Part shown: positions 1 through 64,000 of the stretch, piece after piece | Position numbering within the stretch: the first letter of the stretch is position 1 | How the letters are laid out: each line of letters opens with the position of its first letter | Source of the DNA: a virus | Reading direction: 5' to 3' (one strand) | Length of the DNA: 64,000 nt | IMG/VR virus record: IMGVR_UViG_3300042922_000265 | Location: 62,001 to 126,000 of that record | The notes under the pieces: generated by a model | Databases searched by the model: none | What the model was told of the DNA's origin: nothing | Seen by the model: only the letters and a program-made list of their open reading frames with translations | Made by a program: the position numbers and the translations under genes

Positions 1-2525
1 CCGAACCGTCGCATGATGTCCTTGCCGTTCTTCAGCTCGGACCCGTCCGGTGTCGGCGCGGCGGCGGTCATCCGGCGGAACATCCATTCGTTCTCGACGG
101 TTGCTACGCCCTTGGTGGCCAGCCAGCCCTGAATGCCTTGGGGCGCGCCACGAGGGCTCGCCGAACCGGCAACGTAGACGTGCGTGGCCAGCGCATCGTC
201 GTTCCAGTTGATGGTGATGTTCTTGATCTCGATGTCCTCGATGTCCATGACGGCATCCTTGCCGTCCAGACCGAAGTAATCGGGGAAGTAGGCCGCGAAA
301 CTGCCGTCAGGCATGGACTGGAAGTTACGCAGACCCGCCTTGCAGACCGAGGCCACGGACTGGATGATCGGTTCGTCATTGATGAACGCCTTCTCCTCCT
401 GCTCCTTGCCTGATCCGTAGTACGAGGAGATCGCGCTCATGAATTTGCCAGGCTCGAACATGTAGGAGAACAGGTTACGAGCAATCGGCTCGGAGGACCC
501 CGTCTGGTACGTGCCACCATTGGTGCCCTGAGCTGCGGTTCCGGGAGCTACGCCCGTGCTGGGATTGCCTGCCACCTGCGCGGCACGGATCGGATCAAAA
601 GCGATCGGAGATGGCCCCGAATAGGTTGCTGGCGGGTAGGTGACAACCAGTTCAGGCTCAAAGTACAGCGGGGCGACCTTGACGACGTCACCACTCTGTG
701 GAGCATGCAGGATGCTGTTTGCGCCCAGGTAGATGACCACGTGGCCCAGTCCCGGCGGGAAGAGCAGATCCCCCGGCTTAGCCTGTGCCATGGTGATCCG
801 CTGGCCGTTGCTGGCCTGGGTGTAGGTGTCGCGACCGATCTTGATGCCGATGTAGGCGTAGCACGCCTGGGTCAACCCCGAGCAGTCGTAGGCCACCGGT
901 CCGGTAGCGCCCCACTGGTACGGACGGCCCAGCTGAGCCATGGCGAAGTTGATGACCTCGCCCAGGTCGTACTGGGGACGGTTGATGGCCTGATTGACGC
1001 CCTGGGTGCTGACCTGACCGTTGACAGTCGGAATGCCAGGAAGGCCACCGGTGCTGCCGGGGATACCGGCGGTGATCGCAGGCGGCGCAGTGCCACCACC
1101 GGGGATGCCGGTCACACCCTGGCTCATGCCGCCGGTGCCGGTAGCCGTGCCGGTACCCAGCCGGATCGCACGCACCTCCTCGATCGACGTTGCCTCGTGG
1201 GTGGCGTAGTTGCTGCCGTCAGAGAACGCCGAACGCTGCACGGCCTGGCAGGCCGCTGCGCGCGGCATGTTGCGCCAGTCGTGGTCCTTGAGCGCGTTGA
1301 GGAACATGCCGGTGGACTCGCGGACGTTCATCCGCTGATCCACATTGCCCCACCCTGGCTGCTGCTGGTAGAGGCCCACCGAGAGGTGATCGGAGCCCAG
1401 TGCCTCGTGCGGGAACTTCAGCGATTCCGGCACGGCGGTGTTGGCGTACATGATCCAGTTGGACTCGGCCATGATGGTCATGAAGCAGTGCACGGCGGCG
1501 TCGCTCTTCATGGCCGCGTCGGTGTAGTTGGCGTACAGGCGCTGCTGATCCTTCCACGCCTGCTGGTCCTTCCAGTCCGTACCGCCGGAGGCGGCAGTGG
1601 CCGCACCCTGGCCGAGGCCCAGGGACCGGGTGTCCACACCCATACCCATCTCGTCGACCGCGCGAATGACCTCCAGCTTCCTGGACACCGCGTCCAGGTG
1701 GTAGCCACCCTTGGTGACACCCAGCTGGCGTCCCGCCTGCGCACCGACACCACCGGAGGTGTCACTGCCCAGCAGCATCCGGCGGAAGTCCTCGACCTGC
1801 TTCTGGCTGCCCTTGAGCCTGTTGAGCTGGTCGCGCATGTAGTTCATGTAGCCCATGGGGAAGCGCTGGATATGCACCTGAGAGCTGTCCCAGTTTCCGG
1901 CCTCGGTGAGCAGACGGCGCAACGTGGAACCCAGACCGGCGTCCAGCTGGCCGCCCTCAAACCCGTCGCGCTCGTTGTTCTTCATCTGGTCGAAGATCTC
2001 GGCGGACTGCGGCAGTCCGGGGTCCCACCAGGTGTGCAGCAAGCGCTTGAGCGTGCAGCTGGCCCGGAAGTCGGTGGTGCCAGGATAGAGCTGGACCAGG
2101 GGGACCGAGTCCAGATACCCCGAGAACACCTGGTGCCAGCTCAGCCGCTTCATGAAGATCGCTACGCGGTCCATCGGCGCGAACAACGGGGTGTAGCGCC
2201 CCTGACGGCTGCCGTCCTTGGCGGGCTTGTTGGTCAGCCGGAAAGCCGCCGAGCTGACTGAGTTCTCCACCCGGTTGATCGAGACGGCCACGATGTCATC
2301 GCTCACGTCGTACTGCTTGTTGCCGCGCGCGATGATGATGCGGACCTCTGGGGTGTAGACCAGGGTCTTCATCGGCGGTGGCTCGCGGGTGCCGACATCG
2401 GTCAGGTAGCTGTGATCGGGCAGGAAGCTGCCGCTGCTGGCCTCACTGGAGCCGGTGTAACCGCTGCCGGGGGTAGGTCCAGGCAGCGGCGTCACGTTGC
2501 CGATCGGCAGGTTCGGACTGGTCAT
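1..2525 (-). CDS. Tail hub protein with lysozyme-like and NlpC/P60 domains (3' end outside window)
   Basis: Starts with ATG overlapping the stop of the upstream gene (ATGA) and stays open to the window edge, at least 841 codons. The first ~250 residues resemble the gpD/gp27-type hub of contractile tails. Around residues 345-440 lies a lysozyme-like transglycosylase segment with ESNW near residue 354 and a GLYQQQPGWG motif. Residues ~520-640 form an NlpC/P60 peptidase, with Cys548 in YDCSGL, His595 in GHVVIYLG and a later His in LHAPQ. The protein probably sits at the tail tip and cuts host peptidoglycan during DNA entry. The domain reading is firm; the hub role is inferred from position next to the baseplate genes. 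Confidence 0.85.
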   Translation of the reverse strand, partial: MTSPNLPIGNVTPLPGPTPGSGYTGSSEASSGSFLPDHSYLTDVGTREPPPMKTLVYTPEVRIIIARGNKQYDVSDDIVAVSINRVENSVSSAAFRLTNKPAKDGSRQGRYTPLFAPMDRVAIFMKRLSWHQVFSGYLDSVPLVQLYPGTTDFRASCTLKRLLHTWWDPGLPQSAEIFDQMKNNERDGFEGGQLDAGLGSTLRRLLTEAGNWDSSQVHIQRFPMGYMNYMRDQLNRLKGSQKQVEDFRRMLLGSDTSGGVGAQAGRQLGVTKGGYHLDAVSRKLEVIRAVDEMGMGVDTRSLGLGQGAATAASGGTDWKDQQAWKDQQRLYANYTDAAMKSDAAVHCFMTIMAESNWIMYANTAVPESLKFPHEALGSDHLSVGLYQQQPGWGNVDQRMNVRESTGMFLNALKDHDWRNMPRAAACQAVQRSAFSDGSNYATHEATSIEEVRAIRLGTGTATGTGGMSQGVTGIPGGGTAPPAITAGIPGSTGGLPGIPTVNGQVSTQGVNQAINRPQYDLGEVINFAMAQLGRPYQWGATGPVAYDCSGLTQACYAYIGIKIGRDTYTQASNGQRITMAQAKPGDLLFPPGLGHVVIYLGANSILHAPQSGDVVKVAPLYFEPELVVTYPPATYSGPSPIAFDPIRAAQVAGNPSTGVAPGTAAQGTNGGTYQTGSSEPIARNLFSYMFEPGKFMSAISSYYGSGKEQEEKAFINDEPIIQSVASVCKAGLRNFQSMPDGSFAAYFPDYFGLDGKDAVMDIEDIEIKNITINWNDDALATHVYVAGSASPRGAPQGIQGWLATKGVATVENEWMFRRMTAAAPTPDGSELKNGKDIMRRF

Positions 2526-3112
2526 CGGCCTACCGCCGGAGGTGCGGTCGGCAGGATCGCCGGAGGCTGAATCAGGGTGCTGTCTTGTGGGTTGACCGGC
2601 TGGGTGGTGTTGGTGAAGTTCGGCTGGACCAGCAGGATGTCATCTCGGTATCCCCGGTAGGGGGCGATCAGGTCACCGATGATCTTCATGATGTCGCCGA
2701 ATCCCCGGCTGCCCAAGGTTGTCTTCTCGCTCATCATGGAGTCGACCAGCATGACTCCGAACGTGGCCGACGGAGCGACCTCGAATCGCTTCTCGTTGAC
2801 GGTGTAGCTGGTGATGTACCCCGTCCAGTTGTCGATGTTGCGCTCGGGCCACCACAGTGTCAGCTCACTGTTCTTCTCCATCCGAGACTTCTGCTGATGC
2901 TCACGGACCCACGACTCGAACTCGTGCTTGTCCTCCAGGCTCTTGTACTGGACGGTGAAGTTGATGTCGGGCTGGCCGCACCGGATCGGGAAGTGGTGCA
3001 TCATCTTGGCCGTCTGCGCGCTGGTGATCGATGCATTCATCGGCGAACGGAACTGCGTGACGTTCATTTTGAACTCACGCGACTTGTAGTCGTAGATGTA
3101 CAGGTGGCTCAC
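2522..3112 (-). CDS. Baseplate/tail structural protein, 196 aa
   Basis: GTG start overlapping the stop of the preceding gene, and its own stop overlaps the hub start, so the three are translationally coupled. No enzyme motif is visible. Residues 1-130 look like a compact beta-rich domain and the C-terminus is rich in Pro, Gln and Thr. The place between tape measure and hub is typical of small baseplate or hub-adaptor proteins of contractile tails. The role is inferred from position alone. Confidence 0.6.
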   Translation of the reverse strand: MSHLYIYDYKSREFKMNVTQFRSPMNASITSAQTAKMMHHFPIRCGQPDINFTVQYKSLEDKHEFESWVREHQQKSRMEKNSELTLWWPERNIDNWTGYITSYTVNEKRFEVAPSATFGVMLVDSMMSEKTTLGSRGFGDIMKIIGDLIAPYRGYRDDILLVQPNFTNTTQPVNPQDSTLIQPPAILPTAPPAVGR

Positions 3113-3288
3113 TGATGCTGCCCCCGTCCCATGATGCGCGAAGGGCGCTGGATGGGGTCCAGATCCTCACCAGCGCGGAAGAAGAACCCCCACTGGTTGC
3201 TCCAGACCAGACCGTTGCAGTCCCAGTGGACCTCCCAGCCAGTGTTGCGCGGGCGGCTCACCGGGGTGTTGCTCACGTAATCAGCCAT
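3109..3288 (-). CDS. Small baseplate-operon protein, 59 aa
   Basis: ATG at 3288 follows a strong ribosome site (AGGGAGG) that lies inside the end of the upstream gene. A longer in-frame reading upstream would run through that gene and is rejected. The protein is rich in Trp, Arg and Asn, has no membrane segment, and is not recognised. Its stop overlaps the next start. Confidence 0.65.
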   Translation of the reverse strand: MADYVSNTPVSRPRNTGWEVHWDCNGLVWSNQWGFFFRAGEDLDPIQRPSRIMGRGQHQ

Positions 3289-3290
3289 GG

Positions 3291-3998
3291 TTACCTCCCT
3301 GGCGTCGGTGCGGTCACGCCCACGCCGGGCAGGCCGCTGTCGGGCTTGTTGACGGCCTCCGGCAAGTAGATCCCGCCGCCGCCGGTTGCGAATTGCAGAA
3401 TGTCCTGATAGGTGTCCAGGCCCTGACGCACCACGCCGCCGACGTCGCCGATGATGTCCATCAGCGGGCTGCCGGTCAGGTTCGGGTCGTTGTATGGCGA
3501 ACGCTGGAATCCCACGCCGTCCATCAGGCGGCGCAGCTCTGCCGAGAGCGAGTTGCGCGTCATGAGGCCCGAGACGTCCTCCTGGACCTTCATGGTGATC
3601 TCGAACTCGCGCAGCACCTCGTTCATGGCGTCCTGGAAGGGGACGCTGGCGATGTAGCAATTGAGCTTCCACCCACGGGTGGTGTACTCGAACGTCGCCG
3701 GGGTGCCGTCGCGCTGGTCAACCATGACGTCACGCAGGAACTTGGACATCCGGTTGATGTAGTCCCAGCCACCCCGACCGGCCTCGGCCTTGAGACTGAA
3801 GTCATCGATGCGGGTGCCCAGAAGCTGGATCACGCGCCCGCCGTAGGTCTGGTCGATGCGCTTGTTGAGCGTGTAGGACCAGCGGAACTCGTTCGGGTTG
3901 GTACGGAACCGGAAGGTTCGCCCATGGTGGGTCAGGCTGGCGATGCCATTCTCACCCTTGCGTAGGGGCGCAGCCTGCTGCGGGAAGGTGTAGGCCAT
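3291..3998 (-). CDS. Baseplate/tail structural protein, 235 aa
   Basis: ATG overlaps the tape-measure stop. The N-terminal 160 residues are regular and probably beta-rich; the last ~70 residues are Gly/Pro-rich. No catalytic motif is visible. Directly downstream of the tape measure this would be a tail-tip or baseplate initiator protein; I cannot place it in a named family. Confidence 0.65.
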   Translation of the reverse strand: MAYTFPQQAAPLRKGENGIASLTHHGRTFRFRTNPNEFRWSYTLNKRIDQTYGGRVIQLLGTRIDDFSLKAEAGRGGWDYINRMSKFLRDVMVDQRDGTPATFEYTTRGWKLNCYIASVPFQDAMNEVLREFEITMKVQEDVSGLMTRNSLSAELRRLMDGVGFQRSPYNDPNLTGSPLMDIIGDVGGVVRQGLDTYQDILQFATGGGGIYLPEAVNKPDSGLPGVGVTAPTPGR

Positions 3999-6313
3999 TA
4001 CTTACCACCTCCCAGGAACGGTGCGGAGTGGTTGAAATTCGGATCACCGGGACTTGGGCTGTTCATGGTGCCCGTGCCGTATCCGGCGTTGACGCCGCGC
4101 TGCTGGCCGGTCAGGGTGACCGAGGCCGGTGCGGTAACGCGACCGTTCTGGTCGACCACGATGCGCACCTCGCCCTGAACGTTGCCCTCGGTGCGGATAC
4201 GGGTGTCAGCCATCTCTTTGCCGGTAGCTGGTGGCGGTGCCGAACGCCGCTGTGCGTCGGCCAAGATGTCCTCCGGGCTGGCGAAGTACTTGCCCACCTG
4301 GTCACCGAAGTTGGTGAAGTTACGACCGGCGGCCTTGAGCGAGTCCCAGGAGCCGCTGAGGTTACCGCTGAGTAGCTTTCCTCCGGCGGCCAGCAGGTTG
4401 CCGGGAGACTTTAGGGGCGAAAACAGGTTGCCTACCTGCTCGCCGATGGTGCCAGGGTCTGCAGCAGCCTGCGCGCGGCGCGACGAGGCGCGCCCGGTGG
4501 GGTTACCCTCCTCGACCAGCGACTTGTACAGCTCGTGGGCATCATCCCAGGAGCCCAGAGACACACCCATGGACTCACAGATCAGCATGAACTGCTCGGT
4601 GCCCAGCACCAGGTCGCCCTTGGAACTGTCGGAGGCTTGCTTGGCGAATCGACCCAGGGTTTTCCAGTAGGCGTCGCCGATGTCGATACCCTGCTGCTGC
4701 ATGCGGGCCGGGACCATGCGGGGGCTGTAGACGTCCTTGACGCCATTAGTCACAGCCATCTGCATCAGGAAGTCCGGGTTCTGCATCGCGCCCTGGGCGG
4801 TGGCCGGGACGATGTTCTTGAGCTGCTGGTTGTCGCTGAACGCCTCGTTGATCGCGTTGGTCGCCTGGGTCAGCGACTCGCCTTCCAGACCCATGCCCTG
4901 CAGGACCTTGGTGGTGTTCTGGTAGGCCGAGTTGCGCTCCTCCTGGCTCATCGCGTTGCCCTCGGTGCGGGTCAGGTCCTTGAGCATGCTCATCTGCGAA
5001 GCGAAGTCCTCGACCGACAAGCCGCCCTTCTCCACGGTGGTGCGGAAGAGATCCATGCTCTGGCTGGAGGTCATGTTCATCTCTTTGAGGTTCTCGGCCA
5101 TCATCTTGGAGACGGTGTCGAACTCCTGGCCGGTGTAGCCGTTACGCAGGGCCGACTGCATGATCGACCGCGACTGCTCCAGCGAGATGAACGGGTTGAT
5201 GGCCATCATCCGGGCCTGCATCTCATAGCCGAAGCCCTCTGCGGCTCCGCCACCGGATGCCGATCCGAGGTTGCGGTAATCCTGGATCTGCTCGCCCGCG
5301 TTCTGGACGAACTTGTTACCCGCCACGGCGGTACCCAGAGCCAGCCCGGCCAGGCCCGCGCCCTTGGCGATACCGCCCCAAGCGCCGAATCCACCACCGC
5401 CGCCATCTCCGGTGCCTCCTCCGCCACCGCCTCCTCCGCCGCCACCACCGTGGCCGCCGATGCGCCCGATCGCGCCGAGGGTCGCTGCTGCGCCCGCCAT
5501 CATGCCGCCGCCAGCACCACGGGTGCCGCTGCGAACCTCATTGAGGACCGAGGACGCCGTGCTGCCCGCCGTGGCCAGATGCTGTTGCCAGGCCGGGGCG
5601 TCCGGGTGCGGAGTGGCCGGTTCGTTCTGCTTCTCGCTGGTGGTCGGCTGGCCGCTGTTAGTCGGGTCGGGCGGGGCCGAGGATGCGCGCTGGGCCTGAG
5701 TGGCCTGTGGAGACGTCGATGCTGCCGTGGGGGCACCCTGCCCCATCCCGCCGCCGGTACCGCCGGAGACACCCTGCTGGGCCGCCAGCTGGCCGCCTAC
5801 AAGACCGAGCTGGGCCGGATTGACGTACCCCCCACGCTGGGCCGCCATGTTGGCGAACGTGCGCGGGTCGCTCTGCATCATCTGCTGCATGTAGCTGGTC
5901 ATCTGGGCCTGGCCCATACCGATGCCGGTTCCGGGCATGCCAGCAAACGGGTCCATGTAGCCCGACGGGGCGGCTGTGGAGTAGGTGCCACCACCGGGCT
6001 GCCCACCCATCGGTGCGCCACTCATGCCGACGTTGGAGTGACCGCCCAATTCCTGCTGGATGTAGCTCATCCGCTCCAGCTGGGTGATCATGTTGCGATA
6101 CGCCTGGTTGGCTTGCTCGATGATCGCCGGAAGGCTCTGCAGGTACCCCTGCCAGTCGCCGCTGGCCCGCGCCATGGCCTCTTGCTCGACCCGGATGTTG
6201 GCCACCCGCTCGCGGACCTGGTCCAGATCGTTGAGGGTGGATGCCGGGACGTCGACAGAGATCCTCGCGACGACCGAATCGTCGCGGTACTCGAAATTGT
6301 CTGGAGTGGTCAT
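3998..6313 (-). CDS. Tape measure protein, 771 aa
   Basis: Long, helical and low-complexity, directly downstream of the frameshifted tail chaperone pair, which is the diagnostic position of a tape measure. The N-terminal ~85 residues are coiled-coil-like (DLDQVRERVANIR). Residues ~90-260 are Gln/Met/Gly/Ala-rich, a poly-Gly tract lies near residue 290, and a hydrophobic segment (AGLAGLALGTAVAG) follows. The C-terminal half is alpha-helical. It spans the tail lumen and sets tail length. At 771 residues a tail of roughly 0.1 micrometre would be expected from the usual residue-to-length rule. Confidence 0.85.
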   Translation of the reverse strand: MTTPDNFEYRDDSVVARISVDVPASTLNDLDQVRERVANIRVEQEAMARASGDWQGYLQSLPAIIEQANQAYRNMITQLERMSYIQQELGGHSNVGMSGAPMGGQPGGGTYSTAAPSGYMDPFAGMPGTGIGMGQAQMTSYMQQMMQSDPRTFANMAAQRGGYVNPAQLGLVGGQLAAQQGVSGGTGGGMGQGAPTAASTSPQATQAQRASSAPPDPTNSGQPTTSEKQNEPATPHPDAPAWQQHLATAGSTASSVLNEVRSGTRGAGGGMMAGAAATLGAIGRIGGHGGGGGGGGGGGGTGDGGGGGFGAWGGIAKGAGLAGLALGTAVAGNKFVQNAGEQIQDYRNLGSASGGGAAEGFGYEMQARMMAINPFISLEQSRSIMQSALRNGYTGQEFDTVSKMMAENLKEMNMTSSQSMDLFRTTVEKGGLSVEDFASQMSMLKDLTRTEGNAMSQEERNSAYQNTTKVLQGMGLEGESLTQATNAINEAFSDNQQLKNIVPATAQGAMQNPDFLMQMAVTNGVKDVYSPRMVPARMQQQGIDIGDAYWKTLGRFAKQASDSSKGDLVLGTEQFMLICESMGVSLGSWDDAHELYKSLVEEGNPTGRASSRRAQAAADPGTIGEQVGNLFSPLKSPGNLLAAGGKLLSGNLSGSWDSLKAAGRNFTNFGDQVGKYFASPEDILADAQRRSAPPPATGKEMADTRIRTEGNVQGEVRIVVDQNGRVTAPASVTLTGQQRGVNAGYGTGTMNSPSPGDPNFNHSAPFLGGGK

Positions 6314-6316
6314 GGG

Positions 6317-7266
6317 CTAGATCCACGCTCCGTTGCTCTCGTCCAGATAGCCGAAGACCTCTCCGCCCGAGACCATGCGCTGTTTCTCCAGGTCCTCGTA
6401 ATAGGCGTCCAGCTCGTCGATGTTGTCTACTACCTCTTCTGCTGGACTCCCGGCCAGAGTTAGAGGCTGGGGCTGCCAGTCCTCGTTGTCAGCAAAGAGA
6501 TCGATATAGCGTTCGGGGTACTGGTACCAGGTCTGCTTCTGCAACGTGTCGTCGATGTCCTGGACCCGCTGGCGGCGTTCTGCGTGGATCTGGTAGATCG
6601 CAGCAAACCTCTGGAAGGGGTTCAGACTCTTCTCCCGGAGGAGACCCTGATGCCAGGCTAGAGCGATGAGACCTTCAGTCTCGTCGTCTAGCCGAGCAAT
6701 TTTCCCAGCTTGACAGCCAGCTCGGCGAACTCGCGCTCCAGCTTCATGACCTCGTCGTAGATCTTCACCAAGACCGGTGGATGGAACTCCAGCAGGGCAT
6801 CGCAGTTCTTGGCAAAGATCTCGTCAGGGTCGGTGACCTCCTTGAGGCTCGTCCAGAGATCCTGAACGTTGCCCCGGTGGTCCTTGATCTCGACCAGGCC
6901 GGATGCCACCACGGCAACCTGGTGCGCGCGGGCGAACCCGTGAGTCTCCAGGTAGGGCTTGGTGTAGAGGCCGACGCGCATCTCGTCGCCGGTCTTGAGG
7001 GTGCGGATGCGCACGTCGAAGTCGGCCACGTTGACGGTCTTGTAGCGTCGACCCACGGTCAGAAGGCGCTCAAAGTCCTGGCGCTCTTCAGCGGTGAGCC
7101 TGATCTGCGGTTCTGCTTCTGCGTCCTCTGCCACCTCGACCAGATCGCCGACAATCCGACGGGTCTGCTGGTCCCCGGAGGCTTCCAGCGCATCTCGGTT
7201 CGGTGGCTGGATGTCGGGGTCGATCGTGGTGTCTACTGGACGTTCTTCTTCACTGGGGTAAGTCAC
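6317..7266 (-). CDS. Tail assembly chaperone, long -1 frameshift product (~316 aa)
   Basis: Translation of the 6688-7266 gene can slip -1 on GGGAAAA (6700-6706), read here as G GGA AAA in the zero frame. It then continues in a frame open from 6700 to the TAG at 6317. The extension adds about 127 residues, acidic and aromatic-rich, ending 3 nt before the tape measure start. No ribosome site or good start lies inside the extension, so it should be made only by frameshifting. This is the gpG/gpGT arrangement common in long-tailed phages, in which the long form binds the tape measure during tail assembly. Confidence 0.85.
6688..7266 (-). CDS. Tail assembly chaperone, short form (192 aa)
   Basis: Zero-frame product of the chaperone gene, ending at TAG four codons after the slippery heptamer. 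Acidic, mostly helical at the C-terminus (KLEREFAELAVKLGKLLG), with a central domain of mixed structure. It is expected to coat the tape measure with the long form. Identification rests on position upstream of the tape measure and on the slip site. Confidence 0.8.
   Translation of the reverse strand: MTYPSEEERPVDTTIDPDIQPPNRDALEASGDQQTRRIVGDLVEVAEDAEAEPQIRLTAEERQDFERLLTVGRRYKTVNVADFDVRIRTLKTGDEMRVGLYTKPYLETHGFARAHQVAVVASGLVEIKDHRGNVQDLWTSLKEVTDPDEIFAKNCDALLEFHPPVLVKIYDEVMKLEREFAELAVKLGKLLG
6700..6706 (-). promoter_or_regulatory. Programmed -1 ribosomal frameshift site GGGAAAA
   Basis: Canonical X XXY YYZ heptamer in the correct phase (CTG GGA AAA), four codons before the zero-frame stop. The -1 frame is open in both directions across it. 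The sequence class is the same as the lambda G/GT slip site. Confidence 0.85.
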
Positions 7267-7278
7267 TTGCTGTCCTCA

Positions 7279-8037
7279 CTAGTACAGCGGACGGATCGCC
7301 GAAGGCTCCTCCACTGAGTGCTGGCCGTCGTCCCAACGGACGCCGACTTCGGTACCTTCCAGGTGCGTCACCGTGCCTGGAATCATGCTGCCGCGCCAAG
7401 GCATACCAACTCGGTGAGCTGGCGCGAACGTGTGGCCCAACCAGACAGGCTCTGCCATCTGCGCTGGTTGGGTGGGAGGGACCCCGAGGGCCTGGATGGC
7501 CAGCCCGCCAGCGGTGTGCTGACGGGCCGCGCTAAAAGACGGTAGGTCCCATTCCCTGGGGTCGATATTCGGCTTGGCCGGTGGCGGAGCGAACTCCTCC
7601 TCGTGGGGCCGAACCGAACGGGCCTCGTTGATCTCCGGGAAGGTGCCTTCCAGGTTCTCCGAAGAGTGCGGGTCGTAGTCCATGTAGTGGCCGACGTCGT
7701 CAGCGTGCCCGTGACCGGCATGGCCCTGGTCCACCTGGGACTCCGGGATGTGCTGAGATGGGTCGGGCCGATTCATGCCCCACTCATCGTCGAAACGATC
7801 GCGTTCGCCCTGGTATTCGCCGGAGTCTTCGGCGTCCTGAGGATGCCAGGGGTTGCCGAACGACGTCGGTCCGACCGCGTGGCGGGCCAGGAGACCGGCA
7901 TGGATAGACGGGCCGTGCAGCAGATCGGCCACCTCGTCCTGACTGACCGACGCCTGCCGGTCACGGCGCGCATAGATCCCGGCATCGGCGGCGAAGACCG
8001 CGTTGCCCTCGGAGTGCCGCTGAATCGACATGCTCAC
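7279..8037 (-). CDS. Unknown protein of the tail operon, 252 aa
   Basis: Between the tail tube and the chaperones. Residues 1-60 are ordinary; ~60-150 are His/Asp/Gly-rich and probably disordered. The C-terminal ~60 residues form a small beta domain (PGTVTHLEGTEVGVRWDDGQ) resembling SH3-like or KOW-like barrels. Several proteins in this phage share the His/Pro/Asp-rich style. Not recognised; a virion component is likely from position. Confidence 0.6.
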   Translation of the reverse strand: MSMSIQRHSEGNAVFAADAGIYARRDRQASVSQDEVADLLHGPSIHAGLLARHAVGPTSFGNPWHPQDAEDSGEYQGERDRFDDEWGMNRPDPSQHIPESQVDQGHAGHGHADDVGHYMDYDPHSSENLEGTFPEINEARSVRPHEEEFAPPPAKPNIDPREWDLPSFSAARQHTAGGLAIQALGVPPTQPAQMAEPVWLGHTFAPAHRVGMPWRGSMIPGTVTHLEGTEVGVRWDDGQHSVEEPSAIRPLY

Positions 8038-8051
8038 TTGACGCCAGCTCC

Positions 8052-8519
8052 TTAGACGGTAGTGGTACGGATGTACTGCATCGTGATCGTCTTCGGCAGC
8101 GTCATGGTGCCGATGTTGATCTGCTCACCCTCGTCGATGTCGGTGATGACGCAACCGTGATACACCCGAGCGCGGGTGATTCCTGACGGGGACTTGATGA
8201 GCTTGCGGCAGGTGACCTCGCCCATCTGGATTTGACGCTTGAGGACGTCCAGAAGGTTGTTGGTGCCTTCCAGTCCTGGCAGACGCGACCAGACGGGCTC
8301 GTTCCACAGCTCGTAGAACGTCATGCGCAAGCTGCCTGCGCCGACCGCCATGGCGGTCACGATCTCGATCGGAGTCTCCGAATCGATGGGTTGGACGACC
8401 TGTGCTCCGGCCACGGGCTGTGGCGGGGTGTCCTGCAAGGTCTGCAGGTACGCCAGCCGAGTGCCTCGGAACGTCATCGTGGTAAAGCCGGAACCGCCGA
8501 CGCGGGTCTTGGATTCCAC
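8052..8519 (-). CDS. Tail tube protein, 155 aa
   Basis: Immediately downstream of the sheath gene, the usual tube position in contractile-tail phages, and of usual size. The composition is beta-rich, with a Gly-rich N-terminus (RVGGSGFTTMTF) and a regular C-terminus. It would form the inner tube through which DNA passes. Start ATG at 8519 follows a GGGAG ribosome site. Confidence 0.75.
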   Translation of the reverse strand: MESKTRVGGSGFTTMTFRGTRLAYLQTLQDTPPQPVAGAQVVQPIDSETPIEIVTAMAVGAGSLRMTFYELWNEPVWSRLPGLEGTNNLLDVLKRQIQMGEVTCRKLIKSPSGITRARVYHGCVITDIDEGEQINIGTMTLPKTITMQYIRTTTV

Positions 8520-8543
8520 GGTTCACTCCCTTCGGGTCTTGGC

Positions 8544-9992
8544 CTACAGCGCGGTCTCGGTGGTCTCGATGTCGCCCGTGAGGACGGCCACCGAGTAACG
8601 GACCACGATGTAGTTCAGTGGGTAGGCAGGCAGCCACTCGTAGCGGATCTCCAGCACGTCGGGGAGGGTCGCGATCTGGCGAACCTTGAGTCCCTGGTAG
8701 TTGCGGATGATGTCGTCACGCAGAAGCGACTGCAATGCGGCCTCGGCACTAGCCTTGACCTGAATCAGGGTGGAGTCATAGATCGGCTGACCGATCAGGC
8801 CGTCGGCGTCCAGGTAGTCCCGGATGCGGTAGACCATGACGTCCTGCTGGCCGATGATCGACCACTCTCGGGTCAGCAGATCGGTCGGGTTGGTGGTCAC
8901 GCCGTGACGCACCTGCACCTGCTGGCGTCGGGTCTTCTCGACGACCATCAGACCGTTGCTGGACTCAAGGTTCTTCTCACCCTCGCGCTGGTGCTCCGCA
9001 GGGCCGAGGAAGCCGCGCACGATCTTGCGCGTCAGCGGCTGGGCGGCATTCAGGCTGGAGGCCAGACCGGCCAGGGCGGCAGCCATGTACTGGCCGCCGA
9101 TCACTACAGGCTGGTTCAGCTCAGGGGCGTAGTACTGGAAGCTCGACGGGCTCACCAGCGCCACGCGCTGATCGAAGATCGTCTGAGCGTTGGCGATGCG
9201 CTGGGTTGACAACACCGGGGTGACCGAGCCGTCCATGCCCAGGATGGCCCGACGCTCGTAGCGGTTGTTGGACTGGGCCTGCACGTGCTGCTGAACCAGG
9301 GCCTGGATCGCGGTCGCACCCGTGGCGGGCACGATGATGGCGATCAGCTCCTCGTCGCGGAACTTGTCCAGCGCGTTGGCGTAATCGGCCATGGTGACCG
9401 TATCCGGGTCCTCCGGGTCGATGGCGCAGGTGAGCACGGTCGATGCGCCGTTCATGAAGGCGAACTTGGCGGCCAGGGTCAGCTCGGACTGGATGTTGCC
9501 CGCGCTGTCGAACGGCTCGCCGTAGAAGTCCCGAACGTCGTCGTAGTCGTAGAGCGCGTAGACCTCGAAATAGTCCGGGTCGGTGTACTGGTAGCTCAGC
9601 TGAACGGTGTCACCAGGCAGAATGTGTCCACCGTCGATGACGCGCTGCACGGTGTACAGGTCGTCGCGGGTCTCGATCTCGGAGTCGTCGCCCACGCTGA
9701 CGCGGGTGATGACGTAGTCGGTGCCCAGGACATAGAGCTGACCGGTGTTCGGGTCGACTACGCGCACCGAAGTTGGCTTGATGCCCTTCTGGGTGAGCGT
9801 TCGGTTGGTCGCTGGGGTCTCTTCATCGACGTCGGGGTTGATCTTCACGCTCTCACGGAAGGTCTTGTACCCAACGGACTGACCGAAGAGCGCTACGGCG
9901 GTCGGGACGGAGGACCGGACAGCGAGCTGCGGGCCACCAACTGCTTCGGTGTAAACCCCCGGCGGCTGGTAGCGGGTGAAGTCGATTGCCAC
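8544..9992 (-). CDS. Contractile tail sheath protein, 482 aa
   Basis: The N-terminus carries the sheath signature PPGVYTE. The central region is variable and the C-terminal third has the conserved sheath core, including a segment on start-up of the last domain (VYRIRDYLDADGLIG) and a beta-rich end (LEIRYEWLPAYPLNYIVVRY). It polymerises around the tube and contracts at infection. This gene is the main evidence that the phage is a myovirus. ATG at 9992 follows a GAAAGGA ribosome site. Confidence 0.92.
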   Translation of the reverse strand: MAIDFTRYQPPGVYTEAVGGPQLAVRSSVPTAVALFGQSVGYKTFRESVKINPDVDEETPATNRTLTQKGIKPTSVRVVDPNTGQLYVLGTDYVITRVSVGDDSEIETRDDLYTVQRVIDGGHILPGDTVQLSYQYTDPDYFEVYALYDYDDVRDFYGEPFDSAGNIQSELTLAAKFAFMNGASTVLTCAIDPEDPDTVTMADYANALDKFRDEELIAIIVPATGATAIQALVQQHVQAQSNNRYERRAILGMDGSVTPVLSTQRIANAQTIFDQRVALVSPSSFQYYAPELNQPVVIGGQYMAAALAGLASSLNAAQPLTRKIVRGFLGPAEHQREGEKNLESSNGLMVVEKTRRQQVQVRHGVTTNPTDLLTREWSIIGQQDVMVYRIRDYLDADGLIGQPIYDSTLIQVKASAEAALQSLLRDDIIRNYQGLKVRQIATLPDVLEIRYEWLPAYPLNYIVVRYSVAVLTGDIETTETAL

Positions 9993-10050
9993 GTCTGAAG
10001 TCCTTTCGTGCCTCTACGTCTTCTCGTTGGTCAAGGTGTTTCCAACAGGG

Positions 10051-10782
10051 TCAGTGCCAATCGAACGGATTGGGCGGGATGTCCATCTCGCTATCCTCGG
10101 CGATTGCCCGCAACGTGTAGGTGCCGTCGTTGCGGAACACGATGTTGGACTGGCCCATGATCTGGAAGCTGTAGGAGTCCTCGTAACCGAGGGTTTCGGG
10201 GTCCCACGGCACGCCAGGGGTGACGGTCTGGCCGCCTGGGGTCACCGTGTCGTGATCGATGGCGATGGCCACGTACGGGTTGTCCTTGAGCGCGCCGATC
10301 AGTCCCCGGAACTGCTTGGTGTCGTAGGTCGGGTCGGTCAGGACGTACTCCGGGGTGCGGGCGTAGGCCAGCATGGTGACCAGGCGGTCACTGACACGGT
10401 CGCGCTCCAGGTTGGTCAAAGCCACCACGGTCAGGGTGACAGTGCCCTTGAACTGGATCTCCCGGATGGTCTCCCAGTTGATGCGCTCGTCGGGGGTGCC
10501 CGCATTGAGGGTGACCTTCTTGACGATCTCGTGGCCGATACCGGCGTTGACGAACTCGGTGAAGCTGAACTGCACCCAGATGCCGGGGTAGTACTTCTCC
10601 TCCATCGGGTATTCCATCTCGACGGAGACCTCGGAGTTGGCCATCTCGTAGCCCAGCGTGGTGCCGTGCAAGCCCTGCTTGATGGCGGTCATGACGCAGC
10701 GCTTGACCTGCTCGATGGGTCCGCCTGGTGTGCCACCGGGGAACTCCTCGTTGGCCTGTCCCGCAGCTCCTAGTTCAGCCAC
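10051..10782 (-). CDS. Tail completion or terminator candidate, 243 aa
   Basis: GTG start overlaps the end of the upstream gene by 13 nt. Beta-rich without catalytic motifs. It sits between the neck proteins and the sheath, where tail-terminator or connector proteins lie. The assignment is positional only. Confidence 0.55.
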   Translation of the reverse strand: MAELGAAGQANEEFPGGTPGGPIEQVKRCVMTAIKQGLHGTTLGYEMANSEVSVEMEYPMEEKYYPGIWVQFSFTEFVNAGIGHEIVKKVTLNAGTPDERINWETIREIQFKGTVTLTVVALTNLERDRVSDRLVTMLAYARTPEYVLTDPTYDTKQFRGLIGALKDNPYVAIAIDHDTVTPGGQTVTPGVPWDPETLGYEDSYSFQIMGQSNIVFRNDGTYTLRAIAEDSEMDIPPNPFDWH

Positions 10783-11246
10783 TGGATCTGGCTCCTGTCC
10801 TCGGTGATCGACTTCATGATCGATGTCCTGATGAAGGTGCGATTCTCACGGATGGCTTTGGTCATGGCGGACTCGATGAACCGCTTGGGCTCCAGGCCGG
10901 GGTAGCGCCACTTCTGGTTGCGCCAGACCTTGCCCTTGTGCGGGATGTTGACGTAGCCAGGTTTGCCGACGTCCTTGCCGGTACGGAAGTGCGGGCCGTC
11001 GCCCATCTTGCAGCCGAGCGGGACGGTCTTGCCGTTGACCCAGGTCATCAGGTACGGCTTGACACCACTGTTCTGGTACAGCAGGTGCTTGAGGGTCGAT
11101 CGAATACCGACCTCGCCCTTGTTGCTGGCAGGCTGCAGTGCGCCAGAGGACTTCCAACCACGGCCCATGACGTCTTCGCGGGCCTTCTGCGCCGCGATGC
11201 GCGAGAGCACCGCGCAGGTCTCAGCGGGTACGGCGACGCGGGTCAT
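10770..11246 (-). CDS. Neck or tail-completion protein, 158 aa
   Basis: Basic, with a helical N-terminus (SRIAAQKAREDVMGRGWKSS) and a C-terminal helix. Size and charge match HK97 gp10-like tail-completion proteins. It overlaps both neighbours, consistent with a neck gene cluster. The family link is tentative. Confidence 0.5.
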   Translation of the reverse strand: MTRVAVPAETCAVLSRIAAQKAREDVMGRGWKSSGALQPASNKGEVGIRSTLKHLLYQNSGVKPYLMTWVNGKTVPLGCKMGDGPHFRTGKDVGKPGYVNIPHKGKVWRNQKWRYPGLEPKRFIESAMTKAIRENRTFIRTSIMKSITEDRSQIQWLN

Positions 11247-11839
11247 CTCGGATTCCCGTCGTAGCGATTGATGATCTTGCCGACGGCGGGGAACTGGTAG
11301 ATCGGCATCTGGTCGCCGACCCGATCGATCTCACCGCGCTGACTCAGCGCGTCCACACTGGTTTGCCCGAAGGCGTTGCCGGTACGGATCGACTCGTTGT
11401 TGATCTCCTTGACCGTGTAGATACCGTCGATCTCCATGACGCGATGCTCCGGGCTCCAGTGCGGCACCCGGATGATGTAGTCGCGCTGCCAGAGGTCGGG
11501 GTACCACTCGGTGTGGATGCGCCGGGGGCGCGGGTGCCAGAGACCACGGCGGTCCTGGTCTTCCTGATCCTGGGCGTCGGTGAAGACAGCCCAGGCACGC
11601 GCGAACTGGGCGACACCGCCGTCGTAGGTGGTGCCGTAGCAACGTGTGCAGCGGCTGGAATCGCTGCCCTTGTAGAGGTCGTCGTAGCACACCGGACAGC
11701 GTGGCTGGTCTCGCGGCACCTCGTTGACGTGGTACATGTGCAGCAGGATGCACTCTTCGCCATGCATCATCAGCGCGTCCCGGACACTCTGGCGAGCAAA
11801 CCGGATCGCGTACGGTTCGACGAGGTCAATGCGTGGCAT
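11243..11839 (-). CDS. Head-tail connector with CxxC zinc knuckle, 198 aa
   Basis: Two cysteine pairs, CPVC and CTRC, about 20 residues apart, suggest one structural zinc site. The rest is mixed alpha/beta with a small beta barrel near the C-terminus (HRVMEIDGIYTVKEI). Placed among neck genes, it is probably a head-closure or stopper protein. Start and stop overlap both neighbours. Confidence 0.55.
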   Translation of the reverse strand: MPRIDLVEPYAIRFARQSVRDALMMHGEECILLHMYHVNEVPRDQPRCPVCYDDLYKGSDSSRCTRCYGTTYDGGVAQFARAWAVFTDAQDQEDQDRRGLWHPRPRRIHTEWYPDLWQRDYIIRVPHWSPEHRVMEIDGIYTVKEINNESIRTGNAFGQTSVDALSQRGEIDRVGDQMPIYQFPAVGKIINRYDGNPR

Positions 11840-12822
11840 TAGCGGGCGTCACCGCCCACGTAGTTGCCGATACCGACGGCAAAGCTGGCCGGGTAGAACC
11901 GAAACGCGCGGGTCTGCTGGGCGTACAGGCCGGGGATGAAAATGCCGCCCTTCATGCCACCGCCATAGATGCCGCCCGAGACCAGCAGCGCGCCGCGTCC
12001 CAGGGACAGCAGGCCGCGCTTGGCCATGGTGATGGCCTTCTCGAACTGCGGCTCTTCCTTATCCAGCTGCTCGTTCCAGCGCTGCTGGTAGTCGCGCCGG
12101 TCGGTGATGTTGGTCTGCACGTTCTGCAGGTTGGGCTGCTCGATATAACTCAGCGCCAGGTGGCGCATGCACTCCAGCTTGGTGCCCCAGACGATGATCT
12201 GGGTGAGATTGCGGGGCAGTTTCTTCTCGTCCGGGGTCACGCCGTAGGCGGTCACCGGGAAGCCGGTCATGTTGAACTTCATCGTGGCCTGTTGGGCCAG
12301 GAAAGCGATCCGCTCGTAGCTGAAGTGGGTCTGGTAGTTCTCCTGCAGCCACGGGCCACCGGCGGTCGAATCGAACAGGTCCCCGAAGAACCACGACACC
12401 TGCTCGACGATGCGCTTGCCCTCCGGGCGCAGGCGCTCGTACTCCGGCATCTGCTCCAGGATCTGCATGTTGTCCAGGTACTTGAACTCCGACCCGCTGG
12501 CGGTGTAGGTCCATTCAGCGGTCATCAGGCCGACCTTGCGGGTCCACTCCGGGCCGATGTCGTAGTGGTACATTCCGACGTCGTCACGCACGATGGAGGT
12601 CTCGTCCACGGTGACCATGAGGACCCCGCGCGGGTCGGTGTTCAGCCCGCTCAGGTCGTCGAAGAACACGCTCAGGGTCAAGCTGCCGGAGTCAACGTCC
12701 AGGGGCTCACCGTCAGCTCCGAAGACGCCCAGGGCCATGTAGCCACGGCTGTTCTGGGCGACGAACTTGCGAGCCACAGAATGGTCCCGCAGCTTGGGAG
12801 AGAAACCAGCGGGGATGGTCAT
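11839..12822 (-). CDS. Neck/adaptor structural protein, 327 aa
   Basis: Residues 1-110 resemble an immunoglobulin-like beta domain (LTLSVFFDDLSGLNTDPRG); the central part is helical. The C-terminus is Gly-rich (GGIYGGGMKGGIFIPG). It is coupled to both neighbours by ATG/stop overlaps. A neck or collar role is inferred from position. Confidence 0.55.
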   Translation of the reverse strand: MTIPAGFSPKLRDHSVARKFVAQNSRGYMALGVFGADGEPLDVDSGSLTLSVFFDDLSGLNTDPRGVLMVTVDETSIVRDDVGMYHYDIGPEWTRKVGLMTAEWTYTASGSEFKYLDNMQILEQMPEYERLRPEGKRIVEQVSWFFGDLFDSTAGGPWLQENYQTHFSYERIAFLAQQATMKFNMTGFPVTAYGVTPDEKKLPRNLTQIIVWGTKLECMRHLALSYIEQPNLQNVQTNITDRRDYQQRWNEQLDKEEPQFEKAITMAKRGLLSLGRGALLVSGGIYGGGMKGGIFIPGLYAQQTRAFRFYPASFAVGIGNYVGGDAR

Positions 12823-14465
12823 CAGTACGGCCTGACGTAGGTCAAGTCAAACCGGCTGTTGACCCGGCTGTTCTGGTCAAAGAAGCTGAAGATCTTGTCG
12901 ATGATGTTGTTCGGGGCGGTGTAGCGGGCCTTGAGGGTAACCACGTCGCCTTCAGCCAGCCGGATCAGACCGGACAGACTCAGGGTCTGGCTGAAGCCGG
13001 GGGTGAAGCCACTGCCACGGATGAACTTACTGTCGCGGATGGTGGTCTCCAGGCCGTTCACCAGGACCACAAGGTGGGCCTGGTCGGGGGCGAACTGAGG
13101 GTCCCACTGCAGCGCCGGTTCGATCCGGTACAGCCCAGGCTCCTTGACCACAACGTCGGTCAGAGAGGCCGCCTTGTTGAAGAACCCGAAGTCGTCCTCC
13201 AGTTCCTCGGTGAACTCGATCATGGTGCCGGAACCGAAGAGCTTCTGAGCCTTGCTCTGGCGCAGGCGCACGGTAGGGATCGCGTGGATCGGCAGGATGA
13301 TCCACCGGTTGGTGCTGGTGTAGTACCGAAGGTCCTGCATGCGCGCCCAGTCGATCTGGCTCGGCGTGGTCTGGCCAAAGAAGCGCTCGCCGACGCGCAT
13401 GCCGATCATGTAGCCACGGTTGTTCTCGCCCTTGGCCGTGACGTTGTCATTGTCGCGGACGGTGAACAGCAGGCGGCCAGCGCGATAGATCTGGATCTCC
13501 CGGTCGACGACCTGCGCGCGCCATTCGGTATTGGCGATGTAGAGATCGGTGTCGATGTTGCTGGTTGATCCCAGCGTCTTCTCGTTGGCCCGACCGCTGG
13601 TGGTGTAGCGCACCCGCGCGCCGTCGTTGCCGATCATGACGCGGATGTAGGACTGCTCGTCTTCGGACACCCGAAAGTAGAAGTCGTTGGACGCGGGCTG
13701 GGTGAGCGGCAGCGTCTCCTCGATCATGGTGCCGCCGGTTCGCCAGGTCCACACCTGGTCATCAGTCAGGGTGGTGGAATTTTCACCGGTCCAGCGTGCC
13801 CAGCTGGAGTTGTTCCAGCCGCTGTTGTCCAGCCAGGTCAGGAAGCCGTTCGGGGTGGCCATGATGCCGTGGTCATCGTCATCGGTGGCATAGCCCTGGA
13901 CCCAGCCGTCACCGCCGATCTTGAGCACGCTGGCGATGTTGAAGTCGAACAGCTGGTTGACTCCGGCCACCACCAGGTCGTTCTGCAGCTGTCCCCACTG
14001 CCGCCAGCAGCGCGTGTCGGTCTCGTAGATGGTCATACCCATGTGCGGCATGCCGGGCCGGGTGATGCTGGTGCAGATCTTGTACGGGACGTTGAGGATC
14101 TTGTCGCCGTTGTAGTCGTGGAAGTGATCGGCAGCCGCCGCCTTGAGCGGGTTGGTGCCGGTCGGGTCGATCGTGTGGTGGATCGACGTCACAGCCTGAT
14201 CGGTGTCAGGCTCCTCGTGGGTGTTGGCCTGCTTGAGCTTGGAGCCCTTGCGGATGTGTTCAGGGTCACCTGAGTGATCGTGGTCGCGGTAGGAGGTCCC
14301 GCGCTGCAGCAGCTCGACAGCGTCGCCCAGGTCCTGGGCCAGCTCGGGGAGGTTGCGATTGGCACCCGGACCGGCCTGGGCCAGCGGGGTGTCCTCCGGC
14401 AGTGTGGTGACGAAGAACTCGTCGAACGCCGGAGTCTCCGGGGTGCCCGGATAGACGATCGTCAC
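12822..14465 (-). CDS. Virion fibre-type protein with C1q-like C-terminus, 547 aa
   Basis: The N-terminus has a fibre-type segment with HDHSG and KLKQANTHEE, seen in many phage fibres and collar whiskers. The middle, ~170-350, looks like a concanavalin/LamG-type beta sandwich. The last ~130 residues (RIEPALQW ... GLIRLAEGDVVTLKARY) resemble the C1q/TNF-like jelly roll that often ends phage fibres. Probably a collar or tail appendage that contacts the host surface. Domain calls are by eye. Confidence 0.6.
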   Translation of the reverse strand: MTIVYPGTPETPAFDEFFVTTLPEDTPLAQAGPGANRNLPELAQDLGDAVELLQRGTSYRDHDHSGDPEHIRKGSKLKQANTHEEPDTDQAVTSIHHTIDPTGTNPLKAAAADHFHDYNGDKILNVPYKICTSITRPGMPHMGMTIYETDTRCWRQWGQLQNDLVVAGVNQLFDFNIASVLKIGGDGWVQGYATDDDDHGIMATPNGFLTWLDNSGWNNSSWARWTGENSTTLTDDQVWTWRTGGTMIEETLPLTQPASNDFYFRVSEDEQSYIRVMIGNDGARVRYTTSGRANEKTLGSTSNIDTDLYIANTEWRAQVVDREIQIYRAGRLLFTVRDNDNVTAKGENNRGYMIGMRVGERFFGQTTPSQIDWARMQDLRYYTSTNRWIILPIHAIPTVRLRQSKAQKLFGSGTMIEFTEELEDDFGFFNKAASLTDVVVKEPGLYRIEPALQWDPQFAPDQAHLVVLVNGLETTIRDSKFIRGSGFTPGFSQTLSLSGLIRLAEGDVVTLKARYTAPNNIIDKIFSFFDQNSRVNSRFDLTYVRPY

Positions 14466-14503
14466 CTGGATCTCCTACTCAGCAGGGTGGGTACAGCGAC
14501 GGG

Positions 14504-14536
14504 GACCCGGTGTGGTCGTGAGATGCACACCGGGTC
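14504..14536 (-). repeat. Intergenic stem-loop, 11-bp stem
   Basis: GACCCGGTGTG pairs perfectly with CACACCGGGTC in the gap between two structural genes. No U-run follows, so it is more likely an mRNA stability or processing structure than a strong intrinsic terminator. Confidence 0.5.
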
Positions 14537-14548
14537 GCCTCGTCGTGC

Positions 14549-14821
14549 TTAAAGGACGCCCTCGTCCAGGTCGGGCCGCTTGCGAATCGACGTCGAATCG
14601 AACTCGTTGCGGTAGTAGTCCCGATGGGCGAACGTCTCGGGACGCGGGTTACGCGGCGTTTCCACACCGGTCTCGCGCGCCCTCTGCAGGGAGTTGTTCT
14701 CGGCCACAACAGCAGCCGCCGACGGCTGTGCCACGGCGGTGAGAATGGTCTCTCCCTGTCCGGGGTTACGGTCAAACTGGCGCGTCTGGTGCGTCAGCTT
14801 GGGCCGGTCGTACAGCGACAT
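14549..14821 (-). CDS. Small structural-operon protein, 90 aa
   Basis: ATG at 14821 follows a strong GAGGAGG ribosome site, and codon use matches the phage's GC-rich third positions. Polar, probably partly disordered, no cysteine or membrane segment. Not recognised. Confidence 0.6.
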   Translation of the reverse strand: MSLYDRPKLTHQTRQFDRNPGQGETILTAVAQPSAAAVVAENNSLQRARETGVETPRNPRPETFAHRDYYRNEFDSTSIRKRPDLDEGVL

Positions 14822-14833
14822 GCTGCCCTCCTC

Positions 14834-15448
14834 TTACTTGTCGAGTCCCCGTTGCGGGGTCCCGATATTGACCAGCTGGTGTGTCCAGCTGCCGTCAGCC
14901 TGGGGAGTCGACACCACGCGATGTGACTCGGATTGGAACTCCGGTGCCAGCGGCGGCACGCCCTGATCGATGTCGGCCTGGGTCTGGAAGACCGGCTGCC
15001 CGCTGATCAGGCACAGACGCTGCTTGGCCTGGCCGAAGGTGCGGCTGGTGGGGTCGTTGTCGACATCCACCGAGATGCTGCGGTCACCTGCTGGGGTCTC
15101 CAGGGTGGGCTCGACCTCATGCCACTGCCCCTTCTCGTCCTGGTACTGGACCGGCTTGATGGTCTGCTCGACCTGCCCGCTCATCAGCAGGGTGATCTCG
15201 TCTTCCATCGCCTCGTCGTCGGAGATGGTCACCGACTTCTTCATCCAGAGACGCTGGAATCCGGGCTGGTTGAGGCACTCCTTGGGGACGATGCGGATCG
15301 AATCGTCATACCCGGCGGGCTCCAGCTCAAAGCTGACGGTGTCGGTGTTGCAGGTGATCTTGTGCGGGGTGTTGTTCTTGGCGAACAGAGTCCCCGTGGA
15401 CTCGCGCAATTGACGCAGGGACTTCCGCTGCGTGGTTGGAGTGGTCAC
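14834..15448 (-). CDS. Structural-operon protein, 204 aa
   Basis: GTG at 15448 is chosen because AAGGAG lies 6 nt before it; an in-frame GTG at 15463 would place that ribosome site inside the gene. Acidic, mixed alpha/beta, with a conserved-looking central region (YQDEKGQWHEVEPTLETP). Probably a head or neck protein, but no family is recognised. Confidence 0.55.
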   Translation of the reverse strand: MTTPTTQRKSLRQLRESTGTLFAKNNTPHKITCNTDTVSFELEPAGYDDSIRIVPKECLNQPGFQRLWMKKSVTISDDEAMEDEITLLMSGQVEQTIKPVQYQDEKGQWHEVEPTLETPAGDRSISVDVDNDPTSRTFGQAKQRLCLISGQPVFQTQADIDQGVPPLAPEFQSESHRVVSTPQADGSWTHQLVNIGTPQRGLDK

Positions 15449-15467
15449 TCCAGTCTCCTTCACTTGT

Positions 15468-15493
15468 AGGAGAGGGCGGGGAAGCCCTCACCT
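15468..15493 (-). repeat. Stem-loop upstream of the 14834-15448 gene
   Basis: GAGGGC pairs with GCCCTC around a GGGGAA loop, a few tens of bases before the ribosome site. One of several leader hairpins in the structural region. Confidence 0.4.
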
Positions 15494-15516
15494 CTTCAGG
15501 GGACTAGAGCGAGCGA

Positions 15517-16161
15517 TCACAGGTCGACAGCCGAGAGCGACTTGATACCGGGGGACGCGAAGTGACCATTGGAGTACAGGCGGCGGAAGCACCCGGCAGG
15601 ACGATGTCCGGGGATGTCCATGATGTGCGTGCTGTCGACCCAGTTAGCTCCGAGCAGCGTCGCGTTTCGGTATACGTTCCAGGTGACGACGCCCGCGTTG
15701 ATCGTAGGAATCAGCTTGATGATGTCGGAACTGCTGGTAGAGAAGCTGCCCGAGGTGGTTCCCACAATGGTGACCACGCCCGCATTCCAGGTGTGGATAC
15801 GACAGTTGTGGGTGTTGCCAGAGATGATGACGAACACACCCTTGGTCATATCGGAATTGAACACACCTGGCCCGATACCTCGGTCGGTGGTGGAAAGGGC
15901 GGCGTTGCCAGCGGTGACCTCGAAAACATCGGTGTTCAGAACATCCGACAGGACGTAGGCCGAATACTTCTGACCGTCAGAGATGGTGGAGTTGGACTCC
16001 CGCAGGATGCCGCTGATGATGGTGTGTCCGGTCGCGGCGGCACCGGTAGTCATGGCCAGGTTGTTGCCCGGCGGCAGCGCGGTGAATGGGTTGCCGTAGG
16101 CGATGTTCGCTTTCACCACGGTAGTAGGCCGAGTGAGAATGGCGTTCCGGGCGGCGAACAT
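15517..16161 (-). CDS. Tail fibre/surface protein, 214 aa
   Basis: ATG at 16161 overlaps the upstream TAA; a longer in-frame reading to 16278 runs through the upstream fibre gene and is rejected. Rich in Thr, Ser, Gly and Ala and predicted beta-rich, ending in a compact segment (HIMDIPGHRPAGCFRRLYS). It is the last of a set of coupled fibre genes. Probable receptor-contact protein by position and composition. Confidence 0.6.
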   Translation of the reverse strand: MFAARNAILTRPTTVVKANIAYGNPFTALPPGNNLAMTTGAAATGHTIISGILRESNSTISDGQKYSAYVLSDVLNTDVFEVTAGNAALSTTDRGIGPGVFNSDMTKGVFVIISGNTHNCRIHTWNAGVVTIVGTTSGSFSTSSSDIIKLIPTINAGVVTWNVYRNATLLGANWVDSTHIMDIPGHRPAGCFRRLYSNGHFASPGIKSLSAVDL

Positions 16162-16991
16162 TATGGCGTGTAATTCTGGACGATGGACCCATACCAGCTG
16201 GTGCCGTCGCAGAAGAAGCTCGCGAGGTCCAGGCGGGACGCTGTGGTGGTCAGGGTCGGCGCGGTGCCACCGGGCCATTTGACGCCAGTGAAAGTTCCAG
16301 TGAACGCACCCGCGCCTGTGTAAATCGGCACCACGAAGCTCTTACCTGCATTGGCGGCGGGCATGGTGAACGTACAGTTGCCGGTCATCGTGACCGGGAT
16401 AATGGTGCCGGTGGACAGATCGAACGTCTTAGCGGTACCTGAGTTGCTGATCGCCTGAGCGGTTTCGATGTAGTTGGTCACCGTCGGATTGGTGATAGCC
16501 GGAGTGGTGTTTCGTACCAGGCTGCCGCTGCCGGTAGCTGTAGCAGCAGCAATTCGAGCATCAGCGGCGGTATCGAAGTCGGAGATGGTAGAGGCGGCCT
16601 GAGTGCCCGTGTGGTTCGCGCGCGCCTTGAGATTGGCGTCGGTGTCATTGGCCGTCGCACCCGTAGCGATGCCGCCCAGCTTGGTCTTCTCGGTCTGAGA
16701 GTACTGCTTGTAGGTGGTGCCGTCTTCAATGTCATCCTGAGTCAGCGCGTCAATGGAGCCACCGACATAAGTGACGACGATGTCCTCGAAAGACTGGAAG
16801 CTCGTGCGCACCGACCTCTGGGAGGGAGCCGTTTCGGTTGCCGTCGGGTCAGTGAGCCATTCGTCGGACATGGCGGCATCGGAGACCTTGGCGTCAGCAT
16901 AAGTCTCGGCAGCATCCAGCGCGGCCTGAAGGCCATCGATCGAACCGATGCCCAGACCGGAGAGATCACTCGCCTGGTGCCTGGCTGTCAT
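16161..16991 (-). CDS. Tail fibre protein, 276 aa
   Basis: Contains the fibre motif ANHTGTQAASTISDFD, also present in the next fibre upstream. An N-terminal helical part is followed by a Thr/Ala-rich shaft and a C-terminal beta domain (FVVPIYTGAGAFTGTFTG) like those of trimeric fibre tips. Proteins with NHTGTQ repeats are typical side-fibre shafts. Confidence 0.7.
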   Translation of the reverse strand: MTARHQASDLSGLGIGSIDGLQAALDAAETYADAKVSDAAMSDEWLTDPTATETAPSQRSVRTSFQSFEDIVVTYVGGSIDALTQDDIEDGTTYKQYSQTEKTKLGGIATGATANDTDANLKARANHTGTQAASTISDFDTAADARIAAATATGSGSLVRNTTPAITNPTVTNYIETAQAISNSGTAKTFDLSTGTIIPVTMTGNCTFTMPAANAGKSFVVPIYTGAGAFTGTFTGVKWPGGTAPTLTTTASRLDLASFFCDGTSWYGSIVQNYTP

Positions 16992-16994
16992 CGG

Positions 16995-17900
16995 TTACTT
17001 CTTCGCCACGACCGCGTGATACTGCGCCGAGGACCAGACCTCGTCGGGCTCGACGGTGACGCTGTTGATGGTGGCGTGGGTGACAGCGACGTCGATCTCG
17101 TCGTACGGGCTGGCGTTGCGGAAGACCACCACGTCCACGGCCTTGGTGCCGAAGTTGTGAGTCAAGGTGAAGGTGGTTGCCGACCCGTCGCCCAGGTCGG
17201 CCTCGAACGGTGCGTCGGCTCCGGCGGCCACGCCAACGTGCGCAAGAGTCAGCACCGAGGTGCCCAGAGTGAAGGAGGTGTCGTTGGTCATCAGGGCGAA
17301 GCTGTCGGCGTTGGTGCCCTCACGGACCACCCAGTAGCTGCCCAGAACAGCCTCGTCTGTGGTGTCCCAGTTGGCCGCGCGTGTCATGGCGGTGGCCGCG
17401 CCATTCCAGATGTAGGGACCGTTCTGCGTGCCAGTGGACTGGCCGTACAGCAGGACGATGTCTCCGTTGGTCATGGTGACGCCGTCCAGGGTGGCACCAG
17501 GGGTGGCAATGTTGACGTTGGAGCTGACCGAGACCCGAACCGGTCCCTTGGGTGTCTGACCGGAGACCAGACCGGAAAGCTGAGCGTCCACGTACGCCTT
17601 GGTGGCGGCGTCCTGGGCAGCACTGGGGTCTGCCAGGCCGGTACCGCGCTGGGCGTTGAAGGCCACCGGGTTGGTCGGTGCAGCCATCTGGTCCAGGCGG
17701 TTGGTGCGCACCTGGGTGTCGAAGTTGCTGATCGTGGATGCCAGCTGTGTACCGGTGTGATTGGTACGGCTGATCGCGTTGGTGTACGCGGTATCGACGT
17801 CTGTCTTGCGGGCAGCGTCGTTGGGGTTGCTGGGGGCTCCAAGGTTGATGATCTTCTTGGAGTTCATGTCCTTGTTGGACGCGGCCAAACGGGCAGTCAT
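16995..17900 (-). CDS. Tail fibre protein, 301 aa
   Basis: Starts with a tail-fibre N-terminal pattern (NKKIINLG-type, DAARKTDVDTAY; DAATKAYVDAQL) used by many phages to attach fibres. It has an NHTGTQLASTISNFDTQ segment shared with the next fibre gene, and a beta-rich C-terminus (TFTLTHNFGTKAVDVVVF). Confident as a virion fibre. Confidence 0.8.
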   Translation of the reverse strand: MTARLAASNKDMNSKKIINLGAPSNPNDAARKTDVDTAYTNAISRTNHTGTQLASTISNFDTQVRTNRLDQMAAPTNPVAFNAQRGTGLADPSAAQDAATKAYVDAQLSGLVSGQTPKGPVRVSVSSNVNIATPGATLDGVTMTNGDIVLLYGQSTGTQNGPYIWNGAATAMTRAANWDTTDEAVLGSYWVVREGTNADSFALMTNDTSFTLGTSVLTLAHVGVAAGADAPFEADLGDGSATTFTLTHNFGTKAVDVVVFRNASPYDEIDVAVTHATINSVTVEPDEVWSSAQYHAVVAKK

Positions 17901-17909
17901 TGTCTCTCC

Positions 17910-18413
17910 TCAGAACACCGTGGCGATGAAGGTGATGGGGTCGTCGGTGGAGATGCGGCAAATATCATTGCTCAGCATCTCGACGTGGAAATCGGTGTAT
18001 TCGGTCTGGCCGTCCAGAGAGAACAGCGCAACGGCCACCGGACCAGAGCGGGCGTGCTTGTGCTCGATGGTGGTGACGGTCTGGGGGGTGTTCTGCACAT
18101 GGACGTGCGGGGTCGCGGTGCCACCACTGCCTGGCTGAGGCAGGGTCTGAATCGGATAGGCGAAATCAGGATCGGCGGCCACAATGACGTCGCCGCGCTC
18201 CCAGACGCGCTCGAACCCGGAGGACTTGGCCACGGTCCAGGGCAGAGGCTGTTCATCGCCCACGTTGCCCTTGGCGGCCAGCAACCAGCGGATGCGGCCC
18301 ATGTTGAAGGTGATGGGCTGGCGCGTCAGGTTGCGTGCAAAGAGATCGGGGCGCGGCGCATAGCCGAACGGGTCAAGCTCGACCTCGTCCAGGCTCACGA
18401 AATTTGTCGACAT
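17910..18413 (-). CDS. Fibre-associated protein, 167 aa
   Basis: First gene of the fibre group, behind a stem-loop that contains its ribosome site. Contains a HVHVQNTPQTVTTIEHKH segment with alternating His that could bind metal, as in some fibre shafts. Probably a fibre attachment or chaperone protein; position is the main evidence. Confidence 0.6.
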   Translation of the reverse strand: MSTNFVSLDEVELDPFGYAPRPDLFARNLTRQPITFNMGRIRWLLAAKGNVGDEQPLPWTVAKSSGFERVWERGDVIVAADPDFAYPIQTLPQPGSGGTATPHVHVQNTPQTVTTIEHKHARSGPVAVALFSLDGQTEYTDFHVEMLSNDICRISTDDPITFIATVF

Positions 18414-18421
18414 ACGACAAC

Positions 18422-18451
18422 ACCCTCCTCACCTATTGAGGTGAGAAGGGT
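18422..18451 (-). promoter_or_regulatory. Stem-loop sequestering the ribosome site of the 17910-18413 gene
   Basis: Arms 422-434 and 439-451 pair in 12 of 13 positions around a 4-nt loop. The GAGGAGGG ribosome site lies in the 3' arm, 9 nt before the ATG, so the folded RNA would hide it. Related structures precede several structural genes of this phage. Confidence 0.65.
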
Positions 18452-18477
18452 GGTCGGCAGCAGGGTCGGTTACAAGG

Positions 18478-18717
18478 CTATGCAACAGCCTTCTGCATGC
18501 GGGGCCACATCGTGGTGACCGGACGCTTGATGTGCAACTTGCGCACACTCACCACCACCGGGTCCACCAGGGTGATGCAGCGACCATCGACAGCGGTCAG
18601 ACCTGGCTGGGCGATGAACTCGCGCACGTCGTCCTCGGTGTTGCTGGACGGCACGGTGACGAGAACACGCTGCTCATGATCCTCGCGGTCGGCGAGTACA
18701 ACCATGTAGGTATCCAT
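18478..18717 (-). CDS. Small protein, 79 aa
   Basis: ATG at 18717 sits 7 nt after AGGAGG; a longer frame to 18855 would cross the terminator hairpin and is rejected. Compact alpha/beta (YMVVLADREDHEQRVLVTVP) with a basic C-terminus. Single gene between a terminator and the fibre group. Not recognised. Confidence 0.65.
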   Translation of the reverse strand: MDTYMVVLADREDHEQRVLVTVPSSNTEDDVREFIAQPGLTAVDGRCITLVDPVVVSVRKLHIKRPVTTMWPRMQKAVA

Positions 18718-18801
18718 GTCGACCTCCTCTTGTCGGTTTCTATACCACCATTGTGGGGTTTCTACACCCTTTTGGCAAGGAGAAGTGACGTGAACAGCAA
18801 A

Positions 18802-18836
18802 GGACCCCCGGCCAACGAAAGGAAAACCGGGGGTCC
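18802..18836 (-). terminator. Intrinsic terminator, minus strand
   Basis: GGACCCCCGG pairs perfectly with CCGGGGGTCC around a 15-nt loop, followed on the minus strand by TTTGC. It ends transcripts from the gene group starting near 22.2 kb. The 224-nt gap to the next gene also holds a second GC-rich hairpin near 18880-18915 and no coding sequence I can support. Confidence 0.65.
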
Positions 18837-18941
18837 TAGCGCTTCGCTGATGCACCTCAGCTTAGCAGTTTGGGGCATTTGAGGCCCCGCTTCCCACCCA
18901 CGGGAAGGGTCTTTATCTTATCAGGCGCAAAGACCTGACGA

Positions 18942-19145
18942 CTAGCTGGAGGCGAAGGTCACAGGGTTGTCCCAGGCCGGGACAATCGTGCGCTTCTCCA
19001 GCACACCGGGAGCCACCTCGACCGAAATGGTCTGGGGGTTCGGGGTGATGCCGTCAGGCTGCTTGCGCCAGTACTCGCGCGGCATCATCTGCGACGTCGG
19101 GTACTCCGGGACATCCCCGTACTCCTTGGGGATCACCATCGTCAT
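18942..19145 (-). CDS. Small protein, 67 aa
   Basis: Last gene before the terminator. ATG follows GGAGTAACCC. Shares Pro/Tyr/Glu composition with the 19796-20122 protein. No membrane segment or cysteine. Not recognised. Confidence 0.55.
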   Translation of the reverse strand: MTMVIPKEYGDVPEYPTSQMMPREYWRKQPDGITPNPQTISVEVAPGVLEKRTIVPAWDNPVTFASS

Positions 19146-19148
19146 GGG

Positions 19149-19796
19149 TTACTCCTTCACCGGGCGATCCTCGGCCTCTGGAGCGTCCGAGGGGACGTCC
19201 ACGACCTGGATCGGCTCGTTGACTGGCTGCTCACCGATCGGCTCGTTGAGCGGGGGTACCTCCGGCGCGTCCTCCGCCGGAACGGAAGGGTCCTCCGGGT
19301 TGGTCGGGGTGACCGGGTCGGCCTCCACCGGGGTGCTCGGGTCGATCGGCTCAGCGACCGGGCCAGGCGCGGTCTCCGGGTCGGTCTCCGCCGGAGAACT
19401 GGTGGCCGTCTCGTAGGCGGCCTGGATCTTGGCGGCCAGGGACTCGCTCAGGGCGTTGGCCTGGGCGGCGTCCTCGGCGGCGTCGGTGTCGCGCAGGGTC
19501 TGCGCTTCATCCCGAGCAGCCTTGAGCTGGGCCTTGATGTCCTGGGACCAAGTGGTCCAGGAGGCGAGTGTCTCGTCGACAGTTGCCATGTCAACTCCTA
19601 GTTTCGTGAAGCCCCGAAGGGCCGCGATGGTGAGCCGTCCAAGTCCTAGCACCACCCACCGGGCGATGGTGTCCATGACGCCTCCTCTACTTCTTCCCCG
19701 GCCTACTCTGCCTTTCGGCAGTATCCGGGGCGCGAAGATCACGTATAGGAATACCGCACCGCCGATGAACACAAACCAATACAGGCCAGCGGTCAT
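19149..19796 (-). CDS. Membrane-anchored protein with Pro/Glu-rich tail, 215 aa
   Basis: ATG at 19796 overlaps the upstream stop (TGATG). An N-terminal membrane helix (YWFVFIGGAVFLYVIFAP), a basic stretch and a second hydrophobic amphipathic helix (WVVLGLGRLTIAALRG) are followed by a coiled coil and ~90 residues of Pro/Glu/Asp-rich tail. Two further in-frame ATGs at 19676 (after GGAGGCGTC) and 19589 (after GGAGTTGAC) have better ribosome sites, so shorter soluble or partly membrane-bound forms may also be made. Function unknown. Confidence 0.6.
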   Translation of the reverse strand: MTAGLYWFVFIGGAVFLYVIFAPRILPKGRVGRGRSRGGVMDTIARWVVLGLGRLTIAALRGFTKLGVDMATVDETLASWTTWSQDIKAQLKAARDEAQTLRDTDAAEDAAQANALSESLAAKIQAAYETATSSPAETDPETAPGPVAEPIDPSTPVEADPVTPTNPEDPSVPAEDAPEVPPLNEPIGEQPVNEPIQVVDVPSDAPEAEDRPVKE

Positions 19797-20122
19797 CAGT
19801 ACCTGGGAGTGATCTTGGTCTGCAGCCGATCGTTCTCCGGCGCTTCCTCGACGTAGTACTTGGGCGACTTGTTCTCGACCTCGCCGACGCGGCGCGGGAT
19901 GCGGTCCTCGTGGGTGAAGCCGTCCGGGCCGTCCTGGTCCGGGCCACCCAGGTTCGGGTTATCGATCCATTTCTGCTCGGTGGTCGGCACGTCCTCGCGC
20001 TTGTTGAAGGCGTTGGTGGATTCCAGGCTGTGATCACCGGGGTTGGGCAGGTCACCCTGGCCCTCGATGACACTGAGGGGCTCCGGCCATTCACCTGGCT
20101 TGACAGGCACAACCATGCTCAT
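19796..20122 (-). CDS. Unknown acidic protein, 108 aa
   Basis: ATG overlaps the stop of the long frame upstream (ATGA). Pro/Asp/Glu-rich, likely disordered, no catalytic motif. Between two membrane-protein genes. Confidence 0.55.
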   Translation of the reverse strand: MSMVVPVKPGEWPEPLSVIEGQGDLPNPGDHSLESTNAFNKREDVPTTEQKWIDNPNLGGPDQDGPDGFTHEDRIPRRVGEVENKSPKYYVEEAPENDRLQTKITPRY

Positions 20123-20312
20123 GACTTGGCTTCTCCTTCTGCTGACTTCTTGCTGCGTTGTGTGCGGCGAGGCTTGCTTCCGCGTTCGCGTAGATCGACA
20201 TCAGGGCCACCCACACGATCGCCTCCTTCCACCACAGGATGGTCGGGATCGCCAGCAGCACCCAGCCGATCGCGAGGATCAAGTGCCGATTCCTCCAGGC
20301 GCTCTTCAGCAT
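20091..20312 (-). CDS. Nested membrane protein in an overlapping frame, 73 aa
   Basis: Starts at ATG 20312 with GAGGAGG 9 nt upstream, inside the 20119-20436 gene but in another frame. Two hydrophobic helices (ILAIGWVLLAIPTILWW, EAIVWVALMSIYANA) are followed by a polar tail ending in HEHGCACQAR. Third codon positions in this frame are strongly GC over 20150-20312, while those of the enclosing frame are not, so the nested frame carries the coding signal there. Possible roles include a small membrane or lysis-related protein; none is shown. Confidence 0.6.
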   Translation of the reverse strand: MLKSAWRNRHLILAIGWVLLAIPTILWWKEAIVWVALMSIYANAEASLAAHNAARSQQKEKPSHEHGCACQAR

Positions 20313-20436
20313 CAGCGACGGCCTCCTCGGTCGGTGGGACGGGTGGCTTGAGCACCGAGGCGTCAGAGTCAGCCGGATCGTTCGGCGGACCCGGCAGGTC
20401 CGGGCGGTTCTTGATGTAGCGCGCTTCTGCTACCAC
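20119..20436 (-). CDS. Unknown protein, 105 aa, overlapping a nested gene
   Basis: GTG start just after the 571-aa gene stops, with its own stop overlapping the next start (ATGA). The N-terminal ~40 residues have normal codon bias; the C-terminal ~60 lie over the nested membrane gene and have weak bias. The N-terminus is real in my reading; the C-terminal part may be an incidental reading that persists for coupling. Confidence 0.5.
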   Translation of the reverse strand: MVAEARYIKNRPDLPGPPNDPADSDASVLKPPVPPTEEAVADAEERLEESALDPRDRLGAAGDPDHPVVEGGDRVGGPDVDLRERGSKPRRTQRSKKSAEGEAKS

Positions 20437-20437
20437 G

Positions 20438-22153
20438 TCACTCTCCGATCAGGTCGTCAACCGAGGCCAACAGCGACTGGACGCTGTTGAGCCGGTGCGA
20501 GAAGTCCTCGTCGGCCTTGAACGGGGTACCCCCGAGAGCCTTGGAATCCATCGCCCAGTCGCGTGGGTTGTCGCTGTGGTTGGTCGGGCAGTGCGGGTCG
20601 TGCATCTCCTGGGGGCCTGCTGAGCAGTACTGGCAGCCCTTCCAGAGGTCCTCGGCGGCCTCACCACGGAAGGGACTGTCGTACGCCCCTCCGCTCTGCT
20701 GGTGGGGAAAGCTCTGACTCTGCACGATGCTGTCGAAGTCGTCGAACGCTCCCAGGTGCGCCATATGCGTCTGGACGAACTCATCCTGGGGATGCTGCGG
20801 GTGTGCGGCGATCCAGGTCGCCAGCGAGTTGTCCCACCAACCGCCCTGGCTGGCCAGGAACTCCAGGTAGGCGCGGCGGTTCCAGTTCGGAGTCTGCCGC
20901 AGATCCTGCTTCGGACGGCGAGGATCATCCCACCAGCCACCGCCCTGATCGCGCTGGTAACGCGGGATGGGGTTGGTCAGCGGACCCAGTCCCTGGTTGG
21001 GCTTGTCCGGGTTGAAGGTCTTGGGTGGGGTGCCGGGTTCGGGCAAACCCGCGCCCTTGCCAGCGGCGTCCACGTCGGCCTTGAACTTGGTCCACGGACC
21101 GGCCTGGACCTGCTTGGGCACCAGGTGCTTGTTCGGGTCGGGCTCGGCGGCGTTGATGCGCCGGGTGGCCTCCCAAGCCGCACGCGCGTGTAGGTCGTAG
21201 GACGGGTCGATGTGGCCCTTGTCCTTGCCCAGAGAGACCTTCTTGCCGAAGTAGGCCGGAGTCTCGTACTTCAGGCCAGCCAGATCGGCACCGTGCGGGG
21301 TGTTGCTCATCCTCACGTGGTGGGTGTCGATCGTGGAATCCTGGTCCGAACCCATGCGCCAGTCGGGCTCGCCCGTGGTCGGGTTGGTTGGGTGCTGGTA
21401 GTAGCCCGCGTCATCTTCATGACCGGGTCGCGGCTCGCGCAAGCTGGTGGGGTCCAGGATGTTCTTGGCGAAGGCGGAACGCTTCGGGCCGGTCAGGGCC
21501 TGACGCCAGCCGTCGCCCTCGGAGTGGAAGATCTGCTTGGCCGACTCGGTGTGGCTACCCATGCCGGGGACGGTGAAGTTGGGGTCGGACCCGTCGTAGT
21601 GGGTCAGGAAGTGGTGACCCTTCTCCAGGTTCTCGTCCCAGCCGGTCTTGGGGCTGTAGGCGCTCATGACGGCCACGGTCTTGCCATGGTCGCCGGTCGT
21701 CTTGGCCGCCAAGTCCTTGGTGGCATCGTGGGCGGCCTGGTACCAGACACGGCCTGCGTAGCCCTGCTCCGGGGTCATACCCTGCTGGTGGCTGATGTGG
21801 TTTTGAACCAGGTCCTCGAACGTGTGGCCCGAGCCGTTGAGCACACCCCACGGGTCATGCTCGGGGTCCTCGGTGGGGCGCTTCTTGCCCAGCTCCGAAG
21901 GATGTGGGATGTCGCTGGACATCGGTGGCCGGATCGGGGAGTGGAAGGCACCTCCGTTGCCGTTGCGCCAGTCCTGAGCAGTGAAGTCCCCGGACACGCC
22001 CTGCGGAGCTGGTGCTGCTTGCTGCTGGCCGTAGCCAGGGTTTTCCTGGCCGCGACCCGGTGGCTTACCGACCGGTACCGGCGGGATCGACGGTGCGGCG
22101 GTACGCCACGGGGACTGCATCGCGAACTGGTCGCGCGCGGTGGTGATACGCAT
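20438..22153 (-). CDS. DUF7178-like protein with long extensions, 571 aa
   Basis: Residues ~120-280 match what I recall of the DUF7178 phage family: AYSPKTGWDENL, then LTGPKRSAFAKNI, then STIDTHHVRM. That layout recalls helix-hairpin-helix glycosylase-like folds. Flanking parts are Pro/Gly/Gln-rich, and the C-terminus has a CQYC ... HCPTNH cysteine/histidine cluster that could bind zinc. It lies among virion genes and may be packaged. Biochemical role unknown; the family link is from memory. Confidence 0.55.
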   Translation of the reverse strand: MRITTARDQFAMQSPWRTAAPSIPPVPVGKPPGRGQENPGYGQQQAAPAPQGVSGDFTAQDWRNGNGGAFHSPIRPPMSSDIPHPSELGKKRPTEDPEHDPWGVLNGSGHTFEDLVQNHISHQQGMTPEQGYAGRVWYQAAHDATKDLAAKTTGDHGKTVAVMSAYSPKTGWDENLEKGHHFLTHYDGSDPNFTVPGMGSHTESAKQIFHSEGDGWRQALTGPKRSAFAKNILDPTSLREPRPGHEDDAGYYQHPTNPTTGEPDWRMGSDQDSTIDTHHVRMSNTPHGADLAGLKYETPAYFGKKVSLGKDKGHIDPSYDLHARAAWEATRRINAAEPDPNKHLVPKQVQAGPWTKFKADVDAAGKGAGLPEPGTPPKTFNPDKPNQGLGPLTNPIPRYQRDQGGGWWDDPRRPKQDLRQTPNWNRRAYLEFLASQGGWWDNSLATWIAAHPQHPQDEFVQTHMAHLGAFDDFDSIVQSQSFPHQQSGGAYDSPFRGEAAEDLWKGCQYCSAGPQEMHDPHCPTNHSDNPRDWAMDSKALGGTPFKADEDFSHRLNSVQSLLASVDDLIGE

Positions 22154-22201
22154 GGAATGCCTCCTACTCCTTGAAGGCCCTCCCGCGCCGGTCTACAGGT
22201 T

Positions 22202-22393
22202 CTAATCGACCACGTCGATCTGCTGAACCACGCCGCTGTTCACAGCCTCGATCAGCCAATCGTGGGCATTGAACTGGTCAAGGAACTCTCCCTGAGTGGA
22301 GGTGTCCCAATCCGCTCTGGTCTCGGCTGTCGCCTTTCGCAGAATGGCGATCAGGGTGTAATAGGTGCCGTCTGCTGTCTTGTAAATCTTCAT
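22202..22393 (-). CDS. Small protein, 63 aa, leaderless
   Basis: ATG at 22393 lies 6 nt after a TATAGT -10 with GTTCTAG in the spacer, so the mRNA probably starts at or next to the ATG. An earlier in-frame start at 22615 would run through the SGNH gene and is rejected. Compact alpha/beta, no cysteine. Not recognised. Confidence 0.65.
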   Translation of the reverse strand: MKIYKTADGTYYTLIAILRKATAETRADWDTSTQGEFLDQFNAHDWLIEAVNSGVVQQIDVVD

Positions 22394-22399
22394 GGCTAT

Positions 22400-22428
22400 A
22401 CTATACCATGCTAGAACTTTATTTACAC
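22400..22428 (-). promoter_or_regulatory. Promoter, GTTCTAG family
   Basis: -35 GTGTAA (22423-22428), 17-bp spacer containing GTTCTAG, -10 TATAGT (22400-22405). The start codon at 22393 is 6 nt beyond the -10. Confidence 0.55.
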
Positions 22429-23883
22429 TAGGCCGTTCACTCGCGCAGCGGGAACCATGATCTCGGCCAGCTGCTCGACGATCTTGGCGGCGTAGTACCG
22501 GTTGCCCACCTTGGTGGCGTGGATGCCATCGCGCTTGGACACCAGCTGGGCCTGCTGGGAGTTGGTCGGCACACCCTGCGTGCCCGTGGTCGACGGACCG
22601 TGTCCGGTCCACCAACGCTGCGCCGCGTCCGGGCCGAACCCGTTGATGTAGTAGGTGCGCGGACGCTCGCCTGCTGCGCGGATCTGCCCCTGCACGTGCG
22701 GGTAGGAGTCATCGTCGACTCGCGGCGGGCCGATGGCGTTGCCGAACAGGGTGTCATCGAACGGCTCGGGGCTGACGTGCACGATGGTGCAGTGCGGGTC
22801 CTGGGCGTGGGTCCAGTCGTAGACCTCCCCGGCGCGGTCGTACATCTGCTGCTCGGTGACGCCGCCGGAGCTGGCGTCGTTCCAGGTGCCATTGAGCAGG
22901 TAGACCAGCGGGCGCAGGCCCAAGGGCTGCCCGAAGTCCTCCCCGGCATGGTGAATGAAGGACTTGCCTCGGGCCGCCATCGCGCCCACGGCATTGGTCA
23001 TCCACCCACGGCGGCTGGCCGATGATGTCCTCGACACACCACCCACGGTGATCTGGATAAACGGCAGCGCCGGATGGAAAGAGGTGACCGACCCGATGGT
23101 GTCGTCAAAGATCTGGCCGACTCCGTTGACGAAGAATCCGGTGGCTCCCTGCGCACGGCGCGCCCAGGTCATACCGGTCATCTCGAACAGGTAGTCAATG
23201 ATGCCGTAGGTGAACCACCCGGTGACATTGTCGGCGGCCAGCGCCTGGGTGCCCTCAAAGTAGCTGTCGCCGTCAGCGATGCCGAACAGTCGCGGCGGAG
23301 CGGGCTCGACAATAGAGGTGCCGTCGGTGCGAATGGAGAAGAAGGCCGCCGCGCCCATCACCACCCGGATGCGGCCACAGTACGGCGCGGCAAAGGTGAT
23401 GTTGCGATAGCTCATGTCCCCGGATGTGCGGGTGACAATCAGGGGGTTTTCAGCCAGCTTCCAGGTGCCTCCGGCGTGCTCGATGTAGACCTGGATGTTG
23501 CCGCCGTATTCGGTGCCGCTGTTGTTGCCACCGCTGTTCCAGTGCGCGATAGAGAATCGGCTCCCGGTGAACAGGAACTCAAACTCGGTGACGTGCTGGT
23601 AGTGGTTGTTTACCAGTCCCGCAGCCTGAGCCGAGTAGACACGCGGTGTAGCGACGTTACGACAACCGCCATAGGTCTGAGGCCCGAAGAAGGATGCGCG
23701 GATGTCGCGCTCCCACTTTTGACCCTGGATGTTGAAATGCAGCTTGGCGTCACTCCACTTGTACTCAGCCTGGCTGGTGTAGGTGGTCGCGGTGTTGCTG
23801 ATGACATCAGCCGAAACGATGCCGCTGGGCAGAACACCCCTGACGGGCTTGAAGTAATCACCCAGACGAACCATCGCTGTCAT
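22423..23883 (-). CDS. Virion SGNH-hydrolase protein, 486 aa
   Basis: Residues ~190-480 hold an SGNH/GDSL hydrolase: block I DGDS with Ser207, block III GTWND with Asn335, and block V DGIH with Asp452 and His455. Residues 1-190 form a beta-rich N-terminal domain shared with the next gene upstream, with the YFKP start motif. In phage surface proteins such domains usually deacetylate or de-esterify host glycans or lipids, which would help adsorption or wall passage. The active site looks complete. Start ATG overlaps the neighbouring stop. Confidence 0.8.
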   Translation of the reverse strand: MTAMVRLGDYFKPVRGVLPSGIVSADVISNTATTYTSQAEYKWSDAKLHFNIQGQKWERDIRASFFGPQTYGGCRNVATPRVYSAQAAGLVNNHYQHVTEFEFLFTGSRFSIAHWNSGGNNSGTEYGGNIQVYIEHAGGTWKLAENPLIVTRTSGDMSYRNITFAAPYCGRIRVVMGAAAFFSIRTDGTSIVEPAPPRLFGIADGDSYFEGTQALAADNVTGWFTYGIIDYLFEMTGMTWARRAQGATGFFVNGVGQIFDDTIGSVTSFHPALPFIQITVGGVSRTSSASRRGWMTNAVGAMAARGKSFIHHAGEDFGQPLGLRPLVYLLNGTWNDASSGGVTEQQMYDRAGEVYDWTHAQDPHCTIVHVSPEPFDDTLFGNAIGPPRVDDDSYPHVQGQIRAAGERPRTYYINGFGPDAAQRWWTGHGPSTTGTQGVPTNSQQAQLVSKRDGIHATKVGNRYYAAKIVEQLAEIMVPAARVNGLV

Positions 23884-25133
23884 CGCTGCCCCCTTGCACG
23901 AGGCAGGTCAACATTGATGGCGGCCAGAAGGTTGGCGATCTTGGCAGCCAAGTAGGCGAACCCCTGATCGTTGGGCGTCGCACCATCCGCGCCAATGAGG
24001 CCCGCCTGCTGGCTGGTGGTAGGTGAACCGTTGGAACCCGCGCCCGTCCACCACGGCGCAGTGGGACCAAAGGCGTTGATGTAGACGGCCTTGGGGGTCT
24101 TGGCCACAGCCGCCGCCTGTTCGATCCGGTTGTAATCGTGACCAGAGGACGGTGACGGCGGTCCGGTCAGTGTTCCGGCCACGCCTGCGCCCGCGAAAGG
24201 CATGGGAGATACGTGCACAATCGTCACGTGACGATCGAGCCCCCTGATCCACTGAAGGCAGTCCAACGCGCGGGTGGCCATCGGTCCGGTCGGAGACCCC
24301 GTAGCACTGCCCCTGCCACCGTCCTCCAACGTGCCCACCAGGAGGAAGAACAGCGGCTTGGCGGCCAGGTCGTCGCCCAGCAGCACCTTGCGCGCGGCGG
24401 AGAACCACCGGGTAGCCCCACTGGGTCCTGTCGTGTCAGCGGTGACCGTCCCCGAGCCGTTGTAGAAGAACCCGGACTGGTAGCCACGACGCGCCCAGAC
24501 GATTCCGGTGCGCTCGAACAGATAGTCGCAGAGCCCGCCAGTCAGAAACGAGGTGCCCGACGCCTGCTTGATACCTGCGCCGTCCACCCACTTGTCACCG
24601 TCGCAGACGCCGAACGCGCGATCGGGAGAGGGCTTGATGATGGCGGACTGCTCGCAGCCGACGCCGACGAAAGCACCGCCGCCCAAGACGAAGCGGATGC
24701 GGCCATGGAAGGGCGCGGCGAAGACGATGCGCCGGTACATCAGGCCGGTGGTGGTCCCCGTCAGCGGTGCGGCCTTGGCCTTGTACATCTGGCCGCCGAC
24801 CTCGATGTAGACCTGGCTGTCGTAATAGTCCGACCCGACGAAAGCAATGTCCAGGATGGTTCCGGTGAACTCGAACTCGGTCTCGATGATGTGGGTGACC
24901 CCGGTACGGTCACTGGCCGCATTGGCGACACCATCAGCGTCACCGGCTCCCGCGTCCTGCCAGCGCTGGCCCTGGGTATTGAAGCTGGCCGCGCTCGACC
25001 GCGCGTAGATCGTGGCGGGATTGACGAAAGTCTGAGCCGTGGCATTGTATTCATCGGTGGTGAGGATGCCAGCGGGGATCAACCCGCCGATGGGCTTGAA
25101 GTACTGGCTGGCCCTGCCGGTGTTGGTGATCAT
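23880..25133 (-). CDS. Inactive SGNH-like paralogue, 417 aa
   Basis: Clear full-length paralogue of the downstream gene: same YFKP(I/V)GG/RG start, FAAPFHGRIRFV versus FAAPYCGRIRVV, CDYLFERTGIVWARR versus IDYLFEMTGMTWARR, and the same end. All catalytic blocks are changed: GDS is GDK (Lys181), GxND is GTLED (Glu270), and DxxH is DGAT (Thr386). It should therefore be a binding or structural version. The pair is coupled by an ATGA overlap. Confidence 0.8.
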   Translation of the reverse strand: MITNTGRASQYFKPIGGLIPAGILTTDEYNATAQTFVNPATIYARSSAASFNTQGQRWQDAGAGDADGVANAASDRTGVTHIIETEFEFTGTILDIAFVGSDYYDSQVYIEVGGQMYKAKAAPLTGTTTGLMYRRIVFAAPFHGRIRFVLGGGAFVGVGCEQSAIIKPSPDRAFGVCDGDKWVDGAGIKQASGTSFLTGGLCDYLFERTGIVWARRGYQSGFFYNGSGTVTADTTGPSGATRWFSAARKVLLGDDLAAKPLFFLLVGTLEDGGRGSATGSPTGPMATRALDCLQWIRGLDRHVTIVHVSPMPFAGAGVAGTLTGPPSPSSGHDYNRIEQAAAVAKTPKAVYINAFGPTAPWWTGAGSNGSPTTSQQAGLIGADGATPNDQGFAYLAAKIANLLAAINVDLPRARGQR

Positions 25134-26473
25134 CAGACACCCACCATCAGCAGGTCGTAGACGTAGACCTGTCCCGGTTCCAACTCGCCCGCCACCTTGA
25201 GCACCGCATTCGTGGTACTCGTGGTCTCGACATAGGGGAACGTGGCCGCAGTCAGTGCGCCTTGAGGGCTCACCGCGACGTATGGACGCACCGTGAAGCC
25301 GTCCAGAACCAGGGTGGCCAGGGTGCCAAACGACACCGGCCCGGTGCCAGTGGTGATAGAGATGCGGTAGGCCAAGCGAATGCCCTCGGCCTCGTAGGTG
25401 GCACCGACGCCCGCATTGGCATGCAAGGTGATCGTCGGCAGGTCACCTTCGGCGCTGAGAACCTCGTAGACCTGGGCCAATGTGACGTCCGCGCCGTCGG
25501 CTCCAGCAGCTCCAGTGGCACCCGTGTTTCCAGTGTCACCCTTGGGTCCCTGGATACCCTGAGGCCCCTGGGCTCCAGCGGCACCGGTATCGCCGGTATC
25601 ACCCTTATCGCCCTTGGGGCCTGTCGCGCCAGTCGCTCCGACCTGGCCCTGAGGTCCTTGAGCGCCCTGCAGACCGTCAGGCCCGATGGGTCCCTGGGGT
25701 CCCTGGCTGCCGGTAGGTCCGGTGGGGCCGACGTCCCCGGTGTCACCCTTGGCACCGGTCGCCCCGGTGGGTCCGGTAGGCCCGGTCTGGCCTACGGGAC
25801 CTTGTGCTCCGGTAGGTCCTGCTGCCCCGGTGTTGCCGGTGGGACCCTGAGGTCCCTGGTTGCCCGTGTCGCCCTTTGGTCCCGTGGCTCCGGTAGGTCC
25901 TGCCGGTCCGGTCAGTCCTCGCTCACCACGCAGGCCGGTGCTGCCTGTGGCTCCCGCTGGTCCGGTGGCTCCGGTGCTGCCTGCTGCCCCCTGGTCGCCC
26001 TTGAGACCGCGTTCTCCCCGGTCTCCCGTGGCACCCTTGGGTCCAGTAGCTCCGGTAGCTCCAGCTGGCCCTGTGAGGCCCCTCTCACCGCGATCACCCT
26101 TGTCACCCTTGGGTCCACGCGCACCAGTCGCGCCGGTATCGCCCTTGATGCCCTGAAGGCCACGCTCACCGCGTGCGCCGGTCTCACCGGGTAGTCCTCG
26201 CGGCCCAGTCGGTCCTGGAGGCCCCTGGGGGCCGGTATCACCCTTCGGTCCGCCTGGTGTGCCGGGTGGCCCCGGTGGGCCAGCAGGACCTTGCGGTCCC
26301 ATGGTCTCCACTCGGACGACGGTGGGACTGGCCGGGACGCTGTCGACCTGCTTGAGGCCCTCCGCCGGGGGATTCCTGATAACCCAGCCGCCGTTGGAGA
26401 GCTTCACGCTCCACAATCTGGTCAGCTTGGAGTAGCTCCACTCCCGACCCTGTTCGTCAACCCACTTGGCCAC
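25133..26473 (-). CDS. Collagen-like fibre protein, 446 aa
   Basis: GTG at 26473 is chosen because it lies 5 nt after GGAGGAGG in a stem-loop; an in-frame GTG at 26488 would overlap that site. An N-terminal ~55-residue domain ([18 protein letters not shown]) is followed by about 90 Gly-X-Y triplets, with many GPQG, GPAG and KGDTG units, and a ~110-residue C-terminal beta domain likely to trimerise. Phage collagen-like proteins form trimeric fibres. The last gene before the SGNH pair. Confidence 0.85.
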
Positions 26474-26478
26474 AGTGA

Positions 26479-26507
26479 CCTCCTCCACCTATTACGGGTG
26501 GAGGAGG
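26479..26507 (-). promoter_or_regulatory. Stem-loop sequestering the ribosome site of the collagen-like gene
   Basis: CCTCCTCCACC and GGTGGAGGAGG pair perfectly over 11 bp around a 7-nt loop. The GGAGGAGG ribosome site is wholly in the 3' arm, 5 nt before the GTG start, so translation should require unfolding. Confidence 0.7.
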
Positions 26508-26520
26508 GTGTGCTGGCAGG

Positions 26521-26880
26521 TCAAGCCTTTCGTGTCGAGATGACCAGCAGGTCCCGGATGAACCGGACCAGCATGCACAGTCCCAGAGACCCGGACAAGA
26601 CGACCTCCAGAACGTAGCCCCGCTCCTGGAAGAGCAACACGGAAAATCGACTCACCGTGTAGGCCATGGCCAGGTCACCAGCGGCGCACAGCAGCGCAGA
26701 CTTGCGGGTGTCGATGACGTATCCCACCAGGACGATCAACGGCGCAGCGACATAGACGATGGCTCGTTGCTGAAAGCCCTCGGTGATGACGGTGTGCACG
26801 CCCCAGAACCAGATCAGCAGGTACACCACGAACTGGTACAAGAAGATCTGCTCAATGGTGATGTGCAGTCGCTTCAGCAT
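26521..26880 (-). CDS. Small polytopic membrane protein, 119 aa
   Basis: Three to four hydrophobic helices (FLYQFVVYLLIWFWGV, AIVYVAAPLIVLVGYVI, a third near residue 85) with a charged C-terminus. First gene after the capsid terminator. Could be a holin or another inner-membrane protein; there is no lysin next to it in the window. Confidence 0.6.
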   Translation of the reverse strand: MLKRLHITIEQIFLYQFVVYLLIWFWGVHTVITEGFQQRAIVYVAAPLIVLVGYVIDTRKSALLCAAGDLAMAYTVSRFSVLLFQERGYVLEVVLSGSLGLCMLVRFIRDLLVISTRKA

Positions 26881-26922
26881 AAGGGTTTCTCCTCCTACCT
26901 ATTCCAGGACGAGGAACAAGAA

Positions 26923-26950
26923 AACCCCCCACGCCGTAGCGCGAGGGGTT
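26923..26950 (-). terminator. Intrinsic terminator after the major capsid gene
   Basis: AACCCC pairs with GGGGTT, with an inner CGC/GCG pair, and the minus strand continues TTTTCTTG. It is 13 nt after the capsid gene stop and separates head from fibre transcription. Confidence 0.75.
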
Positions 26951-26962
26951 CTCCTGAGGTGC

Positions 26963-27970
26963 TTACGCCTTGCGGAGGATGACGATACCGCGAGGGTTGA
27001 GGATGGCCATACCGACCAGCTCGTCCATGACCCAGCCCTTGTGGAACTGCTCGACCATGTTGTTCTCCTCGACGTCCAAGGAGTACATGACCGGGAACAC
27101 GCCGAGGAACTGCGGCTCCGGGGTCAGGTAGACAGTGCCACGCGGGATGATGATCGACTTGCCGATCTGGAACTCGCCGAACTGCACGATGCGCTCACCG
27201 GCCACCACGGAGTCCTTGAAGGCCCAACCGGTGGTGTTGATGTCCCACCGGTACAGGTCGCGGTATTCCTGGGGGTTGGCCAGGAGGCGCGAGCTGTCCA
27301 GCTGACGCTGGTCGGTGTAGGTGACTGCGGTGTAGAGATCGTCGGGCATGAGGTGCGTGCCTGCGATGGTGATCTCGTTCGGCAGTGCGCCGCCGCCGGG
27401 GCCGGGGACAGCCGAGGCGTCCACGACACGGTAGCTGACGGCTGCAGCCTCCAGCAGCGTCACGAGGCGCGAGTCCTCCTGGCGCATGATGGCCTGCTTG
27501 GTCATGTCCTGCGTGTACTCCACGATGTTGCTGCGGAGGTAGTACAGGTCTTCCTTCTTGATCTGCGGGAAGGACGCGATGCGGAACAGCTGGACCTCGA
27601 CACGCTTGCCCTCGAACGGCGTGATCTTGATCTCGCCCTCGTTGCCGTGCAGCATGTAAGCCTGGCCGAGGTCGTCCAGCACGTCGTACTGGATCGGGAT
27701 ACCCGGCGTCAGGGTGTCCTCCAGCAGCACGTTACGCAGGATGCCCTGGTAGCGGAGCTGCAGCTGGATTGGGCCGATCATCGACTGACCGAGGCGCTGG
27801 ATGCCGCCGACCTTGTCGCTCAGGATGTGAGCGAGCTTGGTCTGCTTCTCCTGCGTGGAGAGCTTGCGCCCTGCCATGCGGCGCTTGGCCTGCACGATGT
27901 CAGCGACGTAGTCGTCACTGCTCTTGGCGAAACGGCCCAGGCCGCTGCCAACTGCGGTTGGGAGACTCAT
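26963..27970 (-). CDS. Major capsid protein, 335 aa
   Basis: HK97-type size and layout: an N-terminal helical arm (KLSTQEKQTKLAHILSDKVG), an alpha/beta core, a long beta-rich E-loop-like region, and a conserved end (PQFLGVFPVMYSLDVEENN). Preceded by a decoration-like gene and the protease and followed by a terminator, the usual high-expression place. Start overlaps the upstream stop (TAATG). Confidence 0.85.
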   Translation of the reverse strand: MSLPTAVGSGLGRFAKSSDDYVADIVQAKRRMAGRKLSTQEKQTKLAHILSDKVGGIQRLGQSMIGPIQLQLRYQGILRNVLLEDTLTPGIPIQYDVLDDLGQAYMLHGNEGEIKITPFEGKRVEVQLFRIASFPQIKKEDLYYLRSNIVEYTQDMTKQAIMRQEDSRLVTLLEAAAVSYRVVDASAVPGPGGGALPNEITIAGTHLMPDDLYTAVTYTDQRQLDSSRLLANPQEYRDLYRWDINTTGWAFKDSVVAGERIVQFGEFQIGKSIIIPRGTVYLTPEPQFLGVFPVMYSLDVEENNMVEQFHKGWVMDELVGMAILNPRGIVILRKA

Positions 27971-28512
27971 TAGCTGCCACCTCCCAGGTTGCCGCCGGTA
28001 CCCAGGTCGTACTGGTTGAGGCGGACCACGATCTTGTCGGTCGACGGGATGTCGATCAGCTCGGCGATGACGTTCGCGCTGGTGACACCCGCCGGGGTCA
28101 GCTGACCCTGAGCGTTGGCGGTCAGCATGAAGCGTCCCGGACCGGTGGCCTCAGGCCAGTCGGCTTCGGTGTCGAAGGCCGGTGCGAGGATCTCGAACAC
28201 GGCCTGGTTGCCGCCCACCCATACGGTGAACAGTCCGGTGCCGCTACCGGTGACCTCGTTGACCTCGTGACCGTTGTATCCGCCGGTGTTGACGAACAGG
28301 GCCGAGAGGCCGAATGGGGTAGTGCCTGCCTCACCCGTGTACGGGGCGAAGACCTCTCCGTACACGCGCTGCATCACGGTGCCGGGGTAGATGTCGAAGT
28401 CGACATCCAGGTCGGGGTCAAGGAACCCGCCCCAGGGCGTTGCCTGGTGGTTGGCGTACAGCGGACGAAGGGTCCGCTTCTGCGCCGGGTTACTCAGTGG
28501 TGGCCTGAACAC
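27970..28512 (-). CDS. Capsid decoration or head protein, 180 aa
   Basis: GTG start after AAGGAG. Gly-rich, beta-type sequence with no catalytic residues, coupled to the major capsid gene. Such a gene between protease and capsid is commonly a head decoration or stabilisation protein. Positional call. Confidence 0.6.
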   Translation of the reverse strand: MFRPPLSNPAQKRTLRPLYANHQATPWGGFLDPDLDVDFDIYPGTVMQRVYGEVFAPYTGEAGTTPFGLSALFVNTGGYNGHEVNEVTGSGTGLFTVWVGGNQAVFEILAPAFDTEADWPEATGPGRFMLTANAQGQLTPAGVTSANVIAELIDIPSTDKIVVRLNQYDLGTGGNLGGGS

Positions 28513-28516
28513 GATT

Positions 28517-28546
28517 CAACTCCTTTCATGACTCGTTGAAGCCTGC
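28517..28546 (-). repeat. Stem-loop around the ribosome site of the 27970-28512 gene
   Basis: TTCAAC and GTTGAA pair over 6 bp with the AAGGAG ribosome site in the loop and arm. Weaker than the structures at 26479 and 35336. Confidence 0.35.
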
Positions 28547-28552
28547 GGCTGA

Positions 28553-31500
28553 TTAGCCGAACATCAGGCTGTCGTTGCTGGGATCGTTTGCCGCGACCAC
28601 TCGGCCTGCAGTCCGAGGCGAGGTGGTTCCGCCCTGGCTGATTCCTGGTGGTACTGGCGATGCGGTCCCGCGAGTCCTTCCGCTGGCGACCTTCTGTGCA
28701 ACCCGCTCGTGATCCGCCTGGCGAACCATGGCGAAACGCTCGGCGAGCGCGGTGCGGTCCATGATCAGACCGCGTGACATCTTCTCGAACTGCGCGGCGA
28801 GCTGGTACTTCCGCTCGCGCGTGTTCTGCTCCAGACCGGCAGCGATCATGGCTTCCGCGCAGCGGATTGCCAGGATGCCGTCGGCCTTGGCGGCGCTCTT
28901 GTTCGGGGCCTGCCCCGGAGCAAAGTTCTGACCGGTGCTCAGGTCCGGGTCGGCGAGATCGTCGCCCGCGTTGTTCGCGTAGCCCTTCTCGTCGAACTGG
29001 CTGTCCTGAGACTCTTCCGGGTTGGTGTTGCTGACCGGAGCCGGGACGCTGATGCGATCATCCGGCGCGGCGGTCTCAAGATCCACTGCCTTCTTGCGCA
29101 CGGGCTGTCCCTTCTTCTCGGCCTCAACCTTTCGGGCCTGTCGCAGTGCCAAACCCAGTGCCGGGTACATCGACTCGACCTTGATCTTGTTGTAGGCCGC
29201 GAACTGGCGAGCCGCCCGGTCGATGTTCTTCGGGCTGTGCTGGCGGGCCGACTTGCCGGTGCTGGCGGTCAGCCAGCGATCGAAGACCTGGAAGGTGCGC
29301 AGGCTCGACTCCTTGGCACCAGGGTCGGTGCGCTGGGCGTCAGCGTTCGGGTCGGCGCTCTCAAAGTGATCGCCGGTCAGCTCTTCGCTGGCCGAGTCCT
29401 GAACGGTCGGGTTGACCTCGGTGGCCACCGGGCCTCCGGCATCGCTGCCGTCTGCCTTGAAGGTACGACCGGCGATGCGGGCGTACTCGCGTGCGGTGGC
29501 CTCCAGCTCACGCTTCTGCTGGGCCAGCTTGGCGGTCAGGCTCTTGGCGTACGCCTCGTCGGCCACCAGGTTGTCCTCGGTATTCGAGATCTCCTGGCCG
29601 TCCTTGGGGGTGCTGGCCTCTTCCTCTGCAGGGGTCTCCGTAATGAAGATCTCTTCCTGCTCGCCCTGATCGTTGCGACCGAACGGTCCACCGTCAGTGT
29701 GTGGTCCCTCCGCGAAGTGCGAAGTGCCCGCCGTCTTCCGGCGCGTTGCCAAGGTGCTGCGCTGTGCCATGTTGGCGGTTCCTTTCACGGTGTTCCTACT
29801 GCTTCCAGATTCTGCGGACATTTTTTCCAGGGTCCACAGGGCTGCCTCCCGGTTGAAGTCAGCCTTCTCTTCCGGCGTCAGGTCGCGACCTGCGGTGATG
29901 GCGTCCCACCAATTCGCAACCCTGTGGCCGTAGTAACGCTCCATCCAAGCCAGCTCGTGGCCTGACATCGCGCCGCGCAGCGCGAAGGTCTGCATCGGCA
30001 CCTGCGGCGGCGGTGCGCCCGCTGCCCCTCCGGTGCCGGGGATCGGGATCTTGAGCGTCATGTACTCGGTGGTGTCGACCGGTCCTGCCGGTGGCACCGG
30101 GCCGCCACCCTCGGCGGGTCCAGGGACGCCGCCGCCGTTCGGGTTGCCCATGGCCTCCGGGTTGGGACCCATACCCTGCTGCTCGTCCTCGGCCTGCTCG
30201 CGGTCCAGCTGGTTGGCTTGGGACAGATCAGGCATCGACAGCTCGTCAGGGCTCTCGACGTAGTGGTGGAAGTCGTCGTTGTCGTCCTCGGGGGCCGAGC
30301 CCTCCTCGCGGAGAGTGTCGACCGCCTGCGGGGCCTCGATCTCGCCCCATGCACGCTTCATGATCATGTCGCGCACCTCCTTCTTGAATGAGGCCGTGAT
30401 GACGCCGGTGTGCGACACATAATCGGCTTTGCGGAAGTCATGCAGGCCAGCGGTGCGCAGTGCGCGGACCAGCCGACCTGCAGCGCGATCTTGTAGCGGA
30501 CCGGTGTGCACGTGGTCCATATGGTTCTGGGTCGGGTCGCCCCGATCCTCCATTGGCTCGGTACGACCGTCTGGGTAGTGCATCTGCTGCTGCCAGATGA
30601 CGTACGGTGCGCCGTTCTCGAACGCGGTGGACTTGACCTGCTCGGCCACCGCCGGGTCGGTGGTCATGTAGTCCAAAGCGCCGTTGTTGTGCTCGTCGAA
30701 CCCGTCGCCGCCGGGGCGGTATCCACCGATCTCGTTGTCAGCGGGGTCCAGGCCCTCCAGGGCGTCGTGCAGGCCGCGCGAGATGTCCATGATGCCGTCG
30801 TCACCGACGCCACCGCTGGAGGAAGCTGCCGCTGCGGGATCACCCAGTTCGCCACCGCCGATCGCGTTGCCGACACCAGCTCCGCCACCGCTGGTGGTGC
30901 CACCACCCGAGCTGCCACCCGAGCCGTCATAGATCGGGCTGTCGCCACGCGCCTTGGACATCTGCTCGGTCTCGCAGGTCTGTCCTGGTGGGCATTCTGC
31001 ACCATGGATGTGCTTGCGCTTACCCACGATGACCTTGGAGGCCACAGCAGTCTCGTCTGCGGGGTCGAAGACGTAGCTCAGCTCAAAGAAGCTGAGCTTG
31101 TGGCAGGACTCGTAGACCAGCTTCTGCTCCATCTTGCCGGTCTTCTTGTTGCGGATGTTGATCCGCTCGCCCTTCTGCGCGAGGACGTGGTAGCACATGT
31201 CCTCCATATCCTGGGCCTTGTTGCCGCAGGCTGAGCAGATAGTAAACCCGGCCTCTGCTCCCATGGAGACGGAATCGAGTCCACCGGTCTTGATCTCGTT
31301 GGCCAGCAGAGGGAACCGCTGGGCGTCGATCTCCTGGACAACCTCAATGTACTTGTCTCGACCGTTCTCGATGTAGCGGGATGCTACAACGACACCGCGC
31401 GCCTCGTTGGGATCGTAATTTTCGTGGTTGACGAAGACGGGCTTACCCACGAAGGTGTGCGCGGCCTCTCGCAGCTCGTTGCTGGGCCAGCCGTCAAAGT

Positions 31501-31669
31501 TCTGGTTGACCCGTGCACTGATCGCCCGGACCACCGTGTACAGATAGCCGGGCTTGATCTCAAAGCCGGGGAGAGAATAGCTCTTGAGAATCCGCTTGCG
31601 GATGGCCTGCTTGGACGGCGTGCGGATGACGTACTTCTGGTCAACCACCAACTCGCGCGTGGTGCTCAC
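28553..31669 (-). CDS. Capsid maturation protease fused to a long scaffold-like tail, 1038 aa
   Basis: Residues ~1-200 carry a phage prohead-protease pattern: a His in VFVNHENYDP, Ser in LDSVSMGAE and the FFELSYVFDPAD segment, consistent with herpesvirus-type serine proteases of tailed phages. A CSACG ... C knuckle near residue 145 may bind zinc. Residues ~240-1038 are Gly/Ser/Asp/Glu-rich with helical parts, probably scaffold or internal protein sequence. GTG start 7 nt after GAGGAGG. Protease plus scaffold in one gene is known from other phages; this tail is unusually long. Confidence 0.75.
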   Translation of the reverse strand: MSTTRELVVDQKYVIRTPSKQAIRKRILKSYSLPGFEIKPGYLYTVVRAISARVNQNFDGWPSNELREAAHTFVGKPVFVNHENYDPNEARGVVVASRYIENGRDKYIEVVQEIDAQRFPLLANEIKTGGLDSVSMGAEAGFTICSACGNKAQDMEDMCYHVLAQKGERINIRNKKTGKMEQKLVYESCHKLSFFELSYVFDPADETAVASKVIVGKRKHIHGAECPPGQTCETEQMSKARGDSPIYDGSGGSSGGGTTSGGGAGVGNAIGGGELGDPAAAASSSGGVGDDGIMDISRGLHDALEGLDPADNEIGGYRPGGDGFDEHNNGALDYMTTDPAVAEQVKSTAFENGAPYVIWQQQMHYPDGRTEPMEDRGDPTQNHMDHVHTGPLQDRAAGRLVRALRTAGLHDFRKADYVSHTGVITASFKKEVRDMIMKRAWGEIEAPQAVDTLREEGSAPEDDNDDFHHYVESPDELSMPDLSQANQLDREQAEDEQQGMGPNPEAMGNPNGGGVPGPAEGGGPVPPAGPVDTTEYMTLKIPIPGTGGAAGAPPPQVPMQTFALRGAMSGHELAWMERYYGHRVANWWDAITAGRDLTPEEKADFNREAALWTLEKMSAESGSSRNTVKGTANMAQRSTLATRRKTAGTSHFAEGPHTDGGPFGRNDQGEQEEIFITETPAEEEASTPKDGQEISNTEDNLVADEAYAKSLTAKLAQQKRELEATAREYARIAGRTFKADGSDAGGPVATEVNPTVQDSASEELTGDHFESADPNADAQRTDPGAKESSLRTFQVFDRWLTASTGKSARQHSPKNIDRAARQFAAYNKIKVESMYPALGLALRQARKVEAEKKGQPVRKKAVDLETAAPDDRISVPAPVSNTNPEESQDSQFDEKGYANNAGDDLADPDLSTGQNFAPGQAPNKSAAKADGILAIRCAEAMIAAGLEQNTRERKYQLAAQFEKMSRGLIMDRTALAERFAMVRQADHERVAQKVASGRTRGTASPVPPGISQGGTTSPRTAGRVVAANDPSNDSLMFG

Positions 31670-31704
31670 GACACCTCCTCTCTGCTTCTAGGCGGTCGTC
31701 GCGA

Positions 31705-34700
31705 TTACCACAGGCCGACGCTGTTCTCGGCCTCGTAGTGCGTGCCCCGCAGGTCCAGCTGGTCCAGGTTGCCCGCGCCGCCGCGCTTGCCCTCTTGGAT
31801 CAGTGCGGCCTGCTCGGCGGGCGAGTAATTCCGACCTGCGGTGCGCAGCATCGCCTGGCGGAATGCTGGGGACGCGGCGAAGTCGTCGTACTGGCCACCG
31901 CCGCCACCGGGAGCGTCCAGGGCCGACCCACCGGCAGCTGCCTGGCGTTGGAACTCGGCCACGATGTCACGAGGAGCTTCCTCGCCGCTGAAGTCGGCAG
32001 CGGTCTTGGAGTACGGGTCGAAATCGTCCGGGATGTGCTCGGCCTCGACCGCGCGCGCCTGGCGTGGTGCCCGAATGCTGACAACCTCGGGCTCCACGGG
32101 TGGGCGACGCGGCCCGTTGCCTGCGCGAGTAATGCCTGCACCACGCGTCATAGCTGTCACGGTCTCACCGTCGCTGCTGGACTGGCCCTTGCCCCAATCC
32201 GCACGAGCCTGGTCCAGGCCCTTGGTGAGGTGGTTCTTCTCGGGCTCCTCGGTGACGTCCTCGCGGTTGTCCGAGTAGTTGTCCTTGACGTTGTCCTTGG
32301 ACTGCTCCCAGTCGGTCTTGTTGAACCCGCCCGAGCCGTTGAACGGCTTGTGGTCGGCGGTGCCGTCCGGGTAGGCCGCCATGAGCCAGTCACGGTCGGC
32401 GTGCAGCTGTCGGCTGGAGAAGATGCCGCTGATCGCATCAGTGACGCCACCGATTGCGTCTGTGGCCATGCCGACGCCGTCACCGATCATGCCGCCGATG
32501 TCGCCCACGGTGCTCATGACGTCACCGAAGCCATCCAGGCCACCTGACATCGGCGATGCGCCCATGTCGCTGGTGGTGCCGGGATCAGTCTGCGTACCGC
32601 TCGCTGCAGGATCGTCGACCGCTGCGGTCCCCGCCGTGTCGATGGGGCCAGCGACCGCGCTGGCACCGGTTGCAGCATCCGTGGTGGCCTGAGGGGTCAC
32701 CGGAGGCGGAACAGCAGCACCTGGCGTCACCGGAGCTGTTGCCGGGTCCGCCGGGAGGTCAGCGTGCCGACGGCGGCTGGTCTTGTTGGTGGCCGTGGCG
32801 TCTGCCGCTGCGCTTGCGGGGTCACCAGGAGCGGACACTGCAGCGGTGTCGTTTCCACCGATGCCGGGTCCCTGGACCGCCGGTGCGGCGCTGGTGTCGG
32901 CACCGGTGCCGCTGCTGCCCCCTGCTGCTGAGAGGTCCAGTTTCTGGCCGGGCTGGATCAGATTGGCATCACCGCCGATGACGTCCTTGTTGGAGTCGTA
33001 CAGGCCCTGCCAGTTGTCGCCCAGGCCCTGAGACTCGGCGATACCCGAAAGGGTGTCACCCGACTGGACCTCATAGGTCCCACCACCAGCGGCAGCTCCG
33101 CCCTCACCAGGTGCATCACCCTTGACGCCGTTGCCCTGGTTGTACATCTCGTTGTAGGCGTTGGGTTGGCCACCTGCGGCACCACCCTCACCGGCAGCGT
33201 CACCCTTGGTGCCGTTGCCTTGGCCATACTGCTGGTTGTAGAAGTTCGGGCCGTCCGAGCCACCAGCGGCGGGCGCGCCCGTGCCAGTGCCCGGTGCTGC
33301 GCCACCCGGCTTGTCGTACACACCGCCGGGGTTGGCGAACGCACTGCCCTCCGGCAGCGGAGACGCTGGCTCGTTACCAGGCGCGTACGGAGTCACCGGG
33401 TTGGCTGAGCTGAACGGCGCTGCCGCCGAACCGCCGCCCGCCGGGGCAGCGGTCGGAGCGGCGGGCTGGGACTCGTTGAAGGCGTCCCCACCAGCAAACG
33501 GCGAGTTGCTCGGCATCTTGGGGGTCGACGACGGGTTGTTGCCAGGACCATACGGCAGCACAGGGTCACCCGGTGCGGCATGACGGCGCAGACTGGCCAC
33601 CAGCTGGTCGGCGTCCACGCCCTTCTCCCGCGCGCGCTCCACGTCGTCGCGGATCTGCTCGACCCGGTCCTCCATGTTGCCCAGGTCGTCTTCCTGGGGG
33701 CGCTCGGCCCAGTCGCGGATGTCCTCCAGCGCACCACGGGCCTCACCCGTATTGCGAACGGTCCAGTCCTTGATGGTCTGGTCGTCGGCCTGCTTCTGGT
33801 ACGGACGACGGCCCTTGTTGCCCTTGCCGCCCTTGTTCAGGTGGCTGGACTGCATGGTCAGGTAGGCGGCGTAGCCGTGCGAGCACAGCCGACCGACGAA
33901 CGTCAGGCGGCGCTGGAAAGCCCACTTCCCCCAGTCGCACGCGCAGTGCCAATGAGTGATCGACTGGGCACCGCCGCCACCGTATGCGCCGCCCTTCTTG
34001 ATCATGACGTCGTAGGTGCCGTGATCACCCTGGACGCTGGCGTAGATGCGGTCGTAGTCGACGTCCTTGACGGTGACGCGGCCCTCCCGGCGCAGACGCT
34101 GAGCCTTCTGGCGCACGTCCTTCCAGGCAGCGGTCCGCAGCATCTCGTCGGCCTCGACCAGCTCACCGTACTGCGCGGTGTGGTGGGCGCATCCGCCATG
34201 CACGTGACCCGCGCGGGTGATGAATCCCGCCGGGTCGTTCCTAAAAGCCGCAACCTCCGCCGAAACGGGGGCGTGGGTGTCGGCATAGCGCGAGTCCAGG
34301 CCAGCGGGACGGTAGCTGCCGTGCTTGGTGGTCAGGTCGCCCCAACCGCCGCCCAAGCTGGGCAGCGGCAGTGGGTCTTCCTGGCTGATCTGCTCGCCGA
34401 TCTGCCCACCGAGATCCGCGCCGAGTGCGGCGGAATCCTGGGCAGCCGGATCAACGTTGGGATCGCCATGAATGGCGCGCTCTGCAGCGCCACCGGCCAG
34501 ACCCTGCGCCACGCCACGGGCCAGCGGAACAGCCAGTGCTGCCGGGTTGGCGTGCAGGAACCGACCGTGGTGCTCGGCGAAGTGCACGATGCCGTCAGGG
34601 CCGGTGGTCTCGCGATCGTCCTCGGTGACGTCCTGGTCGCGCAGGTATTCGTCCTCGGTGTCGTTGACGACCATGAAGCCGGGCTCGAACGGGGTCTTCT

Positions 34701-35331
34701 CGATGTCGGTGTTGAGAACGTCGGCCTGGTGGTAGCTACCGAAGCGATTCTGCTGCGCGTCGGTGCTCATCCACTGATCAGCTGACACCGGAGCGTAGGG
34801 GTCCTCGTCCATCCCTTCTTCATCGAAGTGATGAGGGTTGGTGTCGATACCGGGGTGGCCACCGCCGTAGAGCCCTTCGGCCTGGTTGTCCTGGTACTGC
34901 TCGTGGAACGGGTGTCCCGCCGGGTAGGCGTCCTCCGGGTCGGCCTCCATGCCGCCGTGCGACGGGTAGCCCAAACCGGCGCTCTTGGCGAACAGGTCCG
35001 GGTTCGGGCCGGGGGTGCCGCGCTCGTCACCCTCGTCGCGGCTACGGTCCTCGAACGTCAGCGAGTCCGCTGGGCTGGTGCGCTCATCGGCGTCGATCTC
35101 GTGGATCGGCTGGATCGTCGACTCGGTCAGCGGACCCACACCGTACTGCGGTGCCGGGTCGTAGGGGAGATCGACGCTGTTGCTGCGATCGACGGGTGCG
35201 AACCCCACCTTGGTGGCAGGCATCCAGACGTCGAAGTCCTGCCCTGCCACGCGGTACTCAGTGCGACCGCGCGTGGTCTTGGATTCGACGATCTGGCCGT
35301 AGCCGTACTCGTCGGTGTAGACCTGCTGCAT
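31705..35331 (-). CDS. Large virion protein with SWIM-type zinc knuckle and LysM domain, 1208 aa
   Basis: Residues ~1-340 are acidic and Pro/Asp/His-rich. Near residue 460 a SWIM-like pattern (HWHCACDWGKW ... RLCSHGYAAYL, CxC then CxH) suggests zinc and nucleic-acid binding. Near residue 770 a LysM domain (TYEVQSGDTLSGIAESQGLG ... PGQKLDL) suggests peptidoglycan or chitin binding. Gly/Pro/Ala-rich linkers join these, and the C-terminus is helical. Probably an internal or injected virion protein of the head operon. Its ATG lies behind the strongest ribosome-hiding stem-loop in the window. Confidence 0.65.
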   Translation of the reverse strand: MQQVYTDEYGYGQIVESKTTRGRTEYRVAGQDFDVWMPATKVGFAPVDRSNSVDLPYDPAPQYGVGPLTESTIQPIHEIDADERTSPADSLTFEDRSRDEGDERGTPGPNPDLFAKSAGLGYPSHGGMEADPEDAYPAGHPFHEQYQDNQAEGLYGGGHPGIDTNPHHFDEEGMDEDPYAPVSADQWMSTDAQQNRFGSYHQADVLNTDIEKTPFEPGFMVVNDTEDEYLRDQDVTEDDRETTGPDGIVHFAEHHGRFLHANPAALAVPLARGVAQGLAGGAAERAIHGDPNVDPAAQDSAALGADLGGQIGEQISQEDPLPLPSLGGGWGDLTTKHGSYRPAGLDSRYADTHAPVSAEVAAFRNDPAGFITRAGHVHGGCAHHTAQYGELVEADEMLRTAAWKDVRQKAQRLRREGRVTVKDVDYDRIYASVQGDHGTYDVMIKKGGAYGGGGAQSITHWHCACDWGKWAFQRRLTFVGRLCSHGYAAYLTMQSSHLNKGGKGNKGRRPYQKQADDQTIKDWTVRNTGEARGALEDIRDWAERPQEDDLGNMEDRVEQIRDDVERAREKGVDADQLVASLRRHAAPGDPVLPYGPGNNPSSTPKMPSNSPFAGGDAFNESQPAAPTAAPAGGGSAAAPFSSANPVTPYAPGNEPASPLPEGSAFANPGGVYDKPGGAAPGTGTGAPAAGGSDGPNFYNQQYGQGNGTKGDAAGEGGAAGGQPNAYNEMYNQGNGVKGDAPGEGGAAAGGGTYEVQSGDTLSGIAESQGLGDNWQGLYDSNKDVIGGDANLIQPGQKLDLSAAGGSSGTGADTSAAPAVQGPGIGGNDTAAVSAPGDPASAAADATATNKTSRRRHADLPADPATAPVTPGAAVPPPVTPQATTDAATGASAVAGPIDTAGTAAVDDPAASGTQTDPGTTSDMGASPMSGGLDGFGDVMSTVGDIGGMIGDGVGMATDAIGGVTDAISGIFSSRQLHADRDWLMAAYPDGTADHKPFNGSGGFNKTDWEQSKDNVKDNYSDNREDVTEEPEKNHLTKGLDQARADWGKGQSSSDGETVTAMTRGAGITRAGNGPRRPPVEPEVVSIRAPRQARAVEAEHIPDDFDPYSKTAADFSGEEAPRDIVAEFQRQAAAGGSALDAPGGGGGQYDDFAASPAFRQAMLRTAGRNYSPAEQAALIQEGKRGGAGNLDQLDLRGTHYEAENSVGLW

Positions 35332-35335
35332 CTGT

Positions 35336-35376
35336 CCTCCTCGGAAGCCTCTACATCTTCCGGGCTTCCGAGGAGG
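35336..35376 (-). promoter_or_regulatory. Stem-loop sequestering the ribosome site of the 1208-aa gene
   Basis: CCTCCTCGGAAGCC (336-349) and GGCTTCCGAGGAGG (363-376) pair perfectly over 14 bp around a 13-nt loop. The GAGGAGG ribosome site is in the 3' arm, 4 nt before the ATG. It is the longest such hairpin here. Confidence 0.75.
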
Positions 35377-35387
35377 GCGCTACAGGG

Positions 35388-35621
35388 TCACCCCGCGTAG
35401 GCAGCGCGCACGAACACCATGCCGAGCAGCGTCAGCTCGGTGGCGTCCACCACGCGATAGGTCTTGCGACCAATGCGGCGCACCGTGTAGCGGTTGCCGT
35501 TGCTGTCGTGCTCAGTGGCCGAAACCGAGCCAGTCACCATCGACGTGGTGATGGCGTTCTGGACCAGGACGGCCTCGTTCTCGATGCAACCGAGGGTGTC
35601 TTCAATGCTGTGCTTGCTCAT
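35388..35621 (-). CDS. Small protein, 77 aa, leaderless
   Basis: ATG lies 6 nt after the -10 of a GTTCTAG-type promoter. A small beta-rich domain (GNRYTVRRIGRKTYRVVDAT) follows an N-terminal helix. Not recognised. Confidence 0.6.
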   Translation of the reverse strand: MSKHSIEDTLGCIENEAVLVQNAITTSMVTGSVSATEHDSNGNRYTVRRIGRKTYRVVDATELTLLGMVFVRAAYAG

Positions 35622-35627
35622 GCTTAA

Positions 35628-35656
35628 AGAGTATCAGCTACTAGAACAGATTACAA
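35628..35656 (-). promoter_or_regulatory. Promoter, GTTCTAG family
   Basis: -35 TTGTAA (35651-35656), 17-bp spacer with GTTCTAG, -10 TACTCT (35628-35633), then 6 nt to the ATG at 35621. Confidence 0.6.
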
Positions 35657-36211
35657 GTCCCAGTCGTGCTCTTCGCCCTGCCAGCGCAGGCCGATGCGGT
35701 CCAGGGTGATCTCTCCGGTGAACGTGAGCTTGTCGATCGGCACGCCGTACCCGGCAGTAATGTGCGGGGTGTAAACGGGGTGCTGCTCCTTGGAGCCGGG
35801 ATACCGGTCCTCCACGAACTTCTTCATGTCCTGGTAGAAGTCCACGATGTCGATGTTGTCGCCGATCAGGTAGACCGCGCAGGGCTCGTCGCCCTTGGGG
35901 TTGAAGAGCGCGTGCGCGAACGCCTTGCACTCGATCGGCGAGTAGTTGTTGGCCACGTAATCCAGCTGGGTGATCAGCTCGGTGGGGTCCTGGCCGCTGA
36001 CGTCCTCGCCCAAGAAGATGACCGTCATGTGCAGGTCATCAATCGGCTCAGCCTTGGGGTCGTCGACCACCAGCTGCTCCAGATCCTGCTGGCGCGGGTA
36101 GAGCGCGACCATCGCGCCGGTCTTCTTGGACTGCTCGGCGCTGGCGTCCTTGATCTTCATGGCGGGGCGAGTGCCGGGGTAGGGTCCCGGTCCACTGTCA
36201 TCGCAGCCCAT
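35651..36211 (-). CDS. 2H phosphoesterase (LigT-like), 186 aa
   Basis: Two HxT motifs, His61-Met-Thr63 in LHMTVIFLG and His150-Ile-Thr152 in YTPHITAGYG, about 90 residues apart. This is the diagnostic active-site pair of 2H phosphoesterases that open 2',3'-cyclic or 2'-5' phosphodiester bonds in RNA or cyclic nucleotides. Length fits the family. In phages, members include tRNA-repair enzymes and the anti-CBASS nuclease Acb1; the sequence alone does not say which. It lies between head genes, downstream of the portal group. Confidence 0.8.
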   Translation of the reverse strand: MGCDDSGPGPYPGTRPAMKIKDASAEQSKKTGAMVALYPRQQDLEQLVVDDPKAEPIDDLHMTVIFLGEDVSGQDPTELITQLDYVANNYSPIECKAFAHALFNPKGDEPCAVYLIGDNIDIVDFYQDMKKFVEDRYPGSKEQHPVYTPHITAGYGVPIDKLTFTGEITLDRIGLRWQGEEHDWDL

Positions 36212-36454
36212 TCAGTGCTCCTTGATGAACATCGGCAGACCCATGAGGCCAGAGTCCGAGTGCTCCCAGAACCTGCGCCAGGTGCGCAACAGCATCGCGG
36301 TCATCGGGTAATCGCCCACGCGTTCGACAAGAACCCGAACCTCCTTGACTTCCGGCGCGGCGAAGAACCCATGCTCGTTGAAGTAATTGGCCAGGCTCCT
36401 GGCCTCATCCTCGTTGGCGACCGTGATGACTTGATGAGTGACGTCGGTGTGCAT
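36212..36454 (-). CDS. Small protein, 80 aa
   Basis: Directly upstream of the 2H phosphoesterase, stop and start adjacent. The N-terminal half (HQVITVANEDEARSLANYF) looks like a small alpha/beta domain. Not recognised. Confidence 0.55.
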   Translation of the reverse strand: MHTDVTHQVITVANEDEARSLANYFNEHGFFAAPEVKEVRVLVERVGDYPMTAMLLRTWRRFWEHSDSGLMGLPMFIKEH

Positions 36455-36512
36455 GACCTGGCCTTTTTGAGGTTTAGTGCGGTTTATTGGGATGGGATAA
36501 AACGCAGCGAGA

Positions 36513-36534
36513 CCGGGGCATGGTGGTGCCCCGG
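36513..36534 (-). terminator. Stem-loop, possible terminator
   Basis: CCGGGGCA pairs with TGCCCCGG around CCACCA, downstream of the 51-aa membrane gene. The T-run (GTTTTATC) begins about 9 nt later, so termination strength is uncertain. Confidence 0.5.
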
Positions 36535-36544
36535 CCCCGTTGAG

Positions 36545-36700
36545 CTAGTACCAGTACCTACGGCCTCCGACGGGCCGTCCAACGGCTCCAAGCAGCCACA
36601 GGATGAGCCCGACGACCAGGAGAATCCCCCCGATCGTATAGAGGATGTTGATCCCGAGCAGCGCGCCCAGGATCAGCAGGATCACTCCGAGGACGATCAT
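36545..36700 (-). CDS. Small two-helix membrane protein, 51 aa
   Basis: ATG at 36700 with GGAGG upstream and its start overlapping the previous stop (ATGA). Two hydrophobic helices (IVLGVILLILGALLGI, GGILLVVGLILWLLGAV) and a GRRYWY tail. Small proteins of exactly this pattern are common in actinobacterial genomes (I recall DUF6131), so it may be a host-derived type. Confidence 0.7.
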   Translation of the reverse strand: MIVLGVILLILGALLGINILYTIGGILLVVGLILWLLGAVGRPVGGRRYWY

Positions 36701-36786
36701 GGCCGCCTCCAGCCACGAAACCCAAGCAGGTGAGCTACCGCGATAATTCCTACTTCAATCAGCAGGATGATCTGGAAAGCATCCAT
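36697..36786 (-). CDS. Very small membrane peptide, 29 aa
   Basis: ATG at 36786 with AAGGAGG 7 nt before it. A single hydrophobic helix (FQIILLIEVGIIAVAHLLG) ends in RGWRRP; stop overlaps the start of the next gene. The strong ribosome site and coupling support it despite its length. Function unknown. Confidence 0.6.
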   Translation of the reverse strand: MDAFQIILLIEVGIIAVAHLLGFRGWRRP

Positions 36787-36820
36787 GGTGCCACCCTCCT
36801 TCCAACTAGTGGTTGTACAC

Positions 36821-37213
36821 CTATTCCGGTTGCTGAGTACCCGGAATGGAGGTCGGTGCATCCTCCGGCGGTCCGACCCACTGAGGACCAGAGCTGTTCT
36901 CGATCATGGTGGACACCGTTTCCTCCGGTGCAGCCACCGGACCAGCGACCACACCCTCGGTCCAGACGACAGTGGCGATGGCCCGCTTGGTCCTGGTGAG
37001 CCACTGGTACTGCTCGATCAGCTGGGCAGGCAGGTTCATGTTCGACAGGCTGGCCTTGATCGCGTTGCCGATGATGGCCCGCTCCTGAGGCTCCTGGTAG
37101 GGCGCGCCCTTGAAGGGCTCCGGAGGCCAGATCTCGGTGCCGTCCGGGAGACGCAAGCCCCACTCCTCGACCGACTCTTCACTGAACACTGGGGATGGCG
37201 GCACGTATGGCAA
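36821..37213 (-). CDS. Unknown head-operon protein, 130 aa
   Basis: Downstream of the portal. Proline-rich N-terminus, a central helical segment (AIIGNAIKASLSNMNLPAQLIEQYQ), and a Pro/Glu-rich C-terminus. ATG after AGGAGCAAAGTTGCC. Possibly a head accessory protein. Confidence 0.5.
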   Translation of the reverse strand: MPYVPPSPVFSEESVEEWGLRLPDGTEIWPPEPFKGAPYQEPQERAIIGNAIKASLSNMNLPAQLIEQYQWLTRTKRAIATVVWTEGVVAGPVAAPEETVSTMIENSSGPQWVGPPEDAPTSIPGTQQPE

Positions 37214-37249
37214 CTTTGCTCCTGTTTGGTAGTTACTACAGGGTGGAGT

Positions 37250-39754
37250 TTACCACTGCGGCTCGACGCCGAACACTTCCTTGAACTGTTCGACCAGATC
37301 CTCCAGCACCCGACGCGACTCGGGCGCACCACCGGCCTGGATCTCGGCCCAGTCGCCCTGGATCTGGCTACGGTAGCCGTCGGCGTTCAGCGAGCGCCAG
37401 AAGCTGTTGTCCCGGATCAGGTCAGAGACCCGTGGAGGGCCAGCCGCGTGCACCTCGCGGCGCGTGACCTGCTGCTCGACGAACTCCTGGCTGACCTTCT
37501 GGTGACGGCCCAGAGACGACGGGCCGTTGGTCCAGCGGTTGCCCTTGGCCGCCGTCAGGTTCTGCGTCGGGCGGTTGTCGTCGGACTCCTCCGGGCGCAT
37601 GCGGTTACGCTGCGGCTCGTGTGGCTCCGGGACGCCCGGTGGCAGCTCAGGACCCATCGGACCGGCGGGACCCTTGGCCTGCGGTCCTGACGCCTGCGGG
37701 CCATTGACCTGGCTGGTGCCGTGCTTCTTGGCGAAGAAGCTGCCTGCTGCGGGCGCGCCGGGGCTCGGAGCACCAGGACCCATGGCTGCCGGAGGGGCTC
37801 CGCCGGGACCAGCGGCCTGGCCCGGAGGCGGTGCACCGGGTGCTCCTGGTGCCTCCATCATCGGCTGACCGTCGGGACCCATCGGGGTGCCCGGTGGAAT
37901 ACCCATGGCTCCGGGAGGTGCCATGCCTCCGGCCATCTGCTGCTCCATCATGGACTTCTGCATGTCGATCTGCATGTCCTGCATCTCGGCCTGGTCGATA
38001 CCGGCCACCGCCTGGGCCTCGCCCAGCTCGGTCTGGGTCTTGCCCTGGCGCAGCTGCAGGGTTGCCATGAGGTGCTGAGCCAGCTCCGGCGGGTACGGCA
38101 GGTTCTGCTCGTCGCAGAGCTTCTGCACCTTGGCCATGGTCTGGGCCGTGGCCATCAGCTTGTTGACCGACTCCTCGGACTGGCGCTCCAGCTCCTGCTC
38201 GAACTCGACGTCGATGTTGACCGACATCGTCTTGTCCGAGATCGGCACGCCCATGGCCTTGAGCTGGCTGATGAACGCCCGCTCCTGGCTCTCGTCGCGC
38301 AGGTTCAGCGTGGAGAACTTGACATCCGGGATGAGCAGCTTGGGCACCTTGCGGATGTACTCGCGCCCGGTCTCGGGGTCGACGTCCTTGATCTCGCGGT
38401 ACAGCGGGATGCGCCGCCCGCCCTTGAGGTCATAGTCGAAGTGACCCTGGGCCTCGGCGATCACCTCGGCGCGCTTGGTGATGTGGCGCTTGAGATGGTT
38501 CTGGAATCCCACCATCATCTGGGTGACGAACTCGCGGTTGAGCGCCGAGCTGGCGTACGCGCCGCCGTCGCCACCTGTGATCAGTGCCGCGCCGATGCCC
38601 CATGCCTGCATGAGCTTGGACTGCACGCGCTCAAAATCGGCGTCCAGGTTCGGCACCGACTCGCGACCGAAGACGTTCTCGACCTTCAGACCGAAGTTGT
38701 GCACCACCAGGCGGAAGTCGGCAGCCAGAGCGGTCTGGAAGTCATCTCGCGCATCCTCCAGCTCTTCCTGGGTCGGCAGCCACGGCGTGCCGTCACCGAG
38801 GTTCTCCGAGCCCAGAGTGGCCAGGATCAGGGGGCTGTAGAGACGGTCGGCCACCGCGTCCTGGGCGGCGTTGAGCGACTCTTCCTGCATCAGGGTGCGG
38901 AAGCTGCGCAGCAGGTGTGGGGTGCCACGACGAGCCCACGGGCTGTTGCGGTTGACCACGCGGGAGATCAGGGCCTCCGACATGTCCAGGCCGTCGTTCT
39001 GTGCGGCGGCCTCGATCAGCTCGGGGTAGTTCTTGACCAGCTCCTGATACTCGTGGTCACGCTGCAGACGCTCGCTGGGGGTCTCTTCGGTCGTCGACAG
39101 CGAGCTGCCCTGACCCATCGGCCCCTGGCGCAGGTTCTCCACCATCTCCTTGACCATGAGCTGCACGCGGTCACGCTGGACGAACATGGACCGGGACACG
39201 CGCAGCATGTCCGGGTTCAGGATCTCCTCGCTGGACCAGACGCCCAGAGACTCGTCGAAGTGGGCCAGGCTGGTGACCTCACCGACGGTGAAGTACTCGC
39301 GCGCGAACTGATCAGGCAGGAAGCTCAGGTAGTCCAGGTCGGGACCGAGGAACATGTCCTCATAGAACTTCTTGATCAGGGGGTCTTTGCTGTCGAACTC
39401 CATGCCGACAACAGGGAACTTGCTGTAGATGTCGATGAGCAGAGGCACCAGATCGTGGGTGGCATAGAAGAGACGGCACCAGTGCCGGATCTGCTTCAGC
39501 TCGTCCTCGTTCTCGACGTCGTGAGGGATACCCTTGTCGGCCAGGGTGCCCAGGGGCTGCCGGATCTTAGGCAGAGCGATCTGCATGTTGGACCCCTCGC
39601 GCTTCATGGCGCGGATGAGGGTCGTGTTGTTGACCGAGTTCTTCTGGCCGATCTGCTCCTGCAGGGACCTGCGGGCTTCGGCCAGCCTGTCAGTGCCGAT
39701 CTTGGCGTTCTTGGGCAACCACAGAGCGAAGTTGCTGTCATTGGCGGGGCTCAT
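37250..39754 (-). CDS. Portal protein, 834 aa
   Basis: ATG at 39754 overlaps the stop of the zinc-finger gene. Residues ~60-500 match portal architecture: a wing/stem region with conserved KIRQPLG, VPLLIDIYSKFPVVG and LNREFVTQMMVGFQ segments, and a crown. Residues ~640-834 form a Pro/Gly/Met/Gln-rich extension. The portal is the dodecameric DNA gate at the capsid vertex. No terminase gene precedes it here. Confidence 0.8.
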   Translation of the reverse strand: MSPANDSNFALWLPKNAKIGTDRLAEARRSLQEQIGQKNSVNNTTLIRAMKREGSNMQIALPKIRQPLGTLADKGIPHDVENEDELKQIRHWCRLFYATHDLVPLLIDIYSKFPVVGMEFDSKDPLIKKFYEDMFLGPDLDYLSFLPDQFAREYFTVGEVTSLAHFDESLGVWSSEEILNPDMLRVSRSMFVQRDRVQLMVKEMVENLRQGPMGQGSSLSTTEETPSERLQRDHEYQELVKNYPELIEAAAQNDGLDMSEALISRVVNRNSPWARRGTPHLLRSFRTLMQEESLNAAQDAVADRLYSPLILATLGSENLGDGTPWLPTQEELEDARDDFQTALAADFRLVVHNFGLKVENVFGRESVPNLDADFERVQSKLMQAWGIGAALITGGDGGAYASSALNREFVTQMMVGFQNHLKRHITKRAEVIAEAQGHFDYDLKGGRRIPLYREIKDVDPETGREYIRKVPKLLIPDVKFSTLNLRDESQERAFISQLKAMGVPISDKTMSVNIDVEFEQELERQSEESVNKLMATAQTMAKVQKLCDEQNLPYPPELAQHLMATLQLRQGKTQTELGEAQAVAGIDQAEMQDMQIDMQKSMMEQQMAGGMAPPGAMGIPPGTPMGPDGQPMMEAPGAPGAPPPGQAAGPGGAPPAAMGPGAPSPGAPAAGSFFAKKHGTSQVNGPQASGPQAKGPAGPMGPELPPGVPEPHEPQRNRMRPEESDDNRPTQNLTAAKGNRWTNGPSSLGRHQKVSQEFVEQQVTRREVHAAGPPRVSDLIRDNSFWRSLNADGYRSQIQGDWAEIQAGGAPESRRVLEDLVEQFKEVFGVEPQW

Positions 39755-40116
39755 GCTGCGACCTTCCTCAGGCACACCTCGGTGTACCAAGCCTTATCGG
39801 GTGCCTTCTCATGCTCTTTGGTCTCCAGCTCCACCTGGAAGCTCGGATAGACCGGAGTCCCTCCGTTGATGACCTGGGTGCTGATCTCGGTGACCACACC
39901 CACCCCGTCGAATACGGTCCCAGCGGTACGGGCCTCTACCCGATCGCCCACCTTGTAGGGGCAGGTCAGCTGGATGAAGAGCAGAGCCAGCTCCTCCGAA
40001 GTCGGAGGGAGCTGCAGAGCACACTCCTGGCAAAAGGTTCGACTGGTCCCCTGCTCGGTGTAGGCGATCTCCTTGATCGCCTTGCACCCATAACAGAGGT
40101 CGTTGGCACTGGCCAT
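39751..40116 (-). CDS. Zinc-finger protein, 121 aa
   Basis: CYGC and CQEC pairs in the first 33 residues form a likely zinc ribbon; a beta domain follows (YKVGDRVEARTAGTVFDGVG) of SH3/KOW type. Coupled to the portal by an ATGA overlap. Could bind RNA or DNA or help head assembly; role unknown. Confidence 0.6.
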   Translation of the reverse strand: MASANDLCYGCKAIKEIAYTEQGTSRTFCQECALQLPPTSEELALLFIQLTCPYKVGDRVEARTAGTVFDGVGVVTEISTQVINGGTPVYPSFQVELETKEHEKAPDKAWYTEVCLRKVAA

Positions 40117-40139
40117 GACTTCCTCACTCGGTTAGCGGG

Positions 40140-43100
40140 CTACTTGAACTGGGGCTTGACCCAGTTGCCCTTGTCGTCGCGTTTTGCCCAGTCCTTGGGC
40201 GGCTGCTTGCCCGGCGTGGTAACTGGCGGCTCCTTCGGGCCTTCCTCGTAGCCCTTGTTGTCGTCGTCGCTGTAGACGGTCCAGTCCGCAAAGAAGTCGC
40301 GGCTGGCCTGCTTCTGTGGGCAGTGATGGACGTTGGGGTCCCACAGCATGGCGTCGCAAGCCGAGCAGAACTTCTCCCCGTTGCGGGTCACCACGTTGTG
40401 GTCATCGTCGCCGTAGTCCGCACCGATGCGAGAGAACGCACCCTGCTGTGCGCCCTGGTCGGCGTACGGCCAGTGGCCAAAGCTGGCCGTCTTGGAGGTC
40501 TCCATGTCGGTCTCACCGGGGGCGTGCGGTGTCGGCGCACTGTCCAGCTCGTCGTCGGCGAAGAAGTCGATGTCCTCGGCGTAGTCCTGGAACGGTCCGT
40601 CACCGGACTCGTTGTTGGACTCCTCGGTATCAGCCTCGAACTGCCGGTTGGCCATGATCACGTTCTCGCGGACCGGGATCTCGCGAGCCAGGAACATCTG
40701 CGCTTCCTCGCCGCTGGCCAGGTGCTGGCCGGTGCCGATTGCGTAGGTGTACCAGAGCTTGCCGCAGCGGCACATACCGTGGCTCGGTGGCAGATGAGAC
40801 TGACCGCACGGGCAATGGAACGCCTGACGGATATGGCTCACGTAGCCATTGAGGTGATCGTCGAACTCCCACCCGGCCACCTTGGGCTGGAAGACGCTGG
40901 CCGTCTTCGGGTGCGGCTCCAGGCCCAGGGTCTCATGCAGCTTGTCTTGGGCGCGCGGGCCGACCTTCTTGTTCTGGAGGAACTGGTCGACCTCGCCCTC
41001 GCCGCCGATGTCCAGACCCTGCTCGCCACGGCGCTTGTCGTAGCGCTGGTAGTCCTCGACTACGCCCGAGGTCTTGGCCTTGGGCAGATCGTTGACGTCC
41101 ATGTTGTCGCTGAACTGCGGCTTCTCGCTGTGTCCGGGGAACTCGAATGCATCCATCGAGTCGCCGCCGCTGGGGGGCTTCCATGTCTCACCCCCCGTCC
41201 GGGTGGTGTTACTGGCGAAAGGGTGGCGGCTCCCCATGTGGACGGCGTCCACACCCATCGGCACGCCCGCGCTGGCCATGAACTGGCCCGCGTTGAACCG
41301 GACGTTGTCCTGGCCGAACATGTCGGCCAGCGACGCGGCGATGCCCATCCGGTGCTCCGGCGGCAGGCTCTGGATGGCCTCGGCGACATGCTGGTAGTGC
41401 TTGCGGCTCATGGCCTCCAGCAGCATGTTGTAGCCGTTGACGCTCAGGTCGTAGTGACGCGCGATCTTGAGGGCGTGACCGGCCAGAGCGAGCTGACGGC
41501 TGGCTTCCTTCTTCTCGCTGGAGCCCGAGTCGCTGCCGCCGCCCGAGGACTCACCGCCTCCGGCGGGAGCCGCAGGTGCTGCCGGGGCTGGCGGTGCCAT
41601 ACCGGCCTGCTGCGACGCGGCGGCTGCCGGGTCCACAGCGCTCTGCGGACTGACGTCCACGGTGCCTTCCGGCGGGGTGACGTCCAGCGGATTGGCGGCC
41701 TGCTCGACCGACCGCGCGAACTCGATCGCCTGAACCGCCTGCTGCAGCGGGTCGATGATCATCTGGTATTCCTGCGTCTTCTGGTCAACCAGCTGCGTGA
41801 CAGCCTGGCCAGCCTGATCCAGCAGGGCACCGTTGTCTACACCAGGTGTAGTCGGAGCGGCAGGCGGAGCCGATGGGTCCGGGGCCGCTCCTGGTGCGGC
41901 AGGGGCAGCCGGGGCCGGAGCGGCGGCGGCGGGCTGCTCACCAAAAGACTGCTTGCGCCGTCCCATGTGCGGCGGAGGTCCACCAGGACCTGACGACGGC
42001 CCTTGTGGGGCACCTCCGGCGCTTTCCATCAGGATCTGCTCCAGGGTGCCCGGAGGCAGGCCCAGCGCGTCCTCGATCTGCTCTACAGCCACCAGTTCGG
42101 TATCCGGCGGTAGGGCTCCTGCGGCGTCGGGAGCGTATTCCTCGACTCCCGAGAAGTCATCCTGAGCCAGCGGCGGAGCGTCTGACAGATCCGGCGGTCC
42201 CGGAGGTGCTTGCGGGTCGCCGGGCGGTGGCCCAGCAGGATCGCCGCCGTCTTCAGGACCGAGATCAGGTGGCCCAGGCGGAGCTTCAGGATCACCAGCC
42301 GGTCCCGCATCGTCCGCCGGAGGGCCGGGTGCCTCTTCAGGCGCATCCGAAGGCGGGCCATCTTCACCCCCATCCGAGAACGGGTTCTCCGACGAACCGC
42401 CACTGTCACTGTCTGACGAGTCGCCATCGTTGCTCTCGGTGTCGTCGGACTCCGACTCGCCGCCCTTCTCAGCCGCGCCCGACGGCGGTCCGTCGCTGTC
42501 GGTGTCGCTGCCCTCAGGACCGTCGGTGTCCTTGTCGTCCGAGCCGCTGCTGGACTCGCTGTCGTGGCTGTCCGACGAGTCATCGTCGTCGCAGTCGCAG
42601 TTCTCGTCGGCCTGGCGAATCAGGTTCGCGAGCATGAAGTAGGTGGAGTCGTCGATGCCGGTGTCGGCATAGTGGTTCAGGGTGGACAGCTTGGCCACGC
42701 GCAGACCGTTGTCGCTGGCGAAGTCCTTGTACAGCTCCACGGCCAGACGGCGCGCTTCCCGGTGAGTTCCGGTGTCGCCACCCTCGCTGAAATTGCGCTC
42801 GACCTTCTCTGGTCCGCCCTGGTCCACCGAGTCCAGGTAGGCGTCGAAGTTGCCCTCCGGGATCAGGTCACCGTCGTCGAAGTCCTCGGCCAGCAGCTGG
42901 CGCGCGGCGTGGCGCGGGTCCTTGTGCTTGGGGACGTTGGGGTCCTTGTTCTTGCCCTCGGCATCTGAGCCGTCCCCGGTGTTGGTCTCGACCTCATCGG
43001 TGACCGACTTGTCGCCGTCCTGGACTTTCTTGTACTGGGAATCGGAGATGGTGCGGCTGTCGCCGTCGCCATCATCCTTCGGCTTCTTGGTGGGGTCGTC

Positions 43101-43397
43101 GGAGTTGTCCTCGCCCAGGGTGGCCACGAACTCACGCTTCATCGCGTTGTGAACGCGGCGCATGACTCCGGTGTTGGGGAAGGCTCCGGCAGCCTCGATG
43201 GTCTTGCGGATGTCCGCCTTGGCGTGGTGCCAGCGGTCCTCGAACTCGTCCTTGCCGGTGCTGCCCATGAGGAACGGTCCGTAATCGTCCCGGACGTTCT
43301 GGACTGCGGTGGCCAGTCGGGTGGCTGCCACCCGTGCCTGCCGCTGTGGTGCCTGCTGGGCGTCTACATCCGCCTCAAACAGCCCGAAGTCACTCAT
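40140..43397 (-). CDS. Large acidic head protein with zinc knuckles, 1085 aa
   Basis: An N-terminal helical domain of ~100 residues, then ~450 residues very rich in Asp, Ser, Gly and Pro, a helical Ala/Gln part, and a C-terminal third with two Cys/His clusters (FHCPCGQSHLPPSHGMCRCG and FCSACDAML ... HHCP). The acidic middle resembles DNA-mimic or scaffold sequence. First gene of the head operon and therefore probably an internal virion protein. Function unknown. Confidence 0.6.
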   Translation of the reverse strand: MSDFGLFEADVDAQQAPQRQARVAATRLATAVQNVRDDYGPFLMGSTGKDEFEDRWHHAKADIRKTIEAAGAFPNTGVMRRVHNAMKREFVATLGEDNSDDPTKKPKDDGDGDSRTISDSQYKKVQDGDKSVTDEVETNTGDGSDAEGKNKDPNVPKHKDPRHAARQLLAEDFDDGDLIPEGNFDAYLDSVDQGGPEKVERNFSEGGDTGTHREARRLAVELYKDFASDNGLRVAKLSTLNHYADTGIDDSTYFMLANLIRQADENCDCDDDDSSDSHDSESSSGSDDKDTDGPEGSDTDSDGPPSGAAEKGGESESDDTESNDGDSSDSDSGGSSENPFSDGGEDGPPSDAPEEAPGPPADDAGPAGDPEAPPGPPDLGPEDGGDPAGPPPGDPQAPPGPPDLSDAPPLAQDDFSGVEEYAPDAAGALPPDTELVAVEQIEDALGLPPGTLEQILMESAGGAPQGPSSGPGGPPPHMGRRKQSFGEQPAAAAPAPAAPAAPGAAPDPSAPPAAPTTPGVDNGALLDQAGQAVTQLVDQKTQEYQMIIDPLQQAVQAIEFARSVEQAANPLDVTPPEGTVDVSPQSAVDPAAAASQQAGMAPPAPAAPAAPAGGGESSGGGSDSGSSEKKEASRQLALAGHALKIARHYDLSVNGYNMLLEAMSRKHYQHVAEAIQSLPPEHRMGIAASLADMFGQDNVRFNAGQFMASAGVPMGVDAVHMGSRHPFASNTTRTGGETWKPPSGGDSMDAFEFPGHSEKPQFSDNMDVNDLPKAKTSGVVEDYQRYDKRRGEQGLDIGGEGEVDQFLQNKKVGPRAQDKLHETLGLEPHPKTASVFQPKVAGWEFDDHLNGYVSHIRQAFHCPCGQSHLPPSHGMCRCGKLWYTYAIGTGQHLASGEEAQMFLAREIPVRENVIMANRQFEADTEESNNESGDGPFQDYAEDIDFFADDELDSAPTPHAPGETDMETSKTASFGHWPYADQGAQQGAFSRIGADYGDDDHNVVTRNGEKFCSACDAMLWDPNVHHCPQKQASRDFFADWTVYSDDDNKGYEEGPKEPPVTTPGKQPPKDWAKRDDKGNWVKPQFK

Positions 43398-43410
43398 TCC
43401 CTGCTCACTC

Positions 43411-43438
43411 CCAGTTGAAGGTGTTCTACACCTTCTGG
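43411..43438 (-). repeat. Leader stem-loop of the 1085-aa gene
   Basis: AAGGTG pairs with CACCTT around TAGAA, extended by CCAG/CTGG with a bulge, just before GGGAGTGAGCAGGG and the ATG. The surrounding 187-nt gap (43398-43584) holds no gene I can support. Confidence 0.4.
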
Positions 43439-43584
43439 AAGCTGCTGCAGGTTTCTACAGGTTGGCTGGCCCTCCCCCGTTACAGGGGACCTCCCTCGCG
43501 CTCTCTCGACGGTCTATGCGCACTACTCCGTCGGTGCCCCGCTCAGTTCGCCACCGTCAGTTGCAACATCGGGTGGAGGCCATG

Positions 43585-43655
43585 CGGCCCATCCCGGAGT
43601 CGAACCGGGCTATCGCTGGGGTTAGAAGCCAGCTAGGTCGCCAGACCAATGAGCC
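43585..43655 (-). tRNA. tRNA-Arg-like (anticodon TCT), irregular
   Basis: Acceptor GGCTCAT pairs with ATGGGCC (discriminator G) and the T arm is perfect (CCCGG TTCGACT CCGGG). The D arm is short (GGTC-TGGC-GACC). The anticodon stem GCTGG/CCAGC is perfect only if the loop has 9 nt (CTTCTAACC), with TCT in the usual context. No CCA is encoded. May be a modified or non-canonical tRNA. Confidence 0.6.
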
Positions 43656-43663
43656 TTGGTGCT

Positions 43664-43687
43664 GCGGGTGGGTTTGACGCCACCCGC
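43664..43687 (-). repeat. Hairpin module 1 of the tRNA cluster
   Basis: GCGGGTGG / CCACCCGC, 8-nt loop, followed on the minus strand by AGCACCAA and then the tRNA-Arg-like gene. Nearly identical to module 2. Confidence 0.7.
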
Positions 43688-43691
43688 AACG

Positions 43692-43753
43692 CGCCCGAGC
43701 GAGGCTTTGAACCTCTACACTCTCGCGCCTCCGAAGAGGTGCACGTCTCGGGC
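43692..43753 (-). tRNA. tRNA-like RNA of 62 nt without a standard anticodon arm
   Basis: A perfect 7-bp acceptor (GCCCGAG/CTCGGGC, discriminator G) and a T-arm-like AGAGG TTCAAAG CCTCG. The 30 nt between hold a UUCG hairpin (CCTC TTCG GAGG) rather than normal D and anticodon arms. It could be a decayed tRNA or a structured RNA mimic. Confidence 0.4.
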
Positions 43754-43761
43754 CTGGTGCT

Positions 43762-43785
43762 GCGGGTGGCCGTTAAGCCACCCGC
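43762..43785 (-). repeat. Hairpin module 2 of the tRNA cluster
   Basis: GCGGGTGG / CCACCCGC stem with a different 8-nt loop, followed by AGCACCAG and the 62-nt tRNA-like gene. Stem and flanks match module 1. Confidence 0.7.
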
Positions 43786-43789
43786 AACG

Positions 43790-43895
43790 TGACCGGGGAG
43801 GGAATCGAACCCAACCCCTTTCCCGGTTGCCCTGCTCTGGTGAGCGCTCACCTCGGCGATCTTCCCGGTTCCGGTGCTCCTATTGCACCCGGCCT
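43790..43895 (-). tRNA. tRNA-like RNA of ~105 nt, anticodon not assignable
   Basis: GGCCGGG near 43895 pairs with CCCGGTC next to discriminator A at 43790, and a GGG TTCGATT CCC T arm precedes it. A D-arm-like GTGC AATAGGA GCAC is present. The middle contains a palindromic GGTGAGCGCTCACC arm and no clear anticodon loop. An alternative shorter form starts at 43870. Probably degenerate or non-canonical. Confidence 0.35.
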
Positions 43896-43901
43896 TGGTG
43901 C

Positions 43902-43927
43902 CCCCGGTGGCTTTTACCCCACCGGGG
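43902..43927 (-). repeat. Hairpin module 3 of the tRNA cluster
   Basis: CCCCGGTGG / CCACCGGGG with an 8-nt loop, followed on the minus strand by GCACCAAGG and the 105-nt tRNA-like gene. Same layout as modules 1 and 2 with a different stem. Confidence 0.65.
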
Positions 43928-43934
43928 ACAGGTC

Positions 43935-44297
43935 TTACATGGTGAAGGCGTTGCGTAGGCACAGCGGGTAGCTGGCGCAGAGCGCGGACGCTTTCTCTCC
44001 AGGTTCGATGGCGATAGCCGTGAACTCGTCACCGAGATCCGGTTCGACCACCTTGGAGACGACGAGATTGTGTCCCATGCTGGCCTCGGCGGCCAGAGTC
44101 AGGAGTTCGTTCTCGTCATTGACGTTGACGATCACGATGAAGTTGGACGTGCGAATCCACTCGCGCGTAACTTCGGGGTGCTCGTCGTAGAACTGAAAGG
44201 CTGCGTGACACGCCTGAGCGGTCTGCAAGCCTGGGGGGATGTCAGCCCGAACTGCGATGTACAGCTTGTCCATCAGTTCGCGGGGCTTCTCATTCAT
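43935..44297 (-). CDS. PTH2-type peptidyl-tRNA hydrolase, 120 aa
   Basis: KLYIAVRADIPPGLQTAQAC then HAA near the N-terminus match the PTH2 fold (archaeal/eukaryotic-type peptidyl-tRNA hydrolase): first strand, then the helix with Gln and His. The usual Gly-Lys before the Ala-Gln is Gly-Leu here. The C-terminus (EFTAIAIEPGE) fits the last PTH2 strand. It cleaves the ester between peptide and tRNA. Embedded in the tRNA cluster, which supports a tRNA role. A second, more canonical member lies at 61612-62019. Confidence 0.75.
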   Translation of the reverse strand: MNEKPRELMDKLYIAVRADIPPGLQTAQACHAAFQFYDEHPEVTREWIRTSNFIVIVNVNDENELLTLAAEASMGHNLVVSKVVEPDLGDEFTAIAIEPGEKASALCASYPLCLRNAFTM

Positions 44298-44309
44298 CTA
44301 CACCCCATC

Positions 44310-44340
44310 ACTGTAGCACATAGGATCATCGGCCTGTCAA
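44310..44340 (-). promoter_or_regulatory. Candidate promoter of the PTH2 gene
   Basis: -35 TTGACA (44335-44340) and -10 TACAGT (44310-44315) with a long 19-bp spacer. The gap also has CCTGTAG N6 TATAGT near 44350-44370. Weaker than the GTTCTAG-type promoters. Confidence 0.35.
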
Positions 44341-44378
44341 CCATACTGACCACTATAGCATCTCTACAGGGTTTAGAG

Positions 44379-44460
44379 TAGCCGAAGTGGGACTCGAACC
44401 CACACGTCCGAAGACACGGCATTTTGAGTACCGCGCGTCTACCAGTTTCGCCATTCGGCC
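44379..44460 (-). tRNA. tRNA-Leu (CAA)
   Basis: Class II tRNA: acceptor GGCCGAA/TTCGGCT with discriminator A, anticodon loop CTCAAAA in a CGGTA/TGCCG stem, variable arm GTCTTCGGAC, and a perfect T arm GTGGG TTCGAGT CCCAC. No encoded CCA. Confidence 0.9.
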
Positions 44461-44503
44461 ATCAGCTCGTCATCTCCGGCCTGCAGTCCTCGGATGACTC
44501 ACG

Positions 44504-44577
44504 TGCCCCTGGGGAGACTCGAACTCCCAACCACACGGGTTTAAACCGTGCCGCTCTACCAATTGGCGTACGAGGGC
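44504..44577 (-). tRNA. tRNA with anticodon TAA (Leu by code), class I body
   Basis: Acceptor GCCCTCG/CAGGGGC with one mismatch and discriminator A; anticodon arm CACGG TTTAAAC CCGTG; T arm GGGAG TTCGAGT CTCCC. The variable loop is only TGGTT, so this is a class I body, unlike normal tRNA-Leu. Charging identity cannot be told from sequence. Confidence 0.75.
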
Positions 44578-44582
44578 CTACG

Positions 44583-44655
44583 TACTCCGAGCGGGACTCG
44601 AACCCGCACTGGGTGGCCTCTCAGACCACTGCCTCTGCCATTGGGCTACCGGAGC
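44583..44655 (-). tRNA. tRNA with anticodon GAG (Leu by code), class I body
   Basis: Acceptor GCTCCGG/TCGGAGT with wobble ends and discriminator A; anticodon arm GTGGT CTGAGAG GCCAC; variable loop CCAGT; T arm GCGGG TTCGAGT CCCGC. As with the TAA tRNA, the long variable arm expected of tRNA-Leu is missing. Confidence 0.75.
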
Positions 44656-44660
44656 TTACG

Positions 44661-44746
44661 TACCTGGAGAGGGACTCGAACCCTCACGACCGTCAAAGGC
44701 CACTGGATTCTGAGTCCAGCGCGTCTACCAATTCCACCACCCAGGC
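44661..44746 (-). tRNA. tRNA-Leu (CAG)
   Basis: Class II: acceptor GCCTGGG/TCCAGGT, discriminator A, anticodon loop CTCAGAA in a CTGGA/TCCAG stem, long variable arm and T arm GAGGG TTCGAGT CCCTC. Confidence 0.9.
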
Positions 44747-44774
44747 ATAGGTGCTGCTCTATTCAGTTGTCACG

Positions 44775-44857
44775 CGGAAGGTAGAGGAATCGAACCCCCA
44801 GGAATCACCCCGCCCCGGTATTCGACGCCGGTTGCCGACCATTCAGCGGTACCCTCC
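44775..44857 (-). tRNA. tRNA-Ser (CGA)
   Basis: Class II with acceptor GGAGGGT/ACCTTCC, discriminator G, anticodon loop GTCGAAT (one mismatch closes the stem) and a long variable arm. The T arm uses wobble pairs around TTCGATT. Confidence 0.8.
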
Positions 44858-44869
44858 AAGGTTACTGCG

Positions 44870-44952
44870 CGGAAGGCGGGAGACTTGAACTCCACGGGGG
44901 TTAGTCCGTATCGGTTTAGCAAACCGACTGCATCACCTGATGCTCACCCTCC
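44870..44952 (-). tRNA. tRNA-Ser (GCT)
   Basis: Class II with acceptor GGAGGGT/GCCTTCC, discriminator G, a perfect anticodon arm TCGGT TTGCTAA ACCGA, long variable arm and T arm around TTCAAGT. First tRNA of the cluster in transcription order; its acceptor is nearly the same as that of tRNA-Ser (CGA). Confidence 0.9.
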
Positions 44953-44957
44953 ATAGC

Positions 44958-44992
44958 GAGGGCGAACGCCCTCAACCTACGAAAGTCGTAGG
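44958..44992 (-). repeat. Two stem-loops at the head of the tRNA cluster
   Basis: CGCCCTC/GAGGGCG (44958-44973) and CCTACGA/TCGTAGG with a 3-nt loop (44976-44992) lie just before the first tRNA-Ser. Probably a 5' processing structure or terminator remnant of the GNAT/ART gene. Confidence 0.45.
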
Positions 44993-45034
44993 GAGGATGA
45001 CAAACTCAGGCGTGTGAACATGGGATTGACTGTA

Positions 45035-46453
45035 TCAGAAGCTGTCGCGGCGGGTCAAGGGCCGCTTGGCACGCCAGTCCTCGTCACGCTGCTGGGCTAG
45101 CGGGCGGGCAACCTCCGACTCGGCGAAGGCCCGACCTTCGTCGCTCAAGTTCGGGCTGTGGTGCAGGTCAGGCTCGATGTTGTCGGTCACGTGATCAAAC
45201 ATCGCGGTGCCAACACCACGGCGCTGCCAATCCGGGTGGACTCGTAGGTCCCAGATCTCACCCTTCTTGCGCGGGTGATCGCCGATCCACTGCATGTGGC
45301 CGACCATCTGGTCACCGACGTGCGCCGAGATCGCAGGAAAGGCACCGGGGTCGACCTTCTCGCTGGGCTGGATCACGTCGGGAAAGGGGGCGGCTCCAAG
45401 CGGGTGGTGCTGAAAGGTCAGCCCCTCCGGGTACGGACCGTTGAGACCAGCCATCTGGAGAACCCTATGGCCACGTTCGGCCTTCGGACGGATGTCGACC
45501 ATCTCGCCGATGCCGTATTTGTCATGGGTGACGATCCCGTCATGTCCCTTGGCGATCAGGGCGTCAGAAAGAGCTTGGCCGGTCGCGCCGCCATGGGCCT
45601 GACTCAGATCATGCTTCCAGTTGCCATCGTTGTGCGGCATGTACAGCGGGTTCTCGAAACTGACATTGCCGCGCTCCCACCCAGGGTGGGGCGTACCCGT
45701 GGCGTACTGGCCATCGGACATGTACCGGCCCCACGGCTCGACCTTCTGGGCATAGTCATCAGGACCGGCCCACTGTCGCACGCCGCCGTTGTTGCGGATG
45801 TAGGGCATCGTCACGGCGGCAGTCCGATGAGCGTTCAGGACCATGTCGTTGGGCACGTGCTCGGGATGGTTCGGCGACCAGCGGATGTCCCAGGGAACGT
45901 CAGGGTGGTGCCCACGCCACTTCTTCGGCCACGGGCTGCCCTGCAGGGCTGCAGTGCGGTTCTGTGCCCTCTGGTCAGCCACCTGGAGGTAGGGCTTCAT
46001 CTCGGCCTCATTCTGACCAGTGTAGGGGACATGGGCGGGCGTGTACTGCTTCACCGCCGTCCATCCCCAGTCCGCCGGGTTGTCCTCGGCCTTGGTGACG
46101 TGCTGGTCACCAGGATCGTGGTAATCCGGGTCAGACTGTGCCCAGGCGCGACCGGCGCTGGAGAAGTGATTGGAGTGCCGGATCGGGTAGCTGGCCTCGT
46201 AGGTGGCCGGATCGGACTGTGCGTGCTTGAGCATGGCGCTGGCCACGCCCATCCGCTGGAAGTCCGGGTGCACGGTGATGGAATCGATCTCACCGTGCGG
46301 GTGCCAGTGCAGGTGGCCCAGAGGACGCCCATCCTGGGCGTGCCGCGCCATGATGCCGTTGGACCAGTGTGTGTCGAACGGCTCGAACGTCAGCGGTGGC
46401 AGGTCACCGTTTGCTCCAGCGGTGACGACTCCCCAGAGCCCCCAGGTGTCCAT
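45035..46453 (-). CDS. GNAT / ART-like / GNAT fusion protein, 472 aa
   Basis: Two GNAT acetyltransferase segments flank a central domain. GNAT-1 (~20-100) has VHPDFQRMGVASAM, GNAT-2 (~345-430) has VHPDWQRRGVGTAMF; both contain the acetyl-CoA loop Q/RxxGxA/G, and both end in HS...GRAxAxS, so they look like an internal duplication. The middle (~215-325) has SFENPLYMPH and AKGHDGIVTHDKYGIGEMVD, resembling polyvalent-protein ADP-ribosyltransferases with Glu317 as a possible catalytic acid. Likely modifies host targets. Domain calls are by pattern. Upstream of the tRNA cluster. Confidence 0.6.
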   Translation of the reverse strand: MDTWGLWGVVTAGANGDLPPLTFEPFDTHWSNGIMARHAQDGRPLGHLHWHPHGEIDSITVHPDFQRMGVASAMLKHAQSDPATYEASYPIRHSNHFSSAGRAWAQSDPDYHDPGDQHVTKAEDNPADWGWTAVKQYTPAHVPYTGQNEAEMKPYLQVADQRAQNRTAALQGSPWPKKWRGHHPDVPWDIRWSPNHPEHVPNDMVLNAHRTAAVTMPYIRNNGGVRQWAGPDDYAQKVEPWGRYMSDGQYATGTPHPGWERGNVSFENPLYMPHNDGNWKHDLSQAHGGATGQALSDALIAKGHDGIVTHDKYGIGEMVDIRPKAERGHRVLQMAGLNGPYPEGLTFQHHPLGAAPFPDVIQPSEKVDPGAFPAISAHVGDQMVGHMQWIGDHPRKKGEIWDLRVHPDWQRRGVGTAMFDHVTDNIEPDLHHSPNLSDEGRAFAESEVARPLAQQRDEDWRAKRPLTRRDSF

Positions 46454-46456
46454 CGG

Positions 46457-46681
46457 TCAGCCCTTGAGCGCCTTGATGCGGTCGGGCCGGAACCCCTGCC
46501 AGTGGGTGGCTTCGTCGACCACGACGACCGGCACACCAAGGTAGTTCAACGCCTCCACGGCGGCCTTGGCCGCCGGGTCGGTAGTGACATCGAGGACCTC
46601 ATAGTCCACCCCGACCTTCTCCAGCTCCTGCTTGGTGAGCTTGCAGGGCTGGCAGCCGGGCTTGGTGTAGAGCATGACCAT
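46457..46681 (-). CDS. nrdH: NrdH-like glutaredoxin, 74 aa
   Basis: Active site CQPC at residues 10-13, followed by the thioredoxin-fold pattern and the NrdH-typical WQGFRPDRI near the C-terminus. NrdH proteins reduce class Ib ribonucleotide reductase and are common in Actinobacteria and their phages. ATG lies 6 nt after a TAGAAT -10, so the mRNA may be leaderless. Confidence 0.9.
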   Translation of the reverse strand: MVMLYTKPGCQPCKLTKQELEKVGVDYEVLDVTTDPAAKAAVEALNYLGVPVVVVDEATHWQGFRPDRIKALKG

Positions 46682-46687
46682 GTGTAT

Positions 46688-46716
46688 ATTCTACCTTACT
46701 AGAGTATTACTTAGGG
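46688..46716 (-). promoter_or_regulatory. Candidate promoter of the NrdH gene
   Basis: -10 TAGAAT (46688-46693) is 6 nt from the ATG; CTCTAG lies in the spacer like GTTCTAG elsewhere. The -35 (CCCTAA) is poor. Confidence 0.4.
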
Positions 46717-47135
46717 AATTGCGAGCACTCGGGATACTGGTTCTTCTCCCGCGCTGCTGCCACCTTAGCCTGGTCCTTCTTGATTTCGGCGTTGACCGTG
46801 AAGAACCGCTGGAGAGCGGCCTTGTTCAGGTCAGCATTGCCCTCGCCCAGAGACAGATCGGTCACCAACTGCTCCCAGACCGCCTGGCGACGCTCGTCCA
46901 ACTTGGCGATGTCGTCGTTGTACCCCACTCGGGTGGTCAGCACATTGACCACCTGCACGAGGCAGGCGTTGGTCTCGTTGGCGAACTCTGCCGTCGCTGC
47001 GGCCTGGTTTTCTACCTGATCAGCGGTCTGCTGAGTACGTACGCCGATCCACACGATGAAGAACGTCGCGATGACCACGTAGGTCCAGAATCGCGAACTG
47101 TATGCGTAGGTCCCGTCAGCTTTCTTCTTGAACAT
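46707..47135 (-). CDS. Membrane-anchored coiled-coil protein, 142 aa
   Basis: ATG at 47135 follows AGGAAGG; a longer frame to 47225 would cross the upstream gene and is rejected. An N-terminal helix (FWTYVVIATFFIVWIGVRT) anchors a ~100-residue coiled coil with two cysteines (positions ~65 and ~138). Topology would suit a type II membrane protein such as a spanin or lysis regulator; next to a holin-like gene this is plausible but unproven. Confidence 0.6.
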   Translation of the reverse strand: MFKKKADGTYAYSSRFWTYVVIATFFIVWIGVRTQQTADQVENQAAATAEFANETNACLVQVVNVLTTRVGYNDDIAKLDERRQAVWEQLVTDLSLGEGNADLNKAALQRFFTVNAEIKKDQAKVAAAREKNQYPECSQFPK

Positions 47136-47256
47136 CGTCGACCTTCCTATCACGCCAGAACTTGCAGTACAGATGATGCGCGCCGACGCCAGCAAGGAAC
47201 GACACCGGGGTCTGGTAGACAGCAAACCCCTGGATCGTTTCCATGATGGTGTTCAT
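47116..47256 (-). CDS. Small hydrophobic protein, 46 aa
   Basis: ATG overlaps the upstream stop (TGATG) and its end overlaps the next gene by 20 nt. One hydrophobic stretch (GFAVYQTPVSFLAGVGAHHL) then a polar tail ending VQEES. The position between two membrane proteins fits a small membrane-complex subunit. Confidence 0.55.
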   Translation of the reverse strand: MNTIMETIQGFAVYQTPVSFLAGVGAHHLYCKFWRDRKVDDVQEES

Positions 47257-47483
47257 CAGCCACCCTCATCCTCGTCGTCAGACTCAGATTTCTTGCTGCT
47301 GCTGTTCTTCTTGTCGATCGCCTCGTTGGCGAACCAGACACCGAAACTGGCCACCAAAAGCTGGTCGAGAACGGGGGGAGGAGTTGGGTCCCGCCATTGG
47401 AACAGTGCCCACAAGCACACCAGCAGAAACAAGCCGACCGTGGTCGGCTTGGTATCGGCCAGCGGGTTCTTCCACTTCGCCAC
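47256..47483 (-). CDS. Holin-like membrane protein, 75 aa
   Basis: Two predicted helices (VGLFLLVCLWALF and a second near residue 45) with a strongly charged C-terminus (KKNSSSKKSESDDEDEGG). That size and layout match small phage holins. No endolysin gene lies beside it in the window, so the call is structural only. Confidence 0.6.
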   Translation of the reverse strand: MAKWKNPLADTKPTTVGLFLLVCLWALFQWRDPTPPPVLDQLLVASFGVWFANEAIDKKNSSSKKSESDDEDEGG

Positions 47484-47491
47484 TACCCCTC

Positions 47492-47956
47492 CTAGTAGAG
47501 GAGCTGATCGTCAAAGTCCTCGAACGTCGAGGTCTGAGCAGCCGCCACTTTCGGACGGTTGGGGATCAGCTCAGCCACCTGTGATACGAAAGCCTGCACA
47601 GCACGCTGCGCAGCTTCAGGAGTCCAGGTGGAGGTCAAAGTGCGGGCGTGCCGCTGAGCGCGGTACAGCGTTTCTGAGCGGCTCTCCGGGCATTCATGCT
47701 CGGCCAGGAAATTGCTCGCCTCCAGGCGCAGCGTCTGGGCCACCTTGCGGGGGACGCTGGACGTCTTCTCGGACGGCTTGTCGTCGTCCCGATCCTCCCA
47801 GTTGTCTGGGTCCAGATCGTACTTCTCGTGCTCGCGCTGCGGTGCGTTCTTGGTCTCGGCCCAAGGGACACCAGCAGTACGGTGGGTCGGTCCTACCGAC
47901 CGGCGCTGGATGTGCGCGGGCACCGCCAGCGGATCGCGCTCTGCATTCTTGAACAT
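47492..47956 (-). CDS. Unknown protein, 154 aa
   Basis: ATG after AGGAGG in a stem-loop. N-terminus His/Pro-rich, middle helical (RKVAQTLRLEASNFLAEHEC), C-terminus acidic (TFEDFDDQLLY). Not recognised. Confidence 0.55.
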   Translation of the reverse strand: MFKNAERDPLAVPAHIQRRSVGPTHRTAGVPWAETKNAPQREHEKYDLDPDNWEDRDDDKPSEKTSSVPRKVAQTLRLEASNFLAEHECPESRSETLYRAQRHARTLTSTWTPEAAQRAVQAFVSQVAELIPNRPKVAAAQTSTFEDFDDQLLY

Positions 47957-47964
47957 GGCAAGAC

Positions 47965-47990
47965 CTCCTACCCATTACGGGGAGAAGGAG
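47965..47990 (-). promoter_or_regulatory. Stem-loop around the ribosome site of the 47492-47956 gene
   Basis: CTCCT/AGGAG and CCC/GGG pair around a TTAC-type loop with an internal bulge; the AGGAGG ribosome site lies in the 3' arm. Same family as those at 18422, 26479 and 35336, but weaker. Confidence 0.5.
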
Positions 47991-47991
47991 A

Positions 47992-48294
47992 TCAAACCGC
48001 AGGGTCGCTGAGCGCCCGGTCGCGCGCCTCGCACCGGTCGTACCGGTAGACCTTGCCGCCCTTGACGCCGTCACGCGGATCAGCCTTGCTGAACTCGTAG
48101 GCCAGAATGGCCAGGCTGTCATTGAGCAGTCGCTTCAGCTGCGGGTCACGAGCCTCGCTGATGCGCTGATTGTCGCAGGCGCGGTGTACGAAGAACATGT
48201 TGGGCCAACGGCCCTCGGTCTCGATGTCGGCGGTGTAGCCGTCCTGCTCTCCACCGAACAGCTCGACGTGGATGGTTTTGGTCTTGATGGCCAT
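47992..48294 (-). CDS. Small protein, 100 aa
   Basis: ATG at 48294 after GGAGGATGCTTCC; a frame extending to 48351 lacks such a site. Begins KTKTIHVELFGGEQDGY, a compact beta start, and ends in a basic region. Preceded by the AATAGGTG element seen before other genes. Not recognised. Confidence 0.55.
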   Translation of the reverse strand: MAIKTKTIHVELFGGEQDGYTADIETEGRWPNMFFVHRACDNQRISEARDPQLKRLLNDSLAILAYEFSKADPRDGVKGGKVYRYDRCEARDRALSDPAV

Positions 48295-48347
48295 GGAAGC
48301 ATCCTCCTGTTCACCTATTCCAGGGGGTCCCAGGTTCCATCGCAGGG

Positions 48348-48707
48348 TCATTTGAAGTCGTCGGAATCGACGCCCTCACCGAAATATGGACCGCTCTTGT
48401 CGCGGTAACTCATCTCGAACTTCTCCAGCAGACTCTGGGCGAGCGCGTCGGTCACGCTGCCGGTGACCACGTAATCGTGTTCAGTGAAAACCTGCTCGAT
48501 GAACCCTCTCAGCTGGCGGTACCGGCGAGCCTCCTCGGCCTCTAGGGCCTCCAGGCGCGCCGCACGATCACGGAGGTGCTCCACGACACTGGCGACCGTG
48601 GCGATCTCATTCACTCCGCCCTCGGTCAGCTTGACCAAGGCGTTGGCCAGGCGGTCCAGGTCGGAGGCGCTCCAGTCCTCATAGGGGTCGAGTTGGTTGA
48701 CCATCAT
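48348..48707 (-). CDS. Coiled-coil protein, 119 aa
   Basis: Strongly helical, with heptads from residue ~20 to ~70 (VVEHLRDRAARLEALEAEEA). No cysteine or membrane segment. ATG overlaps the upstream stop. Not recognised. Confidence 0.55.
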   Translation of the reverse strand: MMVNQLDPYEDWSASDLDRLANALVKLTEGGVNEIATVASVVEHLRDRAARLEALEAEEARRYRQLRGFIEQVFTEHDYVVTGSVTDALAQSLLEKFEMSYRDKSGPYFGEGVDSDDFK

Positions 48708-49096
48708 CAGACCAACCGCTTTCCGACGCCGCCGGTGATCGGCACGCCAGAAACATCAGGGCCTGGGGCCGGTGCGGCAACGACTTCGCCCCGGTGATCA
48801 TGCCATGGGCACAACTCGACTGCGGCAGACTCCACAATCGCGAAGGCTTCATCCTGATCGTAAAACCAGGGAGCCCCTCGGAAGGCGGCGATCACAGCGG
48901 TGCCGTTGTTGCTGTCCATCGCGGCACAGGCACCCCGGCCCTGAGCGACCATCAAGGCTGAGTCATGGACGATCATCAGGTGGACGCCACCCAGGCGGTC
49001 TAGATAGCCAGGGACGTCCGCCTGCGCCGGAGATGCCATGATCATGGCTCCAGCTACGGACAGCATGCCTGCGAGTGCGAATTTTCCGATTGCCAT
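48707..49096 (-). CDS. Secreted DUF732-like protein, 129 aa
   Basis: A classical signal peptide (FALAGMLSVAGAMIMASPAQA) with cleavage before DVP, then a ~100-residue domain with two cysteines (GRGACAAM, VELCPWHD) spaced like the mycobacterial DUF732 family. DUF732 proteins are secreted small helical proteins almost confined to Mycobacteriales. The gene probably came from a host; effects on the infected cell wall or superinfection are possible. The ATG lies 6 nt from a strong -10, so it is probably leaderless. Confidence 0.7.
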   Translation of the reverse strand: MAIGKFALAGMLSVAGAMIMASPAQADVPGYLDRLGGVHLMIVHDSALMVAQGRGACAAMDSNNGTAVIAAFRGAPWFYDQDEAFAIVESAAVELCPWHDHRGEVVAAPAPGPDVSGVPITGGVGKRLV

Positions 49097-49102
49097 AGCA
49101 CA

Positions 49103-49131
49103 AGTATGTCAGACACTAGAACGTTTTGCAA
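49103..49131 (-). promoter_or_regulatory. Promoter, GTTCTAG family (drives the DUF732 gene)
   Basis: -35 TTGCAA (49126-49131), 17-bp spacer with GTTCTAG, -10 CATACT (49103-49108), then 6 nt to the ATG at 49096. One of the two best matches to the family. Confidence 0.75.
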
Positions 49132-49639
49132 CCCGGACGATGATCCAGGGAGGCACGCCGTACTTCACGGCCAGGTGCATCCGCAAGATGTCCCGTGCGA
49201 CCTGTGGCGCGGTGCTGGGCAGTCTGCGCATCACGTTGCGGATGCGGGAACGCTGGTAGCGCGTCAGGTGGTGGTATTCACCCTGCCGGGCCTCTGTGGC
49301 CCAACCACGAACTCTCGTCGGCCAGGGAGCCGTCCAACCACTGGCACCGCGTACGTCACCGATGCGCCCATCGAACGTGGGCTCGGCGGTCTGAGACCAC
49401 CACTTGCCGGGGCGTCTGCCGAACAGCGGGTTATAGGCGCGCCGGTACATGCCGTCTTGTAGGTACTCGCCGAGCTTCAAGCCCACGGAGAACTCACGAC
49501 GAAGACGAAGCTCATACTGGTGTGGGCTGAGGATTCCGTGAATCGGCCCGGTGACCAGATCTTCGTCGGCCCGGTCCAACGCCAGGATGGCCCAAGCCTG
49601 GTCTTCCAGGTCTTGGGCCACCCCGTAGTGGAGATCCAC
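49109..49639 (-). CDS. Unknown basic protein, 176 aa
   Basis: Between the DUF932-like gene and the DUF732 promoter; its stop lies inside that promoter's spacer. Basic, Arg/Trp-rich, with a helical C-terminus. Not recognised. Confidence 0.55.
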   Translation of the reverse strand: MDLHYGVAQDLEDQAWAILALDRADEDLVTGPIHGILSPHQYELRLRREFSVGLKLGEYLQDGMYRRAYNPLFGRRPGKWWSQTAEPTFDGRIGDVRGASGWTAPWPTRVRGWATEARQGEYHHLTRYQRSRIRNVMRRLPSTAPQVARDILRMHLAVKYGVPPWIIVRVAKRSSV

Positions 49640-50833
49640 TTAGACGTTGGCCGCCGCTGCCAGCTGCATGGCCTGGACTGCGGTGCCCTCCAGCTCGAAC
49701 GCGCGATCCGGGTTGTCGACCCGCTGGACCATCGAGGTGACCGCGTGCATGATGCCGCCGGAGGTCAGCTGGCCGCCCCGCATGAAGTCGTCCAGGATCA
49801 TGTCCTGCTCGCCCTCGGAGTACTGGAGCTTCTTGCCCACCAGCTTGACGGTGTCGTCGGCGTTGGAACCGGGGATCTCGACGCCCGCGTCCTTGATCAG
49901 GTCGTCGCGCAGGCTGGTCAGGTAGCCCTCCGAGAGGAAGGACTTGACCGCATCCTTGACCTGGGCGCGGACGAACTCGTTGGCCGCGTCCTGGGTCTCG
50001 GTGCTCCAGTTGATGGAGCCGGTCTCCAGCTTGCCGCCCAGGTGGACCTTGCGGAAGCCGTCCACGTCCCGACGCAGACCGTTCTTGCAGACCTGGACCA
50101 CCGCGCGGGGCAGGATCTGGAAGGCACCACGGCCCACCTCGGAGTTGGTGAACACCAGGCCCGCGCTCATGAACGGGTTGTCCTTGGAGTCCTGGTCATA
50201 GAAGTGGTAGCCCTTCACCAGGTCCTGGGCGTGGATCTTGATCTCCGGCACGTCGACTGCCAGGTAGATGCGCTCGTCGGAGAGATCGATACCGGTGATG
50301 TTGGAGGCGTCCAGGCGCTTCTCGACGCCGTCCTCGCCGGTCACGGTGACCTCACGCAGGCCCTGCAGGACGCTCATGACGGTGTCCAGGTGGTCCCGGA
50401 AGCCGTAGCGGTCGCTCAGGATGGCCCGCACGTAGCCCATCGAGGTGGGGTCCTCCGGGTTGGAGCCCTGGATGATGCGCAGCAGGCTGCGACCCGTGGC
50501 GTCGGCAGCCCACTCGTTGACGTTGGTGTCCAGCAGCGAGACCTTCTCGGCCCGCATGCGGCGAATGTAGCGGACCGGGATGCCGAACAGGTCGGCGAGG
50601 TTCTGGTCCACGATGTGCGCGGTGTCGTAGGCACCGTTCGGGTTGGTCACGCCGTCGCCGTCGAGGATGATCTCCTGACCGTCGATGATGATGCGACCCA
50701 TCTCCAGGTGGATGGAGTTGGTGGGGACCACGAGGTCCACCTTGGCCGCGTGCTGGTCCTTGAGGACCTGCACCAGGGTCGGCAGATCGGCGTTGCGAAG
50801 GGTGCGGGTGGGAAGCGGGGCGAGAGTGGTCAT
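49640..50833 (-). CDS. DUF932-like protein, 397 aa
   Basis: Contains VRAILSDRYGFRDHLD and overall length resembling the DUF932 / phage-plasmid family of unknown function. Mixed alpha/beta, no clear catalytic motif. ATG after GAAGGAGAAC. Family link moderate. Confidence 0.55.
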   Translation of the reverse strand: MTTLAPLPTRTLRNADLPTLVQVLKDQHAAKVDLVVPTNSIHLEMGRIIIDGQEIILDGDGVTNPNGAYDTAHIVDQNLADLFGIPVRYIRRMRAEKVSLLDTNVNEWAADATGRSLLRIIQGSNPEDPTSMGYVRAILSDRYGFRDHLDTVMSVLQGLREVTVTGEDGVEKRLDASNITGIDLSDERIYLAVDVPEIKIHAQDLVKGYHFYDQDSKDNPFMSAGLVFTNSEVGRGAFQILPRAVVQVCKNGLRRDVDGFRKVHLGGKLETGSINWSTETQDAANEFVRAQVKDAVKSFLSEGYLTSLRDDLIKDAGVEIPGSNADDTVKLVGKKLQYSEGEQDMILDDFMRGGQLTSGGIMHAVTSMVQRVDNPDRAFELEGTAVQAMQLAAAANV

Positions 50834-50875
50834 GTGTTGTGTTCTCCTTCGGGGTGTGTCTGACTGACAGGATCT

Positions 50876-50905
50876 ACTTTACACCCTCTATAGGACAAAA
50901 CACAA
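50876..50905 (-). promoter_or_regulatory. Candidate promoter of the DUF932-like gene
   Basis: -35 TTGTGT (50900-50905), 18-bp spacer with CCTATAG in the GTTCTAG position, -10 TAAAGT (50876-50881). A GTTCTAG copy also lies just upstream, directly after the stop of the next gene. Confidence 0.5.
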
Positions 50906-50917
50906 CACCTACTAGAA

Positions 50918-51373
50918 CTAGCTGGTAGACGCCTTGATTTCGTCGTCAACCCTGTAGGGTTCCAGCCAGATCTCCAGCCGGTCCAGGGCACCATCCCCAC
51001 CGGTCTTCTCCACCCAGCCGTAGATGTACCCGGCGGCGAACGCCAGGGCCTGGTCCACGTCCTCGTCAGCCAAACTGATCACCACCGGGATCTCGCCGTC
51101 GTGCATCAGCTGCAGCGGTTCATGACCACCCTCGCCCTCCACGCTGGACCACACGGTCACCTGCTGGCCCATGGCCCCGGTCTTGAACACTGGGAACTGG
51201 GTGGCGATACGGTAGGGCTTAACCTCCTTGGGTACCGAGGGGTTCGGCGTCACCTCCACTCGGACGTGCTGGTCGGGATGCAGCTCACGGTGCTGGCGCG
51301 CCTGAGCAAGGAGATCCTGCGCCTGCGCGTTCTTCCTCAGCTGCTCCAGCCGCTCGCTCATGGGGTCGGACAT
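50918..51373 (-). CDS. Unknown protein, 151 aa
   Basis: ATG at 51373 with AAGGAG close upstream; overlaps the end of the previous gene by ~90 nt. A helical N-terminus, then beta/alpha. No recognised motif. Confidence 0.5.
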   Translation of the reverse strand: MSDPMSERLEQLRKNAQAQDLLAQARQHRELHPDQHVRVEVTPNPSVPKEVKPYRIATQFPVFKTGAMGQQVTVWSSVEGEGGHEPLQLMHDGEIPVVISLADEDVDQALAFAAGYIYGWVEKTGGDGALDRLEIWLEPYRVDDEIKASTS

Positions 51374-51668
51374 ACTTCTCCTTCATCGCGATGGCCAGAC
51401 GGTACACCGCTGCCTCGCCGTACATGGTCTTGTCGATCTTGCCGTGCGTAACCACCCGATACTCCAGATCATGATCTGCAGCAAGACAAGACGTGGTGTC
51501 GTAGATCAACGCCAGAACGTAGGTCGGAAAGTGCTTGCCCTGGCTGGGGGTAATGTCACGCGTTAGCGACCAAGAGAACAACAGCGGCAGATCCGGCAGC
51601 GGAATCTCGCCGAACTCCGGGATCTCCGGCAGCTCAGAACCCCATGCCTCGATCCACGGTGTGGTCAC
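51285..51668 (-). CDS. Unknown protein, 127 aa, long overlap with the next gene
   Basis: GTG at 51668 overlaps the upstream stop (GTGA). The first ~100 residues have normal codon bias; the last ~33, over the start of the next gene, do not. Such long overlaps are rare here. Not recognised. Confidence 0.5.
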   Translation of the reverse strand: MTTPWIEAWGSELPEIPEFGEIPLPDLPLLFSWSLTRDITPSQGKHFPTYVLALIYDTTSCLAADHDLEYRVVTHGKIDKTMYGEAAVYRLAIAMKEKYVRPHERAAGAAEEERAGAGSPCSGAPAP

Positions 51669-52624
51669 TTCTTCACCAGCTGTGTCCACTCGCCTTCAGG
51701 AGAAATGCGCCAGACCGTGTCATGCAGGTCCTGTCGTTCGGCGAAGCTCTTGGTGTCCAACCACGCGGTCACGAGGTTGTGAATGGAGCATTCCAGCAGG
51801 TCGTCGTTGGCCCGTTCGTGCAGCGGATGCTTGCTGTTGAAGAACCCCCTGCTGTCGATACGGACGATATGGCCTTTCTCGTCATCACCAAGGTCGCGCA
51901 AGTACTTGCGGGCCTCGGCGAGGTCCTTACGCAGCCACTGCGCCTCGCTCACATGCGGCTTAGTGTCCCACTGGTTGATGCCCCAGACGATGGCATGCAG
52001 AGCGATCTGGAAGTGCCAGCCCCACTCGCGCAGGTCCCACTCCCAGCTATCGGTGAACTCGTAGTCCGGGCGGACGCTACCTCGCCGACGAGCCCTGGAC
52101 ATCCACTGCGGGACGAAGTCCTTGGCGGGCTCCGGCGGCGGTTCGGGGTGGTAGTACTGGAAGTTGTTCAGCCGACGGTGCGCCTCGTTCTCATCGATCT
52201 CGTCAAGACCGTCCAGGACCTCTTCCCGGATCGCCTTCCAGATGGGCGCGTGTGGGCGATCGACCCACTCCTGGGACTCGCGGAAGTGCTCGTAGACCCG
52301 GCGCTTGAGCGTGTCGGTGGAGAACTTCTTGGCCGTCTCCCGGACCGGTCCCTGTAGCTTCTCGGCCCAGTATTGCTCGTTGATATGACCGACCGGCGAC
52401 CGGAAGAACTCGAACATGTCCGAGATGCGGGCGAAGTGGTAGTCCTCCAGGTCCCCGGTGATAACCAGGTGTCCCGGCCAGGTGACCAGGTCGAAGCGCC
52501 AGATGCTGGTCCCTGGTTCCTGGAAGCGCACGTGCCGGTAGAGGCCCTCGTCCTTGAGCACGATCATCCGGTGATTGGTGACCGAGCACTGCAGCATGGA
52601 CAGTGGGGTGTGCGGCGTCGTCAC
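51665..52624 (-). CDS. Conserved phage protein of unknown function, 319 aa
   Basis: Begins with a segment I recall from hypothetical proteins of many actinophages (WRFDLVTWPGHLVITGDLED, then FARISDMFEFFR). Mostly helical, Trp-rich. No catalytic motif I can name. ATG overlaps the neighbour. Confidence 0.6.
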   Translation of the reverse strand: MTTPHTPLSMLQCSVTNHRMIVLKDEGLYRHVRFQEPGTSIWRFDLVTWPGHLVITGDLEDYHFARISDMFEFFRSPVGHINEQYWAEKLQGPVRETAKKFSTDTLKRRVYEHFRESQEWVDRPHAPIWKAIREEVLDGLDEIDENEAHRRLNNFQYYHPEPPPEPAKDFVPQWMSRARRRGSVRPDYEFTDSWEWDLREWGWHFQIALHAIVWGINQWDTKPHVSEAQWLRKDLAEARKYLRDLGDDEKGHIVRIDSRGFFNSKHPLHERANDDLLECSIHNLVTAWLDTKSFAERQDLHDTVWRISPEGEWTQLVKK

Positions 52625-52830
52625 GAGCGATTCACCCGCAACTCAGCGGTAACCGTGCACCAGTCGCTGCCCTTCTTGTCGCCAGCCATGTCGCGACCGG
52701 CGACGTGATGGGTGACCTTCAGTGGCTTCTTGGGGTCGATACCGAGGCCCTCCGCTGCATCGGCCCAGTCCCGGATGGACTGCAGCGTGAGCACCTCGTC
52801 GGGGTCGACGTTGAGCTTGAGTTCGATCAC
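52621..52830 (-). CDS. Small protein, 69 aa
   Basis: GTG start overlapping the upstream stop (GTGA). A compact alpha/beta protein with one Cys. Not recognised. Confidence 0.55.
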   Translation of the reverse strand: MIELKLNVDPDEVLTLQSIRDWADAAEGLGIDPKKPLKVTHHVAGRDMAGDKKGSDWCTVTAELRVNRS

Positions 52831-52985
52831 TTCACGTACTCCACGTAAGAGTCGTTTTCCCCACCGAGGTGGGCAAGGCGCGCGGGAATGGACAGGCCCG
52901 CGTGTCCGACGTGAGCCTCACCGGTCACCGACAACTCGCGAGCGGCAGCGCGGTCGATCTCCTTGCCCTCGTAGAAGTACCTCAT
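52827..52985 (-). CDS. Small protein, 52 aa
   Basis: ATG at 52985 after AGGAGCAAA. N-terminus MRYFYEGKEIDRAAAREL, acidic C-terminus. Coupled to the next gene. Not recognised. Confidence 0.55.
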   Translation of the reverse strand: MRYFYEGKEIDRAAARELSVTGEAHVGHAGLSIPARLAHLGGENDSYVEYVK

Positions 52986-53017
52986 TTTGCTCCTTCTTGG
53001 TAGTCGCTATACGGATT

Positions 53018-54109
53018 CTACAGCCTTGCGGGATCGCGATCGTACTGAATCATGGCCGCCTTCTTGGCCAGCTCCTCCTCGATCCATTTCTGCGACTCCT
53101 TGACCTTGACGTCGAAGTAGCCCTGTGGATCGTTGGGGTCCGCACGCGGCAGCACCCGGTAATTCAGATGGTGGATCTGGGCGTACTGAATCCACCATTC
53201 GTCACTGATCTCACGGCGGTCACCGCCATAGCGCAGCGGATCGGGCTCGAACGGAATCTCCGACGGCGTGATGATGTACAGATCGCTCTTGAGCGCATCG
53301 GCCTGCTTGAGCAGGGCCATGGGTGGATAGTCCCGCAGCCGGGGGAGGCTCCAGGTGTCCAGGCTGTCGTAGTGATTGGCCCAGTACTGCCAGTAGCCGT
53401 GCGTGCTGTACAAGTCGGTGTCCTGGACGCGCAAGGGTGTCCTGAAGGGCATCCGCTGCAGCGCCGCCTGACCGCGCCAGATGTTGGTCATCGACTCGAT
53501 CGTGATGCGATTTTCAACGTTCTCCAGGTACGGCCTGGCGAACTCCACGGTCTGGTCGCACCAGTTGTTGCGCTGCAGCTCACGGGTCAGCCGGGTCTTG
53601 CCGGTCGACTCCGCACCGAAGATGGTCACCGTGGTCTGCAGGAATTTGCGGAACTCCGGGAGGATCAGCCCGAACTTCTTCAGCGGCTCCTCGCGGATGG
53701 CGGTGCCGCTGACCCGGTTCATCACTCGTTCGACGTCGAAGGGCATCCAGATGGCATCGGTCATCTCCGCACACCACTTGCAATAGGGCTCACTGCCGAC
53801 GATGTAGTCACCGGGCTGGATGCCCATGCCCAGCAGCATGCCCTGCCACAGCTCGCGGAACCCCTGGCCCTGGGCATCCTCGGGCAGCTGCTTGTGCAGG
53901 TGGAACAGCTTGACGTTCGAGGCCAGCTTGAAGTCATTCTTGATCGCCAGCTCCAGCGCGCCCTTGCGCTGCCAGACCATCGGCTCCGATGGCATCGTCC
54001 CCAGCATCACCGTGACACCGTCCTCGGCCAACAGAGAGGCGTAGCGGATCAGCTCCATGTGCCCCACCGTCGGCGGGATGCAGGTGAGCATCACGAACGC
54101 TCTGGCCAT
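53018..54109 (-). CDS. nadR: NadR-like bifunctional NMN adenylyltransferase / nicotinamide-riboside kinase, 363 aa
   Basis: N-terminal nucleotidyltransferase (1-150): PPTVGHME, a GHxH variant, and SGTAIRE near residue 134, like the conserved SGTxIR. C-terminal kinase (150-363): P-loop GAESTGKT at 165-172 and downstream Asp/Trp residues typical of NadR kinases. Together they turn nicotinamide riboside into NMN and then NAD. Coupled by overlap to the PnuC gene. Host regulator function is not implied, since no DNA-binding domain is present. Confidence 0.85.
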   Translation of the reverse strand: MARAFVMLTCIPPTVGHMELIRYASLLAEDGVTVMLGTMPSEPMVWQRKGALELAIKNDFKLASNVKLFHLHKQLPEDAQGQGFRELWQGMLLGMGIQPGDYIVGSEPYCKWCAEMTDAIWMPFDVERVMNRVSGTAIREEPLKKFGLILPEFRKFLQTTVTIFGAESTGKTRLTRELQRNNWCDQTVEFARPYLENVENRITIESMTNIWRGQAALQRMPFRTPLRVQDTDLYSTHGYWQYWANHYDSLDTWSLPRLRDYPPMALLKQADALKSDLYIITPSEIPFEPDPLRYGGDRREISDEWWIQYAQIHHLNYRVLPRADPNDPQGYFDVKVKESQKWIEEELAKKAAMIQYDRDPARL

Positions 54110-54864
54110 CAGAAGTCTCCTCGGGCGGCCTGCGTGGCGGCGATCTCGTCGGGTGTTGCCTCACGGACTCCGACCGCTTTCCACTCCCTGCTGCGATTCC
54201 ACATCCAGAAGCCAACCACGGTGTTGACCAGGAATAGCACGTACTGGAAGCCAGCCAGCGGCAGACCCGAGCTGAAGTAGGTGTAGATGGCGGCCACGTT
54301 GACCACGGCCCATACCGCCCACGTCTCCAGCTTCTTGTTGTCCAGCAGCATCTGCGCCAGCACGGTGCCGATCAGAATCAGAGCGTCCGCCGGGGCGAAC
54401 CGTCCTCCAAGACCCTCCACGATCTCCACAGCACCCCAGTAGGTCAGCGCCGTCAGGATGACGTACATCGGCAGCCAGCGCAGCTTCAGGCGGCTCACAG
54501 AACGAGCCTGGTCGTCCGAACGCCACCGGAACCAGCCGTACACCAGGTACGGGCACAGGTAGGCGTTCAGAATGGCCGAGGCAGCCAGGTCACTCTGCCA
54601 GAACAGCACCGCGTAGGCCGCCGTGCTCACCGCGCCGATCGGGTAGTTGATCCGGCGCTGACGCACGCACAGCCAGGTGCAGGCATAGCTGGTGTAGACA
54701 GCGAACGCCTCCAGCGGGTTGATGCCATCAGGGAGCCAGCCTGCCCACAGAGCGATGGCGTAGCTACCACTGGTGAACAGACTGGCCAGCGCGAACGCTT
54801 CCACCAGATGACCGATCAGCTTCTCGCGTCGGATGACCTTGGTGTAGTACTCCGGGACTGTCAT
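54109..54864 (-). CDS. pnuC: PnuC-like nicotinamide riboside transporter, 251 aa
   Basis: ATG at 54864 overlaps the upstream lipoprotein stop. About seven hydrophobic helices, with YPIGAVSTAAYAVLFWQ and the late WAVWAVVNVAAIYTYFSSG pattern of PnuC. It imports nicotinamide riboside, the substrate of the NadR kinase encoded next. Confidence 0.85.
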   Translation of the reverse strand: MTVPEYYTKVIRREKLIGHLVEAFALASLFTSGSYAIALWAGWLPDGINPLEAFAVYTSYACTWLCVRQRRINYPIGAVSTAAYAVLFWQSDLAASAILNAYLCPYLVYGWFRWRSDDQARSVSRLKLRWLPMYVILTALTYWGAVEIVEGLGGRFAPADALILIGTVLAQMLLDNKKLETWAVWAVVNVAAIYTYFSSGLPLAGFQYVLFLVNTVVGFWMWNRSREWKAVGVREATPDEIAATQAARGDF

Positions 54865-55046
54865 TTCTTGTCTCGGTTGTAGGCGTCCCAGTTGCAGCTC
54901 AAACCACCCGAGCTGTTGCCGACGCACCAGACCTCACCGCCATACTCGTCCGCCGGGAGCCAGGCCCCGGTGTTGGTGATGCCCTCGATGCCGCAGCCGG
55001 TCAGGACGACAGCCAAGGCGGCCATCCCGATGATCATCTTCTTCAC
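54861..55046 (-). CDS. Small lipoprotein, 61 aa
   Basis: GTG at 55046 overlaps the upstream stop. Lipobox LTGC near residue 17 after a short signal peptide. The mature part has Cys pairs and GGLSCNWD, closely matching the end of the next gene upstream, so the two are paralogues. Probably an envelope protein made with PnuC. Confidence 0.7.
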   Translation of the reverse strand: MKKMIIGMAALAVVLTGCGIEGITNTGAWLPADEYGGEVWCVGNSSGGLSCNWDAYNRDKK

Positions 55047-55339
55047 TTCTTGCTCCAATCGCAGCTCAAGCCGCCGTAATCGACGGGCATCCATACACAC
55101 GGAAGTGTGCGCCCGTCCTTGAGGTTGATGTCGATCTCGTAGGTGTAGGGGACCGTGCCGGTGTAGCCGCGATCCTGGACGGTGGCCTCTTCTTTGGACA
55201 CGGTGTCGCAGCCAACCAAGAAGATCATGACTAGCCCCAGGAGGACCCCAAGCGCCATGGCTTGAAAGAGGGCCTCCAGACGCTCCACCCGGCCCTGGAG
55301 TGTGATGGTGCCAGAGGCATCACGGTCGAAATGCTTCAT
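55043..55339 (-). CDS. Membrane/lipoprotein, 98 aa
   Basis: ATG at 55339 overlaps the upstream stop; a longer frame to 55621 lies over another gene and is rejected. ~28-residue polar N-terminus, then a hydrophobic segment ending LVGC (lipobox-like), and a mature part ending GGLSCDWSKK. Paralogue of the 61-aa lipoprotein downstream. The long N-terminus before the membrane segment is unusual. Confidence 0.6.
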   Translation of the reverse strand: MKHFDRDASGTITLQGRVERLEALFQAMALGVLLGLVMIFLVGCDTVSKEEATVQDRGYTGTVPYTYEIDINLKDGRTLPCVWMPVDYGGLSCDWSKK

Positions 55340-55731
55340 CGCCGTCGCATCCTCACGGTGATGCCCAGACGGGTCTCCAACTCGGTCATGCGCTCTTGCA
55401 ATGCGACCTCGCGGTCGGGCTCCTCTTCGGTCTCTCGCACGATTGTCCTCGCTGCTCGGATGGTGGCCGCCACGATCTCGTCGATCGTGGCGGTTTCGAC
55501 GTTCAGCCGCCGGTAGTCGGAGTTGGGCTCGTGCAAGAACTCCAGCTTGCCGGTGCGGTAGGACAGACGTTTCTTGCCCCGCCAGTTGGTCTCCAGTTCC
55601 TTGCTCCACAAGGTTCCCCACACCTCACCAGCGCGAAAGTCCAGCTCCAGGAGCCAGCCGTAGCCCTTGGGTGGCGCAGGCATCGCGGGTTCCAACTCGG
55701 TGACGTAGCCGCCGTTCACGCTCCCGGTCAT
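55336..55731 (-). CDS. Unknown protein, 131 aa
   Basis: ATG at 55731 after GGAGGCACG, overlapping the upstream stop. A helical C-terminal half (ALQERMTELETRLGI) with basic end; N-terminal beta (YGWLLELDFRAGEVWGTLW). Not recognised. Confidence 0.55.
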   Translation of the reverse strand: MTGSVNGGYVTELEPAMPAPPKGYGWLLELDFRAGEVWGTLWSKELETNWRGKKRLSYRTGKLEFLHEPNSDYRRLNVETATIDEIVAATIRAARTIVRETEEEPDREVALQERMTELETRLGITVRMRRR

Positions 55732-55934
55732 CGTGCCTCCAATTGTTCGACGAGCAGATCGAAGGTGCCGACCTGGACCAGACCCTTGAAGAGCAAGCCC
55801 ATGGCCACGATCCATAGAACGGAAGTGACCGTCGCGGCGAGAACCGACCCGATGATGGTCTCGGCTTGTGCCATCCCCATCATGAAGTACAGGCAGATGA
55901 AGTAGGCGATCGCAGCCAGCGGCAGGTAGCTCAT
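55728..55934 (-). CDS. Small membrane protein, 68 aa
   Basis: Two hydrophobic helices (LAAIAYFICLYFMMGMA and VLWIVAMGLLFKGLV) linked by a short loop. Coupled to neighbours. Not recognised. Confidence 0.55.
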   Translation of the reverse strand: MSYLPLAAIAYFICLYFMMGMAQAETIIGSVLAATVTSVLWIVAMGLLFKGLVQVGTFDLLVEQLEAR

Positions 55935-56179
55935 TGGACCACCTGCGGTGGCAGCATCAGTTCGACCCAGGTGGTGGGCTCCGGGGGTGCCAGCGGCACC
56001 GTGGGGCTCAGCAGGTCCTCGATGTACTGATCGAGAAACGGGGTGATCTGCTCCTCGGGCTGGACGGTGTAGACCGTTTCCGAAGGTTGGGCTTCCGGCG
56101 GGTTCTCCGGTGAGGTACCGCAGGCACTCAGTCCGAGCGCGGCGGCGACCGCCATGGTGGCGATGAGGGTACGGTTCAT
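55931..56179 (-). CDS. Lipoprotein, 82 aa
   Basis: Signal peptide with lipobox LSAC at about residue 20, then a Pro/Glu-rich mature part (SPENPPEAQPSETVYTVQ). Probably on the cell surface. Preceded by a TATAGT -10 and the CCTGTAGA element. Confidence 0.65.
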   Translation of the reverse strand: MNRTLIATMAVAAALGLSACGTSPENPPEAQPSETVYTVQPEEQITPFLDQYIEDLLSPTVPLAPPEPTTWVELMLPPQVVQ

Positions 56180-56209
56180 GGTCTCTTCCTGGTGGGTGAT
56201 TGGATACTT

Positions 56210-56215
56210 ACTATA
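56210..56215 (-). promoter_or_regulatory. Possible promoter: TATAGT with CCTGTAGA upstream
   Basis: TATAGT at 56210-56215 with CCTGTAG 6 nt upstream. The same CCTGTAG N6 TATAG order occurs near 53010 and 44365. No good -35. Confidence 0.4.
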
Positions 56216-56229
56216 ACACTTCTACAGGG

Positions 56230-56475
56230 TCAGTAGCCCAGTGCGCGGGCGCGGCGAGCCTCGTTCTCCTCCCGGTTGTTGCGCTCCTCGCGCTCGCGAC
56301 GATTCCGGGCCTTGGACTCTTCCTCAGTCTCGGCGATCGTGGCCTTGAGTCGGTCGATCTCGTCCAGGGCCTCCAGGTGACTGTCCAGGACCTGGGCGTA
56401 AGAGTTGCTGTCCACGTAGAAGCTCATCTTGTGGGCAAACCGACGCTTGTCCTGCAGCGTCTCGCGCTTCATCAT
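56230..56475 (-). CDS. Coiled-coil protein, 81 aa
   Basis: Helical, highly charged; the C-terminal half is nearly all Glu/Arg/Asn heptads (ESKARNRREREERNNREENE). ATG overlaps the upstream stop. Not recognised. Confidence 0.55.
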   Translation of the reverse strand: MMKRETLQDKRRFAHKMSFYVDSNSYAQVLDSHLEALDEIDRLKATIAETEEESKARNRREREERNNREENEARRARALGY

Positions 56476-56585
56476 TTCTCGCCTCCGGTGATGTCATTGA
56501 TGGTTTGGTTGGCCATTGCCCGCACCGAGCAGGCCAAGGCCAGCGGGATCAGCAGGACCGCGATGACGGCCACCCAACCCCACAT
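56472..56585 (-). CDS. Small membrane protein, 37 aa
   Basis: TGATG overlaps at both ends. One hydrophobic helix (WGWVAVIAVLLIPLALAC) and a short polar tail. Coding support is the coupling alone. Confidence 0.5.
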   Translation of the reverse strand: MWGWVAVIAVLLIPLALACSVRAMANQTINDITGGEK

Positions 56586-56902
56586 CAGTTCTTAGCCCTT
56601 CCATCGGTGTAGGCGGTGTAGGTGCGGGTGGCCTCACGCTTGCCACCGTTGTCGATCGCGACGAACTGGTCGGTCATCACGATCAGACCCCGCAGTTCCT
56701 CGGCGGTAGCCTGTTCGATCTGCTGGCGCATCTTGTTGACGGTGCGCTTGATGACCGCCGAGTTGTCGCTGTAGTTGCCACGGCAGCCGCAGGCGCAGCC
56801 CAACTTGCCGGAGTAGGTCAGCGAGATGGGCTTGTCCAGCTCGTTGAGTGCCCGGTTCTTGAGGATGATGGTCTCGGTGGACAGATCGGTGACGAGAGGC
56901 AT
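56585..56902 (-). CDS. Small protein with CACGC cluster, 105 aa
   Basis: CACGC near residue 38 could be a zinc or metal site; a helical middle (VIKRTVNKMRQQIEQATAEE) follows. Start at ATG 56902 after GGAGGCGTC. Not recognised. Confidence 0.55.
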   Translation of the reverse strand: MPLVTDLSTETIILKNRALNELDKPISLTYSGKLGCACGCRGNYSDNSAVIKRTVNKMRQQIEQATAEELRGLIVMTDQFVAIDNGGKREATRTYTAYTDGRAKN

Positions 56903-56934
56903 GACGCCTCCTTTCGGTGGGAGGGACTGGCAGG

Positions 56935-57348
56935 TTAGAGGAAGGCGGAGACGGCGTCGTCCAGGGCGGCGAAGATGGCCGAACGGCCCGCGTAGGAGGG
57001 ACGTGAGTCCTCGTACTCACCGTCGGTCAGCTCGCCGACCGAGATACCCAGCGCGTCAGCTTCGGCCTCGTAGCGCTGCTGATCGGTCATCTGGTTGTCC
57101 TCGTCGGCCAGAGCGGCCTCGGCAGCGTTGTCATCGAACTCGACGCCGTCGACCAGGATGGTGAAGTTGGCGACCGGGGTCTCGTCGATCTGATGGGCCT
57201 TGATGGCGAAGGTGCGACCGTCGAGCTTGACGACGTAGTTGACGGTGCCGTCCTTGAGAGGAAAGGCGGTGGCGACACCCTCGGCGACGAAGAGGTCAAC
57301 AACAGAGCGGTCGTAGCGGGCGGCGGCAGTGGCGGCGATGGTAGGCAT
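56935..57348 (-). CDS. Unknown protein, 137 aa
   Basis: First gene behind the 57386 promoter. The N-terminus (VVDLFVAEGVATAFPLKDG) is beta-rich and the C-terminus (YAGRSAIFAALDDAVSAFL) helical. Not recognised. Confidence 0.55.
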   Translation of the reverse strand: MPTIAATAAARYDRSVVDLFVAEGVATAFPLKDGTVNYVVKLDGRTFAIKAHQIDETPVANFTILVDGVEFDDNAAEAALADEDNQMTDQQRYEAEADALGISVGELTDGEYEDSRPSYAGRSAIFAALDDAVSAFL

Positions 57349-57385
57349 TTCGTCTCCTGTGGGTGGTTTCGTGCGGTACCTGTTA

Positions 57386-57414
57386 AGTATGACAGAGACT
57401 AGAACCTATTGCAA
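57386..57414 (-). promoter_or_regulatory. Promoter, GTTCTAG family
   Basis: -35 TTGCAA (57409-57414), 17-bp spacer with GTTCTAG, -10 CATACT (57386-57391). Here a normal ~37-nt leader with AGGAGACGAA follows before the ATG at 57348. Best match to the family. Confidence 0.8.
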
Positions 57415-57421
57415 CCCCTGA

Positions 57422-57772
57422 TCAGTAATTGCGCGTCATCAGCATCCAGGTCTCGACCGTGGACTTCTTGTTCCGATCGCGCGGGCCGACGCTGTCACTG
57501 GTGCTGACGTATTGGCCATTCAGGGCGGCCTGATCCCTGGGAGTCTGGAAGGTGGCCGAAGTGATCGCGCCCAGGTAGTTGTAGGTGACCCGAATGTCCT
57601 CGGTGAGACGGAATCCCTGCAGGTCGGCAATGATGCGCAGCTTGTGGTCGGGAGGCAACTGCACGGAGGCATGAAAGGTATCGGACCAGGCACGATTCTC
57701 CGCCAGGGTCCACCCCGTACGCTCAGCTAGAGTGCGCAGGTCTTCGCGAGTCTTGGAGAGCTTGTTGGTCAT
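57422..57772 (-). CDS. Unknown protein, 116 aa, leaderless
   Basis: The ATG is 6 nt after a TTTAAT -10. N-terminal helix (KTREDLRTLAERTGWTL) then beta. Not recognised. Confidence 0.55.
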   Translation of the reverse strand: MTNKLSKTREDLRTLAERTGWTLAENRAWSDTFHASVQLPPDHKLRIIADLQGFRLTEDIRVTYNYLGAITSATFQTPRDQAALNGQYVSTSDSVGPRDRNKKSTVETWMLMTRNY

Positions 57773-57778
57773 GGTCTA

Positions 57779-57808
57779 ATTAAAGCAGACTAGAACGACA
57801 TGGCGCAA
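57779..57808 (-). promoter_or_regulatory. Promoter, GTTCTAG family
   Basis: -35 TTGCGC (57803-57808), 18-bp spacer with GTTCTAG, -10 TTTAAT (57779-57784), 6 nt to the ATG at 57772. Confidence 0.6.
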
Positions 57809-57812
57809 GCGC

Positions 57813-58052
57813 CTAGAACCCGCAGGGTACGTCAGAGCCCTCATCGCCCGCGTGGCTCTCCAGCTCGGAGCTGCCGTCGGAGTAGTACACCCGGACTGCC
57901 GAGTGGTGGCCGCACATCTCAGCCTCACGCCTGACCACTGTCGATTCGGGAGGGTCGAACGTAGCGCACCTTGGTGCCTCGTCCCACCACGGGTGCGGGG
58001 TCCAGGAGACCCGATCGATCTCATCGCGGAGCGGCCCGATGCCCTTCCTCAT
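57813..58052 (-). CDS. Small protein, 79 aa
   Basis: ATG overlaps the upstream stop (ATGA). Acidic; ends with a single Cys in DVPCGF. No membrane segment. Not recognised. Confidence 0.55.
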   Translation of the reverse strand: MRKGIGPLRDEIDRVSWTPHPWWDEAPRCATFDPPESTVVRREAEMCGHHSAVRVYYSDGSSELESHAGDEGSDVPCGF

Positions 58053-58243
58053 TTGTTCATCGTCCTCGCGTCGTACTGCTCCTGAGTCTCGCACCAGCAC
58101 CGGTCATTCCACTGGTTGGTGCAGGTGTGCCTTGGCAGATCTCCTCGCGCGCGGGCGCTCTTGGTCCACTCCCGGCTGGTCTCCTCACGAAGCTCCCGCT
58201 GATCCTCGGGGAAGGACGCGGGGCGCGTGGCCCTGCGCCTCAT
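58049..58243 (-). CDS. Small basic protein with Cys/Trp, 64 aa
   Basis: ATG at 58243 overlaps the upstream stop; the longer frame to 58336 is a reading over the neighbour. Rich in Arg and Glu with C-terminal CTNQWNDRCWC. Not recognised. Confidence 0.55.
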   Translation of the reverse strand: MRRRATRPASFPEDQRELREETSREWTKSARARGDLPRHTCTNQWNDRCWCETQEQYDARTMNK

Positions 58244-58554
58244 TGCATCCAGTCCGGGCGCGGGTCGATGAAGTCGCTGATCGAGAAGACACACATCGGC
58301 GGCGCGGGATGCTCGTCGGTCTCCCACTCGCCGCACCCGTGGCAGCGATGGGTCAGCTCGCCGTCGATCATCATCAGATCGCTGCTGTAGATCAGCTCAT
58401 GGCTGGTGGGCTGCTCACGGACCCCGGCGGCTACCTCCAGGGTCACCAGGCCCAGCCAGACGTGGCTCCTGGTGCGCGGGTCCCAGAACCGATCGCGGCG
58501 TTCGCGCCACTGGACACCGAAGGGCTTCATGTCGTCGATGGCATGTCGGGCCAT
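58240..58554 (-). CDS. Zinc-knuckle protein, 104 aa
   Basis: ATG at 58554 overlaps the upstream stop. Cys/His cluster (HRCHGCGEWETDEH) plus Trp-rich N-terminus. Role unknown. Confidence 0.55.
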   Translation of the reverse strand: MARHAIDDMKPFGVQWRERRDRFWDPRTRSHVWLGLVTLEVAAGVREQPTSHELIYSSDLMMIDGELTHRCHGCGEWETDEHPAPPMCVFSISDFIDPRPDWMQ

Positions 58555-58709
58555 CAGTACCCCCTCCGAATGCTCCAGTAGATGCGCTTGGCGCAGGCGG
58601 CCTCGTTGCTGCAGATCACCTCGGTGACGGTGCGCGGGTAGGGCTGGTAGCCGCGCGTGCCCTGGCGACCGCACAGACAGCAGAACTTCATCAGGCTGTA
58701 GTCGTCCAT
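58554..58709 (-). CDS. Small zinc-knuckle protein, 51 aa
   Basis: ATG at 58709 couples by TGATG. CCLCGRQGTRGYQPY, then CSNEAACAKRIYW: four cysteines as two pairs. Paralogue of the next gene upstream, which shares GTRG and AC.KR.W. Confidence 0.6.
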   Translation of the reverse strand: MDDYSLMKFCCLCGRQGTRGYQPYPRTVTEVICSNEAACAKRIYWSIRRGY

Positions 58710-58882
58710 CACCATTTCCATCCTGCCGGTTTACCCACCTTGCGCCACACCCGCTTGTCACAGGCGATCGACGCCGTGCAGCGGTACTGGCCCTTGTGCT
58801 TGCCCCAACGCACCTCGTGGAAGCCACGAGTGCCGACGCGCTCGCACAGAAAACAGACGCGGCTAACGGGTCTGTGTGCCAT
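58709..58882 (-). CDS. Small zinc-knuckle protein, 57 aa
   Basis: ATG at 58882. CFLCERVGTRGFHEVRWG then CTASIACDKRVW: same architecture as the 51-aa neighbour. Basic and probably nucleic-acid binding. Coupled by TGATG. Confidence 0.6.
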   Translation of the reverse strand: MAHRPVSRVCFLCERVGTRGFHEVRWGKHKGQYRCTASIACDKRVWRKVGKPAGWKW

Positions 58883-58982
58883 CGTGCACCTCCATCAGGC
58901 TCCAGTGGTCCCATTGCGGCGGCGTGGTGCCAAACAGGGCGTGCATGCGGATCTCCGCCACGATCGTGGCCCAGGGGACCAT
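58863..58982 (-). CDS. Small protein, 39 aa
   Basis: TAATG overlaps the upstream stop, and its end overlaps the next gene by 20 nt. Only the coupling and codon use support it. Not recognised. Confidence 0.4.
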   Translation of the reverse strand: MVPWATIVAEIRMHALFGTTPPQWDHWSLMEVHDGTQTR

Positions 58983-59377
58983 TACCAGGCCACCAGAAGG
59001 ATGCAGCGGTCCCGGTGGCCGGTCCTGCAGCGCGCGCAGGCGTAGGCGGCACCAACCTCGGGGTGGTCGTGACAAGACCGCTGTCCCAGCGCGCCCAGCG
59101 GCGCGCTGCGCCCAGAGGCCAGGGCGTGCAGCTTGCGCGCAGGCGGAGTGTAGGGCCGATCGAGCTGCCACGCCTTGATGCCCTCGATAGACAACCCCGC
59201 GCGGTAAGTGCGCTCCACCTGACCGCTGTACACAGTGATCCAGCCCCGGTTCTCCAGCTTCCTGGCCGTCGGCTTGGTGGAGTTGGCGAAGGTCCAGACC
59301 TGCTCACCGAGCCGGTACCGGGCAGCCAGCACCTCCATCATCAGGTCTTCGCTGGGCGAGACGTCGGCGGCGCTCAT
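58982..59377 (-). CDS. Winged-helix-like protein with Cys/His end, 131 aa
   Basis: Residues 15-60 (LAARYRLGEQVWTFANSTKP, then ARKLENRGWITVYSG) resemble a winged-helix DNA-binding domain. The C-terminus has CHDHPEVGAAYACARC. A candidate regulator; the fold call is by eye. Confidence 0.5.
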   Translation of the reverse strand: MSAADVSPSEDLMMEVLAARYRLGEQVWTFANSTKPTARKLENRGWITVYSGQVERTYRAGLSIEGIKAWQLDRPYTPPARKLHALASGRSAPLGALGQRSCHDHPEVGAAYACARCRTGHRDRCILLVAW

Positions 59378-59550
59378 CGTTCCCGCTTGATCGTCATCAG
59401 CAAGCGCTGGTGAGCTGAGGGCGCGGGGTGGTTGACCCGGCTGGCGTCGTAGCGATTCTCCCAGCCGGTGCGCATCCAGTGCCCAAAGGACCAGAAGACC
59501 TGGGGAGACTTCATCGACGGCGTCCAGCCGTTCTTGTGGTGGACCCCCAT
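59374..59550 (-). CDS. Small protein, 58 aa
   Basis: ATGA overlap at its end and TGATG at its start. His/Trp-rich (FWSFGHWMRTGWENRY). Not recognised. Confidence 0.5.
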   Translation of the reverse strand: MGVHHKNGWTPSMKSPQVFWSFGHWMRTGWENRYDASRVNHPAPSAHQRLLMTIKRER

Positions 59551-59735
59551 CACTGCCTCCGCTTCTTCTTGGACTGATTCTCGGCCTTGCGAGTACCGAC
59601 GAATCGACCACCGGCAGGCAGACCCCGATCGTAGGTGTAGTCAGTACCACCACCGTGGGACTTGATGTCGGTGATGATCCGCTCATGCTCCACGGTGATG
59701 ATCACCCGGTCGCCAATCTCAAAGTCGCTCATCAT
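59550..59735 (-). CDS. Small beta-barrel-like protein, 61 aa
   Basis: IGDRVIITVEHERIIT suggests a KOW/SH3-like barrel; the C-terminus is basic (KKKRR). Coupled to both neighbours. Possible RNA-binding protein. Confidence 0.55.
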   Translation of the reverse strand: MMSDFEIGDRVIITVEHERIITDIKSHGGGTDYTYDRGLPAGGRFVGTRKAENQSKKKRRQ

Positions 59736-59902
59736 TCCCCCTGATTCGGTGCGATCTCGTCGGCCAGGTCAATCAGCTTCTGGGCCAGGTCCTGGTCTTT
59801 GGTGTACCCCACGACGATCGCGGCAGCGTCGTGCAAGGTGGCAGCGGACTTGAAGCGCAGCTCGCGCTGGGCCGGGGTCAAGGGCTTGGGCTCAGTAGAC
59901 AT
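59732..59902 (-). CDS. Small helical protein, 56 aa
   Basis: ATG at 59902 after AAGGAGGACGACG. The frame extending to 59986 reads over the neighbour. Helical, acidic C-terminus. Not recognised. Confidence 0.55.
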   Translation of the reverse strand: MSTEPKPLTPAQRELRFKSAATLHDAAAIVVGYTKDQDLAQKLIDLADEIAPNQGE

Positions 59903-60041
59903 CGTCGTCCTCCTTGTCGAGCACCAGGGCCAGGGCCTTGGCGATGAATACGCCAGCGAGACCAATGACCAGCATCGGTACGGCAATGTAGCCCATCAGG
60001 CCCCAGAATTGATCCCACGGGAACTCACTCACAGCTTTCAC
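59892..60041 (-). CDS. Small membrane protein, 49 aa
   Basis: GTG overlaps the metallopeptidase stop (GTGA). One hydrophobic helix (MGYIAVPMLVIGLAGVFIAK) with an acidic end (LDKEDDDVY). Not recognised. Confidence 0.55.
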   Translation of the reverse strand: MKAVSEFPWDQFWGLMGYIAVPMLVIGLAGVFIAKALALVLDKEDDDVY

Positions 60042-60526
60042 AGCTTCACGTCTCCGGTTCGGTAGAGGATGGCCAGGGCGGTGCTGACCTGCGGACCCAT
60101 GGTGTGACTCAGCAGGGTGACGAACGTGCGGGCGAAGTCCGGGCCGTGACCATGGGACTTGCTGTAGTGATGGGCCAACTCGTGCAGGACCACGGTCTCC
60201 CGCAGTGCCCAGCCCGATCCGCTGGCCATCTTGGTGGCCTTGGTGTTGATGGCGATCGTGTTCAGCCGGTAGTGCGCGGCAGTGTCGCCCCGGCGCTCGC
60301 GGACGTGGACGCGGCCCACCTTGCCGAACGCACCGATCACGTTCGGGTTCAGGGTGACCAGGTCCACGTAGCGCTGGACGGCGGCCAGGTCCTCGAACTT
60401 GCGCTCGGGCTCCAGCTGCAGTGGCACGCCGTGGAGGTTGATGTTGCCTCCCACGTTGTCGTACAGCCACTGCAGCTGGTGCTCGGCGGAGTAGACCTTA
60501 CTCTGCTGGAAGTCTCGGTTGCTCAT
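60038..60526 (-). CDS. TIGR04338-like metallopeptidase, 162 aa
   Basis: ATG at 60526. The HELAHH motif (115-120) with His127 in GHGPDF as a third ligand gives a zinc metallopeptidase site. The start (RDFQQSKVYSAE) and end match what I recall of the actinobacterial TIGR04338 family of putative metallohydrolases. It lies next to a DUF2786 gene, a pairing I recall from Mycobacteriales. Substrate unknown. Confidence 0.75.
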   Translation of the reverse strand: MSNRDFQQSKVYSAEHQLQWLYDNVGGNINLHGVPLQLEPERKFEDLAAVQRYVDLVTLNPNVIGAFGKVGRVHVRERRGDTAAHYRLNTIAINTKATKMASGSGWALRETVVLHELAHHYSKSHGHGPDFARTFVTLLSHTMGPQVSTALAILYRTGDVKL

Positions 60527-60560
60527 GAGATCTACTCTAGCACATAGAACCCCGGAAGGT

Positions 60561-61454
60561 CTAGGCGATAGCCTTGCGTGATCCGATCGATGCCGAGCTG
60601 GAGATCCGGGCGTTGGCACCGGCAGCCGAGCCCGCGCGCGAGGAGGTGTAGGCACCGCCACCGCTCCAGCCACCCCGGTAAGAGCCACGGGCGTTGGACT
60701 TCTCCTTGTACAGGTTGGCCACGGCCTCCTTCTTCTCGACCAGCACCAGGGCGTAGCCGACATCGCCCTTGGCCTGCTCGGAGCCCTGCAGCATCTCGGA
60801 GGCGTGGACCTTCTCCATAGCATCGAACTTGGCCTGGGCCAGGCGCGAGCCGACGCGGCGGGCGAAGGACTGCTGGAAGTCCAGGCGCGCGGTCAGCCAG
60901 CTCACCGGCTTCTCCTCGCGACCGACCCATTCCTCGACAATGTCGTTGTGCCAGTAGTAGCGCTCGTACTCCGTGCGCGAGATCTGCTTGCCGGTGACCT
61001 TGTTGCGGTAGATCCAGCGGCCACCGACAGTGCGGGTGTCCTTCTTCCACTCGCCGGTCTTGCGGTACTCCGCAGCGGCGGCGGCCATCTGGACTGACAG
61101 GCTGGTGAATAGCGCCTCGGCGACGTCGATGTCCTCCTCGAACCCGAACGCGATGACGTAGGTCGAGTTGCGGGCGATGTTGAACTTGATGTCGTTGACC
61201 TCGGCGATGCCCTGGAAGAGTCGAACCAGGGTGTTGAGGCCCTTGGTGCCGCGCACGCCCATGGTGATGGTGCGCACGACGGGGACGGTGCGCTCCTTGG
61301 CGATCGTCATGTGGCGGGCCTTGGCCAGGTCCACCGAGTAGGTGGTCGCCAGCTCTTGGGCCTTGCGCATGAAAACCTCGGCCTCGGCATTGGTGCCAGC
61401 GTTCTCGGCCTGATTGAGGATCTTGGCGATCTTGGCGGTGATGGAGTCAGACAC
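60561..61454 (-). CDS. DUF2786-like protein, 297 aa
   Basis: GTG at 61454 with GGAGACACCC before it; the frame to 61526 crosses the promoter. N-terminal ILNQAENAGTNAEAEVFMRK is typical of DUF2786; the middle is helical, and the C-terminus is Gly/Ser/Arg-rich and disordered. Function unknown; DUF2786 proteins often lie in phages and next to metallopeptidase genes. Confidence 0.75.
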   Translation of the reverse strand: MSDSITAKIAKILNQAENAGTNAEAEVFMRKAQELATTYSVDLAKARHMTIAKERTVPVVRTITMGVRGTKGLNTLVRLFQGIAEVNDIKFNIARNSTYVIAFGFEEDIDVAEALFTSLSVQMAAAAAEYRKTGEWKKDTRTVGGRWIYRNKVTGKQISRTEYERYYWHNDIVEEWVGREEKPVSWLTARLDFQQSFARRVGSRLAQAKFDAMEKVHASEMLQGSEQAKGDVGYALVLVEKKEAVANLYKEKSNARGSYRGGWSGGGAYTSSRAGSAAGANARISSSASIGSRKAIA

Positions 61455-61497
61455 TGGGTGTCTCCTTCTCGTGTGGGTGAGGTGTAGGTGCCCACTA

Positions 61498-61526
61498 ATC
61501 ATGACAGAAGCTAGAACGAAATGCAA
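61498..61526 (-). promoter_or_regulatory. Promoter, GTTCTAG family
   Basis: -35 TTGCAT (61521-61526), 17-bp spacer with GTTCTAG, -10 CATGAT (61498-61503). A normal leader with AAGGAGA precedes the DUF2786 start. The GTTCTAG contains the stop codon of the 33-aa gene. Confidence 0.65.
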
Positions 61527-61612
61527 GTCATGATGGCAAACGAAAACAGAATGGTCGCCACCACCAGGCCACTGATGTAGCCGTACCAGAACATACGACT
61601 CGGGTCACCCAT
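61511..61612 (-). CDS. Very small membrane protein, 33 aa
   Basis: TGATG overlap with the PTH2 stop. One hydrophobic helix (YGYISGLVVATILFSFAIMT) and no more. Its TAG is part of the downstream promoter motif. Confidence 0.5.
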   Translation of the reverse strand: MGDPSRMFWYGYISGLVVATILFSFAIMTCISF

Positions 61613-62019
61613 CAGAACAGCTTCAACCATCCGGTGACCGGGGCGAGCTTCTCGTCAGTGTCAGGCCCCACCGCGATGCAGGTGAACGTGGTGCGCCCAC
61701 CGAACTCGGTGAGCCCGTTGTCGAGGATGGGCGCGGCGATGAGCCCCTGGGCCAGCGCGTCGGTGTAGACGTCACTCAACTGGACCTCGGACTCCGCCCG
61801 GACGACGACCTTGGTGAAGCTGTTCTGCAGCCACTCGTCGACCAGCAGAGCCTTCTTGGACCACTCCGCCGTCTCCTCCTCGGTGCCACTGAATCCCTGC
61901 AGGTAGGGCAGGACGGCGGCCATGGAGGCGTGGGCGGCCTGGGCCATCAGCTTGCCGCTGCGGACCTTGTGTCCCTCGGTGTTGCGGAGATCGGTCCGCA
62001 TGACGATGACCTGCTTCAT
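61612..62019 (-). CDS. PTH2 peptidyl-tRNA hydrolase, 135 aa
   Basis: Clear PTH2 features: KQVIVMRTDL, RSGKLMAQAAHAS with the family Gly-Lys, Gln and His, and the end motif GLTEFGGRTTFTCIAVGPD. The enzyme releases tRNA from peptidyl-tRNA and is the archaeal/eukaryotic type, rare in bacteria. Coupled to a small membrane gene downstream. A second, divergent PTH2 gene lies in the tRNA cluster. Confidence 0.9.
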   Translation of the reverse strand: MKQVIVMRTDLRNTEGHKVRSGKLMAQAAHASMAAVLPYLQGFSGTEEETAEWSKKALLVDEWLQNSFTKVVVRAESEVQLSDVYTDALAQGLIAAPILDNGLTEFGGRTTFTCIAVGPDTDEKLAPVTGWLKLF

Positions 62020-62354
62020 TTGTAGTCCTCGAAGTAGCTGATGGCGAGCTTAACGCCGTCGATCTTGGCCGACAGACGATTGCGCTCGGCACGCGCGGCG
62101 CTCGGATGCAGCTCATCGTGGCGCTCCTGCAACCGGGCCACGGCCCGCTGTAGACGGGACTTGATGTCGGGATCGTGGGTCACCTGCAGCTCGTAGCCCA
62201 TCACCATCAGCTCGTCGCGGATACGCGCGCTGATCACCTTGACGTCGTGATTGCCCTGGTCGTCGGTGAAGTCCATGCCGAGCATGGCGGCCTCTAGAAC
62301 CGCGTGGGCTTCAGGCCCGCTCTTGACCGTCTTGATGTAGATCGATGACGTCAT
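62016..62354 (-). CDS. Helical protein, 112 aa
   Basis: ATG at 62354; overlaps the PTH2 start. Strongly helical with Arg/Glu heptads in the C-terminal half (RLQRAVARLQERHDELHPSA). Not recognised. Confidence 0.6.
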   Translation of the reverse strand: MTSSIYIKTVKSGPEAHAVLEAAMLGMDFTDDQGNHDVKVISARIRDELMVMGYELQVTHDPDIKSRLQRAVARLQERHDELHPSAARAERNRLSAKIDGVKLAISYFEDYK

Positions 62355-62446
62355 GTGAAAACCTCCGTGATGAGTAGGTAGATGCCGTATCCCAGGGCGA
62401 ACAGGATGAACGCTGCCAGGATGACGTGGATGATGATCAGGATCAC
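62351..62446 (-). CDS. Very small membrane protein, 31 aa
   Basis: GTG overlaps the upstream stop; one hydrophobic helix (HVILAAFILFALGYGIYLLI). The third single-helix peptide of this region. Not recognised. Confidence 0.5.
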   Translation of the reverse strand: MILIIIHVILAAFILFALGYGIYLLITEVFT

Positions 62447-62832
62447 CGCGCGGTCCGCACCACGCACAGGTTGGAGGTGACCAAGTCGATCTGCAGCGAG
62501 TCACCACCGTTGATCTCGACACCCTTGACTCCACGGTCGCGGCTGTACTTGACCATGATGTCGTGATGAAACTCGTCGTCGTTGTGCGGGTTGAAATGCA
62601 CGGTCTGGTAGCCGTAGTGCTCCGGGACGTAGATGCGGTTGTCGTAGTCGCCGTACCAGATGCTGGTCTTCTCCACGGTGCCCAGGTGCTCGGCGAGCTT
62701 ATCCTGGGCCACCTTGGTGGCGCGGCGGCCCTCAGTGAGGCGCTTCTGCGCCCAGGCGGGCAGCTTGTCCTCGCGGGGGTCCGGGGTAGCCAGCTCCTCG
62801 GGCTTGAGTGGGGGAGGGTGTCGTGTGCTCAT
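62443..62832 (-). CDS. Unknown protein, 129 aa
   Basis: ATG at 62832 after GGAGGCAATC. Helical N-terminus, beta C-terminus with DYDNRIYVPEHYGYQTVHF. Not recognised. Confidence 0.55.
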   Translation of the reverse strand: MSTRHPPPLKPEELATPDPREDKLPAWAQKRLTEGRRATKVAQDKLAEHLGTVEKTSIWYGDYDNRIYVPEHYGYQTVHFNPHNDDEFHHDIMVKYSRDRGVKGVEINGGDSLQIDLVTSNLCVVRTAR

Positions 62833-62842
62833 GATTGCCTCC

Positions 62843-63079
62843 TCAGGCGGTTGCGTAGATCTCGATGTGCCAGGTGGTGCTGACGGGGGTGGGTTGGGTG
62901 GTGTCGTCGTCGGGCACCAGCGCAACGCTGGTGATCTTCCAGGCCATGTCGTCGAAATGGATGGTCTGACCCACCACGGGCATGACCGGCATGCCGTTGA
63001 ACCAGCGCGTGACCTGGATGCTGCGCGGGAAAGCTCCGGGGTCCGGGTTGTCCTTGTACCCGGTGACGTGCATCCTCAT
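62843..63079 (-). CDS. Small protein, 78 aa
   Basis: Coupled to the next gene by an ATG overlap. Beta-rich (SIQVTRWFNGMPVMPVVGQT). Not recognised. Confidence 0.55.
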   Translation of the reverse strand: MRMHVTGYKDNPDPGAFPRSIQVTRWFNGMPVMPVVGQTIHFDDMAWKITSVALVPDDDTTQPTPVSTTWHIEIYATA

Positions 63080-63552
63080 CAGGCTGCCGCGCGCTTGATC
63101 GCCTTGCGGATCTTCTCAGAGGCGCGGAAGTCAGCATGCCAGCGATCCTCGATCTTGGCCGAGCCATAGAAGTTGACGTCGAAGTAGTCGACCTGGATCT
63201 CGCTGGCGTCGTAGTTGTAGGACGAATGGATGTCCTTGAGAACCTTCTCGACACCCTGGCCCTTGATGGTCAGTACCTCGGAGGTGCGACCACGCGAGCA
63301 ATCCCAGTGGTTGCAGCCGGTCTTGGCCTGGCCGGGGCAGGTCTCCCACATGCCCTCCAGATCGATGGCGGTGATGTCGATCGAGCGGCCACCGGAGTAG
63401 TTGTCCACCTTCACCGAGTAGTTGCGCATCCCACCGGGAAGCGTGCCCGTCTTGATCGCGGCCTTGATGTCAGCTCGCATGCTCTTGGCGATCTCGGAAG
63501 CGGTGACGTAGGTGGTGGGGCAGTTGCGTCCGGTGAACTTGCGCTCGTACAT
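63079..63552 (-). CDS. LPD29-like protein, 157 aa
   Basis: ATG at 63552 after AGGAGACCACC. SEIAKSMRADIKAAIKTG and YSVKVDNYSGGRSIDITAID recall the LPD29 domain of large polyvalent proteins, which are tied to plasmid/phage conflict systems. C-terminus helical and basic. Family link tentative. Confidence 0.55.
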   Translation of the reverse strand: MYERKFTGRNCPTTYVTASEIAKSMRADIKAAIKTGTLPGGMRNYSVKVDNYSGGRSIDITAIDLEGMWETCPGQAKTGCNHWDCSRGRTSEVLTIKGQGVEKVLKDIHSSYNYDASEIQVDYFDVNFYGSAKIEDRWHADFRASEKIRKAIKRAAA

Positions 63553-63588
63553 GGTGGTCTCCTGTGGGTGGTGGTTGCGTGTGTATTT

Positions 63589-63617
63589 AGTATAGCAGAC
63601 TAGAACGATTGATGCAA
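63589..63617 (-). promoter_or_regulatory. Promoter, GTTCTAG family
   Basis: -35 TTGCAT (63612-63617), 17-bp spacer with GTTCTAG, -10 TATACT (63589-63594). A leader with AGGAGACC leads to ATG 63552. Confidence 0.7.
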
Positions 63618-63622
63618 ACCGT

Positions 63623-63871
63623 TCAGCGCCCGCCATTGGCGGCGTAGTCATCGTTGGCGAGCTTGATCGCGGCCTGGTAGCCAACCCCTTTGCCGAGATC
63701 GTTGAGAACCTCGGTGCCACCATGACCCTGCCGGGTGCGCGGGACGGTGACCTTGGCGATCCATCCACCAAGCTCGTCGATCTTCTCGACGGTGTACTCG
63801 GTGCCGAAGTGGGTCTTGGCGGTCTTCTTGATGCCGTTGATGACGGTGGTGAACTTCAGTGCGTTGCTCAT
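63623..63871 (-). CDS. Small protein, 82 aa, leaderless
   Basis: ATG lies 6 nt after CATACT. Alpha/beta with Gly-rich end (GHGGTEVLNDLGKGVG). Not recognised. Confidence 0.6.
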   Translation of the reverse strand: MSNALKFTTVINGIKKTAKTHFGTEYTVEKIDELGGWIAKVTVPRTRQGHGGTEVLNDLGKGVGYQAAIKLANDDYAANGGR

Positions 63872-63877
63872 GACTCA

Positions 63878-63906
63878 AGTATGACAGACACTAGAATTTA
63901 TCGCAA
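63878..63906 (-). promoter_or_regulatory. Promoter, GTTCTAG family
   Basis: -35 TTGCGA (63901-63906), 17-bp spacer with ATTCTAG, -10 CATACT (63878-63883), then 6 nt to the ATG at 63871. Confidence 0.7.
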
Positions 63907-64000
63907 GCTCCCGCCATGGTCTGGCCGATAGACAGAGTGACGACCGAGGAACACCAGATTCATGCGCGCCTGATGTGCGTCGGTGGTCTTGTTGGTCGTC
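63898..64000 (-). CDS. Unknown protein, C-terminal part only
   Basis: An open frame enters from the right edge and ends at TAA 63898, inside the promoter of the next gene. Only ~33 residues are visible (…HQARMNLVFLGRHSVYRPDH…). Not recognised. Confidence 0.45.
   Translation of the reverse strand, partial: TTNKTTDAHQARMNLVFLGRHSVYRPDHGGSLR

What the first reader, a model, noticed from the sequence alone, without database searches (positions are those of the whole stretch)
23880..23883. Tandem SGNH proteins: one with intact active site, one with all catalytic blocks replaced
Ser207, Asn335, Asp452 and His455 are present in the downstream copy; the upstream paralogue has Lys181, Glu270 and Thr386 at those places while framework and ends are conserved. 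This suggests division into an enzyme and a pseudoenzyme, perhaps a hetero-oligomeric spike. Residue numbers come from the translated genes.
Basis: seen in the sequence. Interest (0 to 1): 0.7.

Follow-up and report, generated by a model that had tools for sequence, protein, structure and literature searches.

The report
Phage esterase beside its inactivated twin
A large virus related to mycobacteria-infecting phages carries, directly behind a collagen-like fibre gene, two sister genes of which one looks like a working surface esterase and the other has lost its catalytic residues but is kept intact in several unrelated phages, so the dead copy very probably has a structural or binding job of its own.

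Summary
Two overlapping minus-strand genes (25133-23880 'up', 417 aa; 23883-22423 'dn', 486 aa; ATGA overlap) encode paralogues, 35% identical end to end. Dn has Ser207/Asn335/Asp452/His455; up has Lys181/Glu270/Thr386 there but keeps the Asp (Asp383), so 'all blocks replaced' is slightly too strong. AlphaFold models of both give one fold, a beta-sandwich plus SGNH domain, like carbohydrate esterase family 2 and SsfX3. The pair is not a one-off: an IMG/VR phage and a prophage carry the same ordered pair with a dead upstream and a live downstream copy; a Saccharimonadia contig carries it with both alive. A tree built without active-site columns gives one duplication, one loss of catalysis and a persistently live downstream clade. 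Of 37 positions invariant in live members, up changes 9, eight in active-site blocks; otherwise up is as conserved as dn. The dead sites differ between phages (K/E/T, G/A/N, K/D/N), which speaks against new catalysis. Enzyme plus pseudoenzyme is well supported; a hetero-oligomeric spike is plausible but untested. The cassette lies just downstream of the capsid gene, in the slot where HyRo has its annotated head-fibre gene, so capsid or tail location is open.

The parts
23880..25133 (-). Upstream SGNH-like protein (417 aa), catalytically dead paralogue (pseudoenzyme)
22423..23883 (-). Downstream SGNH hydrolase (486 aa), intact active site
23880..23883 (-). ATGA overlap of the two genes (stop of up, start of dn)
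25133..26488 (-). Collagen-like fibre protein (451 aa) directly upstream; TGATG one-base overlap with up
25136..25462 (-). C-terminal domain of the fibre, conserved (about 40-54%) in fibres that precede the SGNH genes in L012, L015 and L016
23263..23265 (-). dn Ser207 codon (nucleophile, block I GDSY)
23146..23148 (-). dn Gly246 codon (block II, oxyanion hole)
22879..22881 (-). dn Asn335 codon (block III GTWND, oxyanion hole)
22528..22530 (-). dn Asp452 codon (block V DGIH)
22519..22521 (-). dn His455 codon (block V DGIH)
24591..24593 (-). up Lys181 codon, at the nucleophile position
24324..24326 (-). up Glu270 codon, at the oxyanion Asn position
23985..23987 (-). up Asp383 codon, the retained catalytic Asp
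23976..23978 (-). up Thr386 codon, at the catalytic His position
26963..27970 (-). Major capsid protein, the upstream genomic anchor of the cassette
   Evidence: phrog_2522, E 4e-156
20438..22153 (-). phrog_2878 / DUF7178 protein, the downstream genomic anchor

Best explanation
The locus encodes a virion fibre cassette: a collagen-like fibre followed, with overlapping start and stop codons, by two tandem-duplicated two-domain proteins (beta-sandwich plus SGNH domain). Dn is a serine esterase with a complete Ser-His-Asp triad and oxyanion residues that most likely removes acetyl or acyl groups from a glycan or glycolipid of the actinobacterial envelope. Up is a pseudoenzyme: it lost the nucleophile, the oxyanion Asn and Gly and the catalytic His once, in an ancestor shared with two other viruses, and is retained for a non-catalytic job, most likely binding (scaffold to dn and/or grip on the glycan that dn processes) next to the fibre tip. 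Shown: paralogy, residue loss, conservation of the dead copy, order of the genes, predicted folds. Inferred: esterase activity of dn and its substrate, virion location, the non-catalytic role of up and any physical complex.
For: Full-length paralogy. Live motifs in dn and in the live relatives; loss of Ser, Asn, His and the block II Gly in win_up, L012_up and L014_up. Tree without active-site columns: up clade 97/95, dead clade 95/92 with live L016_up as its sister, dn clade 100/100; holding win_up with win_dn is rejected, p 4e-54. Changes at live-invariant sites concentrated in active-site blocks. Among the viruses up is as conserved as dn or more so: 63 vs 58% to L012, 51 vs 46% to L014; NG86 dN 0.31 and dS 1.35 for win_up/L012_up. 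Both models match SsfX3 (Z about 23) and CE2 esterases (Z 17-22) over about 290-310 residues. Conserved order fibre-up-dn with 1-4 nt overlaps in the window, L012 and L016, and fibre-SGNH in L015. Phage tail proteins with SGNH domains are experimentally active esterases elsewhere (PMC13123978).
Against: No assay and no complex model. dn gives only a weak Pfam Lipase_GDSL_2 hit (E 0.0016, below the gathering cut-off), and its model is uncertain around the active-site loops (pLDDT under 50 at 211-221, 247-265, 299-322). No virion proteomics, so structural-protein status rests on neighbours. Only three dead upstream genes are known. L014_dn has TDSY for GDSY and a long branch.
Confidence: 0.66

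Rival explanations
1. Up and dn are independent receptor-binding proteins (a lectin-like one and an esterase) that share a fold by duplication but do not form one complex.
For: L015 and L017 carry a single SGNH copy of this family, and Orla-type phages carry two live copies separated by two small genes, so a copy can work alone.
Against: Strict adjacency and start/stop overlap of up and dn in the window, L012, L014 and L016.
Confidence: 0.3
2. Up is still an enzyme with other chemistry (for example Lys181-Glu270-Asp383).
For: Asp383 and the framework are retained; K at the nucleophile position recurs in L014_up.
Against: The three dead copies carry different residues at the sites (K/E/T, G/A/N, K/D/N); a new active site would be expected to be conserved.
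Confidence: 0.05
3. Up is a decaying, functionless duplicate.
For: Loss of catalytic residues.
Against: Intact frames in three divergent viruses, identity at least that of the live copy, dN well below dS, framework invariants kept.
Confidence: 0.04
4. The cassette decorates the capsid (head fibre) rather than the tail. This concerns where it sits, and is compatible with the best explanation of what it is.
For: It lies between the major capsid gene and the phrog_2878 gene, where HyRo has a gene annotated head fiber; HyRo gp94 shares a 24-27 aa motif (70-75%) with the fibres of L012 and L016.
Against: In L012, L014, L015 and Orla the homologues sit after tail genes and next to lysis genes; the L015 fibre begins with an Mtd_N domain; the window fibre shows no match to HyRo gp94 beyond chance and its first 65 aa have no match among phages. 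The cryo-EM paper on the relative Myrna reports a minor capsid protein (gp98) and no decoration protein for it (PMC7150772), but Myrna lacks this cassette.
Confidence: 0.4

Closest known systems
Gordonia phages Orla, Hexbug, Nodigi (Emalynvirus) gp31 and gp34, annotated 'hydrolase'
   Same: Same protein family (28-36% identity) and two copies close together; gp31 starts with a short collagen-like segment
   Different: Both copies keep Ser, Asn, Asp and His; they belong to a separate duplication in the tree; located after the lysis cassette
Carbohydrate esterase family 2 (CtCE2, CjCE2A; PDB 2wao, 2waa) and SsfX3 (PDB 3skv)
   Same: N-terminal beta-sandwich plus C-terminal SGNH domain over about 300 residues, Z 17-23; CtCE2 binds cellulose non-catalytically through its active site, a precedent for an esterase pocket used for binding (PMC2661963)
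   Different: 9-15% sequence identity; DxxH rather than the D-x-H spacing of CjCE2A; up has no catalytic Ser or His
SGNH-domain receptor-binding proteins of Klebsiella prophages and coliphage G7C gp63.1
   Same: Phage tail proteins with an SGNH domain shown to be esterases (PMC13123978)
   Different: No paralogous dead partner was found described in the library searched
Saccharimonadia SGNH proteins (L021, L022, L023) and the L016 pair
   Same: Same family; L016 has the same fibre-up-dn order
   Different: All catalytic sites intact; L021-L023 are single fused proteins on bacterial chromosomes

Membership tests
SGNH hydrolase (dn) | Block I GDS Ser, block II Gly, block III Asn, block V DxxH | tested here: met
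   GDSY 205-208, GATG 246-249, GTWND 332-336, DGIH 452-455; conserved in the live relatives
SGNH hydrolase (dn) | SGNH fold | tested here: met
   AlphaFold2 model, pTM 0.82; VIA-align Z 12-23 against many SGNH structures
SGNH hydrolase (up) | SGNH fold | tested here: met
   Model pLDDT 82, pTM 0.87; same best matches
SGNH hydrolase (up) | Catalytic Ser and His, oxyanion Gly and Asn | tested here: not met
   Lys181, Thr386, QSG, Glu270. Filed as a catalytically dead homologue, not as an SGNH hydrolase
SGNH hydrolase (dn) | Esterase activity | not testable with these tools
   needs a pNPA assay
Carbohydrate esterase family 2 | N-terminal jelly roll (about 130-160 aa) plus C-terminal SGNH domain | tested here: met
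   Full-length match, 293-308 aligned residues to 2wao/2waa; definition from PMC2661963
Carbohydrate esterase family 2 | Recognisable sequence similarity to CE2 members | tested here: not met
   No CE2 model listed in Pfam scans; no PDB sequence hit at E<=1; 11-15% identity in the structural alignments
Carbohydrate esterase family 2 | Invariant Ser-His dyad | tested here: met
   dn only; up fails
Head fiber protein (HyRo gp94 type, phrog_1954/phrog_5711) | Sequence similarity of the fibre | tested here: not met
   The window fibre's best matches are collagen tail-fibre families; no phrog_1954 among the 25 shown; its C-terminal domain has no phrog hit
Head fiber protein (HyRo gp94 type, phrog_1954/phrog_5711) | Gene slot between major capsid protein and phrog_2878 protein | tested here: met

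The most novel reading that the evidence does not exclude
A duplicated virion esterase in which one copy was converted once into a non-catalytic glycan-binding or adaptor subunit that obligately pairs with its live sister on a fibre tip, spread between unrelated actinobacterial phages as a fibre-pseudoenzyme-enzyme cassette, and shared with Saccharimonadia, relatives of which live on actinobacteria.
Probability: 0.35. Interest if true: 0.68.

Novelty: new variant of a known kind. Interest (0 to 1): 0.52.

Why it matters
Phage SGNH esterases are common, but a dedicated dead paralogue conserved next to a live one across viruses is a natural experiment on how phage receptor-binding enzymes separate gripping from cutting. 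Receptors of large actinobacterial myoviruses are poorly known (own knowledge), and a paired binder and esterase would give two proteins with which to pull down the target glycan. The occurrence of the same cassette on a Saccharimonadia contig suggests that epibionts and phages of actinobacteria draw on the same surface-attack proteins.

Tried and rejected
Catalytic residues elsewhere in up: alignments show none taking over. New active site in up: rejected because the replacements are not conserved. Tree driven by the dead sites themselves: rebuilt without the five blocks, same topology. Database artefact: K181 and E270 seen again on contig L007. Other viral pairs: two further scans of viral contigs with up-only and dn-only alignments gave no new loci; plasmids none; PHROGs has no family for either protein. 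Attempt to place the fibre by its N-terminus or C-terminal domain among phages: no match. A Foldseek match of dn to the HFTV1 capsid turret (8qpg, E 5e-6) has TM 0.16 and was not used. L016 as a binning error: its neighbour TrmH-like gene is up to 69% identical to genes of other genomes of the family, so the contig is bacterial, though assembly chimerism cannot be excluded. Two family scans failed on a wrong coordinate and were repeated. Literature searches for phage SGNH pseudoenzymes: none found.

Full report
What was checked. The finding points at 23880-23883, which is the ATGA shared by two minus-strand genes. The first (25133-23880, 417 aa, 'up') and the second (23883-22423, 486 aa, 'dn') are paralogues over their whole length, 35% identity, E 2e-72. 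Dn carries GDSY (Ser207), GATG (Gly246), GTWND (Asn335) and DGIH (Asp452, His455). The same columns in up hold GDKW (Lys181), QSG, GTLED (Glu270) and DGAT (Asp383, Thr386).

Where it lies. The window is part of a 167 kb virus record. Its best-known relatives are the mycobacterial myoviruses Phabba, Myrna and the cluster C1 phages (82-85% identity over parts of 20-32 kb). Gene order on the minus strand: cement protein (PF23968), major capsid protein (phrog_2522), a 119-aa protein without matches, a collagen-like fibre of 451 aa, up, dn, then the phrog_2878 protein. Myrna has only two small genes at that place; HyRo has an HNH gene, a gene annotated head fiber and two others. The cassette is thus an insertion in a variable slot next to the capsid gene. 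Fibre and up overlap by one base (TGATG), up and dn by four.

Relatives. tblastn against 50,697 phage records finds only three: Gordonia phages Orla, Hexbug and Nodigi, each with two copies (gp31, gp34), all with intact active sites. Scans of IMG/VR and of bacterial genomes add L012 (identical in L013), L014 (a contig with an integrase-like recombinase gene), L015 (single copy), L016 (a Saccharimonadia MAG contig), L017 (Gordonia jinhuaensis, single copy) and the near-identical fragment L007. In L012 and L014 the upstream copy is dead and the downstream copy live; in L016 both are live. Dead sites: window K/E/T, L012 G/A/N, L014 K/D/N at the Ser/Asn/His positions; the Asp is kept in all three.

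Evolution. A maximum-likelihood tree of 18 proteins built without the five active-site blocks gives an up clade (97/95), inside it the three dead copies as a clade (95/92) with the live L016_up as sister, and a dn clade (100/100) of four live copies (with all columns). The simplest reading is one tandem duplication and one loss of catalysis before the three viruses' cassettes diverged; the Orla pair is a separate duplication. Of 37 positions invariant in 14 live proteins, win_up changes 9, 8 of them in active-site blocks (P 0.004); L012_up the same; the live L016_up, as a control, changes 1 of 38. Among the viruses the dead copy is at least as conserved as the live one (63 vs 58%, 51 vs 46%) with dN far below dS (dS near 1.3 is close to saturation, so ratios are rough). 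This is a maintained pseudoenzyme, not a decaying gene.

Fold. AlphaFold2 models from ten-sequence alignments (dn pLDDT 72.6, pTM 0.82; up 82.0, 0.87) both show a beta-sandwich followed by an SGNH domain. VIA-align gives SsfX3 (Z 22.8 and 22.9) and CE2 esterases (Z 17-22) as best solved matches, covering both domains. CE2 residues in CjCE2A are Ser160, Gly205, Asn255, Asp333 and His335 (PMC2661963), the same set of roles as assigned to dn. CtCE2 of that family binds cellulose in its active site without cutting it, and its S612A mutant binds about eightfold better, a direct precedent for the kind of change seen in up. Trp182 beside the former nucleophile is shared by all three dead copies and could be a sugar platform; that is inference.

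Function. Dn is most likely an envelope de-acylating enzyme, as shown for SGNH receptor-binding proteins of other phages (PMC13123978); up most likely gives binding or assembly. The fibres ahead of the SGNH genes in the window, L012, L015 and L016 share a C-terminal domain of about 105 aa (38-55% identity), the likely attachment point. Whether up and dn form one complex, and whether the fibre sits on head or tail, could not be decided: the gene slot favours the head, the position of homologues in other phages favours the tail.

Judgement. It is a new variant of a known kind (phage SGNH fibre enzymes), of moderate interest.

Noticed in passing
L016 (Saccharimonadia MAG contig), 3-3672; also L021, L022, L023, L020: Saccharimonadia carry this SGNH family: one contig has the phage-like fibre-up-dn cassette (54-60% identical to the window), and three other genomes carry single fibre-fused copies beside housekeeping genes (glutaredoxin-like, purine NTPase-like, ATP synthase-like by reading the ORFs). 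This suggests gene exchange between actinobacterial phages and epibionts of actinobacteria.
   Followed up: partly
window 43584-43655, minus strand: ARAGORN calls a tRNA-Pyl with anticodon CTA next to a Leu/Ser tRNA cluster; possibly an amber suppressor tRNA.
   Followed up: no
L015 5684-6961: A second SGNH protein with an Mtd_N N-terminal domain lies one gene upstream of the fibre; the next fibre also starts with Mtd_N.
   Followed up: no
L012 5962-7989: The fibre ahead of the SGNH pair holds a cellulase-like (GH5/GH39) domain between its N-terminus and the shared C-terminal domain, so this phage may combine a glycosidase with the esterase pair.
   Followed up: no
L003 3698-4237 (HyRo gp94) and fibres of L012, L016: A 24-27 aa motif (SGKPDVIAAGATQ...IGAGTSSLALGTT type) is shared between HyRo's annotated head fiber and the fibres of L012 and L016.
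   Followed up: partly
L014 9212-10828: The live downstream copy has TDSY in place of GDSY and evolves fast (branch 1.1-1.2), while Ser, Asn, Asp and His are kept.
   Followed up: no
window 26521-26880, minus strand: A 119-aa hydrophobic protein between capsid and fibre genes has no match in Pfam, only a chance-level PHROGs hit, and no match in phage records.
   Followed up: partly

Follow-up and report, generated by a model that had tools for sequence, protein, structure and literature searches.

The DNA analysed here, referred to throughout as the window, is a stretch of 64,000 nucleotides covering positions 62,001 to 126,000 of the IMG/VR virus record IMGVR_UViG_3300042922_000265 (167,373 bases). 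Gene order and DNA similarity group the source genome with Myrna, Phabba and ScoobyDoobyDoo (Myrnavirus, subfamily Ceeclamvirinae), and on these grounds we assign the window to Myrnavirus-like (cluster C2) mycobacteriophage DNA, from a relative of mycobacterium phage Myrna. The gene of interest is an open reading frame of 472 amino acids at positions 45035-46453 on the minus strand, of which the parent record holds one copy, 100% identical. It is referred to as the slot gene, and in all relatives examined its position lies just before the tRNA cluster, a large virion protein gene and the portal gene. The features around and within it are as follows.

28553..31669, minus strand: prohead protease fusion protein (phrog_18299 head maturation protease, E 2e-19)
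40140..43397, minus strand: 1085-aa virion-associated protein (phrog_2922)
43584-43655, minus strand: tRNA with CTA anticodon (ARAGORN)
43935..44297, minus strand: PTH2 peptidyl-tRNA hydrolase (Pfam PF01981, E 3e-10)
44378..44952, minus strand: tRNA cluster of five genes, four Leu and one Ser (ARAGORN; Rfam)
45035..46453, minus strand: predicted GNAT-ART-GNAT slot gene, 472 aa (open reading frame; single copy in the parent record)
45119..45451, minus strand: GNAT domain 2, residues 335-445, motif A QRRGVG at 410-415 (Pfam)
45458..45823, minus strand: ART-like domain, residues 211-332 (family alignment; AlphaFold2; Foldseek)
45827..46108, minus strand: linker, residues 116-209, with RTAA at 166 (low pLDDT; motif)
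46109..46420, minus strand: GNAT domain 1, residues 12-115, motif A QRMGVA at 66-71 (Pfam; model)
46457..46681, minus strand: NrdH-like glutaredoxin gene (Pfam PF00462)

The NrdH-like gene is a conserved upstream neighbour of the slot in C2 phages, as seen from synteny with Phabba, ScoobyDoobyDoo and Myrna, while the tRNA cluster, the PTH2 gene and the CTA-anticodon tRNA follow downstream on the same strand. ARAGORN names the last of these tRNA-Pyl, and it is also annotated in ScoobyDoobyDoo; it is a possible amber-suppressor tRNA, and TAG is the stop codon of 47 of the 210 predicted open reading frames in the genome. Between the Leu and Ser tRNAs, a tRNA-like stretch at 44776-44857 (minus strand) matches the Rfam tRNA-Sec model at 29 bits, under the cut-off, and is absent from the ARAGORN calls.

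Domain content of the slot protein

The Pfam model Acetyltransf_1 matches the 472-aa protein with 58.8 bits (cut-off 20.7), spread over two stretches, and each stretch taken singly in the parent record also clears this threshold (32.5 and 30.6 bits). Each also carries an acetyl-CoA loop of the R/Q-x-x-G-x-G/A form, namely QRMGVA at residues 66-71 (DNA 46241-46258) and QRRGVG at residues 410-415 (DNA 45209-45226); two such loops compare with 0.12 expected from shuffled sequences (P = 0.006). With scores above the curated cut-off and the loop in place, both domains belong to the GNAT superfamily, and the two GNAT domains of the preliminary description therefore stand. They share 32% identity with each other. 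It is RibT, MshD and RimI-like enzymes, rather than TacT, that come closest to the slot GNAT profile, and in a fold search with the full-length model NatT comes first and GNATs next, with TacT at ranks 39 and 49, not above other GNATs.

The middle of the protein, residues 211-332, has no Pfam match at E <= 1. Its relatives were found in Gordonia phage Skog, in a podovirus from a spring metagenome and at eleven IMG/VR loci. An alignment of ten diverse sequences contains invariant columns that include N221, E239, P240, G242, Y244, N268, P269, G303, D305 and E317, the last being the glutamate (codon 45503-45505) of the segment GEMVD at residues 316-320. Compared with the catalytic-type patterns of ADP-ribosyltransferases (H-Y-[ED] or R-S-E), Y244 and E317 are invariant in the same ten sequences and the strand-1 residue is variable, being R, K or H across the family (R220 in the window protein) with no fixed His. 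A search of the middle domain for an STS or ExE motif found neither, and it thus does not show the R-S-E pattern of T4 Alt.

An AlphaFold2 model of this domain, built on the ten-sequence family alignment, has a mean pLDDT of 84.6. A Foldseek search of the PDB with this model gives top hits that are nearly all members of the ART superfamily, MbcT, 6kyf, exotoxin A domain III and the tankyrases foremost, with individually weak E-values of 0.06 to 0.6. We take 6kyf to be the anti-CRISPR AcrIF11, an ADP-ribosyltransferase. Among predicted viral structures (BFVD), the model matches the Skog protein (6e-17) and an ART-PolyVal-like protein of a Salmonella phage (E 9.5e-4, probability 1.00), and many of the lower matches are PolyVal ADP-ribosyltransferases. 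Because of this model and its matches to the Skog, ART-PolyVal-like and PolyVal proteins, an ART-superfamily fold is supported as a prediction for the middle domain, in agreement with the ART-like centre first suggested from the letters of the DNA. The likeness to MbcT and NatT would point to NAD+ use in general.

Membership of the ART-PolyVal family PF18760 was considered and dropped: the model matches neither the middle domain (E <= 1) nor anything else in the parent record, and hhalign against a single ART-PolyVal sequence gives a weak result (14%). Reference ART-PolyVal members searched in 150 genomes gave no match, but the control of this search gave no signal either, so that it carries no information. 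A sequence search of solved structures with the ART-like profile gave no match. Judged by these profile comparisons, the middle domain is a separate family outside PF18760.

Mosaic origin and variation of the slot

The three parts of the slot protein have different best phage matches: Phabba gp84 for residues 3-201 (65% identity), Gordonia phage Skog for residues 214-361 (46%, with environmental phages also close) and ScoobyDoobyDoo gp74 for residues 327-472 (56%). Within these segments, identity reaches 77-79% between GNAT domain 1 and Phabba gp84, 60% between the linker at residues 116-209 and the Phabba tail, and 56-59% between GNAT domain 2 and ScoobyDoobyDoo gp74. The gene is, by these matches, a three-part mosaic of differently related segments. 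The full-length model has higher-confidence islands at about residues 20-85, 211-332 and 345-430, the third being the weakest, separated by low-confidence linkers. Neither the full protein nor the C-terminal GNAT, used as queries against viral contigs, gave a match. All three domains are under purifying selection, with dN/dS of 0.18-0.49 relative to their nearest relatives.

The same position is filled differently in related phages. In Phabba it holds one GNAT; in ScoobyDoobyDoo an ART-like domain of the R/[ST]/E type, a GNAT and a second ART-like tail; in Myrna ART-like segments with no GNAT detected; in Blubba ParB, GNAT and ART-like segments; in Tonenili the same set followed by a second GNAT; and in I3 and Bigswole ParB and ART-like segments, again with no GNAT detected. 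Only in the aligned R/[ST]/E-type family does the ART-like label on these segments go beyond a reading by eye, and even there it rests on the motif, since that domain has no library match in the other slot proteins. A common origin of the R/[ST]/E-type slot domain and the middle domain was not seen when the two were compared. In the Bigswole slot protein (L012:6797-9178, minus strand) the middle domain is reduced to its first and last residues, fused in frame, and was therefore once present there; a further deletion is seen at the position of this relic in most other C1 phages. As judged from these gene comparisons, the slot is a syntenic site in which GNAT, ParB and ART-like modules have been shuffled.

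Virion-gene context

In all relatives checked, the slot leads into virion-protein and portal genes. In the locus L013, a GNAT and the middle domain open an 808-aa protein that is separated by one gene from the gene of the major head protein. One protein of an uncultivated 150-kb phage (L017:4506-6740) unites two GNATs with the middle domain and an R/[ST]/E-type domain, and its gene has virion structural and minor tail genes as neighbours. At a further locus, L018, the middle domain belongs to a protein of 2670 aa that also carries LPD22, GGDEF and a weak match to ART-PolyVal, and that by its predicted domains is a polyvalent protein in the sense of PMC5512222. In Rhodococcus phage E3, gp70 (L007:5101-8260), labelled structural by its depositors, has a GNAT domain inside it, and the C-terminal module of the 1085-aa window protein matches this gp70 when the translations are compared by eye. 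The gp70 gene is flagged as a pseudogene and joined from two pieces.

Polyvalent proteins of phages and conjugative elements were described by Iyer et al. 2017 (PMC5512222), who included GNAT adjoining ART in one polypeptide, as well as a solo GNAT close to the late genes of the cluster C phage Alice, and who proposed capsid delivery. Our slot GNAT profile detects this protein, Alice gp113, with 22.9 bits. The slot protein itself combines unlike predicted catalytic domains in one polypeptide and is encoded with virion genes (portal, protease, capsid), as is characteristic of the phage members of this class.

A short motif shared with head proteins

The motif [RK]TA[AGS] was spotted post hoc in the very proteins in which it was then counted, and occurs 12 times in 7,704 amino acids of the head and slot open reading frames versus 4 times in 39,940 elsewhere in the genome; four scrambled or altered control motifs showed no comparable enrichment. 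The motif-rich reading frames of this region lie at 20438-22153, 28553-31669, 31705-35331, 40140-43397 and 45035-46453. The corresponding counts in E3 are 7 in 5,253 versus 2 in 10,092, and the family of the downstream virion protein in nine phages holds 30 sites versus 1.5 expected, in orthologues that are not independent of one another. A DNA repeat was ruled out as the source of the motif; the codons at the sites are diverse, and the motif is therefore a feature at the protein level.

In the window protein, RTAA occurs at residue 166 in the linker and at residue 210 bordering the ART-like domain, and the proteins of Tonenili and L013 also have sites between modules. Strict RTA sites were not found in the slot proteins of Phabba, Blubba and Myrna, and one site elsewhere (reading frame 39751-40116) may fall within a small folded protein. 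Upstream of the slot, a 154-aa reading frame (47492-47956, minus strand) has RTAG at residue 26, and its product is possibly another processed protein.

We propose that [RK]TA[AGS] may be a cleavage site of the prohead protease, a reasonable hypothesis because the prohead proteases of T4 and giant phages cleave head and ejected proteins at short motifs (PMC5694885). The fusion protein at 28553..31669 is a candidate for the enzyme that would process the RTA[AGS] sites, and E3 gp77 is likewise annotated as a prohead protease.

Interpretation

The analysis shows which domains the slot protein contains, that its gene is a mosaic, that the syntenic slot holds swapped modules, that virion genes lie around it and that selection on the domains is purifying. 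From this we infer the enzymatic activity, protein targets, packaging, cleavage and injection of the protein, and consider it on balance probable that it is a polyvalent-type host-modifying effector of a Myrna-like mycobacteriophage, combining GNAT and ART and both packaged and ejected. The protein would be made late, beside the head genes, and would probably be packaged in the phage head, where the prohead protease possibly cleaves it between domains at [RK]TA|[AGS]. It would then be ejected into the host along with the DNA, and early in infection the two RimI-like GNAT domains would acetylate host proteins while the ART-superfamily domain would modify host proteins using NAD+ or deplete NAD+. 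We put forward only tentatively the broader possibility that the Ceeclamvirinae share a modular effector cassette, a polyprotein of exchangeable GNAT, ART-like and ParB modules that is packaged in the head and that the prohead protease cuts at [RK]TA|[AGS] into single enzymes, which enter the host together. If that is true, both the cleavage signal that links slot and head proteome and the ART family represented by the middle domain would be new.

It is possible, and to us as doubtful as the shared cassette, that the slot protein modifies the host as an enzyme produced and active within the infected cell, neither packaged nor injected. Its upstream neighbours, NrdH and small reading frames, are not virion proteins, which suits such a role, but the surrounding late and head genes, the presence of a GNAT fused into the structural-labelled E3 protein and the RTA motifs common to slot and head proteins all argue for the packaged effector.

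Unlikely, in our judgement, is that the middle domain is an NAD+-consuming RES-like enzyme (an NAD+ phosphorylase or NADase) and not a protein ADP-ribosyltransferase. The RES-type toxins MbcT and NatT are the nearest solved structures in both fold searches, but with E-values of 0.05 or worse, and the predicted viral matches are mostly ART-PolyVal.

The preliminary description had placed the protein in translation: its GNATs, acting as TacT does, would acetylate charged tRNA, its ART would hit translation or defence factors, and the tRNAs and PTH2 would protect the phage. The enzyme types of this combined reading were largely right at the level of domains; the tRNA target and the protection by PTH2 find no support, and we regard the reading as a whole as very unlikely. 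In its favour, the slot gene, tRNAs and PTH2 adjoin in C2 phages; moreover, Pth is able to detoxify the products of TacT, and a toxin that acetylates tRNA is present in M. tuberculosis (PMC9241777). Against this, almost every sequenced relative has PTH2, the 200 phage records with this gene include 194 of mycobacteriophages, and its presence does not track the GNAT. In Bixzunavirus it lies at about 90-97 kb and the slot at about 30 kb, some 60 kb apart; C1 phages carry it away from the slot; and it is present in I3, Bigswole and Myrna though their slots show no detectable GNAT. PTH2 thus belongs to the core genes of the subfamily and has no specific tie to the slot gene. The antitoxin partner of a TacT-type module (DUF1778/RHH) was not found beside the slot gene, whose neighbours are the glutaredoxin gene and tRNAs, and PADLOC gave no match. 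Together with the sequence profile and TacT ranks given above, these results speak against TacT-like action on tRNA, and the self-protection idea is unsupported because PTH2 does not follow the slot GNAT and the GNATs are not TacT-like. PTH2 might nevertheless act against tRNA-acetylating toxins of the host.

Very unlikely too is a recombination hot spot with decaying, functionless domain fragments, for which the highly variable slot architecture and the in-frame fusion of the two domain ends in Bigswole could be cited, against the purifying selection in all three domains and the conserved catalytic-type positions.

Significance and comparison with known systems

Cluster C mycobacteriophages are among the most-sequenced phages and nearly 200 records share the slot, in which the slot gene is annotated just as hypothetical or ParB-like. 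If the packaged-effector reading is right, a variable weapon slot could be studied directly in M. smegmatis, and the analysis would contribute an ART-like family not yet catalogued, along with a candidate protease signal for proteins that actinobacterial phages inject.

The closest parallel is offered by the polyvalent proteins (PMC5512222), with which the slot protein shares several unlike enzymatic domains per polypeptide, a GNAT by an ART and a neighbourhood of virion genes, and its middle domain recurs in the large phage protein with LPD22 and GGDEF. The window protein differs in being small (472 aa) and in having no metallopeptidase, and its ART-like domain differs from the polyvalent ART in being unmatched by PF18760 and in having R, K or H for the fixed strand-1 His. 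Alice gp113, of a cluster C1 mycobacteriophage, is matched by the slot GNAT profile and is likewise encoded among late structural genes, but is a single domain at another locus. T4 Alt, a phage ADP-ribosyltransferase that is packaged and injected (PMC5512222, PMC9503650), provides a functional model for such an enzyme; it belongs to the R-S-E clade, whereas in the window domain, which is joined to GNATs, the Y and E positions are those of the other clade.

The RES-domain NAD+ toxins MbcT and NatT, together with 6kyf, are the best solved folds for the middle domain, but the matches are statistically weak and without sequence relation, and the slot gene has no antitoxin. The last point also separates it from the TacT-type toxins, which share the GNAT superfamily with it but are no closer in sequence or fold than other GNATs. 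Set beside these systems, the slot protein is probably a virion-delivered modifier of host proteins, a type of phage weapon already known in outline. Less expected are the heavy shuffling of an effector slot in a phage group that is among the best sampled, the existence of an ART-like family uncaptured by Pfam and a possible protease signal.
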